A stretch of 64,000 bases of DNA from Streptomyces sp. NBC_01214. GTDB taxonomy: Bacteria > Actinomycetota > Actinomycetes > Streptomycetales > Streptomycetaceae. The stretch is taken from NCBI RefSeq assembly GCF_026340975.1, contig NZ_JAPEOS010000003.1, positions 806,001 to 870,000 of the forward strand, read 5' to 3'. Shown here one piece after another: positions 1-64,000 of this stretch. Within the stretch, counting starts at the first letter, position 1, and each line of letters begins with the position of its first letter. The translations under genes were made by a program, and so were the position numbers. The notes under the pieces are model-generated. The model was not told the DNA's origin and ran no database searches. It saw only the letters and a list, made by a program, of their open reading frames with translations.

Positions 1-448
1 CGGCGATGACGGCCTCCTTGGCGGCGATCACCTGGGCGCAGAGGGTGCCCTCTTCGGCGTTCTTGGTGCACTGGCCGTTGATGGCGCCGTTGTCGGCGGA
101 GCGGTTGGTGGCGCCGGAGAGGATCAGTGCGTACTGGGTGTTGACGCTGTTGGAGCCGAGGCCGTTGGAGGGACGCGGCTGGAACCATTTGAGGTCCGGC
201 TTCGCGGCTTCTTCCGGGTCGTCGGGGTTCTGCTTGGGCAGGTTGTAGGTCTGTCCGATGAGGGAGGAGCCGACGACCTGGCCGCTCTTGTCCTTGATCT
301 CGGAGCCGTTGGCGTTGTCGTTGAAGAGGGCCTGGGCGATCCCGGTGACGGCCAGCGGGTAGAGCACGCCGCAGATCACCGTCAGAACCAGCAGGGCCCG
401 CAGACCCGCGCCGATCAGGCGCGCTGTGTTGCTTAGAGAGTTGTTCAT
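1..448 (-). CDS. kdpC: KdpC, K+-transporting ATPase subunit C (C-terminus cut by window edge)
   Basis: KdpC is the single-span subunit that stabilises the KdpFABC high-affinity potassium pump. The visible 149 codons start at ATG 448 (MNNSLSNTARLIGAG). An N-terminal membrane segment follows (ALLVLTVICGVLYPLAVTG, about residues 18-36). Then come the family motifs DKSGQVVGSSLIGQ and FQPRPS and the extracytoplasmic domain. The stop lies left of the window, so the gene is incomplete only because of the edge. It starts 22 bases after the kdpB stop in the same direction, which fits the standard kdpFABC order. kdpD/kdpE, if present, would lie further left and cannot be seen. Confidence 0.95.
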   Translation of the reverse strand, partial: MNNSLSNTARLIGAGLRALLVLTVICGVLYPLAVTGIAQALFNDNANGSEIKDKSGQVVGSSLIGQTYNLPKQNPDDPEEAAKPDLKWFQPRPSNGLGSNSVNTQYALILSGATNRSADNGAINGQCTKNAEEGTLCAQVIAAKEAVIA

Positions 449-470
449 GGCGGATCAGCACGTTCCTAAT

Positions 471-2572
<2,102 letters not shown>

Positions 2573-2576
<4 letters not shown>

Positions 2577-4237
2577 GATGCGAGCCCTTCGGCGAGCGGA
2601 CCCAGCGCCAGGGCCGGGAAGTAGGTCAGACCGGTGATGATGAGGATCGTGCCGACGAGCAGGCCCGCGTAGAGCGGCTTGTCGGTACGCAGGGTGCCCG
2701 CGGTTTCGGGGACGGGCTTCTGCTCGGCGAGCGAGCCGGCGAGCGCGAGGACGAAGACCATGGGCAGGAAGCGGCCGAGCAGCATGGCGATGCCGATGGT
2801 GCTGTTGAACCACTGGGTGTCGGCGTTCAGGCCGGCGAAGGCGGAGCCGTTGTTGTTGGCGCCGGAGGTGTAGGCGTAGAGGATCTCGGAGAAGCCGTGC
2901 GCGCCGGAGTTGGTCATGGAGTTGCCCGGGGTGGGCAGGGCCATGGCGGCGGCGGTGAAGCAGAGCACCAGGGCGGGGGTGATGAGGATGTAGCAGGCGG
3001 CGAGTTTGATTTCGCGGGTGCTGATCTTCTTGCCGAGGTACTCGGGGGTCCGGCCGACCATGAGGCCGGCGATGAACACGGCGATGATCGCCATGATCAG
3101 CATGCCGTAGAGGCCGGATCCGACGCCGCCGGGTGCGATCTCGCCGAGCTGCATGCCCAGCAGCTGGATGCCGCCGCCCAGACCGGTGTAGGAGGAGTGG
3201 AAGGAGTTGACCGCGCCGGTCGAGGTGAGTGTGGTGGCGACGGAGAAGATCGAGGAGGCGGCGATGCCGTACCGGGTCTCCTTGCCCTCCATGGCGCCGC
3301 CCGTGACCTCGAAGGCCGGGCCGTGGTGGGCGAACTCGGTCCACATCATCAGCGCGGTGAAGCCGACCCAGATGATGCCCATGGTGGCGAGGATCGCGTA
3401 GCCCTGGCGCAGGTTGCCGACCATGCGGCCGAAGGTGCGGGTCATCGCGAAGGGGATGAGCAGGATCAGGAAGATCTCGAACAGGTTCGAGAAGGGGGTG
3501 GGGTTCTCGAAGGGGTGAGCCGAGTTGGCGTTGAAGTATCCGCCACCGTTGGTGCCCAGTTCCTTGATGACCTCCTGGGAGGCGACCGCGCCGCCGTTCC
3601 ACTGCTGGGTGCCGCCCATGAACTGGCCGACCTCGTGGATGCCGGCGAAGTTCTGGATGGCGCCGCAGGCGACCAGGACGATCGCGCCGATCACCGAGAT
3701 CGGCAGCAGGATGCGGACGGTGCCGCGGACCAGGTCGGACCAGAAGTTGCCGAGCTCACCCGTGCGGGAGCGGGAGAAGCCCCGTACGAGGGCGACCGCG
3801 ACGGCCATGCCCACGGCCGCGGAGACGAAGTTCTGCACGGCCAGGCCGCCGGTCTGCACGACGTGGCCCATGGCCTGCTCGCCGTAGTACGACTGCCAGT
3901 TGGTGTTCGCCACGAACGAGGCGGCGGTGTTGAAGGCCTGGTCCGGGTCGATCGAGGAGAAGCCGAGCGAGCCGGGCAGGCTGCCCTGCACGCGCTGCAT
4001 CAGGTAGAGGAAGAGGACGCTCACGGCGGAGAAGGCGAGGACGGCACGCAGGTAGGCGGGCCAGCGCATCTCGGCCGACGGGTTGGCGCCGATGGCCTTG
4101 TAGATCCACTTCTCCGGCTTGTAGTGCTTCTCGGAGGAGTAGACGCGGGCCATGTAGTCGCCCAGGGGGCGGTAGGCCAGCGCGAGCGCGGCGATCAGTG
4201 CGAGGAGCTGGAGCACACCAGCGAGAACGGGACTCAT
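2573..4237 (-). CDS. kdpA: KdpA, K+-binding channel-like subunit
   Basis: This 554-residue polytopic subunit holds the potassium selectivity path of KdpFABC and is related to KtrB/TrkH-type channels. The sequence begins [20 protein letters not shown]. It shows the repeated pore-loop style segments expected of the family, such as [40 protein letters not shown] and [20 protein letters not shown]. It ends in a membrane helix. It begins seven bases after the kdpF stop and overlaps kdpB by four bases. No truncation or frameshift is seen. Confidence 0.97.
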
Positions 4238-4243
4238 CGGTGG

Positions 4244-4333
4244 CTAGAACCTCTCCGGGTACACGAGGGCGAGGACGAGGTATCCGAGCAGGGAGACGGC
4301 CACGATGAGGCCGACGATGTTTTCGGCGTTCAC
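4244..4333 (-). CDS. kdpF: KdpF, small stabilising subunit
   Basis: This is a 29-residue single-span peptide that begins with GTG 4333 (MNAENIVGLIVAVSLLGY) and ends LALVYPERF. The size, the single hydrophobic helix, the terminal YPERF-type ending and the position immediately before kdpA are all characteristic of KdpF, the lipid-like stabiliser of the pump. Its GTG overlaps the stop of the preceding 27-residue reading frame in GTGA, so the two are probably translationally coupled. Confidence 0.9.
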   Translation of the reverse strand: MNAENIVGLIVAVSLLGYLVLALVYPERF

Positions 4334-4413
4334 AGCTTGGTCACCCCTCGGGCGATGAGAGCCACCAGCGCGAAGACCGCGACCGTGGTGACGACGAAGG
4401 CCAGATCGGCCAT
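4330..4413 (-). CDS. 27-residue membrane peptide leading the kdp operon
   Basis: This short reading frame starts at ATG 4413, which follows a good CCAGGAG ribosome site (8-9 bases upstream). It reads MADLAFVVTTVAVFALVALI then ARGVTKL. It is a single hydrophobic helix with a basic tail, like KdpF in style but different in sequence. Its stop overlaps the kdpF start. I know no named family for it. The ribosome site, the tight overlap and the membrane character make it a likely real first gene of the operon, perhaps an accessory stabiliser or a coupling peptide. Confidence 0.7.
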   Translation of the reverse strand: MADLAFVVTTVAVFALVALIARGVTKL

Positions 4414-4467
4414 CGTGAGCTCCTGGATGAAGTGGGAAGAAATGAATCGGCCAGCTGGCCGATGACG

Positions 4468-4496
4468 AGATAACCGTGTCTTCATCCCGGCGTTAA
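4468..4496 (-). promoter_or_regulatory. Putative kdp operon promoter
   Basis: Reading the minus strand, TTAACG (4496-4491) is followed after 17 bases by TTATCT (4473-4468). This resembles a vegetative sigma promoter for the kdp operon, with about 55 bases left to the first ATG. The -35 hexamer lies inside the CGTTAAG/CTTGACG repeat described separately. That is where an activator such as KdpE would be expected. Confidence 0.45.
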
Positions 4497-4540
4497 GACG
4501 CCTTGACGGGGTCCATACGGGCCCAGGGGAACTCTTAACG
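4491..4540. promoter_or_regulatory. CGTYAAG half-site cluster upstream of kdp
   Basis: CGTTAAG (4491-4497) and CTTGACG (4502-4508) form an inverted pair separated by four bases. A further CTTAACG lies at 4534-4540. The same half-site recurs upstream of the other potassium-transport genes at 4744-4783, 6829-6857 and 9256-9273. I infer a shared operator, most simply for KdpE. No Streptomyces KdpE consensus is assumed. Confidence 0.45.
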
Positions 4541-4743
4541 CCGCCCTGACGGAAAGCACCGGAAAGGCCCGGTCAGGCCAGGTGGGACAGCCCCGCCGGG
4601 TCCAGGCCGAGCACGCCTGCGCGGCCGGAAGCGGCTGTAGTGGTCCGCCGCCGACGACCCGCGGCCCGGTCGCTCCGGCCGGCTGGTCGGCGTACTCGGT
4701 CACCGGCCCGCCCGGGAGGGGCAGCCGCGCGCCCCCGCGAGGT

Positions 4744-4783
4744 CTTGACGCACCTCGTACGGCCTTCCCGCCCAGGCGTCAAG
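4744..4783. promoter_or_regulatory. CTTGACG...CGTCAAG inverted repeat upstream of the KimA-like gene
   Basis: CTTGACG at 4744-4750 and its exact reverse complement CGTCAAG at 4777-4783 flank a 26-base centre beginning CACCTCGTACGG. The stretch CTTGACGCACCTCGTACGG is nearly repeated at 6829-6847 in front of the second kdpB gene. The rest of the 480-base gap between kdp and the permease (4414-4894) shows no convincing gene. Confidence 0.45.
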
Positions 4784-4894
4784 GGCGCGTGAAGACTGGA
4801 GCGGCAGCCGTATGAAGAGCGCCAAGAACACTGGCGATCCGGCCACGGCGTCCGGACGCTGTCCTCACTTTGTCCAACGGAGGAACAGCGAAAG

Positions 4895-6778
4895 ATGTCG
4901 ATAGACATGGGAAAGCCGAGCACGGCAGGACGGGCCCCGGGCGTGGAGGAGCCTCCTGATACCGGCGTCGGGACGCCCGCGGCAGGGGACCGTCACCGGC
5001 TGACGGCCCTCCAGGGACTGGCGGCGCTGTCGCTGGACGCGATGGCGTCCGTGGCGTACGGGCCGGAGTCGATCGTGCTGGTGCTGGCGGCGGCCGGTGC
5101 CTACGGGATGGGCTTCACCCTTCCCGTCACCCTTGCGATCGCCGCGCTGCTGGCGGTGCTGGTGGCCTCGTACCGGCAGGTGATCGCCGCGTTCCCGGAC
5201 GGCGGCGGCTCGTACGCCGTCGCCAAACGCCATCTGGGCCGGCGTACGAGTCTGGTCGCCGCCGCTTCGCTGATCCTGGACTACGTCCTGAACGTGGCCG
5301 TGTCCGTCACCGCCGGTGTGGCCGCCCTGACCTCGGCGTTCCCGGAGCTCTACGGGGAGCGGGTGTGGATCTGCCTGGGCATCCTGGTCCTGGTCACCGC
5401 GGTGAACCTGCGCGGGGTCGTGGAGTCCGCCAAGGCGTTCCTCGTACCCACCGCCGTGTTCGTCGGGTCGATCCTCGCGATGGTCGTCGTGGGACTCTTC
5501 CGCGACGGTCCCGTCAGCACCGCGTCCGCAGCCGGGCACGCCTCCGCCCTCGGCGAGGGCGCGACCACCGTGGGCGCGCTCCTGCTGCTGAAGGCCTTCG
5601 CGGCCGGCTGTTCGGCGCTGACGGGCGTCGAGGCCGTCGCCAACGCCGTGCCGTCCTTCCGGGCCCCGGCCGCCCGCCGCGCCCAGCGCACGGAGGTCGC
5701 CCTCGGCGCGCTCCTGGGCGTGATGCTGATCGGCCTGTCGATCCTCATCGGCCGCTTCCACCTCCAGCCCGTGGAGGGCGTGACCGTCCTCGCCCAACTC
5801 GCCGACGCCTCCTTCGGGCACGACACGGCCTTCTACGTGGTCCAGTTCGCCACCATGGTGCTGCTGGCGCTCGCCGCGAACACCTCCTTCGGTGGTCTGC
5901 CCGTCCTGATGAGCCTGCTGGCCCGCGACAACCACCTGCCGCACGTCTTCGCCCTCAAGGCAGACCGACAGGTCCACCGCCACGGTGTGCTGGCGCTGGC
6001 CGCCGTCTCCGCGGCCCTGCTCGTCTTCTCCGGCGGCGACACCAACACCCTCGTCCCGCTCTTCGCGATCGGCGTCTTCGTCGGCTTCACCATCTGCCAG
6101 GTCGGCATGGTCCGGCACTGGTACGGGGAACGGCCGCGCGGCTGGCGGGCGAGGGCGGCCCTCAACGGCTTCGGCGCCCTGCTGACCGGGGTCTCGGCCG
6201 TCGTCGTCACCGCCACCAAGTTCACCGAAGGGGCCTGGCTGATCGTCGTCGCACTGCCGTTGCTCGTGCTCGGCTTCGATAAGATCCACCGCGCCTACAC
6301 CGAGATCGGTGAACGTCTGGAGCTCGGCCGGGTCCCGCAACCCCCGCAGCGCTCCCGCTCCGTGGTCGTGGTCCCCGTCTCCGGTCTGTCCCGTCTGACC
6401 TGCCAGGCCCTCACCGCCGCTCGCTCACTCGGCGATGAAGTCCTCGCCGTGACCGTCACCCACCCGGCCCCGGAGGACCGTCGGACCGCCGAAGCCCTCA
6501 GGCGGGACTGGGAGCTGTGGAAGCCCGGTGTCGAACTGATCGAGGTCTCCTCGGAGACCCGCTCGCTCGGCCGCCCCCTGTCGACGTACGTGCGGAAGCT
6601 GGCGCAGACCCATCCGGATGCCCAGGTGACCGTCCTCATTCCGGAGACCGAGCCGGCCCACCTGTGGCAGCGGCTGCTCCAGAACCAGCGCGGCTCCGTC
6701 GTCGCCCACGCCGTCCGCCGCGACACCGACGCCGTGATCTGCCGGCTGCGCTTCCGCATCACGACCGACGCACGCTGA
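4895..6778 (+). CDS. KimA-like APC-superfamily permease (probable K+ importer)
   Basis: This 627-residue membrane transporter starts at ATG 4895, nine bases after GGAGGA. Motifs LSLDAMASVAYGPESIVLVL, YRQVIAAFPDGGGSYAVAK and FAAGCSALTGVEAVANAVP match the KimA/YdaO branch of the APC superfamily. In Bacillus subtilis that protein is a proton-coupled high-affinity potassium importer controlled by c-di-AMP. About twelve hydrophobic segments fill residues 30-450. A soluble C-terminal domain (about 460-627) follows, as in KimA. Its place between the kdp operon and a second KdpB supports a potassium role. APC members are often mis-called amino-acid permeases, so the substrate is inferred. Confidence 0.8.
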   Translation: MSIDMGKPSTAGRAPGVEEPPDTGVGTPAAGDRHRLTALQGLAALSLDAMASVAYGPESIVLVLAAAGAYGMGFTLPVTLAIAALLAVLVASYRQVIAAFPDGGGSYAVAKRHLGRRTSLVAAASLILDYVLNVAVSVTAGVAALTSAFPELYGERVWICLGILVLVTAVNLRGVVESAKAFLVPTAVFVGSILAMVVVGLFRDGPVSTASAAGHASALGEGATTVGALLLLKAFAAGCSALTGVEAVANAVPSFRAPAARRAQRTEVALGALLGVMLIGLSILIGRFHLQPVEGVTVLAQLADASFGHDTAFYVVQFATMVLLALAANTSFGGLPVLMSLLARDNHLPHVFALKADRQVHRHGVLALAAVSAALLVFSGGDTNTLVPLFAIGVFVGFTICQVGMVRHWYGERPRGWRARAALNGFGALLTGVSAVVVTATKFTEGAWLIVVALPLLVLGFDKIHRAYTEIGERLELGRVPQPPQRSRSVVVVPVSGLSRLTCQALTAARSLGDEVLAVTVTHPAPEDRRTAEALRRDWELWKPGVELIEVSSETRSLGRPLSTYVRKLAQTHPDAQVTVLIPETEPAHLWQRLLQNQRGSVVAHAVRRDTDAVICRLRFRITTDAR

Positions 6779-6828
6779 CGCACGCTGACGTGTGCTGATG
6801 CCGTGTGTTGATGCACCTCTGACGACGG

Positions 6829-6857
6829 CTTGACGCGTCTCGTACGCCGCCGTCAAG
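6829..6857. promoter_or_regulatory. CTTGACG...CGTCAAG inverted repeat upstream of second kdpB
   Basis: CTTGACG (6829-6835) and CGTCAAG (6851-6857) flank CGTCTCGTACGCCGC. The inner CTCGTACG is shared with the site at 4744. The preceding 6775-6800 is a short tandem array of GCTGACG(CAC) that begins within the end of the permease gene. I infer an operator for the downstream ATPase. Confidence 0.45.
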
Positions 6858-6979
6858 AGGGTGCCAATTCCTGCGCCCACGTACGTGCTCCGTGCAGAAC
6901 GGACGCTAGTTTCCTGCCTGTTGCGCTGCCGGGGACCTCGAACACTCACATGACGGCCGAGGGGGTCCATGGAGACGGT

Positions 6980-7027
6980 CCCCGGCGGCGACACCCTCTC
7001 CCGCACCCCGGCCACGAGCCGCCGGGG
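6980..7027 (+). promoter_or_regulatory. Leader hairpin before second kdpB
   Basis: CCCCGGCGGC (6980-6989) and GCCGCCGGGG (7018-7027) are perfect 10-base complements 28 bases apart. They lie in the roughly 200-base leader of the second kdpB. This could be a structured 5' leader or attenuator. I could not match it to the c-di-AMP (ydaO) riboswitch consensus. Confidence 0.3.
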
Positions 7028-7063
7028 CTGTCGTGCCTCCCCACCCATCCCGAAGGTCGCTTC

Positions 7064-9214
7064 ATGCCTCCCGCCGCCGCGCAGCACGTTCCTCCGGGTC
7101 TCGGCACACCACCGCGGATCCCGACCGACCGACCGTCCCGGAAACGCTCCGGCCGGGTGAAGGTGGCGGACCCCGAGCTCCTCGCCGCCTCCGCACGGGA
7201 GGCCGTCGGCAAGCTCCATCCGCGCGAACTGGTCAAGAAACCGGTGCTGTTCGTCGTCGCTGTCGGATCCGTCCTGACCACGCTCTCGGCGCTCGTCCAC
7301 CCGTCCGTCTTCACCTGGGTGATCAGTGTCTGGCTCTGGCTGACGGTCCTGTTCGCCAACCTCGCCGAGGCCGTCGCCGAGGGCCGGGGCCGGGCCCAGG
7401 CGGAATCGCTGCGCAAGGCGCGTACGGACACCGTCGCGGTACGGCTGAACCACTGGACGTACGGGGCCAACCTGAACCGGGCCGAGACCGAGGTGGTCAC
7501 GCCGGCCGAGCTCCAGCCCTTCGACTTCGTGCTCGTCGAAGCCGGCGAGCAGATCCCGGCGGACGGTGACGTGGTCGACGGGGCCGCGATGGTGGACGAG
7601 TCGGCCGTCACCGGCGAATCGGCCCCCGTCCTCAGGGAATCGGGCGGCGACCGGTCCGGTGTCACCGGCGGCACGACCGTGCTGTCCGACTCGATCGTCG
7701 TACGGATCACCTCGCGCCCGGGCAACAGCTTCATCGACCGGATGATCGCCCTGGTCGAGGGCGCCACCCGGCAGAAGACCCCGAACGAGATCGCGCTGAA
7801 CATCCTGCTGGCCGCACTCACCGTCATCTTCGTCCTGGTGGTCGTCGCCATCCAGCCGATGGCCGCCTACGCGCACGCCGCACAGTCCACGACCGTCCTG
7901 GTCGCCCTCCTGGTCACCCTCATCCCCACCACGATCGGCGCTCTCCTGTCGGCGATCGGCATCGCGGGCATGGACCGGCTCGTCCAGCGGAACGTCATCG
8001 CGATGAGCGGACGCGCCGTGGAGGCGGCCGGAGACGTGAACACCCTCCTCCTCGACAAGACCGGCACCATCACGCACGGGAACCGGGAGGCCGCGGCGTT
8101 CATCCCGCTGCCGGGCGTCGACCACATCAAGCTGGCGGACGCCGCCCAGCTGTCCTCGCTCGCCGACGAGACGCCCGAGGGCAGGTCCGTCGTCGCCCTC
8201 GCCCAGCAGTACGGGCTGCAGCCGGCCGCCGCGGAGGACCTCAGCAATCCGCGGTTCACCGAGTTCAGCGCCCGCACCCGGATGAGCGGTGTGAACCTGA
8301 GCTGGGACAACGGCGCGGGTTGCGCCATCCGCAAGGGCGCGGTGACGCAGGTTTGCGACTGGGTGGTGGCGCGCGGCGGGACCGTACCGCCGCAAGCGGC
8401 GCAGTGGTCGGCCACGGTGTCGCAGTCCGGGGGCACGCCCCTGCTGGTGGCGGTCCACGACTGGGACGGCCCGAGGGTGCTCGGGATCATCCATCTCAAG
8501 GACGTGGTCAAGGAGGGGATCCGGGAGCGGTTCGAGGAGCTGCGGCAGATGGGGATCCGTACGGTCATGGTGACCGGCGACAACGAGCTGACGGCCCGCG
8601 CCATCGCCGTCGAGGCCGGCGTCGACGAGTACCTCGCCGAGGCCACTCCCGAGGACAAGATGGCCCTCATCAAGCGGGAACAGGCGGGCGGCAAGCTGGT
8701 CGCGATGACCGGTGACGGTACGAACGACGCACCGGCCCTGGCCCAGGCCGACGTCGGCGTGGCCATGAACACGGGTACCTCGGCCGCCAAGGAGGCCGGG
8801 AACATGGTGGACCTGGACTCCAACCCCACCAAACTCATCGACATCGTCGAGATCGGCAAGCAGCTGCTGATCACGCGCGGCGCCCTGACCACGTTCTCGA
8901 TCACGAATGACGTGGCGAAGTACTTCGCGATCATCCCCGCCATGTTCGCCGCGGCCTACCCGGGGCTCGAAGCCCTCAACATCATGGGCCTGAGCAGCCC
9001 GACCTCCGCCATCACCTCGGCGATCATCTTCAATGCGCTGATCATCGTCGCCCTCATCCCGCTCGCCCTGCGCGGCGTCCGCTACCAGCCCGCCTCCGCA
9101 CACGACCTGCTGCGCCGCAACCTCGGCGTCTACGGCCTCGGCGGCCTGATCCTGCCCTTCGTCGGCATCAAGCTCATCGATCTCGTGGTCTCCACCGTCC
9201 CCGGCCTCGGCTGA
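7064..9214 (+). CDS. Second, stand-alone KdpB-type P-type ATPase
   Basis: This 716-residue KdpB paralogue starts at ATG 7064 ([17 protein letters not shown]) after GAAGG. The signature Asp is in DKTGTIT (Asp331); [17 protein letters not shown] and [16 protein letters not shown] are all intact, so it should be catalytically active. It differs from the operon copy by a longer proline/arginine-rich N-terminus and an insert around residues 128-143 ([15 protein letters not shown]) in the actuator region. No kdpA, kdpC or kdpF accompanies it. Its neighbours are two APC permeases. It may swap into the Kdp complex, pair with a permease, or be a diverged duplicate. The family call is certain and the partner unknown. 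Confidence 0.93.
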
Positions 9215-9255
9215 CATCGGTCAAGGCCCCGACCGGCCGCGGATGGCCCTGTACG

Positions 9256-9273
9256 CGTTAAGGACGCGTCAGG
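9256..9273. promoter_or_regulatory. CGTTAAG...CGTCAGG motif upstream of second APC permease
   Basis: CGTTAAG (9256-9262) and the weaker CGTCAGG (9267-9273) resemble the half-sites seen upstream of kdp. Further down the 157-base gap, TTTGCGTACG occurs twice (about 9304-9313 and 9346-9355) as a direct repeat. Both could be binding sites for the permease gene. The evidence is pattern only. Confidence 0.3.
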
Positions 9274-9371
9274 GTTTGTTCGCTCGCGTGCACGAGTGAT
9301 CAGTTTGCGTACGCTTGCTCAGCTGTCGATGGCGATGGCTGATTCTTTGCGTACGACAGGAGACCCCCGCG

Positions 9372-11309
9372 ATGGCCACCCCTGCCCGCACGTCACGCTT
9401 GCGCGCGTGGATGCTGGAAGGCTTGACCGCCGAGAACAGTTCGCCCGCTGCCAAGGAGGCGGCGGCTCAGCCGCACGGTCGGCCGTGGTGGCGGGTGATG
9501 TGTCTGACGGGTCTCGACTACTTCTCCACCCTCGGTTACCAGCCCGGTATCGCGTTCCTCGCGGCGGGACTGCTCTCGCCGTTGGCGACCATCGTGCTCG
9601 TGCTGCTCACGCTGTTCGGCGCGTTGCCCGTGTACCGGCGGGTCGCGGAGGAGAGCCCGCACGGCGAGGGCTCGATCGCGATGCTGGAGCGGCTGCTGAC
9701 GTTTTGGAAGGGGAAGCTGTTCGTCTTGACCCTGCTCGGGTTCGCGGCGACCGACTTCCTCATCACGATCACGCTTTCCGCGGCGGACGCGACCGCGCAC
9801 ATGGTCGAGAACCCGCACCTCACCAGCACCCTGCACGGTCACGAGGTACTGATCACCCTGATCCTGATCGCGCTGCTGGGCGGGGTGTTCCTGAAGGGGT
9901 TCAGCGAGGCCATCGGCGTCGCCGTGGTCCTGGTGGCCACCTACCTCAGCCTGAACGTCGTCGTCGTGGCGGTCGGGCTGTGGAACGTGTTCACCCAGCC
10001 GCAGGTCATCACGGACTGGACGACCGCGCTGACCACCGAACACGGAAACCCGTTCATGATGATCGCCATCGCGCTCGTCGTGTTCCCCAAGCTCGCACTG
10101 GGCCTGTCGGGGTTCGAGACGGGCGTGGCGGTCATGCCGCACGTGCAGGGCGATCCGGACGACACCCCGGAGAAGCCGGCGGGCCGGATCCGCGGTGCGA
10201 AGAAGCTGCTGACCACAGCGGCCGTGATCATGAGCATCTTCCTGATCTGCTCCAGCCTGATCACGACCCTGCTGATCCCGGCCGCCCAGTTCGAACCGGG
10301 CGGCGAAGCCAACGGCCGAGCGCTCGCCTACCTGGCGCACGAGTACCTCGGTTCCGCCTTCGGCACGATCTACGACATCTCCACCATCCTGATCCTGTGG
10401 TTCGCCGGCGCCTCCGCCATGGCGGGCCTGCTGAACCTGATGCCGCGCTACCTGCCCCGCTACGGCATGGCCCCGCACTGGGCCCGAGCCCTGCGCCCGA
10501 TGGTCATCGTGTTCACCCTGATCGCGTTCCTGGTCACCTGGATCTTCAACGCCGACGTCGACGCCCAGGGCGGCGCGTACGCCACCGGTGTCCTCGTGCT
10601 GATCACCTCGGCCGCGGTCGCTGTGACCATCGCCGCCCGCCGGGCGGCAGAACGCGGCTGGACCATCGGCTTCGGCATCATCTCCGCCGTCTTCATCTAC
10701 ACGACCGCCGTCAACATCGTCGAACGCCCCGACGGCGTGAAGATCGGCGCCTGCTTCATCGCCGGCATCATGGCCCTCTCCCTCCTCTCCCGCCTCGCCC
10801 GCGTCTTCGAGCTGCGCGTCACGCACGTGGAGTTCGACGACATGGCCCAGCGGTTCATCCGCGACACCGCCAACCGCACGATCCGGTTCATCGCGAACGA
10901 GCCCGACAACCGGGACCTGGAGGAGTACCGGCAGAAGAAGGAACAGATCCGCGCGGACAACGACATCCCCGCCGGCGACGACGTCATGTTCGTCGAGGTC
11001 ACCGTCCTGGACGCCTCCGAGTTCGAATCGGGCATGCGCGTACGCGGCGAAGTGCTCCACGACCGCTACCGCGTCCTGACCCTGGAGAGCTCCAGCATCC
11101 CCAACGCCCTGGCCGCGCTCCTGCTCCACGTACGCGACGAGACCGGCCAGCGCCCGCACATCTACTTCGAGTGGACCGAGGGCAACCCGATGGCCAACTT
11201 CTTCCGCTTCTTCCTCTTCGGGCAGGGCGAGGTCGCCCCCGTCACCCGCGAGGTCATCCGGGAAGCCGAACCGGACCGCGCCCGCCGCCCCCACATCCAC
11301 GCGGGCTGA
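9372..11309 (+). CDS. APC-superfamily permease, probable cation or amino-acid transporter
   Basis: This 645-residue permease starts at ATG 9372, nine bases after GGAG. It has about twelve membrane segments, beginning near [20 protein letters not shown] and running to about residue 500. A C-terminal soluble region follows with [19 protein letters not shown] and [11 protein letters not shown]. It is clearly APC-superfamily but belongs to a different branch from the KimA-like gene at 4895. Annotators usually call such proteins amino-acid transporters. The clustering with kdp, a second kdpB and a KimA-like gene makes potassium or another cation plausible. A strong terminator follows the stop. Confidence 0.75.
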
Positions 11310-11334
11310 CCCGTTCGCGTCAAAACGCTGCCAG

Positions 11335-11378
11335 GAATCCCGCCCGGCCCTCGCCATGACGAGAGCCGGGCGGGATTC
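11335..11378 (+). terminator. Strong hairpin terminator after the second APC permease
   Basis: GAATCCCGCCCGGC (11335-11348) pairs perfectly with GCCGGGCGGGATTC (11365-11378) across a 16-base loop. It begins 26 bases after the permease stop and ends just before a short gene. Confidence 0.85.
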
Positions 11379-11386
11379 TCACTACC

Positions 11387-11560
11387 GTGACCACTCGCTC
11401 GCGCCCCGACCGCGCCAAGCGCCGGACCCTACTCGCCCTCGCGGCGGCCGGCCTGACCCTCATCGCCGCCGGCGCCGCCCTCGACGCCCTGTGGCTGCTC
11501 GGGATCGGCGTCTGGGGCGTCATCGCCGCGATGCTGATCGAACTCGTCTACCGGCCTTAG
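11387..11560 (+). CDS. 57-residue two-helix membrane protein
   Basis: The frame from GTG 11387 reads MTTRSRPDRAKRRTLLALAA and ends IELVYRP. It has a basic N-terminus and two hydrophobic helices (about 14-32 and 34-53), and third positions are G/C throughout, as in real local genes. It has no clear ribosome site because the preceding terminator hairpin ends only nine bases upstream. Similar tiny hydrophobic proteins are common in Streptomyces. I cannot assign a function. Confidence 0.55.
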   Translation: MTTRSRPDRAKRRTLLALAAAGLTLIAAGAALDALWLLGIGVWGVIAAMLIELVYRP

Positions 11561-11604
11561 ACCGGCACTCCACGGAACGCTCCGCCGGATCGACGAGGCC
11601 GCTC

Positions 11605-12945
11605 CTACCCGCCGATGTCCCGGCTGCGGAAGTCCTCCAGCGTCTCGCGCCGGACCAGGATCCGGGCCGTGCCCTCGTGGACCGCGATGAGCGCGGGCCG
11701 GCCGACGAGGTTGTAGCCGGAGGCCATGGACAGCTGGTAGGCGCCGGCCACCGGTACGGCGAGCAAGTCGCCGGGGTGGATGTCGCCGGGCAGTTCCACG
11801 TCGGCTGCGAGGACGTCACCGGCTTCGCAGTGCCGTCCGACGACCGTGGCCGTGCAGGTGCCGGCAGTGGCAGTCGAGTGCCGACCGATCAGGCGGGGCG
11901 CGTAGCGCACCCCGTACAGGGCGGGGCGGGGGTTGTCGCTCATGCCGCCGTCGACGGCGACGAACACCTTCTCCCCGGTGTGCTTGACGGCGAGCACCCG
12001 GTACAGGGCGACCCCTGCCGGACCGGCGACGGCACGTCCGGGCTCGATGAGGAGTCGGGGGACGACCAGTCGGGCGGCGGCGCACCCTTCGATGAGCTCG
12101 GCGCGCAGCCGTCGCGCCAGCGCTGTGAGGTCGAGGGCGGGCTCGCCGGGCCGGTAGGCGATGCCGTGGCCGCCACCCATGTCCAGTTCGGGCAGGACGA
12201 TGCCGTGCGCGTCACGGATGCGGGCCATCAACCCGACCATGCGGCGCAGGGCCACCAGGTAGGGCTTCACATCGGTGATCTGGGAGCCGATGTGGCAGTG
12301 CAGGCCGGTCAGTTCGAGCTGCGGCTGGCTCAGGATCCGGCTGATGGCGTGCTGCGCGCCCCCGTCCGTGAGGGACAGGCCGAACTTCTGGTCGTCCGTA
12401 CCGGTGCGGATCTTGTCGTGGCCGCCCGCCGAGACGCCCGGCACCACCCGCACCATGACCTTCTGGTGCCCCTCGGGGCCCACAGCAGCCGCGATCCGCG
12501 CGATCTCGGACGGACCGTCGATGACGATCCGCCCCACGCCGAGCCGCAGCGCCGCCTCCAGGTCGCGGGGCGACTTGGCGTTGCCGTGCAGCACGATCCG
12601 TTCGGGCGGGAACCCGGCGGTGACGGCGAGCTCCAGCTCCCCGGCGGAGCAGACGTCCAGGCCCAGCCCTTCCTCCTCCACCCAGCGCACCATCGCGCGG
12701 CAGAGGAAGGCCTTCGCGGCGTAGTGGACGTCGGCGTCGGGGAAGGCGTCCTGATAGGTCCGGCAGCGCCCGCGCACCTCGCCCTCGTCCAGGACGTAGA
12801 CCGGGGTCTCGAACCGCTCGGCGACCTCGGCGAGCGACACCCCTGCGACGGCCGGATCGCCGTGCGGGAGCCGCTGCGCGGACGCGGGCCATATGGACAG
12901 GTCGTCGGCGCCGGTGGCGACCTCGGAGAGTACGGCAGTGGTCAT
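11605..12945 (-). CDS. lysA: Diaminopimelate decarboxylase (LysA)
   Basis: LysA removes carbon dioxide from meso-diaminopimelate to give L-lysine, using pyridoxal phosphate. This 446-residue protein shows the alanine-racemase-like barrel with the PLP lysine in HYAAKAFL (Lys78), HIGSQ, DMGGGHG for phosphate binding, EPGRAVAG, and the C-terminal GDLLAVPVAGAYQLSMASGYN. Start ATG 12945 follows GGGAAG. The SAV_915-type gene lies 13 bases upstream in the same direction, so the two probably form one unit. Streptomyces usually have another lysA near thrB/hom, so this may be a second copy. Confidence 0.92.
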   Translation of the reverse strand: MTTAVLSEVATGADDLSIWPASAQRLPHGDPAVAGVSLAEVAERFETPVYVLDEGEVRGRCRTYQDAFPDADVHYAAKAFLCRAMVRWVEEEGLGLDVCSAGELELAVTAGFPPERIVLHGNAKSPRDLEAALRLGVGRIVIDGPSEIARIAAAVGPEGHQKVMVRVVPGVSAGGHDKIRTGTDDQKFGLSLTDGGAQHAISRILSQPQLELTGLHCHIGSQITDVKPYLVALRRMVGLMARIRDAHGIVLPELDMGGGHGIAYRPGEPALDLTALARRLRAELIEGCAAARLVVPRLLIEPGRAVAGPAGVALYRVLAVKHTGEKVFVAVDGGMSDNPRPALYGVRYAPRLIGRHSTATAGTCTATVVGRHCEAGDVLAADVELPGDIHPGDLLAVPVAGAYQLSMASGYNLVGRPALIAVHEGTARILVRRETLEDFRSRDIGG

Positions 12946-12958
12946 CGGGACTTCCCTC

Positions 12959-13294
12959 TCAGAGAGCGCGGACCGCGACGTCGGCCGTTCGAGCCGGCAC
13001 CGGGGTGACGGCGGGAGCCGTGAGGGTCGGGTCGATCGTCAGCGAGCACGCGCCGAGCGGCGAAGCCAACGCGCGGAGCGCCGACTCGGACAGCCGGATC
13101 CAGGGCTGCTCCGCGCCGAGCGTCGCGGCCAGCAGGTCAGGGCGGGTGAATCCGACGGCGGTACGGTCGCCCAGCGGGGTGCGGAACATCCGGAGCACCA
13201 CCTCCGCGATCCCCGGCCGGACGGGCACGTAGAGGGGTCCGGCCGGGACGCGTTCTTCAGGCTCCGGGTCGTTTTCGTACTGGAACAAACACAT
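12959..13294 (-). CDS. SAV_915-family protein
   Basis: This 111-residue protein starts at ATG 13294 (MCLFQYENDPEPEERVPAGP), with GGGAGG five bases upstream. An upstream in-frame start would put the ribosome site inside the gene. Segments VVLRMFRTPLGDRTAVGFT and WIRLSESALRALASPLGAC match the actinobacterial SAV_915 family, a small soluble family related to SseB-like folds with no established activity. It lies 13 bases upstream of lysA and is probably co-transcribed with it. Confidence 0.8.
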   Translation of the reverse strand: MCLFQYENDPEPEERVPAGPLYVPVRPGIAEVVLRMFRTPLGDRTAVGFTRPDLLAATLGAEQPWIRLSESALRALASPLGACSLTIDPTLTAPAVTPVPARTADVAVRAL

Positions 13295-13576
13295 GGGGCC
13301 CTCCCAGAGGAACCACGAGCGGCAGTGGAGGCCCCGGGTGCGGGGAGGCAGTCCGGGGCGCGACAACGAAGCTATCCCCGGGCTCCCACACCTTCCGCCC
13401 TGCCTTGGCGGGTCCTTGACGACGACCCGCCCAGTCCATACGGATCGCTGACGGACGGCGTCAGGAACCCGTCACGGCCACGGACCTCGGCGTGAGAGAG
13501 CCGTCAACAGCCGCACCGAAGCCCCCGCGGAGCGCTTTCATGTGAACCAGCCGCCGAGGACGAGGGGACGGAAACT

Positions 13577-14089
13577 GTGCGCAGAGTCGTGGTCGGTGTC
13601 ACGGGCCGCCCGGGGAGTCTGACCGCATTGCACCGGGCGGCGGCAGAAGCCCGACTGCACGATGCGGAACTGAGGGTCGTCCTGGCCTGGCAGTCACCGG
13701 GCGACGAACTCGGGAGCCGCAACGGCCTCGGGCCCTCTGCCCTGGCCCAATGCCGTGCTGCGGCCGTCGAAAGACTCCGCGAGGCCCTCGACACCGCCTT
13801 CGGCGCCGCGGGACCCGGGATCCCCCTCGCGGGCCTCACGGTACGGGGGACTCCGGGCGCAGTTCTCGTGGACACCGCCCGTGACCCGGACGGCCTCCTC
13901 GTGGTCGGCACGGGATCCCGCGCCGCACTGCGCCGCCTCGTCCGGCCCTCGGTGGCCCGCTACTGCCTCGCGCACGCCGCCTGCCCCGTGCTGGCCGTTC
14001 CGCCGTCCCCGCTCCAAGCCGAGCTGGAATCCGTGCACCGTCGCAATGCCTGGCGGATCCCGCTGGACCCGCGCGAGCTGGCTTCCTGA
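13577..14089 (+). CDS. Universal stress protein, single domain
   Basis: This 170-residue UspA-fold protein starts at GTG 13577 (MRRVVVGVTGRPGSLTALHR). The beta1 strand VVVGVTG, the ATP-loop-like VVGTGSRAALRRLVRPSVARYCL and the closing HAACPVLAVP strand are the usual family landmarks; the canonical G-2x-G-9x-G-S/T pattern is only partly kept. It lies alone, and the 280-base gap upstream (13295-13576) contains a CTTGACG element at 13415-13421 and a GTCCATACGG box resembling the one upstream of kdp. The role is probably stress or nucleotide sensing. Confidence 0.8.
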   Translation: MRRVVVGVTGRPGSLTALHRAAAEARLHDAELRVVLAWQSPGDELGSRNGLGPSALAQCRAAAVERLREALDTAFGAAGPGIPLAGLTVRGTPGAVLVDTARDPDGLLVVGTGSRAALRRLVRPSVARYCLAHAACPVLAVPPSPLQAELESVHRRNAWRIPLDPRELAS

Positions 14090-14174
14090 GGAACAGCAGG
14101 CGGCGGCCCCGGTCCGTCGCCGCCCCGGAGCTCTGGCGGGTGCGCCGAGGGGGCTGACCAGCGCTGTGGCGGGG

Positions 14175-14203
14175 GCTGACAGGCGGGACGTCCCGCTGTC
14201 AGC
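14175..14203. promoter_or_regulatory. Long near-perfect palindrome between stress protein and serine hydrolase
   Basis: GCTGACAG (14175-14182) and CTGTCAGC (14196-14203) flank CGGGACGTCCCG, itself a perfect 12-base palindrome. The whole 29-base element is symmetrical except for one extra G. With almost no loop it suits an operator better than a terminator. A tandem CCCGACGACA repeat follows at about 14261-14290. Confidence 0.45.
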
Positions 14204-14301
14204 GTGCGATCAGTGGTCTGTCAGCGGGCCCGGGCACCGTCGTGGTCATCGAGAACGACGACACCCGACGACACCCGACGACATCCGACCAGGAGGACCC
14301 C

Positions 14302-15723
14302 ATGAACGTCGACGCCACCCAGAAGCCGCAGGACGAAAAGGCCCGGACCGAGCTCGCCGAGTTCGTCGAGCGGGCCGCCACGCAGTTCGGTATCCCCGGC
14401 GTCACCGTCGGCGTGTGGGCGGACGGCCGGGAGACCTTCGCGAGCCACGGCGTGACCAGCCTCGACAACCCGCTGCCCGTCGACGAGGACACGCTGTTCC
14501 AGGTGGGCTCCACGACGAAGACCTTAACGGCGGTGGCGCTGATGCGGCTGGTCGCCGACGGCCGCGTCGAACTCGATGCGCCGGTGCGCCGGTACGTACC
14601 CGAGCTCGTCCTCGCGGACGAGACGGCCGCGGCCGAGATCACCGTCCTGAACCTGCTCAACCACACCTCGGGTCTGGGCTGGAACATCATCGTCGACACC
14701 GGTGACGGGGACGACGCCCTGGCCGCCTTCGTAGCGAGGATGGCCGAGTTGGAGTTCATCGGCGAGCCCGGTGCCCGCGCCTCGTACAGCCAGGCCGCGT
14801 ACAACCTGCTCGGACGCGTCCTGGAGAACGTCACGGGCCTGACGTACGAGCAGGCCGTCGCCTCGCTCGTGTTCGGGCCGCTGGGACTGTCCAACAGCTT
14901 CTTCGGCACCGCCGACGTCATGACCCGGCGGTTCGCCGTGGGCCACGGCCCCGGCGAGGACGGCAACCTCGCCGTCGCGAAGGAGTGGCGGCTCACCCGG
15001 GGCAACAACCCCGGAGGAGGTCTCGCCTCTTCTGCGGCGGACGTCCTGGCCTGGGCGCGGTTCCAGCTCGGCGACGGCCGAACGGAGAACGGCGAGCAGC
15101 TCCTGCCGGCCGAGCTGCTGCACCGGATGCGGGAACGGACCGTCGAACTGCGCGGCAGCAACCTCGGCGACGGCTTCGGCATCTGCTGGTTCCTGCGCGA
15201 GGTGGACGGTGTTCGGACGATCGAGCACGGCGGTTCGGCCAACGGCCAGTTCTGCGAGCTGGTGATCGTGCCCGAGCGGAACTTCGCGGTCGTCGCCATG
15301 GCCAATGCCGGCCCGGACGGCATCCCCTTCAACCGGACGGCCGTCCGCTGGGCCCTGGAGCACTACCTCGGCGTCGTGGACAAGGACCCGGAGCCGCTGC
15401 CGTACGACGAGGTGCGGGCCGCGGAGGTCGTCGGGGCCTACGAGAACGACGTCATGACGCTCACGGTCGCCCTCGACGGCACGGCGCTGACCATCGCGGC
15501 AGCGATCAAGCCGGAGATCCGCGAGGCGGCCGACTTCGAGATGCCCGCGGACCACGAACCGGCCGCCATGGGCCTGCTGCCCGGCGACGGCGACGAGTTC
15601 ATCGTCACCGCCGGTGGACTACGGGGGCAGCGCGGCTTCTTCTCCCGGGACGCGAGCGGTGCCGTCACCGGCGTCGACCTCGGCGGCCGCATCTTCCACC
15701 AGGTGCCCACCGCCTTCACGTGA
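14302..15723 (+). CDS. Class C beta-lactamase-family serine hydrolase
   Basis: This 473-residue hydrolase has the penicillin-recognising fold. The active-site SxxK is STTK (Ser70-Lys73) and the second motif is around YSQ (Tyr162). The late IEHGGSANGQ segment corresponds to the KTG-like motif (HGG in this branch). Start ATG 14302 follows AGGAGG; an upstream in-frame ATG at 14242 lacks a site. It lacks an obvious signal peptide. A C-terminal lipocalin-like extension (about 375-473) follows the catalytic domain. Leu75 is encoded by TTA (14524-14526), the rare codon read by the bldA tRNA, so translation may be limited to late growth. Substrate unknown; esterase or D-amino peptidase activities are usual in the family. 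Confidence 0.85.
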   Translation: MNVDATQKPQDEKARTELAEFVERAATQFGIPGVTVGVWADGRETFASHGVTSLDNPLPVDEDTLFQVGSTTKTLTAVALMRLVADGRVELDAPVRRYVPELVLADETAAAEITVLNLLNHTSGLGWNIIVDTGDGDDALAAFVARMAELEFIGEPGARASYSQAAYNLLGRVLENVTGLTYEQAVASLVFGPLGLSNSFFGTADVMTRRFAVGHGPGEDGNLAVAKEWRLTRGNNPGGGLASSAADVLAWARFQLGDGRTENGEQLLPAELLHRMRERTVELRGSNLGDGFGICWFLREVDGVRTIEHGGSANGQFCELVIVPERNFAVVAMANAGPDGIPFNRTAVRWALEHYLGVVDKDPEPLPYDEVRAAEVVGAYENDVMTLTVALDGTALTIAAAIKPEIREAADFEMPADHEPAAMGLLPGDGDEFIVTAGGLRGQRGFFSRDASGAVTGVDLGGRIFHQVPTAFT

Positions 15724-15780
15724 CGGGCCAGCCATGGGGCGCGGACCGGCATCCCAGGGAGGGGAGAGAGCCCTTCGGAT

Positions 15781-16403
15781 CCCCCGTACCGTCGTCCGCG
15801 AGGTAGCCGAGTGCGGCGTCACGGAGAAAGGCTTGGGGAAGGTGGAGCCCGACACCGAGCCTGCGGGCATCCATCGCCGCTTCCAGCGAGCCCTCGCCAC
15901 AGGCGCGCCGCGCTCGTAACGGCTCAGCAGCTCCGGCGATCCGGGCAGGTCGGCCAGGTCCTGCGTGACGCGGCCGTGACTCCGCGCCCGGTCCAGGGCG
16001 TCTGCGAGCATCCGGTCGCCCTCTCGAGCGAACGCCTGCGCAGCGCGCAGCGCGTCCTGGTCAGGCCGAGAACCGGCCGTCGTATTCGGGCCAGAGGGTG
16101 CCCAGAACGAGGACCGGCCGGCGGTCAGGATGCGTGAGCAGGGCGCGCAGGGCAGCCGCGATGCGGTTCACCGTGCCGGGGACCGCCCAGGTAGTGCTGC
16201 GCCTCGTTGAGCCACACCACTGTCCGCGGAGCAACCCGGGCCAGGCCCTTCAGGGCGGCTTTGGCGCGCGTCGGATCGTGCGGGTGCCATAGCCGCCACC
16301 TCCGTCAGCAGTTCCTCGCGAGCCAGGCCCAGTGTGCGGGCAGTCCCTCGGCGAGCTTCTTGCACAGCCCAGCCAAGGCGGCGTCGCGATCACCGTCGCC
16401 CAT
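15781..16403 (-). pseudogene. Decayed STAND/AAA-type regulator gene with several frameshifts
   Basis: Translating the minus strand in changing frames recovers a recognisable series: MGDGDRDAALAGLCKKL near 16403, ARVAPRTVVWLNEAQHYLGG, ALLTHPDRRPVLVLGTLWPE, RMLADALDRARSHGRVTQDL and LEAAMDARRLGVGLHLPQAF. These are consecutive parts of a large Streptomyces ATP-binding regulator type in which a VVWLNEAQ segment precedes LVLGTLWPEYW. At least three frame changes and an internal stop separate them, and the N- and C-terminal parts of the gene are missing. I read it as a remnant, not a working gene. Confidence 0.7.
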
Positions 16404-16425
16404 TGCTCCCCCTGGTTCTGATCTG

Positions 16426-16464
16426 TTCGCCGGGGTTCATTCTGCTGTGGTGAACCCCGGCGAA
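16426..16464. terminator. Perfect 14-base hairpin
   Basis: TTCGCCGGGGTTCA (16426-16439) and TGAACCCCGGCGAA (16451-16464) are exact complements around an 11-base loop. It sits just upstream of the decayed regulator's start. It could end transcription from either side or be a mobile-element end; no T-run is visible. Confidence 0.5.
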
Positions 16465-16516
16465 CGCGGTTTCCGAGACGTTCCGAGCAACCGCCCGTCG
16501 CTCCACGGAGACCGCC

Positions 16517-16603
16517 ATGACCCAACTCGCCATCGCCCTCGTCGTGGTGGTCGCGATCCTCGCGGCGGCTGCCGCAGCCCTGACCACGCTTTTTGCCTCC
16601 TGA
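16517..16603 (+). CDS. Possible 28-residue hydrophobic peptide
   Basis: ATG 16517 follows GGAG and opens a frame reading MTQLAIALVVVVAILAAAAA then LTTLFAS. It is a single membrane helix with typical codon use. It is short enough to be chance. It lies 215 bases upstream of the YVTN protein start, and nothing else convincing is seen in that leader. Confidence 0.3.
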   Translation: MTQLAIALVVVVAILAAAAAALTTLFAS

Positions 16604-16818
16604 TCACCGCATCGTGCCGCGAAGGCTTCACCGACGGGCACGTGAGCAACAGGCCGACCGCCCGTGGGGCCGGCCGGGTGGGGGCGTCACCGGTTGGGGC
16701 GGGTCGAGTAGCGGCTGCGTGCGCAGGGGTGATCGTCTGGCCGCGACGGTCCGCCCGGCCCGTGTTCGCCGGTGACGCGAGGCGGTCGTCAGCAACTCTG
16801 AGCGAAGGGATCGTCGTC

Positions 16819-18261
16819 ATGGGCCCAGAACAGGGGCGGGCGAGAGCGGACGGAACGGTGGGCAGCCGAGTCGGCCGGTACGTGCTGGGGCTGCTGTTGT
16901 CCGCGGCGATGGCAGCATCGACCGTAGTCGCTCTTCCGGTCGGCCAGGCAGCGGCGGTACCACCGGGGACCTACGTCTACGTCTCCAACCTCAACAACGA
17001 CAACGTCTCGGTGATCGACACCGTCACCAACACGGTGACCGCCACCATCCCCGTCGGTGACGGCCCGCAGGGGGTGGCGGCGACTCCGAACGGAACCCGT
17101 GTTTACGTCGTCAACAGTGTCAGCGACACCGTCTCGGTCATCGACACCGCCACCGACGCGGTGACCGCCACCCTCCCCGTCGGCGACTTCCCCGTCGGGG
17201 TGGCGGTGACACCGGACGGTACCCGCGTCTACGTCCTCAACTCCGTGGCCGGGACCGTGTCGGTGATCGACACCGTCACCAACACCGTGACCGCCACCAT
17301 CCCCGTCGGGTCCCAACCCGTATCGGTGGCGGTGACACCCGACAGCACCCGCGCCTACGTCACCAACCGGCTCAGCGACACCGTCTCGGTGATCGACACC
17401 GCCACCAACACGGTGACCGCCAGCATCCCCGTCAGCGAGGGGCCCTGGGGGGTGGCGGTGACGCCGGACGGTACCCGCGCCTACGTCACCAGTGTCGACC
17501 TCAGCGACATTGTGTCGGTGATCGACATCGCCACGAACACTGTGACCGCGACCATCATCGCCGGCAACGACCCCCAGGGGGTGGTGGTGACGCCGGACGG
17601 CACCCGTGCCTACGTCGCCAACGCCTTCAGCAGCACCGTCTCGGTGATCGACACCACCACCAACACCGTGACCGCCACCATCGCCACCACCAACAGGCCC
17701 GGCGAGGTGGCCATGGCACCGGACGGCACCCACGTCTACGCCGTCAACGGCACCAACGACAACGTGTCGGTGATCGACACCGTCACCAACACGGTGACCG
17801 CCACGGTCCCCGTCGGCGACTTCCCTCTCAGGGCGGCGGTCACGAACGTGGGCAACATCCCGGTACCGGGCGATCCGGTGCCGACCGAGCTGAAGCTCAA
17901 GACGACCAAGAAGAAGGGCAAGGGCAGCAAAACCCTCACGCTGACCGCCCGGCTGACGGCCGAAGGCCAGCCCCTGCAAGGCGAAACCGTCACCTTCACC
18001 ACCGCCGGCACGACACTGTGCACGAGCACCACCAACACCCACGGCCAAGCAACCTGCACGATCCACAGCAGGCAGGCCAAGCACACCTGCTACACCGCCA
18101 CGTTCACCGGCGACGACACCTACCAGGGATCGACCGCCACCACCTGTCTCCCCTCCCACGACAAGAAGGAGGAGGACAAGGAGCCGTCCGGCCTGCGCAC
18201 AACCGCCGACGCTTTGACCCCGGCGTCGTCGTCGGACTGGAAGGCGGCCACCACCCCGTAG
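16819..18261 (+). CDS. Exported YVTN beta-propeller protein with Ig-like domain
   Basis: This 480-residue protein starts at ATG 16819, eight bases after AAGGGA. An N-terminal signal peptide ([20 protein letters not shown], ending near GQAAA) is followed by about seven 42-residue blades carrying the pattern YV.N...[19 protein letters not shown]....[10 protein letters not shown], the YVTN seven-bladed propeller of surface-layer-type proteins. A bacterial Ig-like domain (about 355-455, with [14 protein letters not shown] and [11 protein letters not shown]) follows. The last ~25 residues are atypical, and DNA just beyond matches an unrelated fragment in the other direction, so the C-terminus may have been altered by a rearrangement. 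It is probably secreted or cell-wall associated. Confidence 0.85.
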
Positions 18262-18716
18262 AGGCCGAGCGCGATGACGCCGGCGCCGATCCAGATCCAG
18301 CCCTTGTGCTCGCGGATGCCCTGCCAGACCAGCCTTCGAGGGCTTCGCCCGACCGGCCCGCGAACGCGATCTCGTCGCCCGGATCGCCGAGCTGCCCGAG
18401 AAGATCGCCGGACTCCTGGACCGGCTCAAGGCCGGGGGCCGGAAGCTGCACGCGGCGCCGACGAGGCCCGCGGCCTGGCCACCCCCGACCGTGACCGGCT
18501 GCCCGCCACGCCCCCGGGCGCCATCGAGCTCGGTGCTCGGACGGCTCGACACCGCCGCAAGCCGTGACCCCGCAGCGGGTACCGCTGCGGGGTCGCCGCC
18601 CCCGCCCAGGAGCACGGGCCCGCTCGGACAAGGCTCGTTCCCCCGGCGCACGGCCACGACCTGGGCGCGCCACGTGAGGGCAGAGCCCGGCGGTCGGGAG
18701 TTGCCGGAAGGAACGG
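18262..18716. other. Gap with gene fragments, no intact gene
   Basis: On the minus strand, 18335-18230 translates to [20 protein letters not shown] and onward, the end of a membrane protein without a start. On the plus strand, 18330-18480 gives [20 protein letters not shown], another fragment that then shifts frame. Both look like debris of lost genes. A terminator hairpin lies at 18566-18594. Confidence 0.5.
18566..18594. terminator. Hairpin terminator
   Basis: GACCCCGCAGCGG (18566-18578) pairs perfectly with CCGCTGCGGGGTC (18582-18594) over a three-base loop. It lies downstream of the amidase gene on the minus strand and downstream of the fragments on the plus strand, so it may serve both. 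Confidence 0.7.
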
Positions 18717-20468
18717 CTACGCGTGCGGAGGCACCTGTGCCGACAGCCGCGGCGTACGCGGCGGCACCGTGCGCCGGCTGCCGGTCCGCTCGAAGGCCGC
18801 GGCGAGGGCCAGCAGGGCGTTGTCGTCGTAGGCACGGCCCGCGAAGGTCAGCCCGACGGGCATGCCGGTGTCCGTCATGGTGCCCATCGGCACGGTCACG
18901 GTCGGGATGCCGAGGTGGCGGGGGACCAGGTTGCCGTTCGCGACCCAGACGCCGTTGCGCCAGCCGAGGTCGGCGGAGGCCACGGACACGTCCATGTCGG
19001 CGGGCCCGACGTCGGCGACCGCGGGGAACACCACCGAGTCCAGGCCCAGTCCGTCCATCCACAGCTCCAGGTCGACCCGGCGCGTCTCCTCGAGACCGCG
19101 CAGCCCTTGCTCGAGGTGCGGCATGTCGGTGAGGGACGCGTACGGGCGCTCGCGCACGAGGCGCGGGTAGTCGCCGATCGTGTCGTCGAAACCGTCGTAG
19201 CGGTCGGGCAGTTCGCCGTCCTGCTTGGGCCAGATGCGGGTGCTGTCGACCTCGGCCAGGGTGGGGAGCGCCGGGTCGCCGTTGGCCCGCAGGAAGTCGT
19301 CCCACGCCCAGGCGGACAGGTCTTCGATCTCGAAGGTGAGGAAGTCGCGGCTGACCAGTCCGCGGGTGGGCAGCGACGGCGCGCCGGGGCGGTCGGACTC
19401 GTAGTTCGACACGACGGGGAAGTCGACCTCGACGACCTCGGCGCCGGCGGCCTCCAGGTCGCGGCGGGCGGCTTCCCACAGGGCGATCACCGAGGGACGG
19501 GTGTCGATGCGCTGACCGGTCTGGCCGCCGATGCCCCCGGCGGGGTTCGTTCCGGCGTCGGGGTCGGCGTTGATGTACATCCTGGGTACGCCGACGCGCT
19601 TGCCGGCGAGCGCGTCGGACGCGGCCACGGCGTCGGCGGGTGCGAGGGCCGGGTAGGAGGCGGGGCGTACCTGCGAGGGGGAGGGCAGCGGCACCCACGG
19701 CTGTGCGCGCCACAGGTCCCCGCGCGCGTGCGGGTCGTCGGCCACGATGACGTCGAGCAGTTCGAGCAGGTCGGCCATGGTGCGGGTGTGCAGGACCACG
19801 ACGTCCATGGTCGGTACGAGCGGCCAGTTGCCGCGGACCGAGATCACGCCGCGGCTGGGCGTGTAGGCGCACAGGGCATTGTTCGACGCGGGCGCCCGGC
19901 CCGAGGACCAGGTCTCCTCGCCGAGGCCGAACGCGCCGAACGACGCCGCCGTCGCCGTGCCGGAGCCGTTGGAGGAGCCGGAGCCGTAGGCGCTGGTGAG
20001 CCAGTCGGCGTTGTACGGGCTCTCCGCGCGGCCGTACACACCCCGCTGCATGCCGCCGTTCGCCATCGGCGGCATGTTGGTCAGGCCGATGAGGACGGCC
20101 CCGCCCGCGCGCAGGCGTTCGATGGCGAAGGCGTCGTGCTGGGCGACGAGGTGCTCGAACGCGGGGGAGCCGGACGCGGCCGTCAGCCCCTTCGCGAGGT
20201 AGCTGTCCTTCGCGGTGTACGGGATGCCGTCCAGCGGACCGAGCGTCTCGCCCCGCCCGCGGCGCGCGTCGGAGGCCTCCGCGTCCGCGCGGGCGTCCGG
20301 GTTCATCACGACCATCGCGTTCAGAGCGGTGGACGTACCGGGCCGGTCGTACGCCTCGATCCGCGCGAGGTAGGCGTCGAGCAGCTCGACAGAGGTGGTC
20401 TCACCCTTCTCCAGCGCCGCGCGCAGGTCGGCGATACAGGTCTCCACAACATCGAATCCACGCGTCAT
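18717..20468 (-). CDS. Amidase-signature family hydrolase
   Basis: This 583-residue enzyme belongs to the amidase-signature family, which cleaves carboxamides by a Ser-cisSer-Lys triad. The lysine lies in GIPYTAKDSY (Lys87). The Gly/Ser-rich core is GSGSSNGSGTATAASFGAFG, followed by GEETWSSGRAPASNNALCA with the probable nucleophile. It starts at ATG 20468 after GGAG; an earlier in-frame ATG at 20540 lacks a site. A divergent TetR gene starts about 150 bases away with a clear operator between them, so the amidase is probably repressed by that regulator. Substrate is unknown; aryl or aliphatic amides are typical. Confidence 0.9.
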   Translation of the reverse strand: MTRGFDVVETCIADLRAALEKGETTSVELLDAYLARIEAYDRPGTSTALNAMVVMNPDARADAEASDARRGRGETLGPLDGIPYTAKDSYLAKGLTAASGSPAFEHLVAQHDAFAIERLRAGGAVLIGLTNMPPMANGGMQRGVYGRAESPYNADWLTSAYGSGSSNGSGTATAASFGAFGLGEETWSSGRAPASNNALCAYTPSRGVISVRGNWPLVPTMDVVVLHTRTMADLLELLDVIVADDPHARGDLWRAQPWVPLPSPSQVRPASYPALAPADAVAASDALAGKRVGVPRMYINADPDAGTNPAGGIGGQTGQRIDTRPSVIALWEAARRDLEAAGAEVVEVDFPVVSNYESDRPGAPSLPTRGLVSRDFLTFEIEDLSAWAWDDFLRANGDPALPTLAEVDSTRIWPKQDGELPDRYDGFDDTIGDYPRLVRERPYASLTDMPHLEQGLRGLEETRRVDLELWMDGLGLDSVVFPAVADVGPADMDVSVASADLGWRNGVWVANGNLVPRHLGIPTVTVPMGTMTDTGMPVGLTFAGRAYDDNALLALAAAFERTGSRRTVPPRTPRLSAQVPPHA

Positions 20469-20555
20469 GCGGGTGTCTCCAGGGTGGTCGGGTCGGACGG
20501 GCGAGCCGCTGGGCATCGGGGCGACCGACGGCCGTCGCACTCCCCATCGCGCTGA

Positions 20556-20587
20556 CTAGATTTTCAGTCTAGATTAGGAATCTAAAC
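20556..20587. promoter_or_regulatory. TetR-type operator between amidase and its regulator
   Basis: An imperfect palindrome spans 20567-20587: GTCTAGATT, three bases, then AATCTAAAC (eight of nine positions complementary). A further half-site CTAGATT begins at 20556. It is an A/T-rich island in GC-rich DNA, placed midway between the divergent amidase and TetR starts. That is the standard layout for an autoregulated TetR repressor. Confidence 0.7.
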
Positions 20588-20622
20588 TCCTGGAACGGAC
20601 TGGAACAGAGGTGAGCGAATCC

Positions 20623-21372
20623 ATGGCGACGTCAGAGACCGGGCCGGCGCGGCCGCAGCACCCTTCCCCGTCGGAAGGTGTGACCGGCGCGGAGGCCGGC
20701 GCGGAGGCCGGCTCCGAGGCCGGGGCCAGGGTCGGTGCCGCTTCCCGGCCTGCCGCTGGGCCCCCGGTCGACCGGAAGCGTCAGCCCAGCGGGGACGAGG
20801 CGCGGGGACGGGCGATGAGGGCCGCCATCAGCGTCATCGCCGAGAAGGGCACCGCGAACGTGCGGATGTCGGACATCGCCGCGCGGGCCGGGATGAGCAC
20901 CGGCCACATCCTCTACCACTTCGGCAAGAAGGACCGGCTCCTGCTCGAAGTCCTCGCATGGAGCGAGGCGGACCTCGGGACCCGGTTCCGACAGGCCGCC
21001 GACGAGGCCGCGTCCCCCGCCGAGAAGCTGGCGCTGTTCGTACGTTTCTACCTGCCCCGCCACGAGGGCGACGAACGCTACGCGCTGTGGACGCAGGTAC
21101 TGGCCCAGCGCCACGACGAGGCGGGTCGGGAACTCCTCACCACCCTGCTGGACGGATGGGACGAGCGCCTGGAAGCCATCGTTCGTGAGGGCCGGGACCT
21201 GGGACAGTTCGCCGACGTGGACCTTCCCGAGTTCACCATTCGGGCCGTGGCCATGCTGAGCGGGATCTCCGAAGACGTGATGTTCGGACGGTCCCGCTGG
21301 CAGCACGCCTCCGCGCACGCGTTCGCCCTGTTCGCCCTCGAGCGCGAACTGCGTCCGACCGGTCGGGCATGA
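20623..21372 (+). CDS. TetR/AcrR-family regulator of the amidase
   Basis: This 249-residue protein has a ~60-residue low-complexity N-terminus (Ala/Glu/Gly/Pro) before the helix-turn-helix AMRAAISVIAEKGTANVRMS and AARAGMSTGHILYHFGKKDR. The ligand domain carries the YxLWTQVLAQ pattern of the TetR_C_6/BetI-like group. Start ATG 20623 follows GAGGTGAG; GTG 20611 is the alternative. It is divergent from the amidase, with the operator at 20556-20587 between them, so it is probably its repressor and self-regulated. Confidence 0.85.
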   Translation: MATSETGPARPQHPSPSEGVTGAEAGAEAGSEAGARVGAASRPAAGPPVDRKRQPSGDEARGRAMRAAISVIAEKGTANVRMSDIAARAGMSTGHILYHFGKKDRLLLEVLAWSEADLGTRFRQAADEAASPAEKLALFVRFYLPRHEGDERYALWTQVLAQRHDEAGRELLTTLLDGWDERLEAIVREGRDLGQFADVDLPEFTIRAVAMLSGISEDVMFGRSRWQHASAHAFALFALERELRPTGRA

Positions 21373-21433
21373 CGACGCGCACGGCCGCCGGTCCGCGCCC
21401 CGTCGGGGGTGGCCCATCCCGCTCCGTGTCGCG

Positions 21434-22306
21434 TCATGAGGCCGGGTCGGCGAACCGGCGGACGAAGGCGAGGGCGGTGTCGGCGACCTCGCGCCAGCCG
21501 TGGTCGATGGTCAGGGAGTGGCCGCGGCCGGGAATCTCCGTGATCTCCGTGACCGCGTGCGTGTTGCTGGCCTGTCTCTTGTAGGAGGCGTTGGCGATGG
21601 CCCAGGGGACGGTGTGGTCCTTCTCCCCGGAGATGATCAACAGCGGTCCGCGGTCGGCGGAGGTGGTGTCGACCTTGGCCTCGGTCCACGGGTTGACGTT
21701 CGCCGCAGCCGCCTGGAAGAGGGGTTCTCCCGGGGCAGGTACGGCGAAGGCGGCGTACAGCTCGCGGGCTTCCTCCTCGCCGACCGCATTGGCGAAGGAA
21801 TAGCGGAACTGCTCGTAGGTCAGGGGTACGGCCCGGTGGTAGTTGGCGGGGTTGCCGAGGACCGCGCTCGCGGCCCGCAGGGAGGACAGGGGCAGCGGCA
21901 GCACACCGCGGAAGGGCGCCGGATCGATGGCGACGGATGCTCGGGAGAGGCCGCGCCCGGCGGTGATCTGCGTGATCAGGCCACCGAAGGAGTGGCCCAC
22001 GACCACGGGCTTGCGGTCGAGTGCGCGGATGAGGTCGCAGAAGTGGTCGGTGACCTGTCCGACGCTCTTGCCGGCGAAGACCTCGGGGTGGGCGTTGGCC
22101 TCCTCGACGGTCTCCGGGTCGTCGGGCCAGCCGGGGGTGACGGGCGCGAAGCCGGCTTCCTCGAACACGGCGACCCAGCGGTCCCAGCTGGTGGGCAGCA
22201 GCCACAGGCCGTGGATGAAGACGACCGGGATGCGGCCGGTGGCGTTGGCCGCCTCGACCCGGGCGAGGTCACGTGCGTAGGACGGAGTGGTTCCGGGGGA
22301 TGACAC
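21434..22306 (-). CDS. Alpha/beta hydrolase
   Basis: This 290-residue alpha/beta hydrolase has the oxyanion segment VVFIHGLWLLPTSWDRW, the nucleophile elbow GHSFGG (Ser106), the acid near SGEKDHTVPW and the catalytic His in GRGHSLTIDHGW. No signal peptide is present. ATG 22306 follows AGGAG. It is the last gene of a minus-strand run of hydrolases that may start at 28165. The spacing of 27 bases to the preceding gene suggests one transcript. Confidence 0.85.
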   Translation of the reverse strand: MSSPGTTPSYARDLARVEAANATGRIPVVFIHGLWLLPTSWDRWVAVFEEAGFAPVTPGWPDDPETVEEANAHPEVFAGKSVGQVTDHFCDLIRALDRKPVVVGHSFGGLITQITAGRGLSRASVAIDPAPFRGVLPLPLSSLRAASAVLGNPANYHRAVPLTYEQFRYSFANAVGEEEARELYAAFAVPAPGEPLFQAAAANVNPWTEAKVDTTSADRGPLLIISGEKDHTVPWAIANASYKRQASNTHAVTEITEIPGRGHSLTIDHGWREVADTALAFVRRFADPAS

Positions 22307-22333
22307 GGGTGGCTCCTCAGAGGTGGTGGGGCA

Positions 22334-23179
22334 TCAGGCGGTGACGGTGCGGGCAGCGGACCGGATCACCGCGACGACGGCGTCGGGCCTGCTGTACATC
22401 GGCAGGTGGGAGGACGGCACCTCGACCGTCCGGGACCGGGCCCGGGAGGCCTGGAACCGCTGGAGCTCGGGGACGATGCCCCGGTCCCGGCTGGAGATCA
22501 GGGTCCACGACGGTACGGTGTGCCACGCCGCGCTGCTCACCCGGTCGGTGAACGCGGACCCGCTGAGAGGGCGCTGGCCCGCGGCCAGTACCCGTGTGGT
22601 GGGACGCGGAACGTCCTGGGCGAAGACCTCGTGGTAGCGGTCGGGCCGGATGTAGAGGTCGACGCCGGTGGTGCCGTCAGGGCCCGGTACGGGGACGGGC
22701 TCCAGCGAGGCTTCGAGCTGGGAGCCGGGGAACCGTGCTGCGAGCTCGCCGAGGACCTCTCCGGCGTCGGGGACGAACGCGGAGACGTAGACCAAGGCCT
22801 TGACGTGGGGCGCGGTGGCGGCGGCCTGGGTGATGACCGCACCGCCGTAGGAATGGCCGACCAGGACGACGGGTCCGGGGACGGCGGCGAGCCGGGCGGC
22901 CAGCTGGGCGGCGTCGTGGGCGAGGCCGCGCAGCGGGGTGGCCACGGCCACCACCGGGTGGCCGTATTGCTGGAGCCGTTCGGTGACGGGGGTCCAGCTG
23001 GAGGCGTCGGCGAAGGCGCCGTGGACCAGGACCACGGTGGCCCTACCGCCGTTTCCCGGTCCGGATCCGGTTTCGGCGGCGGACGCAGCGGCCGCAGGCG
23101 CCGCGGCGACGGTCAGTGCTGCCGCGGCGCCCGCAGCGGTCTTCAGGGTGTGGCGTCGGCTCAGTGGACGGCCGGTCAT
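22334..23179 (-). CDS. Tat-exported alpha/beta hydrolase
   Basis: This is a 281-residue hydrolase with a twin-arginine signal (LSRRHTLKTAAGAAAALTVA, cleavage near ASA-AE). The mature domain has VVLVHGAFADASSW, the nucleophile GHSYGG (Ser110), and an SSHLPMYSRPDAV region holding the catalytic His. It resembles the salicylate-esterase-like/EstC group. ATG 23179 follows GGAC-type pairing upstream and gives the Tat motif near residue 9. The folded export route suggests it acts outside the cell on a substrate shared with the neighbouring hydrolases. Confidence 0.85.
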   Translation of the reverse strand: MTGRPLSRRHTLKTAAGAAAALTVAAAPAAAASAAETGSGPGNGGRATVVLVHGAFADASSWTPVTERLQQYGHPVVAVATPLRGLAHDAAQLAARLAAVPGPVVLVGHSYGGAVITQAAATAPHVKALVYVSAFVPDAGEVLGELAARFPGSQLEASLEPVPVPGPDGTTGVDLYIRPDRYHEVFAQDVPRPTTRVLAAGQRPLSGSAFTDRVSSAAWHTVPSWTLISSRDRGIVPELQRFQASRARSRTVEVPSSHLPMYSRPDAVVAVIRSAARTVTA

Positions 23180-23229
23180 CGTAGGTGTCCTTCCCTTGAC
23201 GAGGGGCGGGAGGTGCAGGGCTGGTGCGT

Positions 23230-23742
23230 TCACGGGAAACCCGGCGGGGCGGGGGGCGTGGCCGGGTCGTGCAGCAGGGCGCGTACGGCGAGGCCGCTGG
23301 CCGCCCCGACCACCAGCGCGGCCGCGGCCGACCAGCCGGGCCAGTGGGGCAGGCCGAGTGCGCGGTCGACGGAGAAGCGGCCGGGGCCCGTGAGGGCGAT
23401 CCCGGTGGCGATTCCGATGAGCACGAGGGGGTACTCGTAGCCGTCGTGCTGCACCCACAAGCCGTGGGGCCACTTGACGGTGAGCGCGACGGTCATCACG
23501 CCGATCGCCATGGTGGCGCCGAGCGGAGTGAGGGCTCCGGCGGCCAGCAGCAGGCCGGAGCCGATCTGCCCGGCCCCCGCGGCGAGGGCGGTGAGCGCCC
23601 CGCCGCGGAAGCCGTCGCGCCGGAACTCCGCGGCCCCGCCCGCCAGTCCGCTGCCGCCGAGGCGGAAGCTGACCTTCTGCACGCCGTGCGCGGCGATCAG
23701 CAGGCCCGCCAAGAGGCGGAGGAGGAACAGTCCGGTGTCCAT
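23230..23742 (-). CDS. DoxX-family membrane protein
   Basis: This 170-residue integral membrane protein has four helices, starting MDTGLFLLRLLAGLLIAAHG with the DoxX landmark HGVQK. The second part reads GALTALAAGAGQIGSGLLLA and LTPLGATMAIGVMTVALTVK. DoxX proteins are associated with quinone or thiol redox in membranes, but most have no proven activity. It lies 15 bases from the next gene, so co-transcription with the cysteine hydrolase is likely. Confidence 0.85.
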   Translation of the reverse strand: MDTGLFLLRLLAGLLIAAHGVQKVSFRLGGSGLAGGAAEFRRDGFRGGALTALAAGAGQIGSGLLLAAGALTPLGATMAIGVMTVALTVKWPHGLWVQHDGYEYPLVLIGIATGIALTGPGRFSVDRALGLPHWPGWSAAAALVVGAASGLAVRALLHDPATPPAPPGFP

Positions 23743-23757
23743 GCTCGAACGGTCCGG

Positions 23758-24432
23758 TCAGCCGGCCGCGTGCGGGTCGACCATGGAGTGGGCGTAGACG
23801 ACACCCAGGCCGTACGCACCTCCGTGCTCCTTCACCACGTCGGTGGTGGCGACGTACGTCTCGGTGCGCGCCCAGTCGCGCTGGAGCTCCAGGAGCACCT
23901 GCAACCAGGTCACGGGCACGGCGCCGGCGGCGGTCATCCGTTGCAGGGCGTGCTCGTGGGCGGCCGGTGTGACGCCGGCCGAGGCGTCGGCGACGACGTA
24001 GACCTCGTACCCCTGGTTGAGTGCGGAGAGGGCGGGCAGGACGAGGCAGACCTCGGTCCACAGACCGCAGAGCACCATCTTGTGGCGGCCGGTGGCCTTG
24101 ACCGCCTCGACCAGGGCCTCGTCCTCCCAGGCGTTCATGGAAGTCCGGTCGATGACCTCGTGCTCGGGGAACACCTCGCGCAGTTGCGGCAGGATCGGTC
24201 CGGAGAAGGACTCGGCGGCCACGGTGGACAGCACGACGGGTACGTCGAAGACCCGGGCGGCCTTGGCCAGGCCCACTGTGGCGTTGATGACGGCGACGCG
24301 GTCGGAGCTGGCGGCGCCGAAGAACATCTGAGGCTGGTGGTCGACGAACAGCACCATCGCGTTGTCGGGGGTGAGCAGGTCGCGGCTGGGCGCGGCGGTG
24401 ACGGAGTCGAGGTCGAAGTTGAAGTCGGACAC
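23758..24432 (-). CDS. Isochorismatase-fold cysteine hydrolase, YcaC-like
   Basis: This 224-residue cysteine hydrolase has the isochorismatase fold. The catalytic residues visible are Asp31 in MVLFVDHQPQM and Cys129 in LCGLWTEVCLV. The segment IDRTSMNAWEDEALVEAVKA matches the YcaC branch. The substrates of YcaC-like proteins are not known; the fold hydrolyses amide or vinyl-ether bonds. It sits in a run with DoxX and YtcJ-like genes, a grouping often seen in stress- or xenobiotic-responsive loci. Confidence 0.85.
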   Translation of the reverse strand: MSDFNFDLDSVTAAPSRDLLTPDNAMVLFVDHQPQMFFGAASSDRVAVINATVGLAKAARVFDVPVVLSTVAAESFSGPILPQLREVFPEHEVIDRTSMNAWEDEALVEAVKATGRHKMVLCGLWTEVCLVLPALSALNQGYEVYVVADASAGVTPAAHEHALQRMTAAGAVPVTWLQVLLELQRDWARTETYVATTDVVKEHGGAYGLGVVYAHSMVDPHAAG

Positions 24433-24501
24433 GAGGAGTTCCTCTCGGAGACGAACGGTGTGTGGGACGGGGAAGGGCGGGGGACCGGGTGCGCGGGCGG
24501 A

Positions 24502-26412
24502 TCAGAGGACGAAGCAGGGATCGAAGACGGCGGGCGGCTCCTGGGGGGTGAAGCCCCGCGCGACCCTCCACTGGCGGTGCTGCTCGGAGGCGACGACTGC
24601 CTCCGCCAGCAGATCGGCCTGGCGGGCGCCGGCCATCGAGGGCGGCGGTGTGGCCCGGTAGCCGCCGAAATGCGCGACCGGGCTCCACCCCGGGCTGACC
24701 GGCGGGACGGCCTCGTCCAGGCCCTCGTACTCACCGGTGGCGTACACGATCCGGCCGCCGGCCACGGTCAGCAGGGACTCGATGTGCGGGATGTCATCGG
24801 CCGCCACGGCGAAGTAGTCGTGGGACAGGACGGCGAAGTCCGCGAACCGGTCTTCGGCGAGGACGCCCTTGTCCGCCTCCTCGCCGGTGAGCCGCGCCCC
24901 GCCGAGGGTGTACAGCTCCAGGGCCTGCTCGCGGGAGACCAGTTGCCCGGCCGGCCGCAGGGCCGCGCCGCCGACCGTCCGGCCGGTGACCAGCCAGTGC
25001 AGGGCCACCCATGGGTTGTACGAGGAGACGCGCGTGGCGTCGGTGCCCGCCGCGACGGGCAGACCGTGTCGCAGCATGTCGGCTACGGGTGGGGCGAGCG
25101 CGGCGGCCTCGGCGCCGTAGCGCTGTGCGAAGGCCGTGCCCTGGAACGACATCCGGTTCTGGACGCTGATGCCACCGCCCAGCGCCGCGATCCGCTCCAG
25201 GTTTCGCGCGGAGACGGTCTCGGCGTGGTCGAAGAGCCAGCCGTTGCCGGCCGGGAACAGTCCGTCCGCAGCGAGCCTTTCGAAGACGGCGAGGTCGCGG
25301 CTGATGGTCTCGTCGTACGTCGCGTGCAGCCGGAAGCCCCAGCCGTTCTCCATCAACAGCCGGACCGACTTCTCGAACTCGACTTCGTAGGAGCCCAGTT
25401 CGGGGCGGGGCTCGGAGAAGTTCTCGAAGTCGGCGGCGGCCCACGTCAGGTTCTCCCCGGCTCCGTTGAGGCGTAGCCACTCGTCGCCGTCCCCCGGCCG
25501 GACCGTCGCGGTCCAGCGTGCGAGGTCCGCCAGCTCCTGGCCGGCGGTCTGCGGGAACAAGTGGTAGCCGATCCGTACGCTGAGCTCGCCGGCGCGGGCC
25601 AGCTCGGTGACGGTGGCGTAGTTCTCGGGGAAGCTCTGGAAGCCGCCGGCCGCGTCCACGGCCGAGGTCAGGCCGAACCGGTTCAGCTCGCGCAAGAAGT
25701 GCCGGGTGGAGACCGTCTTGTCGGCTTCGTCCAGCGCGGGGGCCTTCGCGAGGGTGGAGTAGAGGATCAGCGCGCTGGGGGCGGCCAGCAGCAGGCCGCC
25801 GGGCTCGCCGTTCCGGTCCCTCACGATCTGCCCGCCCCTCGGGTCGGGGGTGTCGCGGGTGAATCCCGCCGCACGCACGGCCGCCCGGTTGAGGAGGGCC
25901 GACTGGTAGAGGTGCAGGACGAACACGGGGGTGTCGGGGGCGGCCGCGGTGAGTTCGGCCGTGGTGGGCATCCGGCGTTCGGCGAACTGCTCGGCGGTCC
26001 AGCCGCCGACCACCCGGATCCACTGGCCCTTGGGGGTGCGGCCGGCCTGCTCGCGCAGCATCGCCAGGGCCTGCCGCAGGGAGGGGACGCCGTCCCAGCG
26101 CAGTTCCAGGACGTAGTTCAAGCCGCCCCGGATGACGTGCAGGTGGGAGTCGTTGAGCCCCGGCACCACCCGCCGGCCGAGGGCGTCGACCACCCGGGTG
26201 GCCGGTCCCACCAGTCGGGCGACGTCACCGTCGTCGCCCAGGGTCGTGATCCGGCCGCCGCGGACGGCGAGCGCCGTCGCGGCGGGCCGGGAGGGGTCCT
26301 GCGTGTGGATGCGTGCATTGCGCAGGACGAGTTCGGCGGCCTGGCCGTCCCGGGGACGACCGGCCGGTCCGGGCCCGGCGGTGATGCCGCCGACGGGCAT
26401 GCTGCTGCTCAC
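24502..26412 (-). CDS. YtcJ-like metal-dependent amidohydrolase
   Basis: This 636-residue protein belongs to amidohydrolase family 3 (YtcJ type). The metal-binding HxH lies in VPGLNDSHLHVIRGG. Later ligands appear in LHATYDETISRD, FDHAETVS and AAGTDATRVSSYNP. The mature-sized N-terminal beta domain begins LVLRNARIHTQDPSRPAATA. GTG 26412 is chosen (VSSSMPVGG) because it lies after the likely GAAAGCGAG site; ATG 26400 is nearly as good. The C-terminal ~60 residues (TPPPSMAGARQADLL onward) form an extension common in this subgroup. The substrate is unknown; formamides and acylated amines are typical. Confidence 0.88.
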   Translation of the reverse strand: MSSSMPVGGITAGPGPAGRPRDGQAAELVLRNARIHTQDPSRPAATALAVRGGRITTLGDDGDVARLVGPATRVVDALGRRVVPGLNDSHLHVIRGGLNYVLELRWDGVPSLRQALAMLREQAGRTPKGQWIRVVGGWTAEQFAERRMPTTAELTAAAPDTPVFVLHLYQSALLNRAAVRAAGFTRDTPDPRGGQIVRDRNGEPGGLLLAAPSALILYSTLAKAPALDEADKTVSTRHFLRELNRFGLTSAVDAAGGFQSFPENYATVTELARAGELSVRIGYHLFPQTAGQELADLARWTATVRPGDGDEWLRLNGAGENLTWAAADFENFSEPRPELGSYEVEFEKSVRLLMENGWGFRLHATYDETISRDLAVFERLAADGLFPAGNGWLFDHAETVSARNLERIAALGGGISVQNRMSFQGTAFAQRYGAEAAALAPPVADMLRHGLPVAAGTDATRVSSYNPWVALHWLVTGRTVGGAALRPAGQLVSREQALELYTLGGARLTGEEADKGVLAEDRFADFAVLSHDYFAVAADDIPHIESLLTVAGGRIVYATGEYEGLDEAVPPVSPGWSPVAHFGGYRATPPPSMAGARQADLLAEAVVASEQHRQWRVARGFTPQEPPAVFDPCFVL

Positions 26413-26475
26413 GGTGCTCGCTTTCGGAAGGGGAAGGGGAAGTGGCAGGAGGCCAGGAGGCCAGGAGGCCAAGGG

Positions 26476-27204
26476 TCAGAGGGTGCGGCGTACGCCGGCC
26501 TGCCGTTCGAGGTTGCGCAACTGGACCGTCAGATCGCCCTCGACGGCGCGATGCGCGGGGCCGCTGCGGCCGATGGGGAGAACCGGCTCGCCGCGCATGT
26601 CCTCCAGCATCAGGGCGAAGGCCGTGTACAGGGCGACGGCCGCCAGTACGAGCCCGAGGACCCCGGAGACGGTGCCCATCCAGTCCGCGCCGGTGAGGTT
26701 GGCGAGTGCTGCCACGCCGAAGCGGGGGACGGCCGCACACAGCACCAGCCACAGGGCCCGCTTGGGCGTCGCGACGGATGCCATCAATACGGCGAAGAGG
26801 GCGAAGACGGCGTTGAGGACGCCCAGCACCCGGGCCCCGCCCGGCGCGTCCACGACCAGGGTCAGGGAGTTCACCAGCCACAGCCCCGAAAAGCAGGCCA
26901 TGAGCGTCGCCGCCAGCACGTCGCGCGCACCGAACGCGAAGTAGCTCACCAGCAGTTGCAAGACGAAGGCAGGCAGGATGGCCAGGCCGACGGCGCGGTG
27001 CGCGCCCTCCTCGAAGAGCCCGATCTGGAAGCAGCCGACGATCACCGAGGCGATGGCCACGGAGTAGAAGCCCAGCGGCAGGGGAGAGGCGATGGGCCGC
27101 AGGTTGATGCGCGTCATCCGGCGCAGGTCGGGCTCCATGGCGCGGCCTCCGCCCACCGGGCCGTGCCCCGGCACCGCGGCGGTCGCCGGTTCTGGCTCAG
27201 CCAT
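26476..27204 (-). CDS. GPR1/FUN34/YaaH-family transporter, probable acetate/succinate type
   Basis: This 242-residue protein has six membrane helices starting IASPLPLGFYSVAIASVIVG, with SLTLVVDAPGG between helices. Size and pattern fit the AceTr/SatP family of small carboxylate carriers, although the canonical NPAPLGL motif is replaced by ASPLPLG. ATG 27204 overlaps the end of the upstream esterase gene by eight bases (ATGGCTGA), so the two are coupled. Acid export or import linked to ester and amide hydrolysis is a reasonable guess. Confidence 0.75.
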   Translation of the reverse strand: MAEPEPATAAVPGHGPVGGGRAMEPDLRRMTRINLRPIASPLPLGFYSVAIASVIVGCFQIGLFEEGAHRAVGLAILPAFVLQLLVSYFAFGARDVLAATLMACFSGLWLVNSLTLVVDAPGGARVLGVLNAVFALFAVLMASVATPKRALWLVLCAAVPRFGVAALANLTGADWMGTVSGVLGLVLAAVALYTAFALMLEDMRGEPVLPIGRSGPAHRAVEGDLTVQLRNLERQAGVRRTL

Positions 27205-28165
27205 CGGCCAGCGCCCGCTCGAGGACCCGGACGGCGAGTTCGATCGCGGACGCTGCCGCCCGGGTTCCGCGCAGTGCGTCGAGCATGACGAAGTCGTGGA
27301 TGACGCCCTGGTAGCGCACGGCCGTGACGGGCACGCCCGCGGCACGCAGCTTGTTCGCATACGCCTCGCCCTCGTCCCGCAGGACGTCCGCCTCCGCGGT
27401 GATCACCAGGGCCGGCGGCAGACCGGTCAGTTGCTCCGTGGTGGCGCGCAGCGGGGACGCGGTGATCTCCGCCCGCAGCGCCGGGTCCGTCGTGTACTGG
27501 TCCCAGAACCACTGCATTCCGTCACGGCGCAGGAAGTACCCCTCCGCGAACTGCCGGTAGGAGCCGGTGTCGAAGGCGGCGTCGGTGACGGGGTAGAAGA
27601 GGACCTGCTGGCGCAGGTCGAGCCCGCCGCGTTCCTTGGCCATCAGGGTCAGCGCCACGGCCATGTTGCCGCCGACCGAGTCGCCGGCCACGGCGATGCG
27701 GGTGCCGTCCAGACCGTGGCCGGCGCCGTCCGTGACGACCCAGCGGGCCACCGTCCAGTTCTGCTCGATGGCGACGGGGTAGCGGTGTTCGGGCGACAGC
27801 CCGTACTCGGGGAAGACGACGGCGGCCCGGGCGCCGACGGCCAGTTCCCGGACCAGCCGGTCATGGGTGTGCGCGTTGCCGAACACCCAGCCCGCGCCAT
27901 GGATGTAGAGCACGACCGGCAGGGCGCCGCTCACCCCGGCCGGTCGGACGATGCGCGCCTTGACCTCGCCGGTGGGGCCGCCCGGGACGATCACCCACTC
28001 CTCGTCCACGTCGGGTTTGGCGACCTGGCCGGACTGCACCTCGTCGACGGCCTTGCGGCCCTCGGCGGGCGGGATCTGGAACAGGAACGGCGGTGTCCCG
28101 GTCGCTTCCGCGAAGTCGGCGGCGGCCGCCTCGAGTACGGGCGTGACGGGCGTGTGGTCGGTCAT
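27197..28165 (-). CDS. HSL-type alpha/beta hydrolase (esterase)
   Basis: This 322-residue esterase has the hormone-sensitive-lipase-like signature HGAGW (89-93) for the oxyanion hole, the nucleophile GDSVGG (Ser163), the acid in TAEADVLRDEGE and the His in VIHDFVMLDAL. It starts at ATG 28165 after GAGAGG. It is the first gene of the minus-strand run and faces a divergent AraC gene across 247 bases, so its promoter is probably there, under that regulator. Confidence 0.88.
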   Translation of the reverse strand: MTDHTPVTPVLEAAAADFAEATGTPPFLFQIPPAEGRKAVDEVQSGQVAKPDVDEEWVIVPGGPTGEVKARIVRPAGVSGALPVVLYIHGAGWVFGNAHTHDRLVRELAVGARAAVVFPEYGLSPEHRYPVAIEQNWTVARWVVTDGAGHGLDGTRIAVAGDSVGGNMAVALTLMAKERGGLDLRQQVLFYPVTDAAFDTGSYRQFAEGYFLRRDGMQWFWDQYTTDPALRAEITASPLRATTEQLTGLPPALVITAEADVLRDEGEAYANKLRAAGVPVTAVRYQGVIHDFVMLDALRGTRAAASAIELAVRVLERALADG

Positions 28166-28412
28166 GGAGGGGACCTCTCGTCGGATCGAGGGGCGTATGC
28201 CCACGCCGTACCGAGCTGCGGCGCAGTCCGAAGCTAGACGGGTGGTGAGGGGTGCGGTCGCCTGTGCGTGCAGGGGAGTTGACCTTCGGCGCAGGGCTCC
28301 GACAGGAGGGCACCGGAGAACAGGAACGCGCACGCACGGGCAAGTGGGCGGGCGGCCTGCCAGGAAGGATGTGGGCCACCGCATGCAGACGACCGTGATG
28401 GAGGGGTAGTTC

Positions 28413-29387
28413 GTGTTGTTGCTGGACTTGGAGGACTTCGCACCGCGCGACCGGGTGGACGCGTTCCACCACGCGATGACGGACACCTCCGTGCCGAACG
28501 ACATCGCGCACGAGGAGCACGAGACGGGGATGCGCGCCCGGATCGAAGGATGGCGGGTGGGCGGGTTGGACCTCTTCGACATGCGGTGCTCGGGGTTCGA
28601 GGTCCGGCGGACGGCCAGGCACGTGCGCGCGCACCGGGACCGTCCGGTGGTCTCGGTCTCGCTCCAGACCAGGGGCGTCCACCGAGCCGAGCGGGCCGGA
28701 GATCGGTTCACGCTGGGTCCGGAGGACATCTGTGTCTTCCACGAGCTCGCGCCCCGCGCCTACGGCTGGTCCGGATACGGGGCCTCGCAGGCCATCACCA
28801 TGGACGCGGAGTACCTCGGAGTACCGGTCGACACCGTGGTCCGGGCCTCCGTCCGGCTTCGGGCCAGCCCCCTGCACGACCTGCTCCTGGGGCACCTGCG
28901 AGCGTTCTGGCGGGATCCGGGCCGCCTGGAAGCGGACCCCGGAGCCGCCGCCCTCGCGAACTCCACCACCGAGCTGGTGCGCGCCCTCCTGACGTCGGCG
29001 GCGCACGACGAGCGGGACCGGCAGGTCAGGGCGGCGATGGACAGTTCCCTGGTCGCCCGGATCACGGCCTACGCGCGCCGCCACCTCACCGACCCCGACC
29101 TCGGCCCAGAGCGCATCGCCGTCGAACACGCCATATCCAAGAGACAGCTCTACGTCGTGCTCGGTCGTGCGGGGATCAGTTTGGAACAGTGGCTCATCGG
29201 CGAGCGACTGGAGGCGGCGTGCCGCCTGCTGGCTTCACCCCGCCACGCGGCACTGCCCGTATCCGCCGTGGCCACCCGTTGCGGCTTCACCAGCCCCAGC
29301 CATTTCACCCGGCGCTTCCGCGCTGCCTACGGGCTCACCCCGAGCGAGTGGCGGCGCCACCGGCTCCGCCGCCCACCCTTGAGCTAG
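28413..29387 (+). CDS. AraC-family regulator divergent from the hydrolase cluster
   Basis: This 324-residue protein starts at GTG 28413, after GGAGGGG. The N-terminal AraC-binding-like sensor domain includes RHVRAHRDRPVVSVSLQTRG. Two helix-turn-helix motifs follow in RITAYARRHLTDPDLGPERI and SAVATRCGFTSPSHFTRRFR, ending YGLTPSEWRRHR. It is divergent from the esterase at 28165, so it probably controls the hydrolase operon. Its TAG stop overlaps the TAG of the convergent AraC gene in the palindrome CTAG (29384-29387). Confidence 0.88.
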   Translation: MLLLDLEDFAPRDRVDAFHHAMTDTSVPNDIAHEEHETGMRARIEGWRVGGLDLFDMRCSGFEVRRTARHVRAHRDRPVVSVSLQTRGVHRAERAGDRFTLGPEDICVFHELAPRAYGWSGYGASQAITMDAEYLGVPVDTVVRASVRLRASPLHDLLLGHLRAFWRDPGRLEADPGAAALANSTTELVRALLTSAAHDERDRQVRAAMDSSLVARITAYARRHLTDPDLGPERIAVEHAISKRQLYVVLGRAGISLEQWLIGERLEAACRLLASPRHAALPVSAVATRCGFTSPSHFTRRFRAAYGLTPSEWRRHRLRRPPLS

Positions 29388-30370
29388 CCCGCGAGGCCGG
29401 CTGAGCGTACGGGGTCGCCGTGCAGCGCCCGCCAGTCGCTGGGGGTGAGGTCGTAGGCCTGTTTGAAGGTGCGACTGAAGTGGGCGGCGTTCGGGAAGCC
29501 CCAGTGCCGGGCGATGGCCGCGATCGAACGGTGCCGGGCGGCAGGTGCCGCGAGTTCGTCACGGCAGCGTTCCAGTCGCTGCGTCCGGATCCACTCGCTC
29601 AGGCAGACGCCGTGGCGTGCCAGGGTGGTGTAGAGCTGGCGGCGTGAGACGTGGTGGTGCGCAGCGATGCGTGCCGGGGTCAGGTCGTCGTCGCCCAAGT
29701 GGGCGCGGACGTAGTCCAGGATGCGCAGGTGCAGGGTTTCGCGCCAGGGCTCGGAAGTGAGGTGCTGGTCGCCGAGACGGGCCGTGACGAGGGCGCGCAA
29801 CAGTTGGATGCCCGGTCGGGCCGCCGCGTCCAGACCGTGTTCGGGGGAGGGCGCGGGGCACGCCTGGTGGCGGGCGATGCGCCGCAGGCAGGTGGCGGTG
29901 AGGTCGGCCAGCGGGTCCGTCCGGTCGAAGCGGACCGCGGTCACGCGGTCCAGCAGCTTCGGGGGCAGAGCGAGCTCCGTGCGCGGGATGCGGAAGAAGT
30001 GCTGGTGGATACCGTCCTTGTTGAACAGGGTGTAGGGGCGGGTGGTGTCGTACAGCGCCAGATCGCCGGGCTGTAGCACGGCCTCCCTCCCGTCCTGGAC
30101 GACCATGCTGCTCCCGGAGACCTGCAACCCGACGAACAGGCTCGGCTCCATGTCGTCGTGGGTGAGCGCGGGCGTACGTCGGATGGTCGTTGCGTTCGCG
30201 CGCACCGAGCAGACCTTCAGCGGCCCGACGCCGCTGATCGCACCCACCGTGCGAATCAGCCGGGGGTCCGATTGATGCGTGATCTCCACCCGCACCACGC
30301 TGCTCCAGATGACCTCGCGGATCGCCTCCGCCCGCTCTGCCGGCGCCATGACCGCGGCGTCGATCATCAT
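29384..30370 (-). CDS. Second AraC-family regulator, convergent
   Basis: This 328-residue regulator starts at ATG 30370 (MMIDAAVMAPAERAEAIREV) after GGAGG. The sensor part has an AraC_binding_2 look (SGSSMVVQDGREAVLQPGDL then ALYDTTRPY). The C-terminal helix-turn-helix pair is TPARIAAHHHVSRRQLYTTL and AAIARHWGFPNAAHFSRTFK, ending YDLTPSDWRAL. It overlaps the end of the previous AraC gene tail-to-tail by four bases. The two are related in architecture but are not recent duplicates. Its target is probably in the same region. Confidence 0.85.
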   Translation of the reverse strand: MMIDAAVMAPAERAEAIREVIWSSVVRVEITHQSDPRLIRTVGAISGVGPLKVCSVRANATTIRRTPALTHDDMEPSLFVGLQVSGSSMVVQDGREAVLQPGDLALYDTTRPYTLFNKDGIHQHFFRIPRTELALPPKLLDRVTAVRFDRTDPLADLTATCLRRIARHQACPAPSPEHGLDAAARPGIQLLRALVTARLGDQHLTSEPWRETLHLRILDYVRAHLGDDDLTPARIAAHHHVSRRQLYTTLARHGVCLSEWIRTQRLERCRDELAAPAARHRSIAAIARHWGFPNAAHFSRTFKQAYDLTPSDWRALHGDPVRSAGLAG

Positions 30371-30664
30371 CTGTCGGTTCCCCCTCCACCTCTGGCGCCT
30401 CTCAACGGGCCGGCCTGAAGGGGAAGTCAAGCGGGTGTCGGCATCAGAGACAAGGCGCGGCTCCGGGCGTTGCGCGCGGCATCGGTCCCGCCTCCTCTCC
30501 GACGGGCTTCAGCACTCCGCGGTGTCGGGCTCGGCCTTCACCCGGCCCGCCCCGTTGGCCGGTACTCGTCAGCGCTGCGAGGCGTCGCCCTAGACTTCAG
30601 GGTAAATGGTTCGCAAAACCAGGTACGGCGCGGGGGATCCTCGCCCAAGACGATGGGGTAGTCA

Positions 30665-31813
30665 GTGCTTCTGAAAACGTTCGGCTGGTCGTTCGCGGTC
30701 ACCGCGCTCGGTCTGATCGCGGCGGTGTTATACGGGGGGTGGGCCGGATTCGGGATCGTGGCGATCCTGTCCATCCTCGAAATCTCGGTGTCCTTCGACA
30801 ACGCCGTCGTCAACGCCGGGATCCTGAAGAAGATGAACGCCTTCTGGCAGAAGATCTTCCTCACCGTCGGTGTCCTGATCGCGGTCTTCGGCATGCGCCT
30901 GGTCTTCCCCGTCGTCATCGTCGCCGTCAGTGCCGAGATCGGTCCGATCGAAGCGGTACGGCTCGCGCTGGACGACAAGGACAAGTACCAGCAGCTGGTG
31001 ACCGACGCCCACCCGTCGATCGCCGCCTTCGGCGGCATGTTCCTCCTGATGATCTTCCTTGACTTCATCTTCGAGGACCGCGACTTCAAGTGGCTCGCGT
31101 GGCTGGAGCGCCCGCTCGCCAAGCTCGGCAAGATCGACATGCTCTCCGTCTGCATCGCGCTCATCGTGCTGCTCGTCTCCGCCATGACCTTCGCCACCCA
31201 CGCGCACCAGTACGGCGGCGTCCACGCGGACAAAGCGCAGACCGTCCTGATCTCCGGCGTCCTCGGCCTGATCACCTACCTGGTCGTCGGCGGTCTCTCC
31301 GGCTACTTCGAGAACAAGCTCGAGGAAGAGGAGGAGCGCGAGCACGAGGCCGAGGAAGCGGCCAGGACGAGCGGCACGAAGGTCCCGGCGGTCGTGATGG
31401 CCGGCAAGGCCGCGTTCTTCCTGTTCCTCTACCTCGAAGTCCTCGACGCGTCCTTCTCCTTCGACGGCGTCATCGCCGCCTTCGCCATCACCAACGACAT
31501 CGTCCTGATGTCGCTCGGCCTCGGCATCGGTGCGATGTACGTGCGTTCGCTGACGGTCTACCTGGTCCGCCAGGGCACCCTCGACGACTACGTCTACCTG
31601 GAGCACGGCGCGCACTACGCCATCGGCGCCCTCGCCGTGATCCTGCTCGTCACCATCCAGTACGAGATCCACGAGGTCATCACCGGCCTCGTCGGCGTCG
31701 TCCTGATCGGCTGGTCCTTCATCTCCTCGGTCCGGCGCAACCGCAGGCTCGCGGCGGCCGAGGCGCCGGCCGCGGGGTCCGACGAGAAGGCCGGGGTCCC
31801 CTCCGGCGTCTGA
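30665..31813 (+). CDS. DUF475/TerC-like integral membrane protein
   Basis: This 382-residue protein begins at GTG 30665 and has about nine hydrophobic helices. Landmarks SILEISVSFDNAVVNAGILK and YLEVLDASFSFDGVIAAFAI are duplicated acidic membrane motifs (E..xSxDN / D.SFSFDG), typical of the TerC-like DUF475 family thought to handle metal ions (manganese or tellurite stress). A charged linker (about 219-240, mostly Glu) splits the two halves. Leu22 is a TTA codon (30728-30730), suggesting bldA control. The 294-base gap upstream shows no gene. Confidence 0.85.
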   Translation: MLLKTFGWSFAVTALGLIAAVLYGGWAGFGIVAILSILEISVSFDNAVVNAGILKKMNAFWQKIFLTVGVLIAVFGMRLVFPVVIVAVSAEIGPIEAVRLALDDKDKYQQLVTDAHPSIAAFGGMFLLMIFLDFIFEDRDFKWLAWLERPLAKLGKIDMLSVCIALIVLLVSAMTFATHAHQYGGVHADKAQTVLISGVLGLITYLVVGGLSGYFENKLEEEEEREHEAEEAARTSGTKVPAVVMAGKAAFFLFLYLEVLDASFSFDGVIAAFAITNDIVLMSLGLGIGAMYVRSLTVYLVRQGTLDDYVYLEHGAHYAIGALAVILLVTIQYEIHEVITGLVGVVLIGWSFISSVRRNRRLAAAEAPAAGSDEKAGVPSGV

Positions 31814-31946
31814 GCCGGGCCGCCGGTGCGGGCCGCGGAACCGCCGTCAGGCGCAAGGGTCGTGCTCGGCCATTGATCCGCGGCCCGCGCGGAGCATCAC
31901 CGGGGAGCGGTGCAGCAGCCGGGCGGGGGCACTGGCCCCGGGCTGA

Positions 31947-34316
31947 TCAGTACGGCCAGGACCAGTCCGCGACGTGCGGCAGGTCGGTGCCGTGTGCGCG
32001 GATCCAGTCGTGATGGTGGATGCGCTGGTCGACCATGGCCTGGCGCAGTCCCTCGGTGCGGCTTGCGAGGCCGGGTACGCGGTCGATGACGTCCATGACG
32101 AGTCGGTAGCGGTCCATGTCGTTGCGCACGACCATGTCGAAGGGGGTGGTCGTGGTGCCGGACTCCGTGTAGCCGCGGACGTGCAGCTGGGGGTGGCCGG
32201 TCCGGCGGTAGGCGAGGCGGTGGATGAGCCACGGGTAGCCGTGGTAGGCGAAGATCACCGGCTTGTCGGTGGTGAAGAGGGCGTCGTACTCGGGGTTCGT
32301 CAGGCCGTGGGGGTGTTCCTCGTGGGGCATGAGTCGGGCGATGTCGACGACGTTGACGACGCGGACGGCCAGCGCGGGGAGGTGCTCGCGGAGCAGGGCC
32401 GCGGCGGCCAGCACCTCCATGGTGGGTACGTCGCCGGCGCAGGCGAGTACGACGTCCGGTTCGCGGGATCCGTGGTCGGTGCCGGCCCACTCCCAGATGC
32501 CTGCGCCGCGCGTCACGTGGGTGCGGGCCTCGTCGATGGGCAGCCAGTTGAAGCAGGGCTGTTTGCCGGCGACGATGACGTTGACCTGGTCGCGGCTGCG
32601 CAGGGCGTGGTCGGCCACGGCGAGGAGGGTGTTGGCGTCCGGCGGCAGGTAGACCCGTACGACTTCGGGGCTCTTGTTGAGGACGTGGTCGACGAATCCG
32701 GGGTCCTGGTGGGAGAAGCCGTTGTTGTCCTGGCGCCAGACGTGGGAGGTGAGCAGGTAGTTGAGGGAGGCGATCGGAGCGCGCCAGGACAGTTCGCGTG
32801 CGGTCTTCAGCCACTTGATGTGCTGGCCGACCATGGAGTCGACGATGTGGGCGAAGGCCTCGTAGGTGGAGAAGAGGCCGTGGCGGCCGGTGAGGAGGTA
32901 GCCCTCCAGCCAGCCCTGGCAGACGTGTTCGGAGAGGATCTCCATGACCCGGCCGTCGCGGGACAGGTTGCGGTCCGTGGGCTCCGTGATGCCCTGCCAG
33001 GCCTTGCCGGTGGCTTCGTACAGGTCGTCCAGCCGGTTGGAGGCGGTCTCGTCCGGACCGACGACCCTGAAGTCCCGTCGCTCAGCCGTGTCCCGCATGA
33101 TCTGCGTGAGGAAGCGGCCGAGGACGCGGGTCGGTTCGTGGAGGGTGCGGCCGGGCTTGTCGACGGGGACGGCGTGCTGGTCGAGCGTGGGCAGCGGCAG
33201 GGGCCGCAGGAGGCGGCCTCCGTTCGCGTACGGCACGGCGCCGAGGCGGCGCTCGCCCTTCGGAACGCAGGCCAGGACCTGCGGCGTCGGGTGGCCGTCG
33301 GCGTCGAAGAGTTCCTCCGGCCGGTACGAGCGCAGCCAGTCCTCCAGCTGCCGCAGGTGTGCCGGGTTCTCGCGCACCCCGGCGAGCGGGACCTGGTGGG
33401 CGCGCCACGTGCCCTCGACCGGGTCGCCGTCGACGGACACCGGACCGGTCCAGCCCTTGGGCGTCCGCAGGACGATCACCGGCCAGCGTGCGTACTCCCC
33501 TCCGGGCTCGGTGCCCGCCGTCCGTGCCTCCTGCTGGATCGCGGCGATGCGGTCCACGGCGTGGTCCAGCGCGCGGGCCATGGCGCGGTGCACCTGGGCG
33601 GGGTCGCTGCCGGTCACGTACAGCGGGTCGTGCCCGTAGCCGCGCAGCAGCGCGTCGAGCTCGGCCTCGGGGATCCGGGACAGCACCGTCGGGTTGGCGA
33701 TCTTGTAGCCGTTCAGGTGCAGGATCGGCAGGACCGCCCCGTCGTGGACCGGGTCGAGGAACTTGTTCGAATGCCAGGACGCGGCGAGCGGTCCCGTCTC
33801 CGCCTCGCCGTCGCCGATGACGCAGGCCACCAGCAGGCCGGGGTGGTCGAAGGCGGCTCCGTAGGCGTGGGAGAGGGCGTATCCCAGCTCCCCGCCCTCG
33901 TGCACGGAACCGGGGGTCTCCGGCGCCACGTGGCTCGGCACTCCGCCGGGGAAGGAGAACTGCCGGAAGAGCTTGGCCATGCCGTCGGCATCGCGGCCCA
34001 CGTCCGGGTAGGTCTCGCTGTACGTGCCCTCCAGCCAGGAGTTGGCGAGGACGGCGGGTCCGCCGTGGCCCGGGCCCCAGACGCACAGGGCTTCCAGCGA
34101 GCGTTCCCCGATGACGCGGTTGAGGTGGGTGTGCACCAGGTTCAGGCCGGGCGAGGTGCCCCAGTGACCGAGCAGCCGCGGCTTGATGTGCTCCGGCCGG
34201 AGCGGTTCGGCCAGCAGGGGGTTGCCCATGAGGTAGATCTGACCGACGGCCAGGTAGTTCGCGGCGCGCCAGTGGGCGTCCAGTTCCGAGATCGAATGCG
34301 CGCTCAACGCGGTCAT
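31947..34316 (-). CDS. xfp: Phosphoketolase
   Basis: This 789-residue thiamine-diphosphate enzyme splits xylulose-5-phosphate and/or fructose-6-phosphate into acetyl phosphate and an aldose phosphate. Visible landmarks are [39 protein letters not shown], the ThDP motif [20 protein letters not shown] and [13 protein letters not shown]. The length is normal. ATG 34316 follows AGGAG. It is divergent from a universal stress protein, and the shared 242-base promoter region holds an AGGGACGATCGGCCCT box. That links it to the response-regulator locus next door. A role in energy supply under low oxygen is plausible. Confidence 0.95.
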
Positions 34317-34409
34317 GTCCGCTCCTGCGTACGAGGGTCCGGGACGTTCGTCGACTGAGCCGATGCCGACACCCTGCACCCTGCCGGGGTACGGCCGGCA
34401 GGGGAGGAC

Positions 34410-34437
34410 CGTCCCTCGGCGAGGGACGATCGGCCCT
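34410..34437. promoter_or_regulatory. DevR-like palindromic box between phosphoketolase and stress protein
   Basis: AGGGACGATCGGCCCT (34422-34437) is a 16-base palindrome with one mismatch pair. It overlaps a second inverted repeat, CGTCCCT (34410-34416) with AGGGACG (34422-34428). The perfect version of the first motif lies at 36346-36361 next to the response-regulator gene. I infer binding by that DevR-type regulator. Confidence 0.6.
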
Positions 34438-34558
34438 TATCCGCACCCGCCCGGCCCGAGGACAGTGGACTCCGGTGGCGCCCGGTCCTCCCCGGCCGGC
34501 GCCACCCGTTCCAGCCTGCGACCCCGATGCTTCGCGCATCAGTACGGAGGACAGACCT

Positions 34559-35401
34559 GTGAAGCGCACCCTCGTCGTCGGAGTGGACGGTTCCGCCGAG
34601 AGCCGGGCCGCTGCCGACTGGGCCGCGCGGGAAGCCGTGCGCCGCGACATGCACGTGCACGTGGTGCACGCCTGGCTGTGGCAGCCGCTCGCCGTCCCGG
34701 TCGTCCAGGACCGCGGCACCGAGGCCCGCCGGGCCCAGGAGATCCTGGAGGAGACGGAGGCCGGGCTCACGCGCCGACACCCGCGGCTCTCGCTCTCCGC
34801 GGAAGTGGTGCCGGACGTTCCCGTACCGGCCCTGCTGCGCGCCGCCAAGGACGCCGAGATGCTGGTGCTCGGCACCCGCGGGCACGGCGCGCTGGCAGGC
34901 TTCCTGCTGGGTTCCTACGGGCAGCAGCTGATCGCCTCCGCCGAGTGCCCCGTCGTCTCCGTCCGGGCCCGCGACGGCAAGCCGGTGTGCGGGGGCGACG
35001 AGGGCGAGGTCGTCGTCGGGCAGCAAGGCGGCGTGCAGGAGTCCGCCGAGGTACTGGGCTTCGCCTTCGAGGCGGCCGCAGCGCGCAAGGTCCCGCTCCG
35101 CGCGGTCCGGGCCTGGGGCCCGCCCCCGGTCTACGGCTACAGCCCTGGTTCGATGTGGATCGCCGAACAGTTCGGCGGTCTGGAGCCGTTCGAGAAGGTC
35201 GCGCTGGAACAGGCGCTGGAGCCGTGGAGGCTGAGGTTCCCCGAGGTGGAGGTCGTCGCGCACGTGGAGCGGGGCAGCGCCGGCCACGTGCTGTTGTCCG
35301 AGGCGTCGGACGCCCGGCTGGTCGTCGTCGGCCGCCGGGTCCGCGAGTCGGCGGTGGGCGTGCGGATCGGGTCGGTGGCCCATGCCGTGCTCCACCACTA
35401 G
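34559..35401 (+). CDS. Two-domain universal stress protein, ended early by TAG
   Basis: This 280-residue protein starts at GTG 34559, eight bases after GGAGG. Domain 1 has LVVGVDGSAESRAAADWAAR and GTRGHGALAGFLLGSYGQQL then CPVVSVR. Domain 2 has the matching VVVGRRVRESAVGVRIGSVA. The frame stops at TAG 35399-35401 after AHAVLHH. The next ten codons in the same frame read ACPVAVVPHR and then TGA (35432-35434), exactly the terminal strand this family normally has. A nonsense mutation or readthrough therefore removes the last strand. It shares the DevR-like promoter box with the phosphoketolase. Confidence 0.9.
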   Translation: MKRTLVVGVDGSAESRAAADWAAREAVRRDMHVHVVHAWLWQPLAVPVVQDRGTEARRAQEILEETEAGLTRRHPRLSLSAEVVPDVPVPALLRAAKDAEMLVLGTRGHGALAGFLLGSYGQQLIASAECPVVSVRARDGKPVCGGDEGEVVVGQQGGVQESAEVLGFAFEAAAARKVPLRAVRAWGPPPVYGYSPGSMWIAEQFGGLEPFEKVALEQALEPWRLRFPEVEVVAHVERGSAGHVLLSEASDARLVVVGRRVRESAVGVRIGSVAHAVLHH

Positions 35402-35513
35402 GCCTGCCCCGTCGCCGTCGTCCCGCACCGCTGACCCCCGGGCCGACGGCGGGCCGAAGTCGACGGCGGGCTGACGGGCTGACAGGCCGACGGGCCGAGG
35501 GGCCGACGGCGGA

Positions 35514-35544
35514 GCCGGGCACGCGATCGTACGGCGTGCCCGGC
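35514..35544. terminator. Bidirectional hairpin terminator
   Basis: GCCGGGCACGC (35514-35524) and GCGTGCCCGGC (35534-35544) are perfect complements around nine bases. They lie between the convergent stress protein and response regulator genes. The DNA just before it (35435-35513) is a run of GGCCGACGGGC-like short repeats. Confidence 0.8.
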
Positions 35545-35562
35545 CCTTCCCGCGGACGGCTC

Positions 35563-36270
35563 CTATTCGGCGGCCGGGGCCGGGTGCCGGCCGGGCGGGG
35601 TCAGCGCGTGACTGGCGATCACCGCGGCCTGGACGCGCCTCTCCACGCCGAGCTTGATGAAGAGCCGCGAGATGATGTTCTTGACGGTCTTCTCCGCGAG
35701 GTACAGCCGCCCGCCGATCTCCCGGTTGGTGAGACCCTCGCTGACCATGAGGAGGATCTCCTTCTCCCGGTCCGTGAAGCCGGGAAGCCCCGGGGCCCGC
35801 TCCTCCTTGGGCACGTCGCCGCGCATGCGGGCCATCAGACGCGTGGTGGCCCCGGGGTCGAGCATCGACTGGCCGGCGGCCACCGTCCGGACGGCGGTCA
35901 CGAGGTCGGTGCCGGTGATCTGCTTGAGCACGTAGCCGGAGGCCCCCGCCATCACGGCGTCCAGCAGCGCCTCCTCGTCGTCGAACGACGTGAGCATCAG
36001 GCAGGCCAGCTCGGGCATCCGCGAGCGCAACTCCCGGCACACGCTCACCCCGTCGCCGTCCTGGAGCCGTACGTCCAAGATCGCGACCCGGGGGCGCAGC
36101 GCGGGGACGCGGGCCAGCGCCTGTTCCGCCGTGCCCGCCTCACCGACCACGGTCAGGTCGGGCTCGGCGTCCAACAGGTCGTGCACTCCCCGGCGTACGA
36201 CTTCGTGGTCGTCGAGCAGGAAGACGCTGATGGGCTCCGTCGCGGGGGAGGGGACACCGCTGCCGGTCAT
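35563..36270 (-). CDS. NarL/FixJ-type response regulator, DevR/OsdR-like
   Basis: This 235-residue regulator has a receiver domain (VFLLDDHEVVRRGVHDLLDA, phospho-acceptor Asp66 in AILDVRLQDG, Thr/Ser in LTS, Lys in YVLKQ) and a LuxR-type helix-turn-helix (FTDREKEILLMVSEGLTNRE and KTVKNIISRLFIKLGVERRV). The sequence style and neighbours (phosphoketolase, Usp, PNPOx protein, two-GAF kinase) match the DevR/DosR group that controls dormancy genes. ATG 36270 follows AAGGAG. A perfect palindrome at 36346-36361 lies 76 bases upstream, so it is probably autoregulated. The partner kinase is probably that at 37387-39105. Confidence 0.9.
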   Translation of the reverse strand: MTGSGVPSPATEPISVFLLDDHEVVRRGVHDLLDAEPDLTVVGEAGTAEQALARVPALRPRVAILDVRLQDGDGVSVCRELRSRMPELACLMLTSFDDEEALLDAVMAGASGYVLKQITGTDLVTAVRTVAAGQSMLDPGATTRLMARMRGDVPKEERAPGLPGFTDREKEILLMVSEGLTNREIGGRLYLAEKTVKNIISRLFIKLGVERRVQAAVIASHALTPPGRHPAPAAE

Positions 36271-36345
36271 GACGCAACTCCTTCGCCTGGGTCCGTCCTT
36301 GACGCACGAACACCGAAATCCTGCCTCCCCCACGGCCGAACGGAC

Positions 36346-36361
36346 AGGGCCGATCGGCCCT
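36346..36361. promoter_or_regulatory. Perfect DevR-like box
   Basis: AGGGCCGATCGGCCCT is a perfect 16-base palindrome between the response regulator (start 36270) and the divergent STAS gene (start 36534). It is the best copy of the motif in the window and is placed to control both directions. Confidence 0.65.
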
Positions 36362-36409
36362 CATCGACCACGTACCGCATGAGGCAAGGAGGTCGGAGCC
36401 TCCGAAAGA

Positions 36410-36430
36410 AGGGACCTTCGGCCCTGTCCC
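36410..36430. promoter_or_regulatory. Second, degenerate DevR-like box
   Basis: AGGGACCTTCGGCCCT (36410-36425) keeps the outer AGGG...GGCCCT of the neighbouring perfect box, and GGGAC...GTCCC arms are also present (36411-36415, 36426-36430). Two boxes about 64 bases apart suit cooperative dimer binding upstream of the STAS-PNPOx operon. Confidence 0.4.
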
Positions 36431-36533
36431 GAGGGCCTGCCGGGCCTTTCCGCGTACCCGCCGCACCGGATGAACTGAGGGCGCACGGGGAACGGCGCGA
36501 CTCGACGGAGCCGCACGCAGCGCGGAGGAAGCC

Positions 36534-36860
36534 ATGACGACCGCCTTGATCGACCTGAAGACCGTGGGCCGCGACGACCGCGGTGTGAGAATCGCCCTGG
36601 CCGGAGAGCTCGACTTCTACACGGCCGGGCAAGTGGCACCGCGCCTGCGCGAGCTCGCCGGATCCGGCCACCGCAACATCGTCCTGGACCTGTGCGGCCT
36701 CTCCTTCTGCGACAGCGCGGGCATCGACCTCCTCATCCGTCTCCACCGCCGCTGCTGCGCCGAGGGAACACGCCTCCTGCTGTGCGACGTTCCGCCCCTG
36801 GTGGTGAAGTCCATGCGGGTGCTCGCTGCCGACCGAGACCTGCAGTTCGTCGTCCTGTGA
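36534..36860 (+). CDS. STAS-domain anti-anti-sigma factor
   Basis: This 108-residue single STAS domain includes GVRIALAGELDFYTAGQV and IVLDLCGLSFCDSAGIDLLI, with the phospho-serine site at Ser61 (DSAG). Such proteins release sigma factors from anti-sigma kinases when unphosphorylated. ATG 36534 follows GCGGAGGAA. It is first in a two-gene operon with the PNPOx-like gene (10-base gap) behind the DevR-like boxes. Confidence 0.88.
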   Translation: MTTALIDLKTVGRDDRGVRIALAGELDFYTAGQVAPRLRELAGSGHRNIVLDLCGLSFCDSAGIDLLIRLHRRCCAEGTRLLLCDVPPLVVKSMRVLAADRDLQFVVL

Positions 36861-36870
36861 GGTGCACACC

Positions 36871-37365
36871 ATGGATCAAGAAGCCTTACCGCGACCCGGC
36901 GGTCGGATCGGTGACGTGACCGCCGCCCGGCACATGCGGGAGCTGGACCGGGCCGAGGCCCTGCGGCTGCTCTCGACGGTGTCACTGGGACGCATCGTCT
37001 TCACGCAGCACGCGCTGCCCGCCGTCCGACCGGTCAACCACCTCGTCGAGGGCGAGGACATCATCGTCCGGATCCACGACGGCGGGGCGCTGGCCTCCCT
37101 GGCGGCGCCCGCCGACGCCCCCGGCGTGGTGGTGGCCTATGAAGCGGACGACATCGATCCCGTCACCCACCTCGGCTGGAGCGTCGTCATCACCGGCTAC
37201 GCGAGGGCCGTGGTCGACACCGACGAGGTGGACCGGTACGCGCACTTGCTACGCCCCTGGGTGGCACGCCCGATGACCAGCGCCCTGCGGATCCGCCCCG
37301 ACCTCGTCACCGGGTTTCGGCTGGAAGCGGACCCGACGCGGCTGGTGCCGGCGGCCCGGGCCTGA
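36871..37365 (+). CDS. PNPOx-like flavin-binding protein
   Basis: This 164-residue split-barrel protein of the pyridoxamine-phosphate-oxidase superfamily shows RLLSTVSLGRIVFTQHALPA, RPVNHLVEGEDIIVRIHDGG and GWSVVITGYARAV. Members of this group bind FMN or F420; several belong to the mycobacterial DosR regulon. ATG 36871 follows GAGGTG; GTG 36862 is an alternative. Codon 6 is TTA (36886-36888), giving possible bldA control. It is co-transcribed with the STAS gene and converges on the histidine kinase. Confidence 0.85.
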   Translation: MDQEALPRPGGRIGDVTAARHMRELDRAEALRLLSTVSLGRIVFTQHALPAVRPVNHLVEGEDIIVRIHDGGALASLAAPADAPGVVVAYEADDIDPVTHLGWSVVITGYARAVVDTDEVDRYAHLLRPWVARPMTSALRIRPDLVTGFRLEADPTRLVPAARA

Positions 37366-37386
37366 CCCCGCAAGGCGCCCCGGTCC

Positions 37387-39105
37387 TCAGCTCCCGGTGC
37401 GCAGGGGCGCCCGCCAGACGAGCCTGGTGCCCCCCTCATCGGGCGTCTCGTGCGTGAAGGACCCGCCCAGGCCCTGCGCCCGCTCGGTGAGGTTGCGCAA
37501 GCCGCTTCTGCGTCCCTGGGCCGGCAGGCCCTTCCCGTCGTCGGTGACGGTCAGCATGATCTCGTCCCGGCCGGCCTTGAGGGTCACGCCGACCCGGGTG
37601 GCCTGCGCGTGGCGGGCGGCGTTGCTGAGGAGTTCACCCAGCACAGCCATGACGTGGTCGGCTATGTGCGGCGGTACGTCGGTGTCGAGCAGGCCCTCCA
37701 TGCTCAGGCGCGGCGGGTGGCGCAGGGTGGTGGCCGCGTCGCCGACGGCCCGGGCGGCGCGCGCCCGCAGACCGGGCTCGCTCTCGCGGTCCTTGGTGCG
37801 GAGTCCGAAGATCGTCGACCGGATGATCTTGATGGTTTCGTCCAGGTCGTCGACCGCCCGGCCGACCCGCTCGGCGGCCCCTTCGTGCTCGACGAGCCGG
37901 GCGGCGCTCTGCAAGGTCATGCCGGTGGCGAAGAGCCGCTGGATGGCCAGGTCGTGCAGGTCGCGGGCGATGCGGTCGCGCTCCTCCAGCAGGGCTATCT
38001 GCTCGGCGTCCCGGCGCCGCTCCGCCAGTTCCAGGGCGAGCGCGGCCTGACCGGCGAAGGCCACGAGGGGCTCCAGCTCGCCCTCGCCGAACGCCGGTTC
38101 TCCCGCCGCGCGCGCGAGCAGCAGGACGCCCCGGCTCTCGCCGCCCGCGGTGCCCAACGGGACGGCCACGGCGGGCCCCGATCCGTCCTGCGCCTGGGCC
38201 TCGGCCGGGTAGCGTGCGTCGGCCGAGGGCAGCACGGCCGTGACGGGCTTGCCGGCCCGGTGCGCCGCCCCCGAGAGCGTGCCGGCGAAGGGTACGACGA
38301 GGCCCTGCCGCGCGCTCGCGTCCGTACCGGCCGCGAACTCCACGACCAGGCCGTCGATACCGGCCACGGGCATGGCGATGTCCGCGAGGCGTGCCGCGGT
38401 GATCTCTTGTGCGCGGCGGGCGATGAGTTCCAGCACCGCCGGGCGCGAACTGCCGGACAACAGGCTCTCGGTGATCTCCGCATTGGCCTTCAGCCATCGC
38501 TGCTGGCGCTGGGAGCCCTCGTAGAGCCGCGCGTTGTCGATCGCCACGCCCGCCGCCACCGAGAGGGTCGAGATCACGGTCTCGTCCTCGGTGTCGAAGT
38601 CGAGACCGCCCCGTTTGTCGGTCAGGTAGAGGTTGCCGAACACCTCGTCGCGGACCCGGATCGGCACGCCCAGGAACGTGCGCATGGGCGGGTGATGGGC
38701 CGGAAAGCCGTAGGACGAGGAGTGCGCGCCGAGATCGGTCAGGCGCAGGGGCTCCGGGTGGTGGATGACCTCCCCGAGCAGGCCGTGGCCGGCCGGCAGG
38801 GGGCCGATCCCGGCGATCTCCTGGTTCGTGAGTCCCACGGTCAGGAACTGGGCGAGCGTGCGGCCGTCGGGGCCGATCACGCCCAGCGCCCCGTACTCGG
38901 CGTCGACGAGCAGCGCGGCGGCCTCCACGATCCGCCGGAGCACCTGGGCGAGGTCCAGCTCCCGCCCCACCGACACGACGGCCTCCAAGAGGCTGTGTAC
39001 CCGGTCACGGGTGCCGCGCACCGCGTCGATGCGGACCTGGAGCTCGTCCAGTAACTCGTCCAGTCGCATCCGCGGTACCCGGGTCAACGGATTCCCCACA
39101 CCCAC
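37387..39105 (-). CDS. Two-GAF sensor histidine kinase, DevS/DosS-like
   Basis: This is a 572-residue soluble kinase. GAF-A (about 55-195) contains LGVIGPDGRTLAQFLTVGLT, HHPPMRTFLGVPIRVRDEV and FGNLYLTDK. GAF-B spans about 222-365. A HisKA_3 domain follows with phospho-His384 in RIARDLHDLAIQRLFATGM, then a HATPase domain (ELLSNAARHA, DDGKGL, GLRNLTERA). His138 and Tyr160 are 22 residues apart, the spacing I recall for the heme-pocket His149/Tyr171 of M. tuberculosis DosS, so heme sensing is possible. GTG 39105 follows GGAGG. Leu18 is TTA (39052-39054). It is convergent with the PNPOx gene, so it is expressed separately from its probable partner regulator. Confidence 0.9.
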   Translation of the reverse strand: MGVGNPLTRVPRMRLDELLDELQVRIDAVRGTRDRVHSLLEAVVSVGRELDLAQVLRRIVEAAALLVDAEYGALGVIGPDGRTLAQFLTVGLTNQEIAGIGPLPAGHGLLGEVIHHPEPLRLTDLGAHSSSYGFPAHHPPMRTFLGVPIRVRDEVFGNLYLTDKRGGLDFDTEDETVISTLSVAAGVAIDNARLYEGSQRQQRWLKANAEITESLLSGSSRPAVLELIARRAQEITAARLADIAMPVAGIDGLVVEFAAGTDASARQGLVVPFAGTLSGAAHRAGKPVTAVLPSADARYPAEAQAQDGSGPAVAVPLGTAGGESRGVLLLARAAGEPAFGEGELEPLVAFAGQAALALELAERRRDAEQIALLEERDRIARDLHDLAIQRLFATGMTLQSAARLVEHEGAAERVGRAVDDLDETIKIIRSTIFGLRTKDRESEPGLRARAARAVGDAATTLRHPPRLSMEGLLDTDVPPHIADHVMAVLGELLSNAARHAQATRVGVTLKAGRDEIMLTVTDDGKGLPAQGRRSGLRNLTERAQGLGGSFTHETPDEGGTRLVWRAPLRTGS

Positions 39106-39249
39106 GCGCTTTCCCTCCGGCGGTTCGCTCGGTTGCCCGATCCACGGTCAGCGTATCGACACGCCTGGGCCCGATGGGTGTTGTTGCGCACGGATGCCCG
39201 CCGTGACTCACTTGATCGCAGTGCCGGACGACGACGGGGAGGAGACGCC

Positions 39250-40044
39250 ATGGGTCTGAAGAAGGCGGTGTACGAGGACGAGCTGCTGCGGCTCCAGACG
39301 GAACTGATCAAGCTTCAGGAGTGGGTGCGTGCGGAAGGCGCTCGCCTCGTCGTCGTCTTCGAGGGCCGCGACGCAGCGGGCAAGGGCGGCACGATCAAGC
39401 GTGTCGCGGAACACCTCAACCCCCGCGTTGCGCGCATCGCGGCGCTGCCGAAGCCGACGGAACGGGAGCGCACCCAGTGGTACTTCCAGCGCTACGTGGA
39501 GCACCTGCCGGCCGCCGGCGAGATCGTCCTGTTCGACCGCAGCTGGTACAACCGCGCCGGGGTCGAGCACGTCATGGGCTTTTGCACGCCCGCGCAACAC
39601 CGGCTCTTCCTGCGCCAGTGCCCGGTCTTCGAGCACATGCTCGTGGAAGACGGGATCCTGCTGCGCAAGTACTGGTTCTCCGTCAGCGACGCGGTGCAGG
39701 AGGAACGCTTCCGCCGCCGCACCGAGGACCCGCTGCGCCGGTGGAAGCTCTCCCCGATGGACCTGGAGTCCCTCACGCGCTGGGAGGCGTACTCCCGGGC
39801 CAAGGACGAGATGCTCGTCCACACGGACACGGTGGACTCCCCGTGGTACGTGGTCGAGAGCGACGACAAGCGCAGCGCGAGACTCAACATGATCGCCCAC
39901 CTGCTCTCCTCGCTCCCCTACGAGGACGTGGCGCTGCCTTCGCTGACCCTGCCGTCCCGTCCCCCTTCGACGGGCTACCAGCGCCCGTCCAAAGAGCTTC
40001 AGAACGCCGTTCCCGACCATGCGTCCACGCTCGGGAAGGACTGA
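39250..40044 (+). CDS. ppk2: Polyphosphate kinase 2 (PPK2)
   Basis: This 264-residue enzyme transfers phosphate between polyphosphate and nucleotides. Walker A is GRDAAGKGGTIK (39-50), the lid/Walker B region is FDRSWYNRAGVEHVMGF (from 95), and the tail WYVVESDDKRSARLNMIAHL is typical of PPK2. ATG 39250 follows GGAGGAG. It is a single gene with its own short upstream region. It fits the stress/energy theme of the locus, but no AGGGCC box is visible in front of it. Confidence 0.93.
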   Translation: MGLKKAVYEDELLRLQTELIKLQEWVRAEGARLVVVFEGRDAAGKGGTIKRVAEHLNPRVARIAALPKPTERERTQWYFQRYVEHLPAAGEIVLFDRSWYNRAGVEHVMGFCTPAQHRLFLRQCPVFEHMLVEDGILLRKYWFSVSDAVQEERFRRRTEDPLRRWKLSPMDLESLTRWEAYSRAKDEMLVHTDTVDSPWYVVESDDKRSARLNMIAHLLSSLPYEDVALPSLTLPSRPPSTGYQRPSKELQNAVPDHASTLGKD

Positions 40045-40069
40045 AGCGCGGCAGACCTCCCGCCCCTCC

Positions 40070-40567
40070 TCAGTCGGTGATCTCCACCGCTTCCGGCTTC
40101 GGGAACTCCATGACCTCCCACCCCAGGGGCCAACCGTGCGCGCTGCGCCGGGTGGTCTCCGCATCGAGGCGTCGTGGCACGCGCCGCAGCCACCATCGTC
40201 CTTGTTGGTCATCGTGCCCCGGCCAGCCCACGGTGGCGGAGCGGAACCTTGCGTCGATCTCGTCGAGTTCAGGCTGACGGACGGCACGGACCCGTGGCGG
40301 CAGCAGGGGCCAAAGACGGGCCAGCGCGGTGCGGCATCCCAGATCGTTCGAGAGTTCCGGAGCCGACCATCCGTACCCCTCCTCCACCTCGTGCACCAAC
40401 TCGTTCCACTGCTCGAGGAACGAGTTCAGCGTCTGGAGCTGCCGGGTCCCCCTCGACCCGGCCACGGTGCGGACGGCCTCGTGCACCGCCTCGTACTCCT
40501 GTGCCGTCAGGGACAATTCGTCGGCCGACTCCGGTGCAACGGGATCCGCACCTCGACTACGTGTCAT
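40070..40567 (-). CDS. Uncharacterised soluble protein
   Basis: This 165-residue acidic protein starts MTRSRGADPVAPESADELSL. It has a helical middle (YEAVHEAVRTVAGSRGTRQL) and a Trp-rich C-terminus (WPGHDDQQGRWWLRRVP). ATG 40567 follows AGGAGG and lies inside the last codons of lgt, giving an 11-base overlap and probable coupling. I recognise no domain. Codon use is normal for the region. Confidence 0.7.
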   Translation of the reverse strand: MTRSRGADPVAPESADELSLTAQEYEAVHEAVRTVAGSRGTRQLQTLNSFLEQWNELVHEVEEGYGWSAPELSNDLGCRTALARLWPLLPPRVRAVRQPELDEIDARFRSATVGWPGHDDQQGRWWLRRVPRRLDAETTRRSAHGWPLGWEVMEFPKPEAVEITD

Positions 40568-41462
40568 CGCGCGTCGCTCCTCCTGCCTTGACGGCGACGC
40601 CCGGGCGGGGCTCGCCGGCCGGCTCGTGGCCGACCTCGTCCTTCGTCTGCGGCACCTCCTCGATGCCCGGGTGGCGGCGGGCCGATACGACGAGGCAGGT
40701 GAGGGCGCCGAGGAAGACCACGACCGAGGTCCAACCGTTCAGGCGCAGGCCGAGGAACGTGTGGGACTCGTCGATGCGCAGGTACTCGGTCCAGAACCGG
40801 CCCACCGTGTAGGCGGCGACGTACAGGGCGAAGGTCCTGCCCTGCCCGAGCGTGAACCGGCGGGCCGCCCAGAGGACCAGTGCGGCGACGCCGATGTTCC
40901 AGAGGGACTCGTAGAGGAAGGTGGGGTGGTACGTCGCGGTGTCGAGCAGGGTGGACGGACGGTGTGCGCGGTCGATCTCCAGGCCCCAGGGGAGCGTGGT
41001 GGGGCGGCCGTAGAGTTCCTGGTTGAACCAGTTGCCCCAGCGGCCGATCGCCTGGGCCAGGGCTATGCCGGGGGCGACGGCGTCCGCGTAGGCGGGGAAG
41101 GGGATGCGGTGGCGGCGGCAGCCGAGCCACGCGCCGACACCGCCCAGGGCGATGGCGCCCCAGATGCCGAGCCCGCCTTCCCACACGTACAGGGCTCGGA
41201 TCGGCTCGCCGTGGTCGCCGAAGTACGCGTCGGGGCTGGTGATCACGTGGTAGAGGCGTCCGCCGGCGATGCCGAACGGTACCGCCCAGAGGGTGACGTC
41301 CGCGATGACGCCCTGCTCCCCGCCCCGCGCGACCCAGCGCCGGTTGCCGAGCCAGACGGCGACGAAGACGCCCAGGATGATGCAGAAGGCGTACGCCCTC
41401 AACGGGACCGGGCCGAGGTGGAGCACCCCGGTCGAAGGACTGGGGAGGTAGGCAAGATCCAT
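40557..41462 (-). CDS. lgt: Prolipoprotein diacylglyceryl transferase
   Basis: Lgt moves a diacylglyceryl group from phosphatidylglycerol to the lipobox cysteine of prelipoproteins. This 301-residue membrane protein shows the Lgt signature GRWGNWFNQE (140-149), RLYHVI, YVWEGGLGIWGA and a TEYLR segment near the last helices, with seven helices overall. ATG 41462 follows GGAG. Streptomyces often carry two lgt genes; the usual one is near the trp cluster, so this one, beside a TetR gene and an unknown protein, is probably the accessory copy. Confidence 0.93.
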   Translation of the reverse strand: MDLAYLPSPSTGVLHLGPVPLRAYAFCIILGVFVAVWLGNRRWVARGGEQGVIADVTLWAVPFGIAGGRLYHVITSPDAYFGDHGEPIRALYVWEGGLGIWGAIALGGVGAWLGCRRHRIPFPAYADAVAPGIALAQAIGRWGNWFNQELYGRPTTLPWGLEIDRAHRPSTLLDTATYHPTFLYESLWNIGVAALVLWAARRFTLGQGRTFALYVAAYTVGRFWTEYLRIDESHTFLGLRLNGWTSVVVFLGALTCLVVSARRHPGIEEVPQTKDEVGHEPAGEPRPGVAVKAGGATRDDT

Positions 41463-41538
41463 GGTCACTCCGTAGAGGTGTCGATCAAGCGGACGGGTAG
41501 GCACGGCGTACCGGGAGCGGGCCCCTTGGCCGTGGCGG

Positions 41539-42156
41539 TCATGCGGTGTCTTCCCCGGTCCCGTTCCGGATCGTTCGGGCGAACGCCTCGCAGCCGGTGC
41601 GCCATGCGGCGTCCAGGTCCGCGCCGGGCGGGAAGCGGCCGTCGAGTTCGAGCACGACCATGCCGTGCGCGAACGCCCAGAACGCGCGTGCGACGTCGAT
41701 GTCGCCGTGCACCGCGTGGCCCAGCGGCGTCGCCGCACGGTCTTCGAGCCCTTCGGGGAGCGCGGTGCGGGCGAGCGGTCGACCGTGGGTGATGCGGTAG
41801 AGGTGCGGGCTGGCGAGAGCATGCCGGCGGTAGGCGCGGGCGAGCACGAGCAGGGGCGGTTCGACGCCGATCTCGGCTTCAGCCGCCTCCAACTCCTCTG
41901 CCAACCGGGTCATCCCCTGCACCTGGAGTCCGGCCTCGACGGCGGCCTTGTCGGGAAAGTGCTTGTACAAGGAAGGCGCCCGGATACCGACGCGCTCGGC
42001 GATGCGCCGCATCGACAACGCATCCGGCCCTTCGGCGTCGAGCAGTTCCCGCGCGGCGGCCATGATCTGCCGCGCGCGGTCAGCCATGGCGGGCCGTCCG
42101 CGGGGACGGGAGCACTGGCGGCTTCCCCGTACCCCGGAGGGGGCGGGTCGGGTCAC
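41539..42156 (-). CDS. TetR-family regulator
   Basis: This 205-residue protein (GTG 42156) has the helix-turn-helix in AARELLDAEGPDALSMRRIA and RVGIRAPSLYKHFPDKAAVE, then the TetR_C_33-like domain with RAFWAFAHGMVVLELDGRF. ATG 42087 would give a shorter protein lacking the RGRP stretch; neither start has a good site. Two palindromic operator copies lie 72-127 bases upstream, so it should be autoregulated and may also control the plus-strand genes from 42298. Confidence 0.85.
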   Translation of the reverse strand: MTRPAPSGVRGSRQCSRPRGRPAMADRARQIMAAARELLDAEGPDALSMRRIAERVGIRAPSLYKHFPDKAAVEAGLQVQGMTRLAEELEAAEAEIGVEPPLLVLARAYRRHALASPHLYRITHGRPLARTALPEGLEDRAATPLGHAVHGDIDVARAFWAFAHGMVVLELDGRFPPGADLDAAWRTGCEAFARTIRNGTGEDTA

Positions 42157-42227
42157 TGTCGAACGGGGTGCTGCCGGCTGTACCGGTGTTCACTGTGGCC
42201 CTCTCGCGCTGCGACCGATCGGATCAC

Positions 42228-42283
42228 CGCGGCTAACGGTGTTAGCCGCGCGTGGCCTCACGGTATGGCTACCGGTGTTGGCC
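42228..42283. promoter_or_regulatory. Two TetR operator copies
   Basis: CGCGGCTAAC (42228-42237), three bases, then GTTAGCCGCG (42241-42250) is a perfect 10+10 palindrome. A second weaker copy, GGCTACCGGTGTTGGCC, spans 42267-42283. Both share the GGCTAaC-ggt-GTTaGCC core. They lie upstream of the TetR gene on one side and 15 bases before ATG 42298 on the other. Confidence 0.65.
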
Positions 42284-42297
42284 GTCAAGGTTGGACC

Positions 42298-42516
42298 ATG
42301 TCGGACTCCGACCGGCCCGAGCCCGAACCCCCGCCGCTGCTGCGCGTCGTGGGCCACGCCATCGAAAAGTGGGAGATTCCCGATTCGGCCAGTACACGTC
42401 TGTTTCGCGCCGGTTGGGCTGGATCGGGGTCCCGGACCGTCCGGTGGGTGCTGTGCTGGAGGGGCTGCGCCCGTCGGGGGCGAGCGTCGGACAGCGCACA
42501 CAGGGGGTCTTCAGCG
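42298..42516 (+). pseudogene. Possible small frameshifted gene before the repeat protein
   Basis: ATG 42298 opens MSDSDRPEPEPPPLLRVVGH and IEKWEIPDSASTRLF with normal codon bias. After about 42405 this frame becomes Trp/Cys/Arg-rich with poor third-position G/C. The frame one base back continues plausibly as RRLGWIGVPDRPVGAVLEGL. So a short protein may have been shifted, or a single-base error may exist in the sequence. The first frame runs without stop into the downstream gene. Status uncertain. Confidence 0.35.
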
Positions 42517-44163
42517 ATGGCTTCTCTGCACTACGAAGTACTCACCGATCCCGCTCCGCTCCAGGTGCCGGTCGCGGGCGAGGAACGCCGGGGATCGGTC
42601 TACATCGTCGTCTCCAACCCGACCATGGACGAGGTGATCTGGTACTCCATCGAGATGCGCGTGCCCTGCGGCCAGGCGGACGGTGATCTGACGGCGAATC
42701 CGAAGACGATCACCGCGCGGATCGAGCGGAACACCGCGACGAAGCAGGGGGAGGAGCCGATCGTCGCCTGGGACGACAACACGGGTGTCCTCACCGTGAC
42801 CGCCCGGCCGAACACGCTGTTCCAGGAGGCCGGCTCCATGGCCCTGGTCCTGGACGGCTTCCCGGTCTCCAGCGCAGCGGGACTGGTGCTGCTGCGCGTG
42901 ACGGAGCGGGCGGCGAACGGCGCCAGGGTGCAGAAGAACCCCGTGACCTTGAGCCTGCTGAAGCAGCTGCCCAAGGTTCCGCGCAACTTCCGTGCGCAGC
43001 AGTCCCTGGTGGCCGGAGGCCAGGACGTCGTCCTGCAATGGGACGGGCCCGACACCCTCACCTACCGGATCCAAGGTCCGGACGGCCCCCCGGAGACGGT
43101 CGTGCCGACGCAGGGCACGGGCGGCTGGCAGTGGTCGCCGGCGGCGGGCCAGGAGCCGAAGCGGGACGCCACGTACACCCTGATCGCCACCTCTCCGGGC
43201 GGGCAGCAGCCCGGGTACTTCCTCACCACCACCGTCCACCTGCGCAGCCCCGAGTTCGAGGGCGTCACCGCGACGACCGGAATCCACAGCCCGTGGGTCC
43301 AGGGCACGACGGACAAGGGCCGGATCGTCTTCACCGCGCAGGGCGCCCAGATCCGCGATGCCGCGGGCGACCTCGGCACCCTCTCCGCCGCCAAGGCCGA
43401 CGCCGACACCGTCACCGCGGAGTGGGTCCGGGGACGCGAGAGCGACGCCGGGTGGATCCGGTTCCCGTCCGACGGAATCCGGGTCGGCCGCGGCGGTGGA
43501 AGCGACTTGGGAACCGTCACGGCCGACAAGATCAGCGTGAACGGAATCAACACCCGGTGGGTGGGGGACCGGGACGCGGGCAAGGGATGGGTCGAGTTCC
43601 CGCAGTCGGGAGTGAACGTCCGCAAGGACGGAAAACAGGACTGGGGAACCGTCGCCGCTGACCTCGCGGACCTGAACGGCATCAACACCAAGTGGGTGCA
43701 GGGTCGCACGGCCGCCGACGGATGGATCGAGTTCCCGGCCTCCGGGATGAACGTGTTCCAGGGCTCCGGGACCCGGCAGTGGGGGACCGTCGCCGCCGCC
43801 ACGGCGGACCTGAACGACGTGGTCACCGACCGGGCCAAGGTCAAGGAACGCCTCGTCCTCCAGGGCGGGCTGAGCGTCGACAACGTGCTGGAGACGCAGG
43901 ACGGCCCGCCGCGACTGATCGTCCACGGCCGCCTGGACGCCGAGGGCGAGGTGAACGCCGACCGCACGGTCACCGTCACCGGAGACCTCACCACGCTCGG
44001 CATGCTGCGCGTTCAAGGCGAGTCGCGCTTGCAGGGGAAGGTGAACGCCGGCGCGCACCTGTCGGTCCGCAACGAAGGCGCCTGGATCATGCACACGAAC
44101 GACGGGAAGGTAGCGATCAACGGCGACCTGCGCGTCCACGGGGCGTTCCGCGCCGATTCCTGA
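42517..44163 (+). CDS. Repeat protein with tail-fibre-like C-terminus
   Basis: This 548-residue protein starts at ATG 42517, nine bases after AGGGGG. The N-terminus (1-145) is beta-rich (YEVLTDPAPLQVPVAGEERR, SVYIVVSNPTMDEVIWYSIE). An Ig-like middle (about 150-245) follows. Then come four repeats of about 44 residues with anchoring tryptophans at 260, 303, 348 and 393; consensus WV.GR...GWI.FP..G..V.......GTV.A..A. A Gly/Val/Asp-rich beta-solenoid-like tail follows (VHGRLDAEGEVNADRTVTVT). The repeats recall phage tail-fibre or receptor-binding shafts, but no other phage gene is near and I see no signal peptide. I know no named family. The caspase-STAND gene follows on the other strand. Confidence 0.8.
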   Translation: MASLHYEVLTDPAPLQVPVAGEERRGSVYIVVSNPTMDEVIWYSIEMRVPCGQADGDLTANPKTITARIERNTATKQGEEPIVAWDDNTGVLTVTARPNTLFQEAGSMALVLDGFPVSSAAGLVLLRVTERAANGARVQKNPVTLSLLKQLPKVPRNFRAQQSLVAGGQDVVLQWDGPDTLTYRIQGPDGPPETVVPTQGTGGWQWSPAAGQEPKRDATYTLIATSPGGQQPGYFLTTTVHLRSPEFEGVTATTGIHSPWVQGTTDKGRIVFTAQGAQIRDAAGDLGTLSAAKADADTVTAEWVRGRESDAGWIRFPSDGIRVGRGGGSDLGTVTADKISVNGINTRWVGDRDAGKGWVEFPQSGVNVRKDGKQDWGTVAADLADLNGINTKWVQGRTAADGWIEFPASGMNVFQGSGTRQWGTVAAATADLNDVVTDRAKVKERLVLQGGLSVDNVLETQDGPPRLIVHGRLDAEGEVNADRTVTVTGDLTTLGMLRVQGESRLQGKVNAGAHLSVRNEGAWIMHTNDGKVAINGDLRVHGAFRADS

Positions 44164-44317
44164 TCAGGCGCGCCCAGCACGCTGCGTGACGGGCGGTCAA
44201 GGGTCGCCTCGTGCCCCCACCCCCGTCCGTAGCGTTGCGCCGCACGGGCGTACCCGGGCGGGTCGTGCGGCACCACGCCCGGGCGGTGCAGCAGCCCGGC
44301 CCGGTCAGCGGCGGGGC

Positions 44318-44448
44318 GTGGAAGGAGTCGGCGGGCGGCGCGCTGGACCCGGACGAGGTGGCCGCGGCCGTCGCGTACGCCTACGGCCGGCCCCCGCAAC
44401 GTCACCGTCCGCGAGATCGTCCTGGCCTCGACCAGCCAGCAAGCCTGA
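44318..44448 (+). pseudogene. C-terminal fragment of a short-chain dehydrogenase
   Basis: The stretch reads ALDPDEVAAAVAYAYGRPP, then after a one-base shift RNVTVREIVLASTSQQA and TGA at 44446-44448. This is the usual end of NAD(P)-dependent short-chain dehydrogenases. The catalytic part is absent, so it is debris. The rest of the 364-base gap (44164-44527) shows no gene. Confidence 0.55.
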
Positions 44449-44527
44449 CGGACCCCGCCGCCCTAGGCGGGTGAACCGGACGACACCGCGGGCGGGCCGG
44501 GCAGTTGCGGCGACGCACGGGCGGGGG

Positions 44528-47500
44528 TCAGCCCGACAGGACCGGGCCGAGCCCCGTCAACCGCAAGGCGAACCAGTGTTCGTCCACCAGGACGAACACC
44601 ACGTCGGGGGCGGCCGTCGTCAGGTCGCTGACGGCGCCCGGCAGCGGCAAGGCGAGCGGTTCGCGGTCGGGTCGGGCCGGGTTCCAGACGCGCAGGGCCC
44701 GGTCCGCGCCGACGCCGACGACGAGGTCCTGATCGGATCGGGCGAGCCGGGTCAGGTGGGTCAGCGGTGTGCCGTCATGGAGAAGTGCACGGCCGGCTCC
44801 CGCACCCTCCCCGCCCTGGAGGTCCCAGAGTTCCACGGCGTCGCGCGAGCCGGCCGCGCCGTCCGGATCCTGCACGGGCACGGCGAGCTGCCAGTGCCCG
44901 GACGGCGTGCTCAGGGCCACCGGCGGAACGCCGGGCACGGGCGGATGCGACGTGCGGCCCACGCTCTGCGTGAAGGAGCCGGAGGCACCGTGCAGCAGGA
45001 TGAGGCCGCCCGGGGTGACCGAGGCCAGGAGGGCCTCCGCCCGCGGGCGCACGCACGGCACCGCCGTCATGACCGGGAGTCCCTCCGGGTCACTGGCGAC
45101 GTGGGTCCGGTCGCCCGGGAGCCACAGCAGGGTCCGGGGCGGTCCGCCCTCGTAGTTCACCACCAGGGCCGCCGTCCAGCCCGGCGCCGAGGCGGACCGG
45201 AGCGAGGTGATCGGTCCCCGGAGCTGCTCCAGTGCCGCCGCGGTCCCACCGGTGGTGATCTCCTCACGGGTCTCGGCGTCGACGACGCGCACCCGGTGCT
45301 TCCGGTACTCCCGGTGCTCCACGAGGGCGATGACCAGCCGGCCGTCCGGCAGTACCTGCGGGGCGACGTGGTCGACCAGGTGCCGTTCGGGCAACAACCG
45401 GGCCAGGTTGTCGCCCCGCGCGTCGGTGAGCCAGGCGCCGCCCGCGGCCCCCGCGACGGCCAGTCCCCAGGGCCGGCCGGCCGAGGTCCGGCGGAAGGCC
45501 GCGATCGTGCGCGCACGACGGCTGTCGTAGTCCGGCTGCGCGGTGTGGGAGCCGCTGTCACCGGGGGTCCACAGGCGCACCGCGCCGTCCCACCCGGCGG
45601 AGGCGAGGAGGCCGCTGCCGCTGCCCCGGCCGGCTCGGAGGGAGGTGAGCGCGTACGACCCGGCCGGGAAGGCGTGACGGCCCCGACCGCGCGAGGGCAG
45701 CGCCGCCCAGCCCACGGGCACCACCTGGGTTCCCGCGGCCGCCCGGTATCCCTCCTCCGGAAGGCCGGACATACGGCTCGTCAGCACCCGCTGCGGGGAC
45801 CCGGTGTACGGATCCACGAGCGTGATCCGTGACGCCAGGCCCGCTACGGCGAGCAGCGTGCGGTCCCCGCCCCCGCCCCCGGTGAGCGGGGCCAGTGCAC
45901 GTACCCCGCCCACCTTCCCGGGGAGCACCCGCCGCAGGGCGAGTCGCCCCACGTCCCACACGCGCACCGTGCCGTCGTCGCCTCCGGACACCGCGAACGT
46001 CCCCTCGTAGGGGGTCTCCCCGTTCGGCGTCCGCTCGCCCGACGCACCGAGGGCGGCGAGCGCGTAGACCGTGCCGGTGTGGCCGTGCAGGGAACCGGCG
46101 GCCTCCGGCCCGTCCGGCCCGTCCACGTCCCAGCGGCGTACGGTGCAGTCGGCGCCCGCGGACAGCAGGTACCGGTGCCCGTCGGGCAGCGTCACCGGGG
46201 CCACCGCCGTCACCCGTCCCACATGGCCCCTCAGCACGGTCGCGCTCCAGTCCTCGGTGCGCCACAGCCGTACGGAGCGGTCCTCGCCCGCGGAGACCAG
46301 GAGCGGGCTCTCGACCCCGTCGAAGGCGGCCAGGCACAGCACCGTGTCCGAGTGGCCCTGGAGGACGGCGACCGCGTCGCCGGTGTCCAGGTCCCATACG
46401 TGGAGGTCGCGTCCGGCCGCCGCGACCAGCAGCCGGCGTCCCTCCTTGTCGGTGAGCGTGGTCAGTGCCGTCACGGTGGTGCGCGGGCCGGTCAGCACCA
46501 TCCGTGTCTCGCCGGTGTCCGGATCCCAGACCCGCACCGTCCCGTCACCGCTCGCGGAAGCGAGTACCTCCCGCCCGTCGCCGGAGTCGAGGGCCTCCAG
46601 GGCGAGTACCGGACCCGAGTGCCCGTGCAGGACGATGCTGAAGTCGTCCGGTGCCGTCGAGGCGGCCTCGAGCACCGCGTCGACACGGGTGTGGCCGCGG
46701 AACCAACTGACGAGCTCGCACTCCTCGAACATCGCCGTCATCAGCAGGATGCGCAGCCGGTCCGGGGGCGAGAGGGACACCAGACGGTGCGCGGCCCGCA
46801 GGTAGAGGCGGGCCACCGGCAGCGTGAACCGCTTGGGCAGGGTACGCACGGCCGCGGCGGTGCGCGTGGGATCGGCGTGGACGAGGAAGCCCAGGTCGCG
46901 CATGACCTCCGGCAGCATGCCCGCCGCGAGCGCGTGCGCCGTGAGGTGCCGGCTCAGGTAGGGGTGGGCGGACTGCCAGGCGGCGGGACCGCGGCCGGGC
47001 AACGTCGCCAGCAGCGCCCGGGTGATCCGCGCGTGCGCGTCCCAGGGGGACGTTCCCCGGAAGTGGTCGATGAGTGCCTGGTGGTAGAGGCGGTACACGG
47101 TCTGGCCCGACTCCCCGGATTCCACGACGTGGAACCCGGCGTTCTCCAGCACCCAGGCGATGTCCTCGTCCGTGTAGTGGGGCTCCCCGCGTCCGGACAG
47201 GGCGTCGGCCAGCGCCGGCCAGAGGTCCCGGCGCGGCAGCCCCGCGCCCTCCGCCCAGGCCAGGGGGCGCAGCAGGTCACGTAGCCGATCCGGGTCGGTG
47301 ACCCGCGCGAACTCCACGTCGAGCACGGCCGCTAGGTCACCCGCCAGCAACCGGTCGACATCGGCCCGTCCTTCCGCGCCGCCGGAGCGCGCCAGCGCCC
47401 CCAGCACCGCACGGGTGGCGACCCTGGCGTACAGGAAGATGCCGCCGCTCGCGTCGGCGATGCGCGACGCCCAGGCCGCGGCCCGTTCCTCCCGACCGCG

Positions 47501-49198
47501 GAAGGGGGAGTGCTCGGCTCCCAGCAGCCGTCGCCGCGCGTAGGCGGTGAGGTCGGCACGGGTCTCCGGCTCGTGGTCGAGCACGGCCGTTTCGTCCGGG
47601 GCGAGTGCCCGCAGGAGCGGGCCGGTACCGCTGCCGTCCACCGTGCCGTCGGCGGCCGCGGTGCCTTCGGCGACGTCGGTGTCGGCCGCCCCGGTGTCCG
47701 CCGCGGCGCCGCTGCCCGCCGCGGCGCCGGTGTCCGCCGCGGCGCCGGTGTCCGCCGCGGCGCCGGTGTCCGCCGCGGCGCCGGTGTCCGCCGCGGCGCC
47801 GCTGCCCGCCGCGCCGCCGGTGCCCGCCGCGGCGCCGCTGCCCGCCGCGCCGCCGGCTCGATGCGGCCGTGTGCCGACCAGGACCCGTACGCCGGTGAGA
47901 TCGGCGAGCGGGCGCAGCAGGTCGGCGGCGATGGCTACCGCCTCGGCCGGTTTGGCCTCGTCCAGCCCGTCGAGGACGACCGTCACCCGTCGGCCCAGTT
48001 CGCCGACCTGCCGCACGACTTGCGCCGCCGTCAGCCGGCCGTCATCGGGCACGGGCAGACCCAGGACATCGGCGACGGCGCGCAGGCAGTCGTCCAGGGT
48101 CTTGTTCCGGCAGGACAGGGCCAGATCCACCGAACCCAGCGGCGGGAGGGCGGAGTTGGGCGTGTCGTTGAGTCCGCCCTCGTCGTCGGCGATGGCACGC
48201 AGTGCGGGCACCGAGAGGGTGGCGATCCTGCCGAGCAGGGCGGACTTGCCCGTACCGGGCGATCCGGTGATCGCGAACAGCCCTCGATCGCTGTGCTCCA
48301 GCCAGCCGAAGACACGCCGCAGCAACCGTTCGCGGCCGCAGAAGTACCAGCCGGTCTCACCCACCTCGATCCCCCGGGCCGAGAGCACGAGGTGCTGGTC
48401 CACGTCCGCCGACCGCAGTCGGCGCAGCCGCTTGGTCTCCACGTCCTCGTCGGGGACGGATGCCGACGGGTGCAGGGGGTTGCGCAGGGCCGGGACGGGC
48501 GCGCCCAGGGCGCGGAAGGCGGTCGCGGCATCGTGGTCCGACAGGATCCGGGTGATCGCGTCGGCCAGTTCGTCGGAGCGGATGGTCTCGTCGTGTTCCG
48601 TCCAGCGCCGGTCTTCGGGACCGTGCCGCACGACGTGCTCCAACGTCTGCGCGAAGAGCCCGTCCTCGGCGCTGTCGTAGCCGCGGGTCGACGCGATCAC
48701 CGCGAACCGCCGTTCGGGTCCGGCGCTGCTGGTGCGGTCCAGTACCTCGCAGATCTCCGTGGCGATGCGGGACGCGGCCGTTCCGCCGGCACAGCAGTCG
48801 AGGAGGATCAGGACCTCCTCGAACTCCCGGTGCGCCAGGAAGCGGGCCAGCGCCTTCGCGGTGATCGCGCTGAGCCCGTCCAGTCGGGTACCGGGGGAAT
48901 CGGAGGCTATGAGGAAGTGCTCGCCCGCGTCGACCGAGCCGTGCCCCGTCCAGTACAGCACCAGCCGCGTGCCGGACCGGTCCCAAGCACGTAACCGCTG
49001 GGTGATGGTGGCGAAGTCGCCGCTGCTCGCGAGGTCAGGCAGCTCGTGGACGTACCCCAGCGAGCGGAACAGCCGGTAGAGCCGCTCCACGCTGGCCGGT
49101 ACGTGGCTCAGCCGCCGCCAGCTCGCATCCTGGTAGTCGCCGACGCCGATGAGGACGAAACTGTCGTCGTCGTTGCTGCCGCCGTCCGTCACGCGCAC
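44528..49198 (-). CDS. Caspase-like protease / STAND ATPase / WD40 protein
   Basis: This 1556-residue multidomain protein has three parts. A caspase-like (C14) domain occupies about 10-235, with [17 protein letters not shown], catalytic His86 in YWTGHGSVD and Cys136 in [20 protein letters not shown] ATPase domain follows about 280-830, with Walker A GSPGTGKS (312-319), Walker [12 protein letters not shown] and YHQALIDHF. The C-terminal ~700 residues are WD40 blades ([49 protein letters not shown]). A Gly/Ala/Asp repeat insert (47691-47852) interrupts the ATPase. GTG 49198 is preferred; ATG 49321 would add a Pro/His-rich leader and crowd the divergent lipase. Leu69 is TTA. The layout is that of a sensor-triggered protease switch. 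Confidence 0.92.
47691..47852 (-). repeat. Nine 18-bp tandem repeats in the caspase-STAND gene
   Basis: Nine consecutive 18-base units alternate between CCGGTGTCCGCCGCGGCG and CCGCTGCCCGCCGCGGCG with small variations. On the coding strand they give six-residue units of the [12 protein letters not shown] type. The array lies between the ATPase strand [11 protein letters not shown] and [16 protein letters not shown]. Length changes in multiples of 18 would stay in frame, so the linker could vary between strains. Confidence 0.9.
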
Positions 49199-49351
49199 CG
49201 CCGCACTGTGCTGCTCCCCGTCGCCGTGCTGGTGATGCGTACCGATGCACCGACGCCCCGTGGCCACGGGCCGAGGGTGCGGCCGATGGGTAGCATGTGG
49301 TCTACCGTCAACCAGCGGCATCGTACGGCGGATCGGGCAACGGGGGTAATC

Positions 49352-50710
49352 GTGCCGGGAATTCCGGTCGCGGATCTGGTGGTGGTCCTACCCGGCATCA
49401 TGGGCAGCGTCCTGGCCCGGGACGGGCGTGAGGTCTGGAACCACACGCTCGCGGTGGCCGGAAGGCATGCGCTGGGCAGGCTGGGAGAGTTACGGAACCT
49501 GGCGCTGCCGAGCGACATCGGGGACGCCGACCCCGGGGATGGCGTCGAGGCCGTCGGCCTGATCAAGGGGTTGCACGTGTTGCCGGGGGTCTCCGCGATC
49601 GACGGATACGGCCCCCTCCTGGCCTTCCTGGACAAGCGGTTGGGCGTGTCCGAGCGGAACGGCAACCTCCTGCCCTTCCCGTACGACTGGCGGCTCTCGG
49701 TCCGGCTGAACGCGCGCCGGCTCGCCGCCCGGGTGGAGGCTGCCCTGGCGGCTTGGCGCCTCCGCACCGGTGACCCCGCCGCGCGGGCGGTGTTCGTGGC
49801 CCACTCGATGGGCGGCCTGGTGGCCCGCTACTACCTGGATGTGCTGGGCGGCAACCGTCATGCCCGACGCCTCGTCACCATCGGTACCCCCTACCGGGGT
49901 TCGGTGAACGCGCTCACCTCGCTGCACACGGGTGTGGCGCCGGGCCTGGGCCGCCTGTCCGCCCCGTTCACCGGGCTGGCCCGCTCCATGCCCTCGCTGC
50001 ACCAGCTCCTGCCGACCTGGCGGTGCCTGGTCGACCCGGAGGGCCGACGCGTCCCCCTGGGCGGGTCGGTCCGCGTGCCCGGCGTGAACGAGGCACTGGC
50101 CGCCGACGCACTGCACCTGCACGAGGAGCTGGACCGCGTCGCTGCCGGCGGCTACGACCTGCACGTGTTCGGCGGCTACCGCCAGCCCACCTTGCAGTCG
50201 GCGCGGGTCGACGCCGTCGCCCTCGCCGGCCTGCGGGACGTCGACGGCACCGACCACCTCGGTGACGGCACGGTCCCTCGCTTCTCCTGTTTCCCCGCCC
50301 AGTCCACGGACGACTCCACCGTGCGCTTCTTCGCCCAGAAACACGGGGCCCTGCAGAACGAACGGGCGCTCCTCAATCAGCTGGAGGCGCTGCTCACCTC
50401 GCGCGACCCCCGTGAGTTCCTGGACGGGGCCCAGGAGTTGACCGTCGACGTGCCCGAGATCGCCGAGGGGTCGGAGTGTCCCGTGGGCGTGACGGCTGCC
50501 GAGGACCGGCTGCTGCTGTCCGCCACCGTCGAGGACGTCGAGACGGGCCGCTCCTACGGCCCCAAGACCCTGCGCAACCACGGGAGCGGACGCTACGGGA
50601 CGCGTCTGGTCCTACCCGGCCCGGGAACGTGGCGGGTGACCGTGGGCGACCCCGTCAATGCCGGCCGGGTGCACGCGGTGAGCAGCATCGTGCTGGTGGG
50701 ACCGCAGTAG
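49352..50710 (+). CDS. LCAT-type lipase/acyltransferase
   Basis: This 452-residue alpha/beta hydrolase belongs to the lecithin:cholesterol acyltransferase-like group. PGIMGS (14-19) is the oxyanion/lid start, followed by LPFPYDWRLSV, the nucleophile in AHSMGG (Ser152), and TPYRGSVNAL. Asp305 in GDGTVPRFSCFP and His331 in AQKHGALQNE complete the triad. A C-terminal beta-sandwich (about 365-452) follows. GTG 49352 follows GGGGGT; no signal peptide is evident, so it probably acts inside on the membrane. Leu47 is TTA (49490-49492). It is divergent from the caspase-STAND gene across ~153 bases, which suggests joint control and a lipid-attacking effector role. Confidence 0.9.
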   Translation: MPGIPVADLVVVLPGIMGSVLARDGREVWNHTLAVAGRHALGRLGELRNLALPSDIGDADPGDGVEAVGLIKGLHVLPGVSAIDGYGPLLAFLDKRLGVSERNGNLLPFPYDWRLSVRLNARRLAARVEAALAAWRLRTGDPAARAVFVAHSMGGLVARYYLDVLGGNRHARRLVTIGTPYRGSVNALTSLHTGVAPGLGRLSAPFTGLARSMPSLHQLLPTWRCLVDPEGRRVPLGGSVRVPGVNEALAADALHLHEELDRVAAGGYDLHVFGGYRQPTLQSARVDAVALAGLRDVDGTDHLGDGTVPRFSCFPAQSTDDSTVRFFAQKHGALQNERALLNQLEALLTSRDPREFLDGAQELTVDVPEIAEGSECPVGVTAAEDRLLLSATVEDVETGRSYGPKTLRNHGSGRYGTRLVLPGPGTWRVTVGDPVNAGRVHAVSSIVLVGPQ

Positions 50711-51234
50711 GAGGGCGTACGGGCCGTCGCGACCGGTGGGGCCGGGCCGTCAAGGCGGGCCACGGGCCACCTGCTGGGGCTCCCGCGAACGGGGCGTCTG
50801 GGGGCAAGGAACAATGCAGGGCATGGAAGATGCGTTCACACTCCTTCGGCAGGCCGTCGATCTGCTGCCCGAGGACGCCGTCGCAGAGAACGGCCGGACG
50901 GTCGGGGACGTTCGCGAGGACGTCAGGCGCCAAGAGTGGGAGATGGTGCTCGGCGTTCTCGAAGAGATCGGGGACGTCCATCCCGTGTCCGTGGACTTCT
51001 GGGAGCTCCTCGCCGAAGCCGCTCGGCAGATGATGCTCGACCGCAGTCACCGTTGGTGTCAGTGGCGGGGCTGGGAAGTCCAGCACGGCACTGTCCGGGC
51101 CACCTTGAGTTTGATGGATCCGCAGGAGGGCGGACGTCGCACCGCATTTTCCGGGGACGGGCGGCTCAGGCCGATGTGGGACATCGGCAATCGCACCACG
51201 GACGGAGAACGAGAGCTCAACATCGCAAGGCTAT

Positions 51235-52133
51235 GAGCTCGTAACACGATCATGAGGTGGGCTTGTTGAGGCGTCGCCAACAGATGAGGCTGCAAGCGAG
51301 GGAGACAAACGCGTCGTGGAGCTCGGTGCGCCGTTCCCACCGGACGGCGAGTCGTTTGAACTGGTGGAGCAGGGCGAAGGTCTGTTCCACGACGTAGCGG
51401 AGCTTGCCCATGCCCTTGATGTTCGGGGATCCCTTGCGGGAGATGACGGGCAGGATCCGGCGTTTACGCAGCTCATCACGGTTGGCGTTGGAGTCGTAGC
51501 CCTTGTCCCCGAGCAGAGCATCGGGACGTCGGCGGGGCCGGCCGGGGCGGCCCGCCACCGGTGGGATGCCGTCGACCAGGGCGAGAGTCTGGGTGACGTC
51601 ATTGACGTTCGCCGCAGTCGTGATGACTTTGAGCGGAGTGCCGCGTCCGTCGCAGATCAGGTGGTGTTTGCTGCCTGTCTTCCGCCGGTCGACCGGCGAC
51701 GGACCGGTGTCGGCTCCCCCTTTTTCGCACGGATGTGGGAGCCGTCCACGCAGGCCCTGGACCAGTCGAGCCGGCCGGCCGCATTCAACTCGGCGAGCAG
51801 GATCCGATGCAGCTGGTCGAAGACCCCGGCCTGCTGCCACCGCTCCAGGCGCCGCCAGCAGGTCTGCCCGGACCCGAATCCCAGCTCAGGTGGTAGGAGT
51901 TGCCAGGCGATGTCGTTGCAGAGCACGTACAGGATGCCTTGCAGACACAACCGGTCAGCTACCGGCCGCGGCCCTGGTGACCTCGTCGGCCAGGGCGGCA
52001 GCAGCGGCTCGATCAGTGCCCACAAGTCGTCGTCCACGATCCACGGCCGAGTACTCACACCACCACGAACGGCTGAATCGTCACACCGGTCACGGCTGAC
52101 CAGGACATCTCATCAAGATCGTGTTACGAGCTC
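51235..52133 (-). mobile_element. IS5-type insertion sequence, about 0.9 kb
   Basis: The element is bounded by perfect 17-base inverted repeats GAGCTCGTAACACGATC (51235-51251) and its complement (52117-52133). It is flanked by TAT direct repeats (51232-51234, 52134-52136). It carries one transposase spread over two frames on the minus strand. The clean ends and intact flanking gene reading frame indicate a fairly recent insertion. Confidence 0.92.
51250..52058 (-). CDS. IS5-family transposase made by programmed frameshift
   Basis: Frame 1 (from GTG 52058) reads MSTRPWIVDDDLWALIEPLL, DUF4096-type binding domain, up to CVDGSHIRAKKGEPT. Frame 2 continues from the same point through HHLICDGRGTPLKVITTAA and LLGDKGYDSNANRDELRKR to SLICWRRLNKPTS. 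The overlap holds A5G5 on the coding strand (complement at 51716-51725), a slippery run that would shift ribosomes. DDE aspartates lie in VDGSH and GDKGYD. This two-frame layout is usual for IS427-group elements. Confidence 0.88.
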
Positions 52134-52482
52134 TATGGGTGGAGTACGAGCAGCAGCTCGGCCCCGGGGAGACAGCCGACGTTCGCCTGGCTCCCCTGCG
52201 GCCCGAGCAGTGGCGCCATCTGAAGCCCGGTGACGTGATCTTCATGCACGAAGCCCGACCCGTCGCCGGCATCGCCGAGATCACCGAAGTCCTGCCGCCC
52301 CGCGCATGAGGCCAATAGGGCCAGATGCGTGACAGGCCGCGTTGAACGTGCATTTCAGGACTCGGTGGAAACGGACTGACGTCCAGGCGGGAGCAACGGG
52401 ATGTTTTGCCCGAAGTTCTAGATGACTGCGATGCCCGATATTGCACTCACGTCTCCTCAGCTGTGACGTCTACTGTGAGCCG

Positions 52483-53298
52483 ATGAGTGAGGAATTGAAT
52501 CCGCAGGTGTTCTCGAACCGCTGGGCTGACGCCGTCGGGCCCAGCGGCCAGGGTTCACCTCGCGATTTCTGCGGGTGCATCGAACACGGCACCGGGACGC
52601 AGCTACCGACCGTTTTCCATCCGGAACGTCAGGACACCACCGCACCAGGATGGATCCGCCTCCTCGAGCTGGTGGAGGAGGCGGCAGCCGACGGACGGGA
52701 AGTCTTCAAGCCGCTGGTGGAGCTCACGGCGGAACAGCGGCGCCAGGTCATCACGCTCCCGCCGACCATCTCCAAACTCACCTCGGTGAAACACCTCGTG
52801 CTGTACGGCAGCAACCTGGTGCGCATCCCGCCTGAGATCGGCGCGATGAAGAGCCTTGAGGAGTTCACCCCGTACACCTCCCACCGTTTGCACTGGTTCC
52901 CTTACGAGATCACCCGGTGCCTCGACCTGCGGCGCAGCACGGTGAGCACCCGTGCCGTCTACGGCAATTTCAAGCGACGGCCCCCGTTCCCGGCGCTGTC
53001 GGCCGCGGCGGCGACCGGGCTCCAAGGGGTTGACCTCGAAGACCTCGACCCTGGCGTATGGGGTGCCGCAGCGATCCGCACGTGCAGCGTCTGCGACCAG
53101 CACATCCAGGGCGTGAACCTCCGCCAGGTCTGGATCTCCCTATGGACGTCGGGCGCTGACGTCCTGCCCTTGCTGGTCAACGCCTGTTCGACGGCTTGCA
53201 TCGACGCGCTGCCCATGTCGGCCGAAGGCTACGTCCAGATGCCGCACACCGGCGGGCCAAGCGTGAGCCAGCCGTCAGCTGGCCGACGTCCTCACTAA
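52483..53298 (+). CDS. Leucine-rich-repeat-like protein with Cys-rich tail
   Basis: This 271-residue protein starts at ATG 52483 (MSEELNPQVFSNRWADAVGP). A short LRR-like segment lies about 95-140 (ITLPPTISKLTSVKHLVLYG then IPPEIGAMKSLEEF). The C-terminal part has TCSVCDQHIQG and NACSTACIDALP, two Cys pairs that may hold zinc. The ribosome site is weak. Similar LRR proteins in Streptomyces are annotated as hypothetical. It may be an immunity or surface-recognition protein; no partner toxin is visible. Confidence 0.7.
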   Translation: MSEELNPQVFSNRWADAVGPSGQGSPRDFCGCIEHGTGTQLPTVFHPERQDTTAPGWIRLLELVEEAAADGREVFKPLVELTAEQRRQVITLPPTISKLTSVKHLVLYGSNLVRIPPEIGAMKSLEEFTPYTSHRLHWFPYEITRCLDLRRSTVSTRAVYGNFKRRPPFPALSAAAATGLQGVDLEDLDPGVWGAAAIRTCSVCDQHIQGVNLRQVWISLWTSGADVLPLLVNACSTACIDALPMSAEGYVQMPHTGGPSVSQPSAGRRPH

Positions 53299-53328
53299 CG
53301 CGGAGCGGCTCCCGAAGAAGCACGTAGT

Positions 53329-55494
53329 TCAGAGAACAGACGCCAGCGCGGCGCGCAGCTGTTCGTCCTCGCGGATCATCGCGTGGTCGGACCCGGAGAC
53401 GACCAAGCGGCGGTCCCCGGTGGCGAGCGCGGCCAGCCGGTCGTGCTGCTCCGGCGTCAGGGCGGCGGCGCCGAGCGCCAGCAGGGCGTCGCAGGCGCCC
53501 TTGAGGTCGGCGCGGGTCTCGGCCGAGCGCAGCGCCGCCTCGGCGAGCCGGGTGCGGTCGAGGTCCGCGGGATCGGCGACGGCGAGCAGCCCGAGGACGG
53601 CCGACGGTGCTTGGGCCGGGTCGTCGAGGAGAGCTTGGAGCCGGGCGGTCAGCGGGCGCCCGGCCGGGCCGAGCACGGCGATCTCGCGAGCGGCGCGGGC
53701 GGCCGTCCAGTGGAACCACTGCCGGCCCTCGCTCCTGTCGAACACCGAGGCCAGCACCGGGACGACCTCGGCCGCCTCACCGGCGATCCGCCACAGGGCG
53801 AGCGCCAGGGCGAGGTCCGTGTCCACCTCCGGCGTGGTGTCGCGGTCGGTGGTGCGGCCGAGTGCCGTCCGCAGGGCCGGGGTGAGGTGGGCGGCCGCCG
53901 GGCCGAGGTCGGCCAAGGCGCGGGCGCCCTCGACGCCACCGCGCGCACCGGCGGCGAGCGCCGCCTCGGCGGCGGCGAACAGCGGCCCGGTCTCGCCGGT
54001 CAGCTCGTGCAGTGCCTGCGCCACGAACAGCTTCCGGGCGCCGGCCCGCAGGGCGGTGGCGGCCAGCTCGCGCTGCTCCGGCCCGGTGCCGGCGGCGACG
54101 GCGGCGATTGCGGTGGCGGCGTACGGGAAGCGGGGCAGGACGGCGCACAGTTCGGGCAGCGCCTCGACGGCCTGCGGGCCCCATTGCCGCAGCAGGTGGA
54201 CCAGCCCGGCGCTGTCGTTGTGGTCCTCGGTCGTCGAGCAACCGCAGTCCCCGCACCCCTCGGGACGCTCCAGCGCCTTGGCGGCCAGGCGAGCGCGGAC
54301 CGCGGCGAACAGTTCCGGGTCGAACGGGAAGGGGGCATCGGCCGCGGCGTGGGACCCGGGGGCGCACTGCATGGCGCGCGGGCGCCGGTCGAGGGACCGG
54401 GCCAGCAGCGGGGCGGCGGCCCGCGGCGCCACCAGGACGAGTGCGGCGAGGGCCTGGTCGGCCGCCTCGTCGTCCGGCTGCGCGGCGAGTTCGGCGAGGA
54501 CCGGAGCGGCCTCGGCGGCGGCCGGGCCGATCTTGCCCAGCAGCTGGGCGGCCGCCCAGTCGGCGGCGAGCGGGGCGATCGCGGGGACCAGTCGCTGCGG
54601 GGCGCTGCGGGACAGGGTGCAGGCGCGGTCGGCCGCCCAGAGAGCCTCGGCCCGCACTTCGGGGCGCTCGTCACGCAGTGCGGCGTCGAGCAGCGCGAGG
54701 GCACTCTCGCGGTCGGCGTCGGTGTTCCGCCCCAGCAGGATCCCGACGATGGTGCGCAGCGGCTCCCGGTGCTCGTCCGCGTAGCCGGACCCGGCCGTCT
54801 CGCGCGCGGGCAACAGCCCGAGGACGGCGTCGCGGTGCGCGGCGAGCCACGGCTCCCCGGCGTCCAACGCGGCGAACACGGCGGCCAGGCGCAGCGGCGC
54901 GGGCGTGTCCGGGCCGAGCAGGGCGCGGGCCTCGGCGACGGCGCCCGCGGGGTCCAACCGGCGGTACGCGGTGAGGAGTTCGGCCCGGACGGCGGGCTCG
55001 GTCTCGGTGGCCAGGCGGGACCGGACGGCGGGCAGGGCGGTGCAGGTGTCCCGGGTGTGGCCGACCGTCCAGCCGGCCACCTGCCGGACGGCGGGGTCCT
55101 CATCGGCCAGCAGCGATATGAGCAGCGGCAGCTGGGCGGTTACGGCGGCCCGGACGGCGCCCGGCTCGACGTCGTACTCGTCCTCGCTCTCGGCGAGGCA
55201 GCCGAGCAGCCGGAGCGCGTCTGCGACCTGCCGGCCGGAGGCGGCGATTCGGGCGAGGTACGGGGCGGCGTCGACGCTGGCCGCGTACACGGTGCCCTGG
55301 TGCACGATCGAGCCGTACAGCTCGTGCAGTGCCTCCTCGGCGTCCTCACCGCCCTCGGCGAAGGTGCGCAACAACCCGGGCAGGTCCTCGGCGGGGCCGT
55401 AGGCGTGGTGGACGGTGGCCCAGGGGTGGGCGTCGAGCCCGGCGAGGGCGGTGGGGAGCTCCATGGCCGTGATCTTCGCAGGGACCTCCGACAT
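53329..55494 (-). CDS. HEAT-repeat protein
   Basis: This 721-residue soluble protein consists almost entirely of alpha-helical HEAT-like repeats, e.g. LISLLADEDPAVRQVAGWTV, ALLDAALRDERPEVRAEALW and PLTARLQALLDDPAQAPSAV. A Cys cluster (GCGDCGCSTTEDHND) interrupts the middle near residue 410 and could bind metal. It starts at ATG 55494 or at ATG 55464; neither has a strong site. HEAT arrays act as protein scaffolds. No partner is identifiable from the neighbours. Confidence 0.85.
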   Translation of the reverse strand: MSEVPAKITAMELPTALAGLDAHPWATVHHAYGPAEDLPGLLRTFAEGGEDAEEALHELYGSIVHQGTVYAASVDAAPYLARIAASGRQVADALRLLGCLAESEDEYDVEPGAVRAAVTAQLPLLISLLADEDPAVRQVAGWTVGHTRDTCTALPAVRSRLATETEPAVRAELLTAYRRLDPAGAVAEARALLGPDTPAPLRLAAVFAALDAGEPWLAAHRDAVLGLLPARETAGSGYADEHREPLRTIVGILLGRNTDADRESALALLDAALRDERPEVRAEALWAADRACTLSRSAPQRLVPAIAPLAADWAAAQLLGKIGPAAAEAAPVLAELAAQPDDEAADQALAALVLVAPRAAAPLLARSLDRRPRAMQCAPGSHAAADAPFPFDPELFAAVRARLAAKALERPEGCGDCGCSTTEDHNDSAGLVHLLRQWGPQAVEALPELCAVLPRFPYAATAIAAVAAGTGPEQRELAATALRAGARKLFVAQALHELTGETGPLFAAAEAALAAGARGGVEGARALADLGPAAAHLTPALRTALGRTTDRDTTPEVDTDLALALALWRIAGEAAEVVPVLASVFDRSEGRQWFHWTAARAAREIAVLGPAGRPLTARLQALLDDPAQAPSAVLGLLAVADPADLDRTRLAEAALRSAETRADLKGACDALLALGAAALTPEQHDRLAALATGDRRLVVSGSDHAMIREDEQLRAALASVL

Positions 55495-55972
55495 CCGCTC
55501 AGAACAGGTGCCGCAGACAGGCCGACAGGCCCCGGGCCGTTCGAGGAAGCGGCGCCAGTGGTCGACGGGTTCGACGTCCTGCCAGGGGGTACTGGGCTAC
55601 GTCTCCCGAGCACGCGCCCGGCCCCGCAGCGGGCTGATGCCGACGGCCGCTTCGGCCACGGCCTGATGTTCGGTATGGCCGACCACATGGTCCGCGCGAG
55701 GTTGTGCCTCGTGGAGGAGACCAGGCCGGGCGACACGGTCCTCGACGGCGCGGTCTTCGGCCCGCAGCCCGTGTTCGAGGACACCGCGTTGCAGGTCCTC
55801 GCGCGTGCGGCAGCGTCGGCTCCGCATCCGGCGTGGCTCACGCGCCGGCCGCCGCTCACGGCATCGGCGATGAGCTCACGGCGGAGGCGACCTGAGAACA
55901 GGGGTGGGGGAGGGGCCTCGTGCTGGCTTCGCTGCCGTGGCTGGTGCGAGAAGCGTGTCCGGATCATTTCCG
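55495..55972. other. Gap with an unidentified coding-like remnant
   Basis: On the plus strand, about 55654-55850 reads GHGLMFGMADHMVRARLCLV and VLDGAVFGPQPVFEDTALQV with coding-like third positions. It has no proper start or end and I recognise no family. The rest of the gap shows nothing. It is likely debris upstream of the aspS leader. Confidence 0.4.
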
Positions 55973-56002
55973 TTGTGCCGAACCTGACCGTGTACCTATC
56001 CT
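55973..56002 (+). promoter_or_regulatory. Putative promoter of the T-box/aspS transcript
   Basis: TTGTGC (55973-55978) and TATCCT (55997-56002) are separated by 18 bases, a fair vegetative-type promoter. A start near 56008-56010 would place the T-box stem I at the very 5' end of the RNA, as expected. Confidence 0.5.
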
Positions 56003-56016
56003 CATCTCAACGCGTC

Positions 56017-56269
56017 GACGGAGACGAGTAGCCAGGGATCACGCGAGCAGAGAGAGCCGCCGGTAGCTGTGAAGGCGGACTCGTGCCCCATGGTGAAGAC
56101 CCTCCCGAGCGCGGGGAGGAAAGGCCCCCGGGCCCAATGCCCCGCCGGTTCGCCCCCGTCATCGGGCTGAACGAGGCCGCCGCTTTCTGGCGGTGGCAAA
56201 GGCGTGGTGGCACCGCGAGTACCCTTCTCGCCCACGCTTCCAAGGGATCATGACGACGCCCCTGGAGGG
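56017..56269 (+). promoter_or_regulatory. T-box leader controlling aspartyl-tRNA synthetase
   Basis: The leader has the T-box landmarks in order: a GACGAGTA stem I start (about 56023-56030), the AGAGAGCC bulge (about 56051-56058) and the stem I return strand ending GGACTCGTG. In that strand GAC (56078-56080), an Asp codon, sits directly before TCGT. The antiterminator is exact: GCGTGG (56202-56207) pairs with CCACGC (56232-56237), GCGAG (56215-56219) pairs with CTCGC (56227-56231), and the seven-base bulge between is TGGCACC (56208-56214). The variable base is C, which pairs with the G discriminator of tRNA-Asp or tRNA-Asn. No terminator run precedes the start, so it probably acts on translation by masking GGAGGG (56264-56269). 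Confidence 0.85.
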
Positions 56270-56274
56270 CTGAG

Positions 56275-57591
56275 ATGATCCACACGACCAGCCGCGTACT
56301 GGTTTCCGACCTACGCGCACACGTCGACCAGACCGTGACCGTCTCCGGCTGGGTGAACGCACTTCGGCTGCAGCGCACGATGCAGTTCGTCATCCTGCGG
56401 GACCACTCCGGCATGGTCCAGGTGACCCACAAGCGCGACGGCGGCCCGCTCGAAGCCGTCATCGAGTCGCTCACCCCCGAGTCCGCCGTCCGGATCACCG
56501 GCCGTGTCGTAGCGACGCCCCAGGTCAAGCTGGGTGGCCTGGAGCTCGTCCCCGAGTCGGTCGAGGTGCTGAACCGGGCGGAGACGCCCCTGCCGATCGA
56601 CGAGCGCACCGGCCCCGAGCACCGGCTCGACTGGCGGTTCCTCGACGTGCGCAAGCGCGCCGCCGCGCAACTGGTGTTCGCCGTGCAGACGACCCTGGAG
56701 CAGGGGCTGCGCGAGTACGCCGTGCGACACGGCTGCACGGAGATGCACACGCCGAAGCTGATGGGCACCGCCTCGGAGTCCGGCGCGGAGGTGTTCAAGC
56801 TCGGATACTTCGACCGCTCGGCCTATCTCGCGCAGTCGCCGCAGTTCTACAAGCAGATGGCCGTGGCCGCCGGCATCGACCGGGTCTTTGAGATCGGTCC
56901 CGTCTTCCGGGCCGAGCCGTCGTACACCTCGCGGCATGCGACCGAGTTCACCGGCGTGGACGTCGAGCTGTCGTGGATCGACGACGTCGAGGACGTGATG
57001 GTCTTCGAGGAGCGGATGCTCGCCCACGCCATCGCGAAGGTCGCCGAGGTCCACGGCGAGGCGATCCGGGAGGTCTTCGGCATCGAGGTCGTGGTGCCGG
57101 AGGCTCCGTTCCCCAGGATCACGATGGCCGAGGCGCAGGAGATCCTGCGGGCCGGCGGCTGGGACCCCGAGGGCGTCAAGGAGGACCTGGACCCGGAGGG
57201 CGAACGGGCCATCGGCGCCCACATGAAGGAGCTCACGGGCCACGAGTTCGTGTTCGTCACGCACTACCCGGCCAGCATCCGGCCCTTCTACCACATGCGT
57301 CCGGCGGACCGGCCGGACCTGACGCTCAGCTTCGACCTGCTCTGGAAGGGCCTGGAGATCACTACCGGGGCCCAGCGTGAGCACCGCTCCGACGTGCTGC
57401 TCAAGCAGGCCGAGGAGAAGGGCATGGACACCGAGCCGATGCAGGACTACATGAACATCTTCCGCTTCGGCTGCCCGCCCCACGGCGGCCTCGGCGCTGG
57501 CCTGGGCCGGATCCTGATGGTCATGCTCGGCCTGGACTCCATCCGCGAGGCCTCGTTCCTGTTCCGCGGCCCGAACCGCCTCACCCCCTGA
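56275..57591 (+). CDS. aspS: Archaeal-type aspartyl-tRNA synthetase
   Basis: This 438-residue class II synthetase charges tRNA with aspartate. It has an N-terminal OB-fold (VTVSGWVNALRLQRTMQFVI), motif 2 region RVFEIGPVFRAEPSYTSRHA and motif 3 GLGAGLGRILMVMLGL. It lacks the bacterial GAD insertion and is much shorter than the usual ~590-residue bacterial enzyme, so it belongs to the archaeal/eukaryote-like group, which may also charge tRNA-Asn. ATG 56275 follows GGAGGG. Its T-box leader implies induction when the cognate tRNA is uncharged. As Streptomyces normally carry a bacterial aspS elsewhere, this is probably a second, conditionally used or resistance-type enzyme. Confidence 0.95.
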   Translation: MIHTTSRVLVSDLRAHVDQTVTVSGWVNALRLQRTMQFVILRDHSGMVQVTHKRDGGPLEAVIESLTPESAVRITGRVVATPQVKLGGLELVPESVEVLNRAETPLPIDERTGPEHRLDWRFLDVRKRAAAQLVFAVQTTLEQGLREYAVRHGCTEMHTPKLMGTASESGAEVFKLGYFDRSAYLAQSPQFYKQMAVAAGIDRVFEIGPVFRAEPSYTSRHATEFTGVDVELSWIDDVEDVMVFEERMLAHAIAKVAEVHGEAIREVFGIEVVVPEAPFPRITMAEAQEILRAGGWDPEGVKEDLDPEGERAIGAHMKELTGHEFVFVTHYPASIRPFYHMRPADRPDLTLSFDLLWKGLEITTGAQREHRSDVLLKQAEEKGMDTEPMQDYMNIFRFGCPPHGGLGAGLGRILMVMLGLDSIREASFLFRGPNRLTP

Positions 57592-58019
57592 GCCAGGGGG
57601 CAACAGGGACGGCGCCGTGCGCGGTGCGGCCAGGGCCGAGGGCCCACCGGGTTCGGCCTGCCCGGCACTACTGCGGTGGGGGTCAGCCCCGACGCCCCCC
57701 GGCCGCGTGCCCGCCCGTACCTCCGCGCCCCGCGATCACAGGCCAGCGCTCATCCTTCCGTCCCGGCCCTCCACGTCCGCACGCCGCTCCTGCTGGACGC
57801 GGTCCGCGAGCGCCGGGACGGCAAGCCCGTTGCCCACCGCGTTGCGGCGTCCAGCCCCGGGGGCCCCGGGCCCCGGTCCGCCCGGTCGACGAGATCCGCA
57901 TGAGCCGGCGCCCACCGCTGGATCTGCGGGCCGCGAGCGTGTCGCCGCACCAGCGGACCATGGCCTCCGAACGGGGTCCGGAACCCGTACCAGGAACCCG
58001 TACCCGGAGGCCAGGGCGG
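57592..58019. other. 428-base gap without a convincing gene
   Basis: No frame with a start, ribosome site and consistent third-position G/C is present. Only short proline/arginine-rich readings occur, typical of random GC-rich DNA. A GC-only run (GGGGGCCCCGGGCCCC, about 57859-57874) could form hairpins, but no clear terminator follows aspS. Confidence 0.5.
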
Positions 58020-58247
58020 TCAGATGGCCTCCTGGCGCTCGGGCGCCTTCCGCGTCTTCATCCCGCCGACGATGAGCGCCAGCCCCACGACGACGACGCC
58101 GAGGTAAGCGGTGGACGGAAGGTCGACGACCTTGTGCATCCAGCCCCACTCCGTGCCGAAGAAGGTCTGCGAAGCGAAGCTGATGAGCCCCTGGGCTCCT
58201 ACGACGTAGCCGATGCTTTCGATGGTGTATCCGATGGTTGTTCGCAC
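58020..58247 (-). CDS. 75-residue two-helix membrane protein
   Basis: This small protein starts at GTG 58247 after GAGAGGG. It reads MRTTIGYTIESIGYVVGAQG, then a Trp-containing loop (FFGTEWGWMHKVVDLPSTAY), a second helix LGVVVVGLALIVGG and a basic tail. Two membrane segments are clear. I recognise no family. It is a single gene. Confidence 0.65.
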   Translation of the reverse strand: MRTTIGYTIESIGYVVGAQGLISFASQTFFGTEWGWMHKVVDLPSTAYLGVVVVGLALIVGGMKTRKAPERQEAI

Positions 58248-58358
58248 GGATCAACCCTCTCGCGGCGGCGCCACGAGATCGTCCTCCACAGGACCGAAAT
58301 CACAGTAGGCCAAAGGATGCAGTCGCCGTTGTGGCGCATCGCGTCAGCAGCGTTGGCG

Positions 58359-58874
58359 TCAGATGCTGCCGAAGGGTTCGGGGTAGATGAACTCGCCTTG
58401 CACGGAAGGGTCGTAGGCGGCCAGGGTGCGGATCTGGAACAGGTGCTCCCAGGCCGGATCCTCGCCGACGATGCCGAAGTCAGTGCTCGGGCGGAAGCCG
58501 AACCGCCCGTAGAAGTCGGGGTCGCCGAGGACAACGACCATCGGGGCGTCGAGGGCGTCCGCCGCAGCGAGAGCGGCGTGGACCAGGGCCGTTCCGAAGC
58601 CGCGGCGGCGATGGTCGCAGTGAACACCGAGCAGGCTGAGGTTGGGGACTCGGGCGGTACCGATTCGGCCCCAGGTGCACAGAGCGTGGCCGATGACCGC
58701 GCCGTCTTCGTCCTCGGCCACCAGCGAGAGTGCTGGGATCCAGCTTTCACCCTTTTGCAGTGCGTCCCGCAGCATCACCTCCACAGGTTCCTCCTCGTGC
58801 GGTTTGTAGGAGGAGGCGATGGTCACCGCACGGACAGCGGCCAGGTCGGCGGGGGTTTCGCGTCTGATCAGCAC
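58359..58874 (-). CDS. GNAT-family N-acetyltransferase, YhbS-like
   Basis: This 171-residue acetyltransferase starts at GTG 58874 (MLIRRETPADLAAVRAVTIA). The acetyl-CoA loop is RRRGFGTALVHAALAAADAL, preceded by the beta strand NLSLLGVHCDH. LGDPDFYGRFGFRPSTDFGI is the YhbS hallmark. An upstream extension to 58979 has no site and poor composition. The acceptor is unknown. Confidence 0.85.
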   Translation of the reverse strand: MLIRRETPADLAAVRAVTIASSYKPHEEEPVEVMLRDALQKGESWIPALSLVAEDEDGAVIGHALCTWGRIGTARVPNLSLLGVHCDHRRRGFGTALVHAALAAADALDAPMVVVLGDPDFYGRFGFRPSTDFGIVGEDPAWEHLFQIRTLAAYDPSVQGEFIYPEPFGSI

Positions 58875-59337
58875 CGACGTAGTGTGGCCCTCCGGCCGAC
58901 CTGGTGTGCGTGCGGGGGCCGTCACGGAGAACGGTGCGCCAGCTCGTGCCGGTGCGGGCCGGCCCGCATCAGCACCCAAGCCCAGGTGGAGGCGTCGTAC
59001 GCCTGGGGCAACGCGTACCGGCGCGTCGGGCTCGTACCCGCCGCCGAGTCGTGGGCCTCGATGCGGAAGTCAGGCTCCTCGCGCACTGCCGATGGCCACG
59101 AGGCTCTGCACCATCGAGTCGGTCACCGGCCTCCACCGCATGGGGGAGGCCGACCTCATTCTCCGGCTGGAAGTCTCCGACCGCACCGTCCTTCGACGAT
59201 CGACGTCATGAGACAAGTGACGCAGCAGGAGCCTCAGATGACGGCGACTGCGGTCGACGCATCCATGGCGCTCGGCGGCGGCGGAACACCCGGACGTCAC
59301 TCCCACGGCCGGTCCGAAGACCGAGAAGGCGTGAACG
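58875..59337. other. Gap with fragments only
   Basis: On the plus strand about 58980-59065 reads VEASYAWGNAYRRVGLVPAA, the tail of an unidentified protein without a beginning. A 39-codon frame from ATG 59092 (MATRLCTIESVTGLHRMGEA) lacks a ribosome site. Neither is likely functional. Confidence 0.4.
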
Positions 59338-59926
59338 GTGCTCAGGTACGGTGCCGTCGTCGCCACGCTGCCGTATCGGCTCTTCAAGGTCATCTGGGTC
59401 TGCGGCGGCGGCCTCGGCATCATGGACCGCGAAATGGCCCAGCGTTCAACCCTGTTCGTGGCGAACCTGGCGACGCTGGGGACGGCCGGGGTAGCCCTGC
59501 TCATCGCGCTTGACTTCACCCACGGCTGGCGGCGGCCGTCACCGCCGTCCACGGCGCCCGGGCGGCCGCCGCGATCGGCCTCCCCCTTCCGTCCACCGCG
59601 TCCCCCGTCGCGCCCCCCGACTGGCTCCTGGTCGCCCTGACCTGGCTCGGCGGCGGCACGATGCTCGCCCGGGGCTGTTGGGCGTTGATCACCATGGGCC
59701 AGTTCCACCCCGACGCCACCCTCGGCGACAACGGAACCACCGTGGGCGTCCAGGCCTCCCAGATGGAGATCGTGGCCGGCATGCTCGTCGGCACGAGCGG
59801 CGCCCACCTCCTGGCCGCTTTCAACCCGATCTCCCGGGGCCACCGTTCGCGGGGCCCGCGGCCAGCGCGGGCCCCTCCCTCGACCCCGACGGGGAACCGG
59901 GGAACGGCGAGCGTCCCCAGGCCTGA
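59338..59926 (+). pseudogene. Membrane protein gene with two frame changes
   Basis: GTG 59338, eight bases after GAAGG, opens MLRYGAVVATLPYRLFKVIW and ALLIALDFTHGW. Around 59527 the coding signal moves to another frame (AAVTAVHGARAAAAIGLPLP, LVALTWLGGGTMLARGCWAL, GQFHPDATLGDNG). Near 59840 it moves again (GPAASAGPSLDPDGEPGNGE) to a TGA at 59924-59926. The three pieces join into a ~195-residue protein with about four helices. Either it is a decayed gene or the sequence has two indel errors. Confidence 0.6.
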
Positions 59927-59940
59927 GCAGCGGGAGTTAC

Positions 59941-60040
59941 TGAGCCTTTTCAGAGTGGCCACTGATCGGGTGACTCGGGTCGAGTCAGGTTGAGGACCGC
60001 AACGCACAGGGCTCCCGCGCCGTTGAAAGAGGTGTTCGAA
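59941..60040 (+). repeat. Left 100-nt inverted arm
   Basis: It starts TGAGCCTTTTCAGAGTGGCC and ends GAGGTGTTCGAA. Its reverse complement also encodes an open tail ([20 protein letters not shown]) that ends in a stop, as does the right arm in its orientation. Confidence 0.85.
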
Positions 60041-60098
60041 CTACAGTAGGTGAGCCCGTTTGGTGGGATAGCGAATCCGTGCAGAGAGGCAGCGGGGA

Positions 60099-60641
60099 AT
60101 GAGTGTGGTGGAGAGCTGGTCCCGCGTAATGAATCTCCTCCGGGAGTATGCTCCGGCCGATCACGCGGACCTGCCCGGCCCGGCCCCGGAGCGGATGCTC
60201 GCGGCCGCCGAGGAGCGCATGAGTCTCTCATTGCCTCAGGACCTGCGCGTGTGGCTGCTGCAGAACAACCTGGATCTCCCCGAGGACGATGTGGACGACG
60301 ACGTCGCCTGCTGCGGTTACGCCGGGTTCCCGGACGAGGCGAGCTTCTTTCTGGGCATCCGGGCGATGGAGAAGCTCCACGCCAACCACCCCTTGTCCGG
60401 TGGGGACGAATGGCGCGATGAGTGGATCCCGTTCCTGTCGGATCAGGATGCCTGGACGGGGCGGTTCATCGATGTGACGGACGGACGTATCGGCAGATGG
60501 TTCGTGGGTGAGCCCACGACCACCGGCCAGTACCCGTCACTGGCCCACTACTTCGACTCCGTGGCGGAGATGCTGACGAGGATCGGCGCGGGGGACTATC
60601 CGGTCTGTTCCGTTGCCGAAGGGCGACTTGTCTGGTCGTGA
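60099..60641 (+). CDS. SMI1/KNR4-family protein
   Basis: This 180-residue acidic protein has the SMI1/KNR4 (SUKH) outline: MLAAAEERMSLSLPQDLRVW for the early LP.DL..WL motif, a middle GFPDEASFFLGI, then DEWIPFLSDQD and GRIGRWFVGEPTTTGQYPSL, ending with a helix (FDSVAEMLTRIGAGDY). SUKH proteins are often immunity proteins against polymorphic toxins. It lies between inverted mobile arms, with its own terminator, so it may travel with the element. Confidence 0.88.
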   Translation: MSVVESWSRVMNLLREYAPADHADLPGPAPERMLAAAEERMSLSLPQDLRVWLLQNNLDLPEDDVDDDVACCGYAGFPDEASFFLGIRAMEKLHANHPLSGGDEWRDEWIPFLSDQDAWTGRFIDVTDGRIGRWFVGEPTTTGQYPSLAHYFDSVAEMLTRIGAGDYPVCSVAEGRLVWS

Positions 60642-60660
60642 GGCCCCGTGGCCGTGAACG

Positions 60661-60699
60661 GAAGTGCCCCCGGAACCGAAGAACGGTCGGGGGCACTTC
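60661..60699 (+). terminator. Terminator after SMI1/KNR4 gene
   Basis: GAAGTGCCCCCG (60661-60672) pairs perfectly with CGGGGGCACTTC (60688-60699) across a 15-base loop. It starts 20 bases after the SMI1/KNR4 stop. Confidence 0.85.
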
Positions 60700-60759
60700 T
60701 CATGATCTGGTTGCGGCGTGGGAGCGGTGAATCCGTCGAGGTCGACCCAGTGGGGATTT

Positions 60760-61476
60760 TCAGCGTTGACGCTCCAGAGTGAGGACGGCGGCGGCGATGG
60801 CCGTCATGCGGTTGGGGCTGCAGCGGGCTTTGCGGAAGATGCGCCAGGACTTGAGTTGCGCGACGCTTCGTTCGACGGGTGCCCGCGCCGCTGACAGGGC
60901 CCGGTTGATCGTCTGCTGGGTCGTGGTCAGGTCCCGGTTCGGGAGCCGTATGAACGGTGTGGTCACCCAGGGGCCGGCCCCGATGTAGGCACGGTCGGCG
61001 AGGACGGGGACGCCCTGGCGTTCGCAGATCCGGATGATGCGGTGGGTGCGGGCGGCGGTCAGGTCGTGGGTGCGGCCGGGCAGTGCGGGTGAGATCCACA
61101 GCAGGTCGCCCGCGGGATCGGCCACGACTTGCACGTTCACTCCGTGACGGCGGTGCTTCTGGGAGAAGCCGGCCCGGCTGTCGCCGACCCGGTCGCACTC
61201 GGCGAGCGTCCCGTCGAGCAGGACGTAGTCCGGATCGGCCTCGCGCAGGACCCGCAGGAGGCCGGGTGCCCGGCCGGACAGGTGCTGGACGACGGCCGTC
61301 ACGTAGGCGTGGGCGGTGCCGACGGATATGCCGAAGCCGGCGGCGATCTGCGCGAGCGTGTCGTGCCGGCGGAGGTGGACCAGGCCCACAAGGTCACGCT
61401 GATGGGGCGGCAGCTTGCAGCGGCGGTCACCCTCACGGGTGACGATGAGCATGGATACCCACTCGAACCAGAGCAT
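60760..61476 (-). CDS. DDE transposase (IS5/DDE_Tnp_4 type), probably N-terminally shifted
   Basis: This 238-residue frame from ATG 61476 has the N-terminal HTH_4-like part [20 protein letters not shown] and [20 protein letters not shown]. The DDE_Tnp_4 catalytic domain follows with [43 protein letters not shown] and [16 protein letters not shown]. Just upstream, another frame reads AALDLPHAL. Joined to [19 protein letters not shown], that matches the normal N-terminus, so one base has been gained or lost near 61470. The enzyme may be inactive or start late. Confidence 0.85.
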
Positions 61477-61538
61477 GAGGCAGGTCGAGCGCGGCAGGAT
61501 GGGGAACCAACAGGGCTCCTGTGCCGATGGGTTGAGAC

Positions 61539-61638
61539 TTCGAACACCTCCCTCAACGGCGCGGGAGCCCTGTGCGTTGCGATCCTCATCCTGACTCGGC
61601 CTGGGTCACTCGACCAGTGGCCACTCTGAAAGAGCTCA
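61539..61638 (-). repeat. Right 100-nt inverted arm
   Basis: This is the reverse complement of the left arm at 59941-60040 with about 11 differences. It lies 60 bases upstream of the transposase start, where an IS end would be expected. Confidence 0.85.
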
Positions 61639-62405
61639 CTGTCAGTTGGGGAACGTTTGGATGAAATATGTCCGGCGGCCCGTGCTCTTCATCTTCACAA
61701 CTCGGACGAGGTTTCCGGCCGAGCGAAATATGAGAGGCCGGACGGGGAGTATTTCGGCCAGTGCTCGGCTTATGGTCGCGCGGTGGTTGGCGAAATTTAA
61801 CACCCGCGGGTGACTTGAAAGAATGTAGGCGCACTGGGTCCGTACCGTCGAGCGGTGCGAGATCGGCCGAAATGCGCGGTTTGGTGGTAGTTCGCCAGCA
61901 ATGCACCGAAGTGTCGCCGGTATCGGGGTCGTTGTTCGCGCTGGAGGGCCCTTCTGGGCGGCGTGTGACGTCTTGCCGCTTGGGCGTGGCAGGTGAGGAC
62001 CAGCCACTTTCGGGGGCTCGGGTGACCACTACCGGCCACTCCCGTGACGGTCTGTAATGAATTTGATTCGTTTGGTTATTGAAAGTGATAAGGGGAAGTC
62101 TTGCTTCCGGGGAGTGGTGCAGCTAGCTGACAGGGGGTGTTTAAACTGGAAGGCAATGCAGGCGGCGCCGAATTGTTGAATTTGGGACGGTCTTGCGGGT
62201 CAATGTTTTGTTGACTGGCTCGATCGTTGCAAACTACTGTCGGTTGGGCCCTGGTGGGCCATCGCTTGTTGACGTCAAGAGTGTGCCCGTCAAGTTTTAG
62301 CGGAACGTTGTCGTGGGACGGCTGATGCAGGTCTCGACCGGAGCGTGTACGGCCTGGATTGACGAGGGAGCGCAAGTGCCAACTGTGGTCGGGGGTCCAC
62401 AAGAA
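61639..62405. other. Lower-GC leader of the tandem regulators
   Basis: This 767-base stretch is visibly richer in A/T than the rest of the window, especially 62055-62320, and shows no gene on either strand. A putative promoter lies at 62211-62240. TTGACGTCAAGA (about 62270) and CCGTCAAG (62288-62295) repeat a GTCAAG half-site between promoter and gene. Foreign origin or a long regulatory region is likely. Confidence 0.55.
62211..62240 (+). promoter_or_regulatory. Putative promoter of the first regulator
   Basis: TTGACT (62211-62216) and TACTGT (62235-62240) with an 18-base spacer resemble a vegetative promoter. It would give a ~160-base leader before ATG 62406. Confidence 0.5.
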
Positions 62406-63155
62406 ATGAAGAAGGTACCGGAGGGGGCGGATGATGATCATGCTGAACACCTGGAGCGGGCGCTGTTACAGGCCCGCGAACTGATCGAATCCACCGTCTC
62501 CCTGAACAGGCGCCGCCCCGTCGCGCCGTCAGCAGTGGTGCGTACCGATGTCGCGATGCTTGGCGAAGCCCTGGAGCGGCACATCGGTCGTGCCCGGTAC
62601 TCGGTCAGCGTGGCGCGAACGGGCACCGGTGAGTTCGCCGACGCCGTGATGAGATCACTCCCCGCGATCCCATCCCGTGTGGCAGTGCGAGTGCTGTGTA
62701 CGGATGAGTCGTCGGATCCCGCCCTGGCCCGGTACGCCCAGATGTCCAATACTCGGGTGGAAGTTCGGGTTTCGGAAAGTGAACTGCGCGAGATCCTGGT
62801 CGTCGACAGCACTGAGGCACTCGTGCGCGCGGCGGGTAATGCAGCTGCGCCCGCCACCGTTGTGGACGACGCCGCTGCCGCGCGCGCCCTGGGACTGCTC
62901 TTCGCTGGCGTCTGGGCCCGGGGTCGTAGCCTCGACGAGCATCTACAAATGCGTCCGCGCCTGCGGACGGAACTGGCCCGGAACATCCTTGAGCAGCTCG
63001 GTTCGGGCAGCAGCGACGAAGCCGCCGCCAATGAGCTCAATGTTTCCCTGCGGACGTACCGCCGCTATGTAGCGGAAATCATGCGGGAACTCGATGCGAA
63101 CTCCAGGTTCCAGGCCGGCGCGCGTGCGGTGGAACTGGGCCTGCTCTCGGCGTAG
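62406..63155 (+). CDS. Transcriptional regulator with TrmB/PLD-like sensor and LuxR-type HTH
   Basis: This 249-residue protein starts at ATG 62406 (MKKVPEGADDDHAEHLERAL), nine bases after GGGGGT; GTG 62376 is the alternative. A coiled N-terminus leads into a PLD-like sensor (ALERHIGRARYSVSVARTGT, VAVRVLCTDESSDPALARYA). The C-terminal helix-turn-helix is SDEAAANELNVSLRTYRRYV then AEIMRELDANSRFQAG. Leu21 is TTA (62466-62468). Such regulators often head specialised-metabolite clusters. A close paralogue follows 104 bases downstream. Confidence 0.8.
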   Translation: MKKVPEGADDDHAEHLERALLQARELIESTVSLNRRRPVAPSAVVRTDVAMLGEALERHIGRARYSVSVARTGTGEFADAVMRSLPAIPSRVAVRVLCTDESSDPALARYAQMSNTRVEVRVSESELREILVVDSTEALVRAAGNAAAPATVVDDAAAARALGLLFAGVWARGRSLDEHLQMRPRLRTELARNILEQLGSGSSDEAAANELNVSLRTYRRYVAEIMRELDANSRFQAGARAVELGLLSA

Positions 63156-63259
63156 CAGCGACTTCGCGGAGCAAGTCGGAGGCGGTTCGTAGCGGCTTGC
63201 GGACCGCAGTGGTAAATACCTATCGGGGGATGGTGTAGTAAGACGTGTCCAGATTACCA

Positions 63260-64000
63260 ATGGGCGTTTTCCGAAAATCAGAGGACGACTTGGAGCATGC
63301 CCTGCTGGAAGTGCGGGCGCTCATCGAGTCGGCCATGGAGATTCACCGCGGTCGCAACCAGCAGGAACATCAGGTCACCGCCGTCGATGGTGGCTACGGT
63401 GAATTGCTCGATGCTGCGGAACAACTGATCGGCCAGGCCCGCCACAGTATTGAAATCGTGTATGCCCGGATCGTGAATTCCGAGGAACTGTCCGAGCGCG
63501 GGAACGTCTTGCAGCGGCAACTGATCCACAAGGCGGCCCGATCGGTCTCGGTACGGCTGCTGACGACACCCACACTGCTCGACGAGTCATTCGTACGGAA
63601 TCAACGTGGCAGGGACCGGGCAGTGGCCATCCGGGTGGCCCGGATCCCCCCGCTCCAGGCGCTGATCGTCGACGGTGTCCAGGGCTTGGTCGTGGCAGAG
63701 TCCGCGGCGGGGCGCCGGGCCTCGGTCCTCCGGGTACCCGAGGTGCTGCACAACCTCCGCACCCTTTTCGAGGGCATGTGGAGCCATGCGGCGCCGGCCG
63801 GGCGGCCCATCGTCTTCGGCGGCCGCGACCGGGCCGTGCTCGCCCGCCAGATACTCGGCTCCCTACGTGTCGGGGTCACCGACGAGGTGGCGGCGCGCGA
63901 ACTCACCGTATCGGTGCGGACCTACCGTCGCTACGTCGCGGAGATCATGCAGCTGCTCGGTGCCAATTCCCGATTCCAGGCTGGGGTGCGGGCCACCGAA
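63260..64000 (+). CDS. Paralogous regulator, cut by window edge
   Basis: The frame starts at ATG 63260 (MGVFRKSEDDLEHALLEVRA), aligned with the start of the previous paralogue, or at GTG 63245, which would include a TTA codon (63254-63256). It has the same architecture: PLD-like sensor (LLDAAEQLIGQARHSIEIVY, VRLLTTPTLLDESFV) and VTDEVAARELTVSVRTYRRY for the helix-turn-helix, then ANSRFQAGVRATE at the edge. The C-terminus is missing because of the window. The two genes arose by tandem duplication, but their sensor parts differ clearly. Confidence 0.8.
   Translation, partial: MGVFRKSEDDLEHALLEVRALIESAMEIHRGRNQQEHQVTAVDGGYGELLDAAEQLIGQARHSIEIVYARIVNSEELSERGNVLQRQLIHKAARSVSVRLLTTPTLLDESFVRNQRGRDRAVAIRVARIPPLQALIVDGVQGLVVAESAAGRRASVLRVPEVLHNLRTLFEGMWSHAAPAGRPIVFGGRDRAVLARQILGSLRVGVTDEVAARELTVSVRTYRRYVAEIMQLLGANSRFQAGVRATE

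Follow-up and report, generated by a model that had tools for sequence, protein, structure and literature searches.

T-box leaders described from Actinobacteria mostly precede ileS genes and act on translation (PMC1262725, PMC7583486, in the text available of each), and the sequence-only reading of the locus described here had set out from the same generalization. These ileS leaders, including the Mycobacterium and Nocardia examples whose structures are treated in PMC7583486, lack a terminator and sequester the Shine-Dalgarno (SD) sequence. T-boxes also accompany additional synthetases. In Clostridium acetobutylicum, one of several AspRS genes is an extra, T-box-controlled AspRS gene (PMC4206432, PMC2494555), and in Bacillus cereus, a species with two such synthetases, the lysK T-box precedes the second one, which is of archaeal class (PMC2916919). 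The T-box database TBDB mentions Asp specifiers (PMC7778990). Second, divergent synthetases are further known from Streptomyces, namely TrpRS1 (indolmycin) and SerRS2 of albomycin producers, for which the available portion of PMC9437257 mentions no T-box.

The leader analysed here lies in a 64,000-nucleotide stretch of Streptomyces sp. NBC_01214 (the window), a host that had been recognized as actinobacterial from the letters of the DNA. It has the same core as the ileS T-boxes, likewise with no terminator-like site and a predicted sequestered SD, but carries an Asp rather than an Ile specifier, UGGC rather than UGGU in the bulge, a long Stem I with an apical tRNA-elbow motif (IDTM), and mostly a start-codon hairpin plus a loop helix in place of an antiterminator strand acting as anti-SD. 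Like the C. acetobutylicum and B. cereus examples it stands before one of two or more synthetase genes, although lysK is a lysine system of Bacillus, whereas the present one concerns Asp and is apparently translational. It shares the Asp specifier and UGGN core of the TBDB entries, with a score below the Rfam cut-off, and shares with TrpRS1 and SerRS2 the association with a second divergent synthetase, here an AspRS. We consider it likely that this long-Stem-I T-box is specific for tRNA-Asp and controls translation of a reserve AspRS.

A T-box leader precedes aspS2

The following features, all on the forward strand, define the leader and its gene.

55997-56002, forward strand: TATCCT, weakly assigned as a -10-like element (by eye, 20 of 25 aligned leaders have TATNCT here)
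56006-56238, forward strand: T-box leader, whole RF00230 match (72.3 bits, E 5.9e-16)
56012-56110, forward strand: long Stem I with S-turn AGUA (56027-56030) and GAA (56095-56097), from the model and leader alignments
56051-56055, forward strand: AGAGA, first T-loop of the IDTM, by the consensus given in PMC7583486
56068-56072, forward strand: UGUGA, second T-loop (UGxRA) of the IDTM, by the same consensus
56098-56100, forward strand: specifier codon GAC (Asp), from the RF00230 alignment
56111-56174, forward strand: Stem II and Stem IIA/B region, from the model alignment and conservation
56175-56197, forward strand: Stem III, 8 pairs with compensatory changes at five
56201-56207, forward strand: antiterminator helix A1, 5' strand (partner 56232-56238), 100% paired
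56208-56214, forward strand: T-box bulge UGGCACC, in which UGGC is complementary to the tRNA end G73-CCA
56215-56219, forward strand: antiterminator helix A2, 5' strand (partner 56227-56231), 98.7% paired
56275-57591, forward strand: aspS2, archaeal-type GAD-less AspRS, 438 aa

A covariance-model search, which the sequence-only reading had named as a check, aligns the leader with the full length of RF00230 (model positions 1-219 of 219; the E-value is 3.8e-15 when the 10.07 Mb genome rather than 371 bases is searched). The T-box proposed earlier is thereby borne out, except that its start lies about 10 nt upstream of position 56017, where it had been placed. The match ends 36 nt before the aspS2 start. 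Its score falls below the Rfam gathering score of 93, and a default scan of the window at that cut-off lists no T-box. At the same cut-off the leader is missed in the window genome and in all 13 relatives scanned, eight of which match RF00230 at E<=0.001 with every score below 93; the other five (L150, L152, L155, L156 and L157) give no RF00230 match. By eye, the leaders of L150-L153 and L157 look ultrashort.

Taken as a whole, the leader does not fold more stably than shuffled sequences do (z 0.13), an uninformative result; the evidence for a T-box is the covariance model together with conservation. Over 62 distinct related sequences the antiterminator folds as had been predicted, with both-side changes in three of the seven A1 pairs, and the model alignment places a 7-nt UGGNACC bulge between A1 and A2, which confirms the earlier reading of UGGCACC rather than UGGU. 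The apical double T-loop is present in the long Stem I, as sequence motifs only, and this Stem I sets the leader apart from the ultrashort-Stem-I class that resembles ileS. A consensus scan for a sigma-70 promoter found none.

The specifier and the bulge match tRNA-Asp

GAC lies directly 3' of the S-turn GAA, where the model letters are uuc, and the covariance model puts no other codon at the specifier position, in accord with the earlier proposal. Of 89 long-stem leaders compared, counting that of the window, 87 show GAC at this place; one, ahead of serS, shows UCC, and in L027 no triplet could be located, its Stem I region being unalignable. The position can be considered calibrated because sister leaders carry UCC in the same column and have SerRS downstream in 16 of 16 cases; the other frames, ACC or ACA (Thr), are excluded since UCC/SerRS and GAC/AspRS together fix the column. 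The specifier thus agrees with the downstream gene. In the second set of leaders, from which these 16 come, six of seven with GAC stand ahead of AspRS (five of these six genes are also among the 89), and the seventh is an orphan; of 20 regions examined, L246 and L251 did not pass the specifier pattern. The orphan GAC leader lacking an AspRS is L243 of genome G319. Immediately 3' of the specifier, 72 of the 89 leaders have C, whereas a purine is usual in T-boxes (PMC7583486, available text).

The C of the bulge had been proposed to pair with the G discriminator of tRNA-Asp or tRNA-Asn. Indeed, G73 was read in the tRNA-Asp gene and two tRNA-Asn genes of this genome, and A73 in tRNA-Ile (by eye from ARAGORN acceptor stems, for part of the 71 matches); G73 also appears in 21 tRNA-Asp genes of 13 genomes, again by eye. 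The C is not universal, given that the fourth bulge letter is C, U or A in 69, 16 and 4 of the 89 leaders, respectively, and tRNA-Asp keeps G73 in all seven genomes checked that have U or A there. Taken with the covariance match, we regard the Asp T-box identity of the leader as well supported.

The expression platform

Downstream of the bulge lie these elements.

56222-56226, forward strand: CCCUU, loop of A2, complementary to AAGGG at 56242-56246
56242-56246, forward strand: AAGGG, complement of the A2 loop that shares its final GG with the start-codon stem
56245-56251, forward strand: GGAUCAU, start-codon stem, 5' strand (partner AUGAUCC, 56275-56281)
56258-56270, forward strand: SD hairpin GCCC-CUGGA-GGGC (GUCC..GGAC in others)
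56264-56269, forward strand: SD GGAGGG, from the sequence

No terminator-like site was found in 55900-56400, and in 25 aligned leaders the downstream hairpin includes the start codon. On these predicted structures, the SD and start codon would be sequestered as in translational T-boxes. The start-codon stem is 99.2% paired over the 62 sequences (six of seven pairs counted; L147 was left out of this platform alignment), with one-sided changes only and no compensatory change, and its shuffle control was uninformative (500 of 500). In the SD hairpin of the 25 leaders, alignment columns 117-128 hold UA in 14, CG in 10 and no pair in one.

The helix between CCCUU and AAGGG is paired in 100% of the 62 distinct sequences, with both-side changes at two of its five pairs, and CCCUU and AAGGG can be seen in the platform alignment of, for example, L139, L143 and L184; L155 and L156 yielded no such helix. 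Its letters vary in some relatives. Under ideal A-form geometry the 3-nt linker is too short for the full 12 bp beneath the loop helix, and about two A1 pairs must open. The antiterminator and the start-codon hairpin do not overlap, and both are formed in 15 of 25 minimum-energy folds, so that the loop helix would be the only basis for a switch in those leaders. In six of 25 folds (L009, L010, L011, L015, L023 and L041), the A1 3' strand and the linker instead pair with the SD region as a classical, mutually exclusive sequestrator, with AAGGG paired downstream, and we keep this anti-SD pairing as a possible OFF state. In the window alone, CUUCC (56237-56241) against GGAGG makes a weak-looking anti-SD of this kind. 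We rejected an OFF pairing of the Stem II 5' strand with the A1/A2 3' strand, which occurs in one of seven folds (L139) and whose letters do not co-vary.

A loop-to-G-tract helix as the ON state would be a T-box platform for which we found no description in the T-box literature searched. The ileS gene of this genome (569.9 bits against TIGR00392 for a 525-aa fragment; full-length cut-off 621.4) also carries a T-box leader, and that leader reads with the A1 3' strand as anti-SD.

Two AspRS enzymes in one genome

AspRS2 scores 474.3 bits against NF003483 (cut-off 353), a model whose name implies non-discriminating activity on tRNA-Asn, and 385 bits against TIGR00458 (cut-off 368), and matches the GAD-type model TIGR00459 only partially (170.8 bits, cut-off 373.85), so the archaeal-type, GAD-less assignment made from the translation holds. 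The GAD-type enzyme that it was supposed to accompany is encoded elsewhere in the genome (C5:229448-231181, 598.8 bits). A profile search found no AsnRS above cut-off in the genome, and GatB is present, on another contig than aspS2; AspRS therefore probably also supplies Asn-tRNA. In C. acetobutylicum, the T-box-controlled AspRS was reportedly tied to GatCAB and Asn by Saad in 2012. The present locus differs from that aspS2-gatCAB T-box, with its Asn specifier and adjoining gatCAB, in having GAC and no gatCAB recognized nearby. Pfam matches for the 10 reading frames of 49046-63155, aspS2 included, give no hint of a biosynthetic cluster.

Distribution in relatives

The sequence-only reading was right that an Asp-type T-box precedes an AspRS, and missed the large set of actinobacterial leaders of which this one is a member, the translational look of the platform and the probable supply of Asn-tRNA by AspRS. 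AspRS2 is sporadic, occurring in 33 of 392 genomes of the genus, and the T-box lies directly upstream at all 35 AspRS2 places in these genomes (for 34 of them no more than 20 nt from where the match begins; for G288 by extrapolation, as its match begins at residue 129). Eight AspRS2 genomes have a second such leader 2.7-14.6 kb away, and the six of these that were read carry UCC ahead of serS. Some UCC/SerRS leaders lie only about 3 kb from the Asp leader. A GAD-type AspRS above cut-off is present in 18 of 18 genomes tested, and the gene behind the T-box is an archaeal-type AspRS in 15 of them, the exceptions being the GAD-type gene itself (G674), serS (G336) and a split AspRS match (G398). 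The T-box-less relatives in Salinispora and Actinokineospora adjoin MFS/ABC-2 transporters or biosynthesis-like enzymes. ARAGORN placed tRNA genes at two of 29 loci, which makes no case for integration at tRNA genes.

Leaders up to 90% identical stand ahead of two AspRS lineages that are about 40% identical. In a free leader tree the two lineages intermingle, and a tree with the two separated survives the AU test (p 0.377); we therefore claim shared, similar leaders rather than a proven tree conflict. On the AspRS tree (88 proteins; L047 and L069 were dropped as broken reads, and some loci were not entered), T-box presence changed at least twice, a count biased by the finding of lineage-A rows through the T-box model, with absence defined as no sequence pattern within 450 nt upstream.

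The 89 leaders comprise 83 distinct sequences. The set leaves out L008 (a near-duplicate of the window), L137 and L138 (repeats), L185, and L154, in which no bulge was recognized. Also excluded were L150-L153 and L155-L157, whose leaders are ultrashort, short or divergent, and L131 and L180, which the search pattern missed, although the T-box of G367, the genome of L131, was seen otherwise. The bulge test covered 56 of 80 loci, and 24 have the bulge; the downstream-gene profile scan covered 10 of 19 listed loci.

Alternative explanations

The same T-box might act by transcription attenuation, through a GC-rich hairpin that has no U-run or through Rho. Transcriptional T-boxes typically have a long Stem I with IDTM, which few translational ones share (PMC7583486, available text), and the downstream hairpin is GC-rich; yet the lack of a terminator-like site, the inclusion of the start codon in that hairpin and the published description of actinobacterial ileS T-boxes as translational (PMC1262725, available text) make attenuation unlikely. 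We assign a similarly low probability to a response that involves tRNA-Asn and not tRNA-Asp only. That tRNA has G73 and U1-A72 (by eye), its anticodon GUU can pair with GAC through one G-U pair, and the B. cereus lysK T-box answers to both tRNA-Lys and tRNA-Asn (PMC2916919, available text), to which the C. acetobutylicum precedent cited in PMC4206432 and the GatB-without-AsnRS profile can be added. Still, AAC never occurs as specifier among the 89 leaders, GAC does in all but two, and GatB is encoded apart from aspS2.

It is very improbable that the leader is a decayed, non-functional T-box left ahead of an acquired gene. Its sub-threshold score and the one orphan GAC leader would fit such decay, but the T-box is kept at every AspRS2 place, and A1, A2, Stem III and the loop helix all show compensatory changes. 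Another proposal, compatible with tRNA-Asp-dependent control of translation, and the second option of the sequence-only reading, is that AspRS2, induced through the T-box, confers resistance or self-resistance to an antibiotic that targets AspRS. Induced second synthetases do serve against TrpRS and SerRS inhibitors in Streptomyces (PMC9437257, available text), and the sporadic occurrence of AspRS2, the second leaders within 15 kb, which precede serS in all six read, and the neighbours of the T-box-less relatives point the same way. On the other hand, no biosynthetic gene was recognized among the reading frames scanned near aspS2, and a T-box would respond whenever tRNA-Asp becomes uncharged, whatever the cause; we view a resistance role as possible but rather doubtful.

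Proposed mechanism and implications

In the translational scheme that we prefer, the OFF state would hold the aspS2 SD and AUG in a hairpin, most likely the local GGAUCAU...AUGAUCC stem with its inner SD hairpin, and in some relatives perhaps a longer hairpin formed between the SD and the A1 3' strand. In the direction of switching that we infer, uncharged tRNA-Asp would pair through its anticodon with GAC and through its G73-CCA end with UGGC, locking the antiterminator, here an antisequestrator, and freeing the SD. The CCCUU loop could then capture AAGGG and pull its GG out of the start-codon stem. AspRS2 would thus be made when the GAD-type AspRS fails to keep tRNA-Asp charged, presumably because aspartate is short, as the sequence-only reading had already suggested, or because AspRS1 is weak or inhibited.

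More tentatively, Actinobacteria may possess a 'reserve synthetase slot', wherein one tRNA-sensing leader with a loop-to-G-tract platform is reused before non-orthologous AspRS and (with UCC) SerRS genes, the leader rather than the enzyme being the conserved unit. Because anti-SD pairing appears in six of 25 folds, we have slightly lowered the probability given to this idea, from a little short of even to more clearly so.

These leaders add Asp and Ser types to the ileS T-boxes of Actinobacteria, and the loop helix offers a concrete alternative to a plain anti-SD platform. Related Asp and Ser leaders that occur as neighbours allow specificities to be compared in a natural setting. If the switch responds to uncharged tRNA-Asp, the function of the spare AspRS can be put to a direct test, and attention turns to the conditions, or the natural inhibitors, by which AspRS or SerRS is disarmed in soil bacteria.

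A T-box leader upstream of a second AspRS gene

The element spans the following features of the window (contig 3, 806001-870000), in a genome of 10.07 Mb.

56006-57591: T-box leader plus aspS2
56006-56238: leader, match to the Rfam T-box model RF00230
56222-56226: CCCUU in the loop of antiterminator helix A2
56242-56246: AAGGG
56275-57591, + strand: aspS2, coding for a 438-aa archaeal-type AspRS (AspRS2)

A covariance-model search for T-boxes, proposed in the sequence-only reading, matched the leader to RF00230 over the full model length with 72.3 bits (E 5.9e-16 when the stretch was searched, 3.8e-15 for the whole genome). The default Rfam scan of the window lists no T-box because this score is below the gathering score of 93. 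The only other RF00230 match in the genome (C5:2257717-2257954, 64.1 bits) precedes ileS. The antiterminator, UGGCACC bulge and GAC codon proposed earlier are all present in the sequence and the RF00230 alignment. We consider the element a real, Asp-specific T-box preceding a reserve AspRS, and one that probably controls translation. Our confidence is high for its identity as a T-box and moderate for its way of switching.

AspRS2 scores above the cut-offs of two models named aspartate--tRNA(Asn) ligase, NF003483 (474 bits, cut-off 353) and TIGR00458 (385 bits, cut-off 368). A profile search gave no full GAD-type AspRS match, in agreement with the archaeal-type, GAD-less enzyme originally suggested. 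Its best PDB sequence matches are the archaeal-type AspRS chains 3nel, 1b8a and 1n9w, with the conserved FRAE and GLGR segments aligned, and its nearest named relatives are from Streptomyces, to which the window genome is assigned on this ground. The genome also encodes a GAD-type AspRS (598.8 bits). Since GatB is present, no AsnRS exceeds the cut-off in this genome, and its tRNA-Asn starts with U1-A72 (judged by eye), the pair described in PMC4206432 as needed by GatCAB, AspRS activity probably also feeds Asn-tRNA. According to the same source, 15 genera outside Deinococcus-Thermus have extra AspRS genes; 10 of them lack AsnRS, primarily Actinomycetales, so a second AspRS in this order was already known.

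Specifier codon and tRNA match

In the Rfam alignment, GAC lies opposite the model letters uuc and one model base is deleted between GAA and the codon; the specifier position was therefore checked independently. Among 89 long-stem leaders (83 distinct), the specifier is GAC in 87 and UCC in one, which precedes serS; the last leader, with a Stem I region that fails to align, gave no specifier. Leaders of 20 further regions include 16 with UCC, all followed by SerRS (16/16), and seven with GAC, of which six are followed by AspRS (five of these genes also belong to the set of 89) and one is an orphan. Thus, specifier codon and downstream gene change together.

Acceptor stems from the window genome carry G73 in tRNA-Asp and in the two tRNA-Asn genes read, and A73 in tRNA-Ile. 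G73 is kept in 21/21 tRNA-Asp genes of 13 genomes, seven of them with bulge letter U or A (by eye). The fourth bulge letter is C in 69 of the 89 leaders, U in 16 and A in four. U can wobble with G and A cannot, so the four A-bulge leaders (L023, L041, L135 and L136) fall outside this pairing; in the two of their genomes checked (G240, G279) tRNA-Asp has G73, which places A opposite G. The two tRNA-Asp genes found in the window genome show a G2-U71 acceptor pair and a D-loop unlike that of the other 12 genomes (by eye).

Expression platform

A consensus scan found no terminator-like site at the leader. RNAalifold places the SD and AUG in one hairpin, with GGAUCA/UGAUCC in 25/25 leaders and UA-to-CG exchanges in the inner SD hairpin. 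This start-codon stem (GGAUCAU/AUGAUCC) is 99.2% paired across 62 distinct sequences, with one-sided changes only, and is formed by other letters in leaders L146, L149 and L148 (GCGUUGC/GCAACGC, GGACAG/CUGUCC). The A2-loop CCCUU is complementary to AAGGG, which mostly sits 3-4 nt past helix A1. This loop helix is 100% paired in the 62 sequences, with both-side changes in 2/5 pairs and the variants CCCUG/CAGGG, CCCG/CGGG and CCCU/AGGG.

In folds of 25 single leaders that included 40 nt of the coding region, the start-codon stem formed in 19, together with the antiterminator in 15. In the remaining six, the A1 3' strand and linker paired with the SD region, and AAGGG with downstream sequence. 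The OFF state may therefore be either a local hairpin holding SD and AUG or a classical sequestrator formed with the A1 3' strand. We place the loop helix in the ON state because its formation would take the G-tract out of the hairpin in either OFF form. Its geometry is tight: the linker reaches only with about two A1 pairs open.

L150-L153 and L157 share a tiny Stem I whose apical loop holds UGAC; in L150-L153 the A1 3' strand is complementary to the SD. GCCC/GGGC-like variants of the loop helix occur in L151-L153 and L157 (by eye); it was not found in L155 and L156. Rfam missed L150, L152, L157, L155 and L156 at E<=0.001, in a scan of relatives other than L151 and L153. L157 (G674:C1:1354905-1355025) is apparently an ultrashort Asp-type T-box directly upstream of the GAD-type AspRS itself. 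Judged by sequence, Asp leaders thus seem to range from long to ultrashort Stem I. PMC7583486 describes both lengths for T-boxes, and a long Stem I in a few translational ones.

Distribution of leader and gene

Within the genus, 33 of 392 genomes carry AspRS2 (counted at E<=1e-150), at 35 places. R1, a covariance model trained on the 3' portions of 25 leaders, matched 46/392 genomes in an equal-size draw that includes all 33. An R1 match lies <=20 nt from the AspRS2 match start at 34 of the 35 places; at the other (G288) the AspRS2 match starts at residue 129 and R1 matches where the gene start is expected. Thirteen genomes have an R1 match without such an AspRS2: nine carry UCC leaders before serS, G020 has another AspRS lineage behind a GAC leader, G319 has an orphan GAC leader (L243, G319:C23) with no AspRS match behind, and the matches in G296 and G353 fail the specifier pattern. 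Elsewhere, under stricter filters that lose weak matches, R1 matched 21/394 genomes of the class, 61/200 of family f17 (one match each) and 3/296 of the phylum, including the window genome.

Every one of 18 genomes tested has a GAD-type AspRS above cut-off; 15 have an archaeal-type AspRS behind a T-box (seven of the 18, besides the window genome, checked by profile), G674 has the GAD-type gene itself there, and G336 has serS. In G398 (L154, G398:C895) the AspRS match behind R1 is split into pieces 303-500 and 3783-4721, >3 kb apart, perhaps through an interruption of the gene or a misassembly. Beyond a weak R1 match at L185 (G1104:C9) lies a GC-rich hairpin carrying a short T-run (by eye), so this may be a transcriptional T-box with another specificity.

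Two AspRS lineages and their neighbourhoods

In a tree of 88 proteins, T-box-linked AspRSs fall into two groups (lineages A and B); the split is supported at 100/100 and the branches are long. Among proteins lacking the T-box pattern, those closest to the window group belong to Kitasatospora, Streptomyces sp. FH025, Salinispora and Pseudonocardiales. Cross-lineage identity is 38-44% for proteins (seven pairs) and 81-90% over 205-242 nt for leaders (eight pairs), the latter among Streptomyces and most f17 leaders; a within-lineage leader pair shows 88%. Lineage-A leaders of families f37 and f9 reach only 72-78% against lineage-B leaders, and L148 reaches 82%. The leader tree intermixes both groups, but the AU test does not reject a tree that separates them (p 0.377). 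The simplest reading of these comparisons is that the leader was transferred, or that one AspRS was swapped for another behind it.

Eight AspRS2 genomes have a second R1 match near the aspS2 leader; in six it lies 2.7-3.0 kb away, in one 7.0 kb and in one 14.6 kb. Six of these second leaders were read, and all carry UCC before serS (6/6).

Second leaders near aspS2
L237-L242 (G117, G240, G040, G388, G326, G365): Ser T-box and serS; specifier UCC, bulge UGGCACC
G169, G279: second leader, by position only

The aspS2 and serS genes behind T-boxes 2.7-14.6 kb apart form a paired synthetase neighbourhood.

Other aspS2 neighbourhoods in Streptomyces and Wenjunlia are unlike each other and contain accessory-looking genes.

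Genes near aspS2
L012: GNAT, radical SAM
L016: amino acid permease
L020: type I restriction R subunit, tyrosine integrase

T-box-less relatives (L028/L030) adjoin genes for a TPP enzyme, a ferritin-like protein, an Orn/Lys/Arg decarboxylase and an aminoglycoside-kinase-like product in Actinokineospora, and MFS and ABC-2 transporters in Salinispora; both are perhaps biosynthetic clusters. In the window, an IS5-family-like transposase gene (60760-61476) lies ~3 kb downstream of aspS2, and a reading frame at 52441-53298 weakly matches the XopAC/XopAE models for leucine-rich type III effectors (E 1.4e-5, far under their cut-offs), probably through repeats only.

Relation to known T-boxes

Among the open-licence matches listed, titles and abstract starts mention no Asp or Ser T-box in Actinobacteria. 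Actinobacterial T-boxes are reported to precede ileS and to act on translation (PMC1262725), and 32 T-boxes were counted in 19 actinobacterial genomes (PMC2494555). The TBDB class II model was run on actinobacterial reference genomes (PMC7778990), so some of these Asp and Ser leaders may already be in TBDB. Extracts of other sources describe a class I LysRS T-box answering also to tRNA-Asn (PMC2916919) and review second synthetases and antibiotic resistance (PMC9437257); those of PMC7927825 and PMC12096830 add nothing specific. The window leader thus belongs to a family of actinobacterial leaders with Ser-specific sisters among them.
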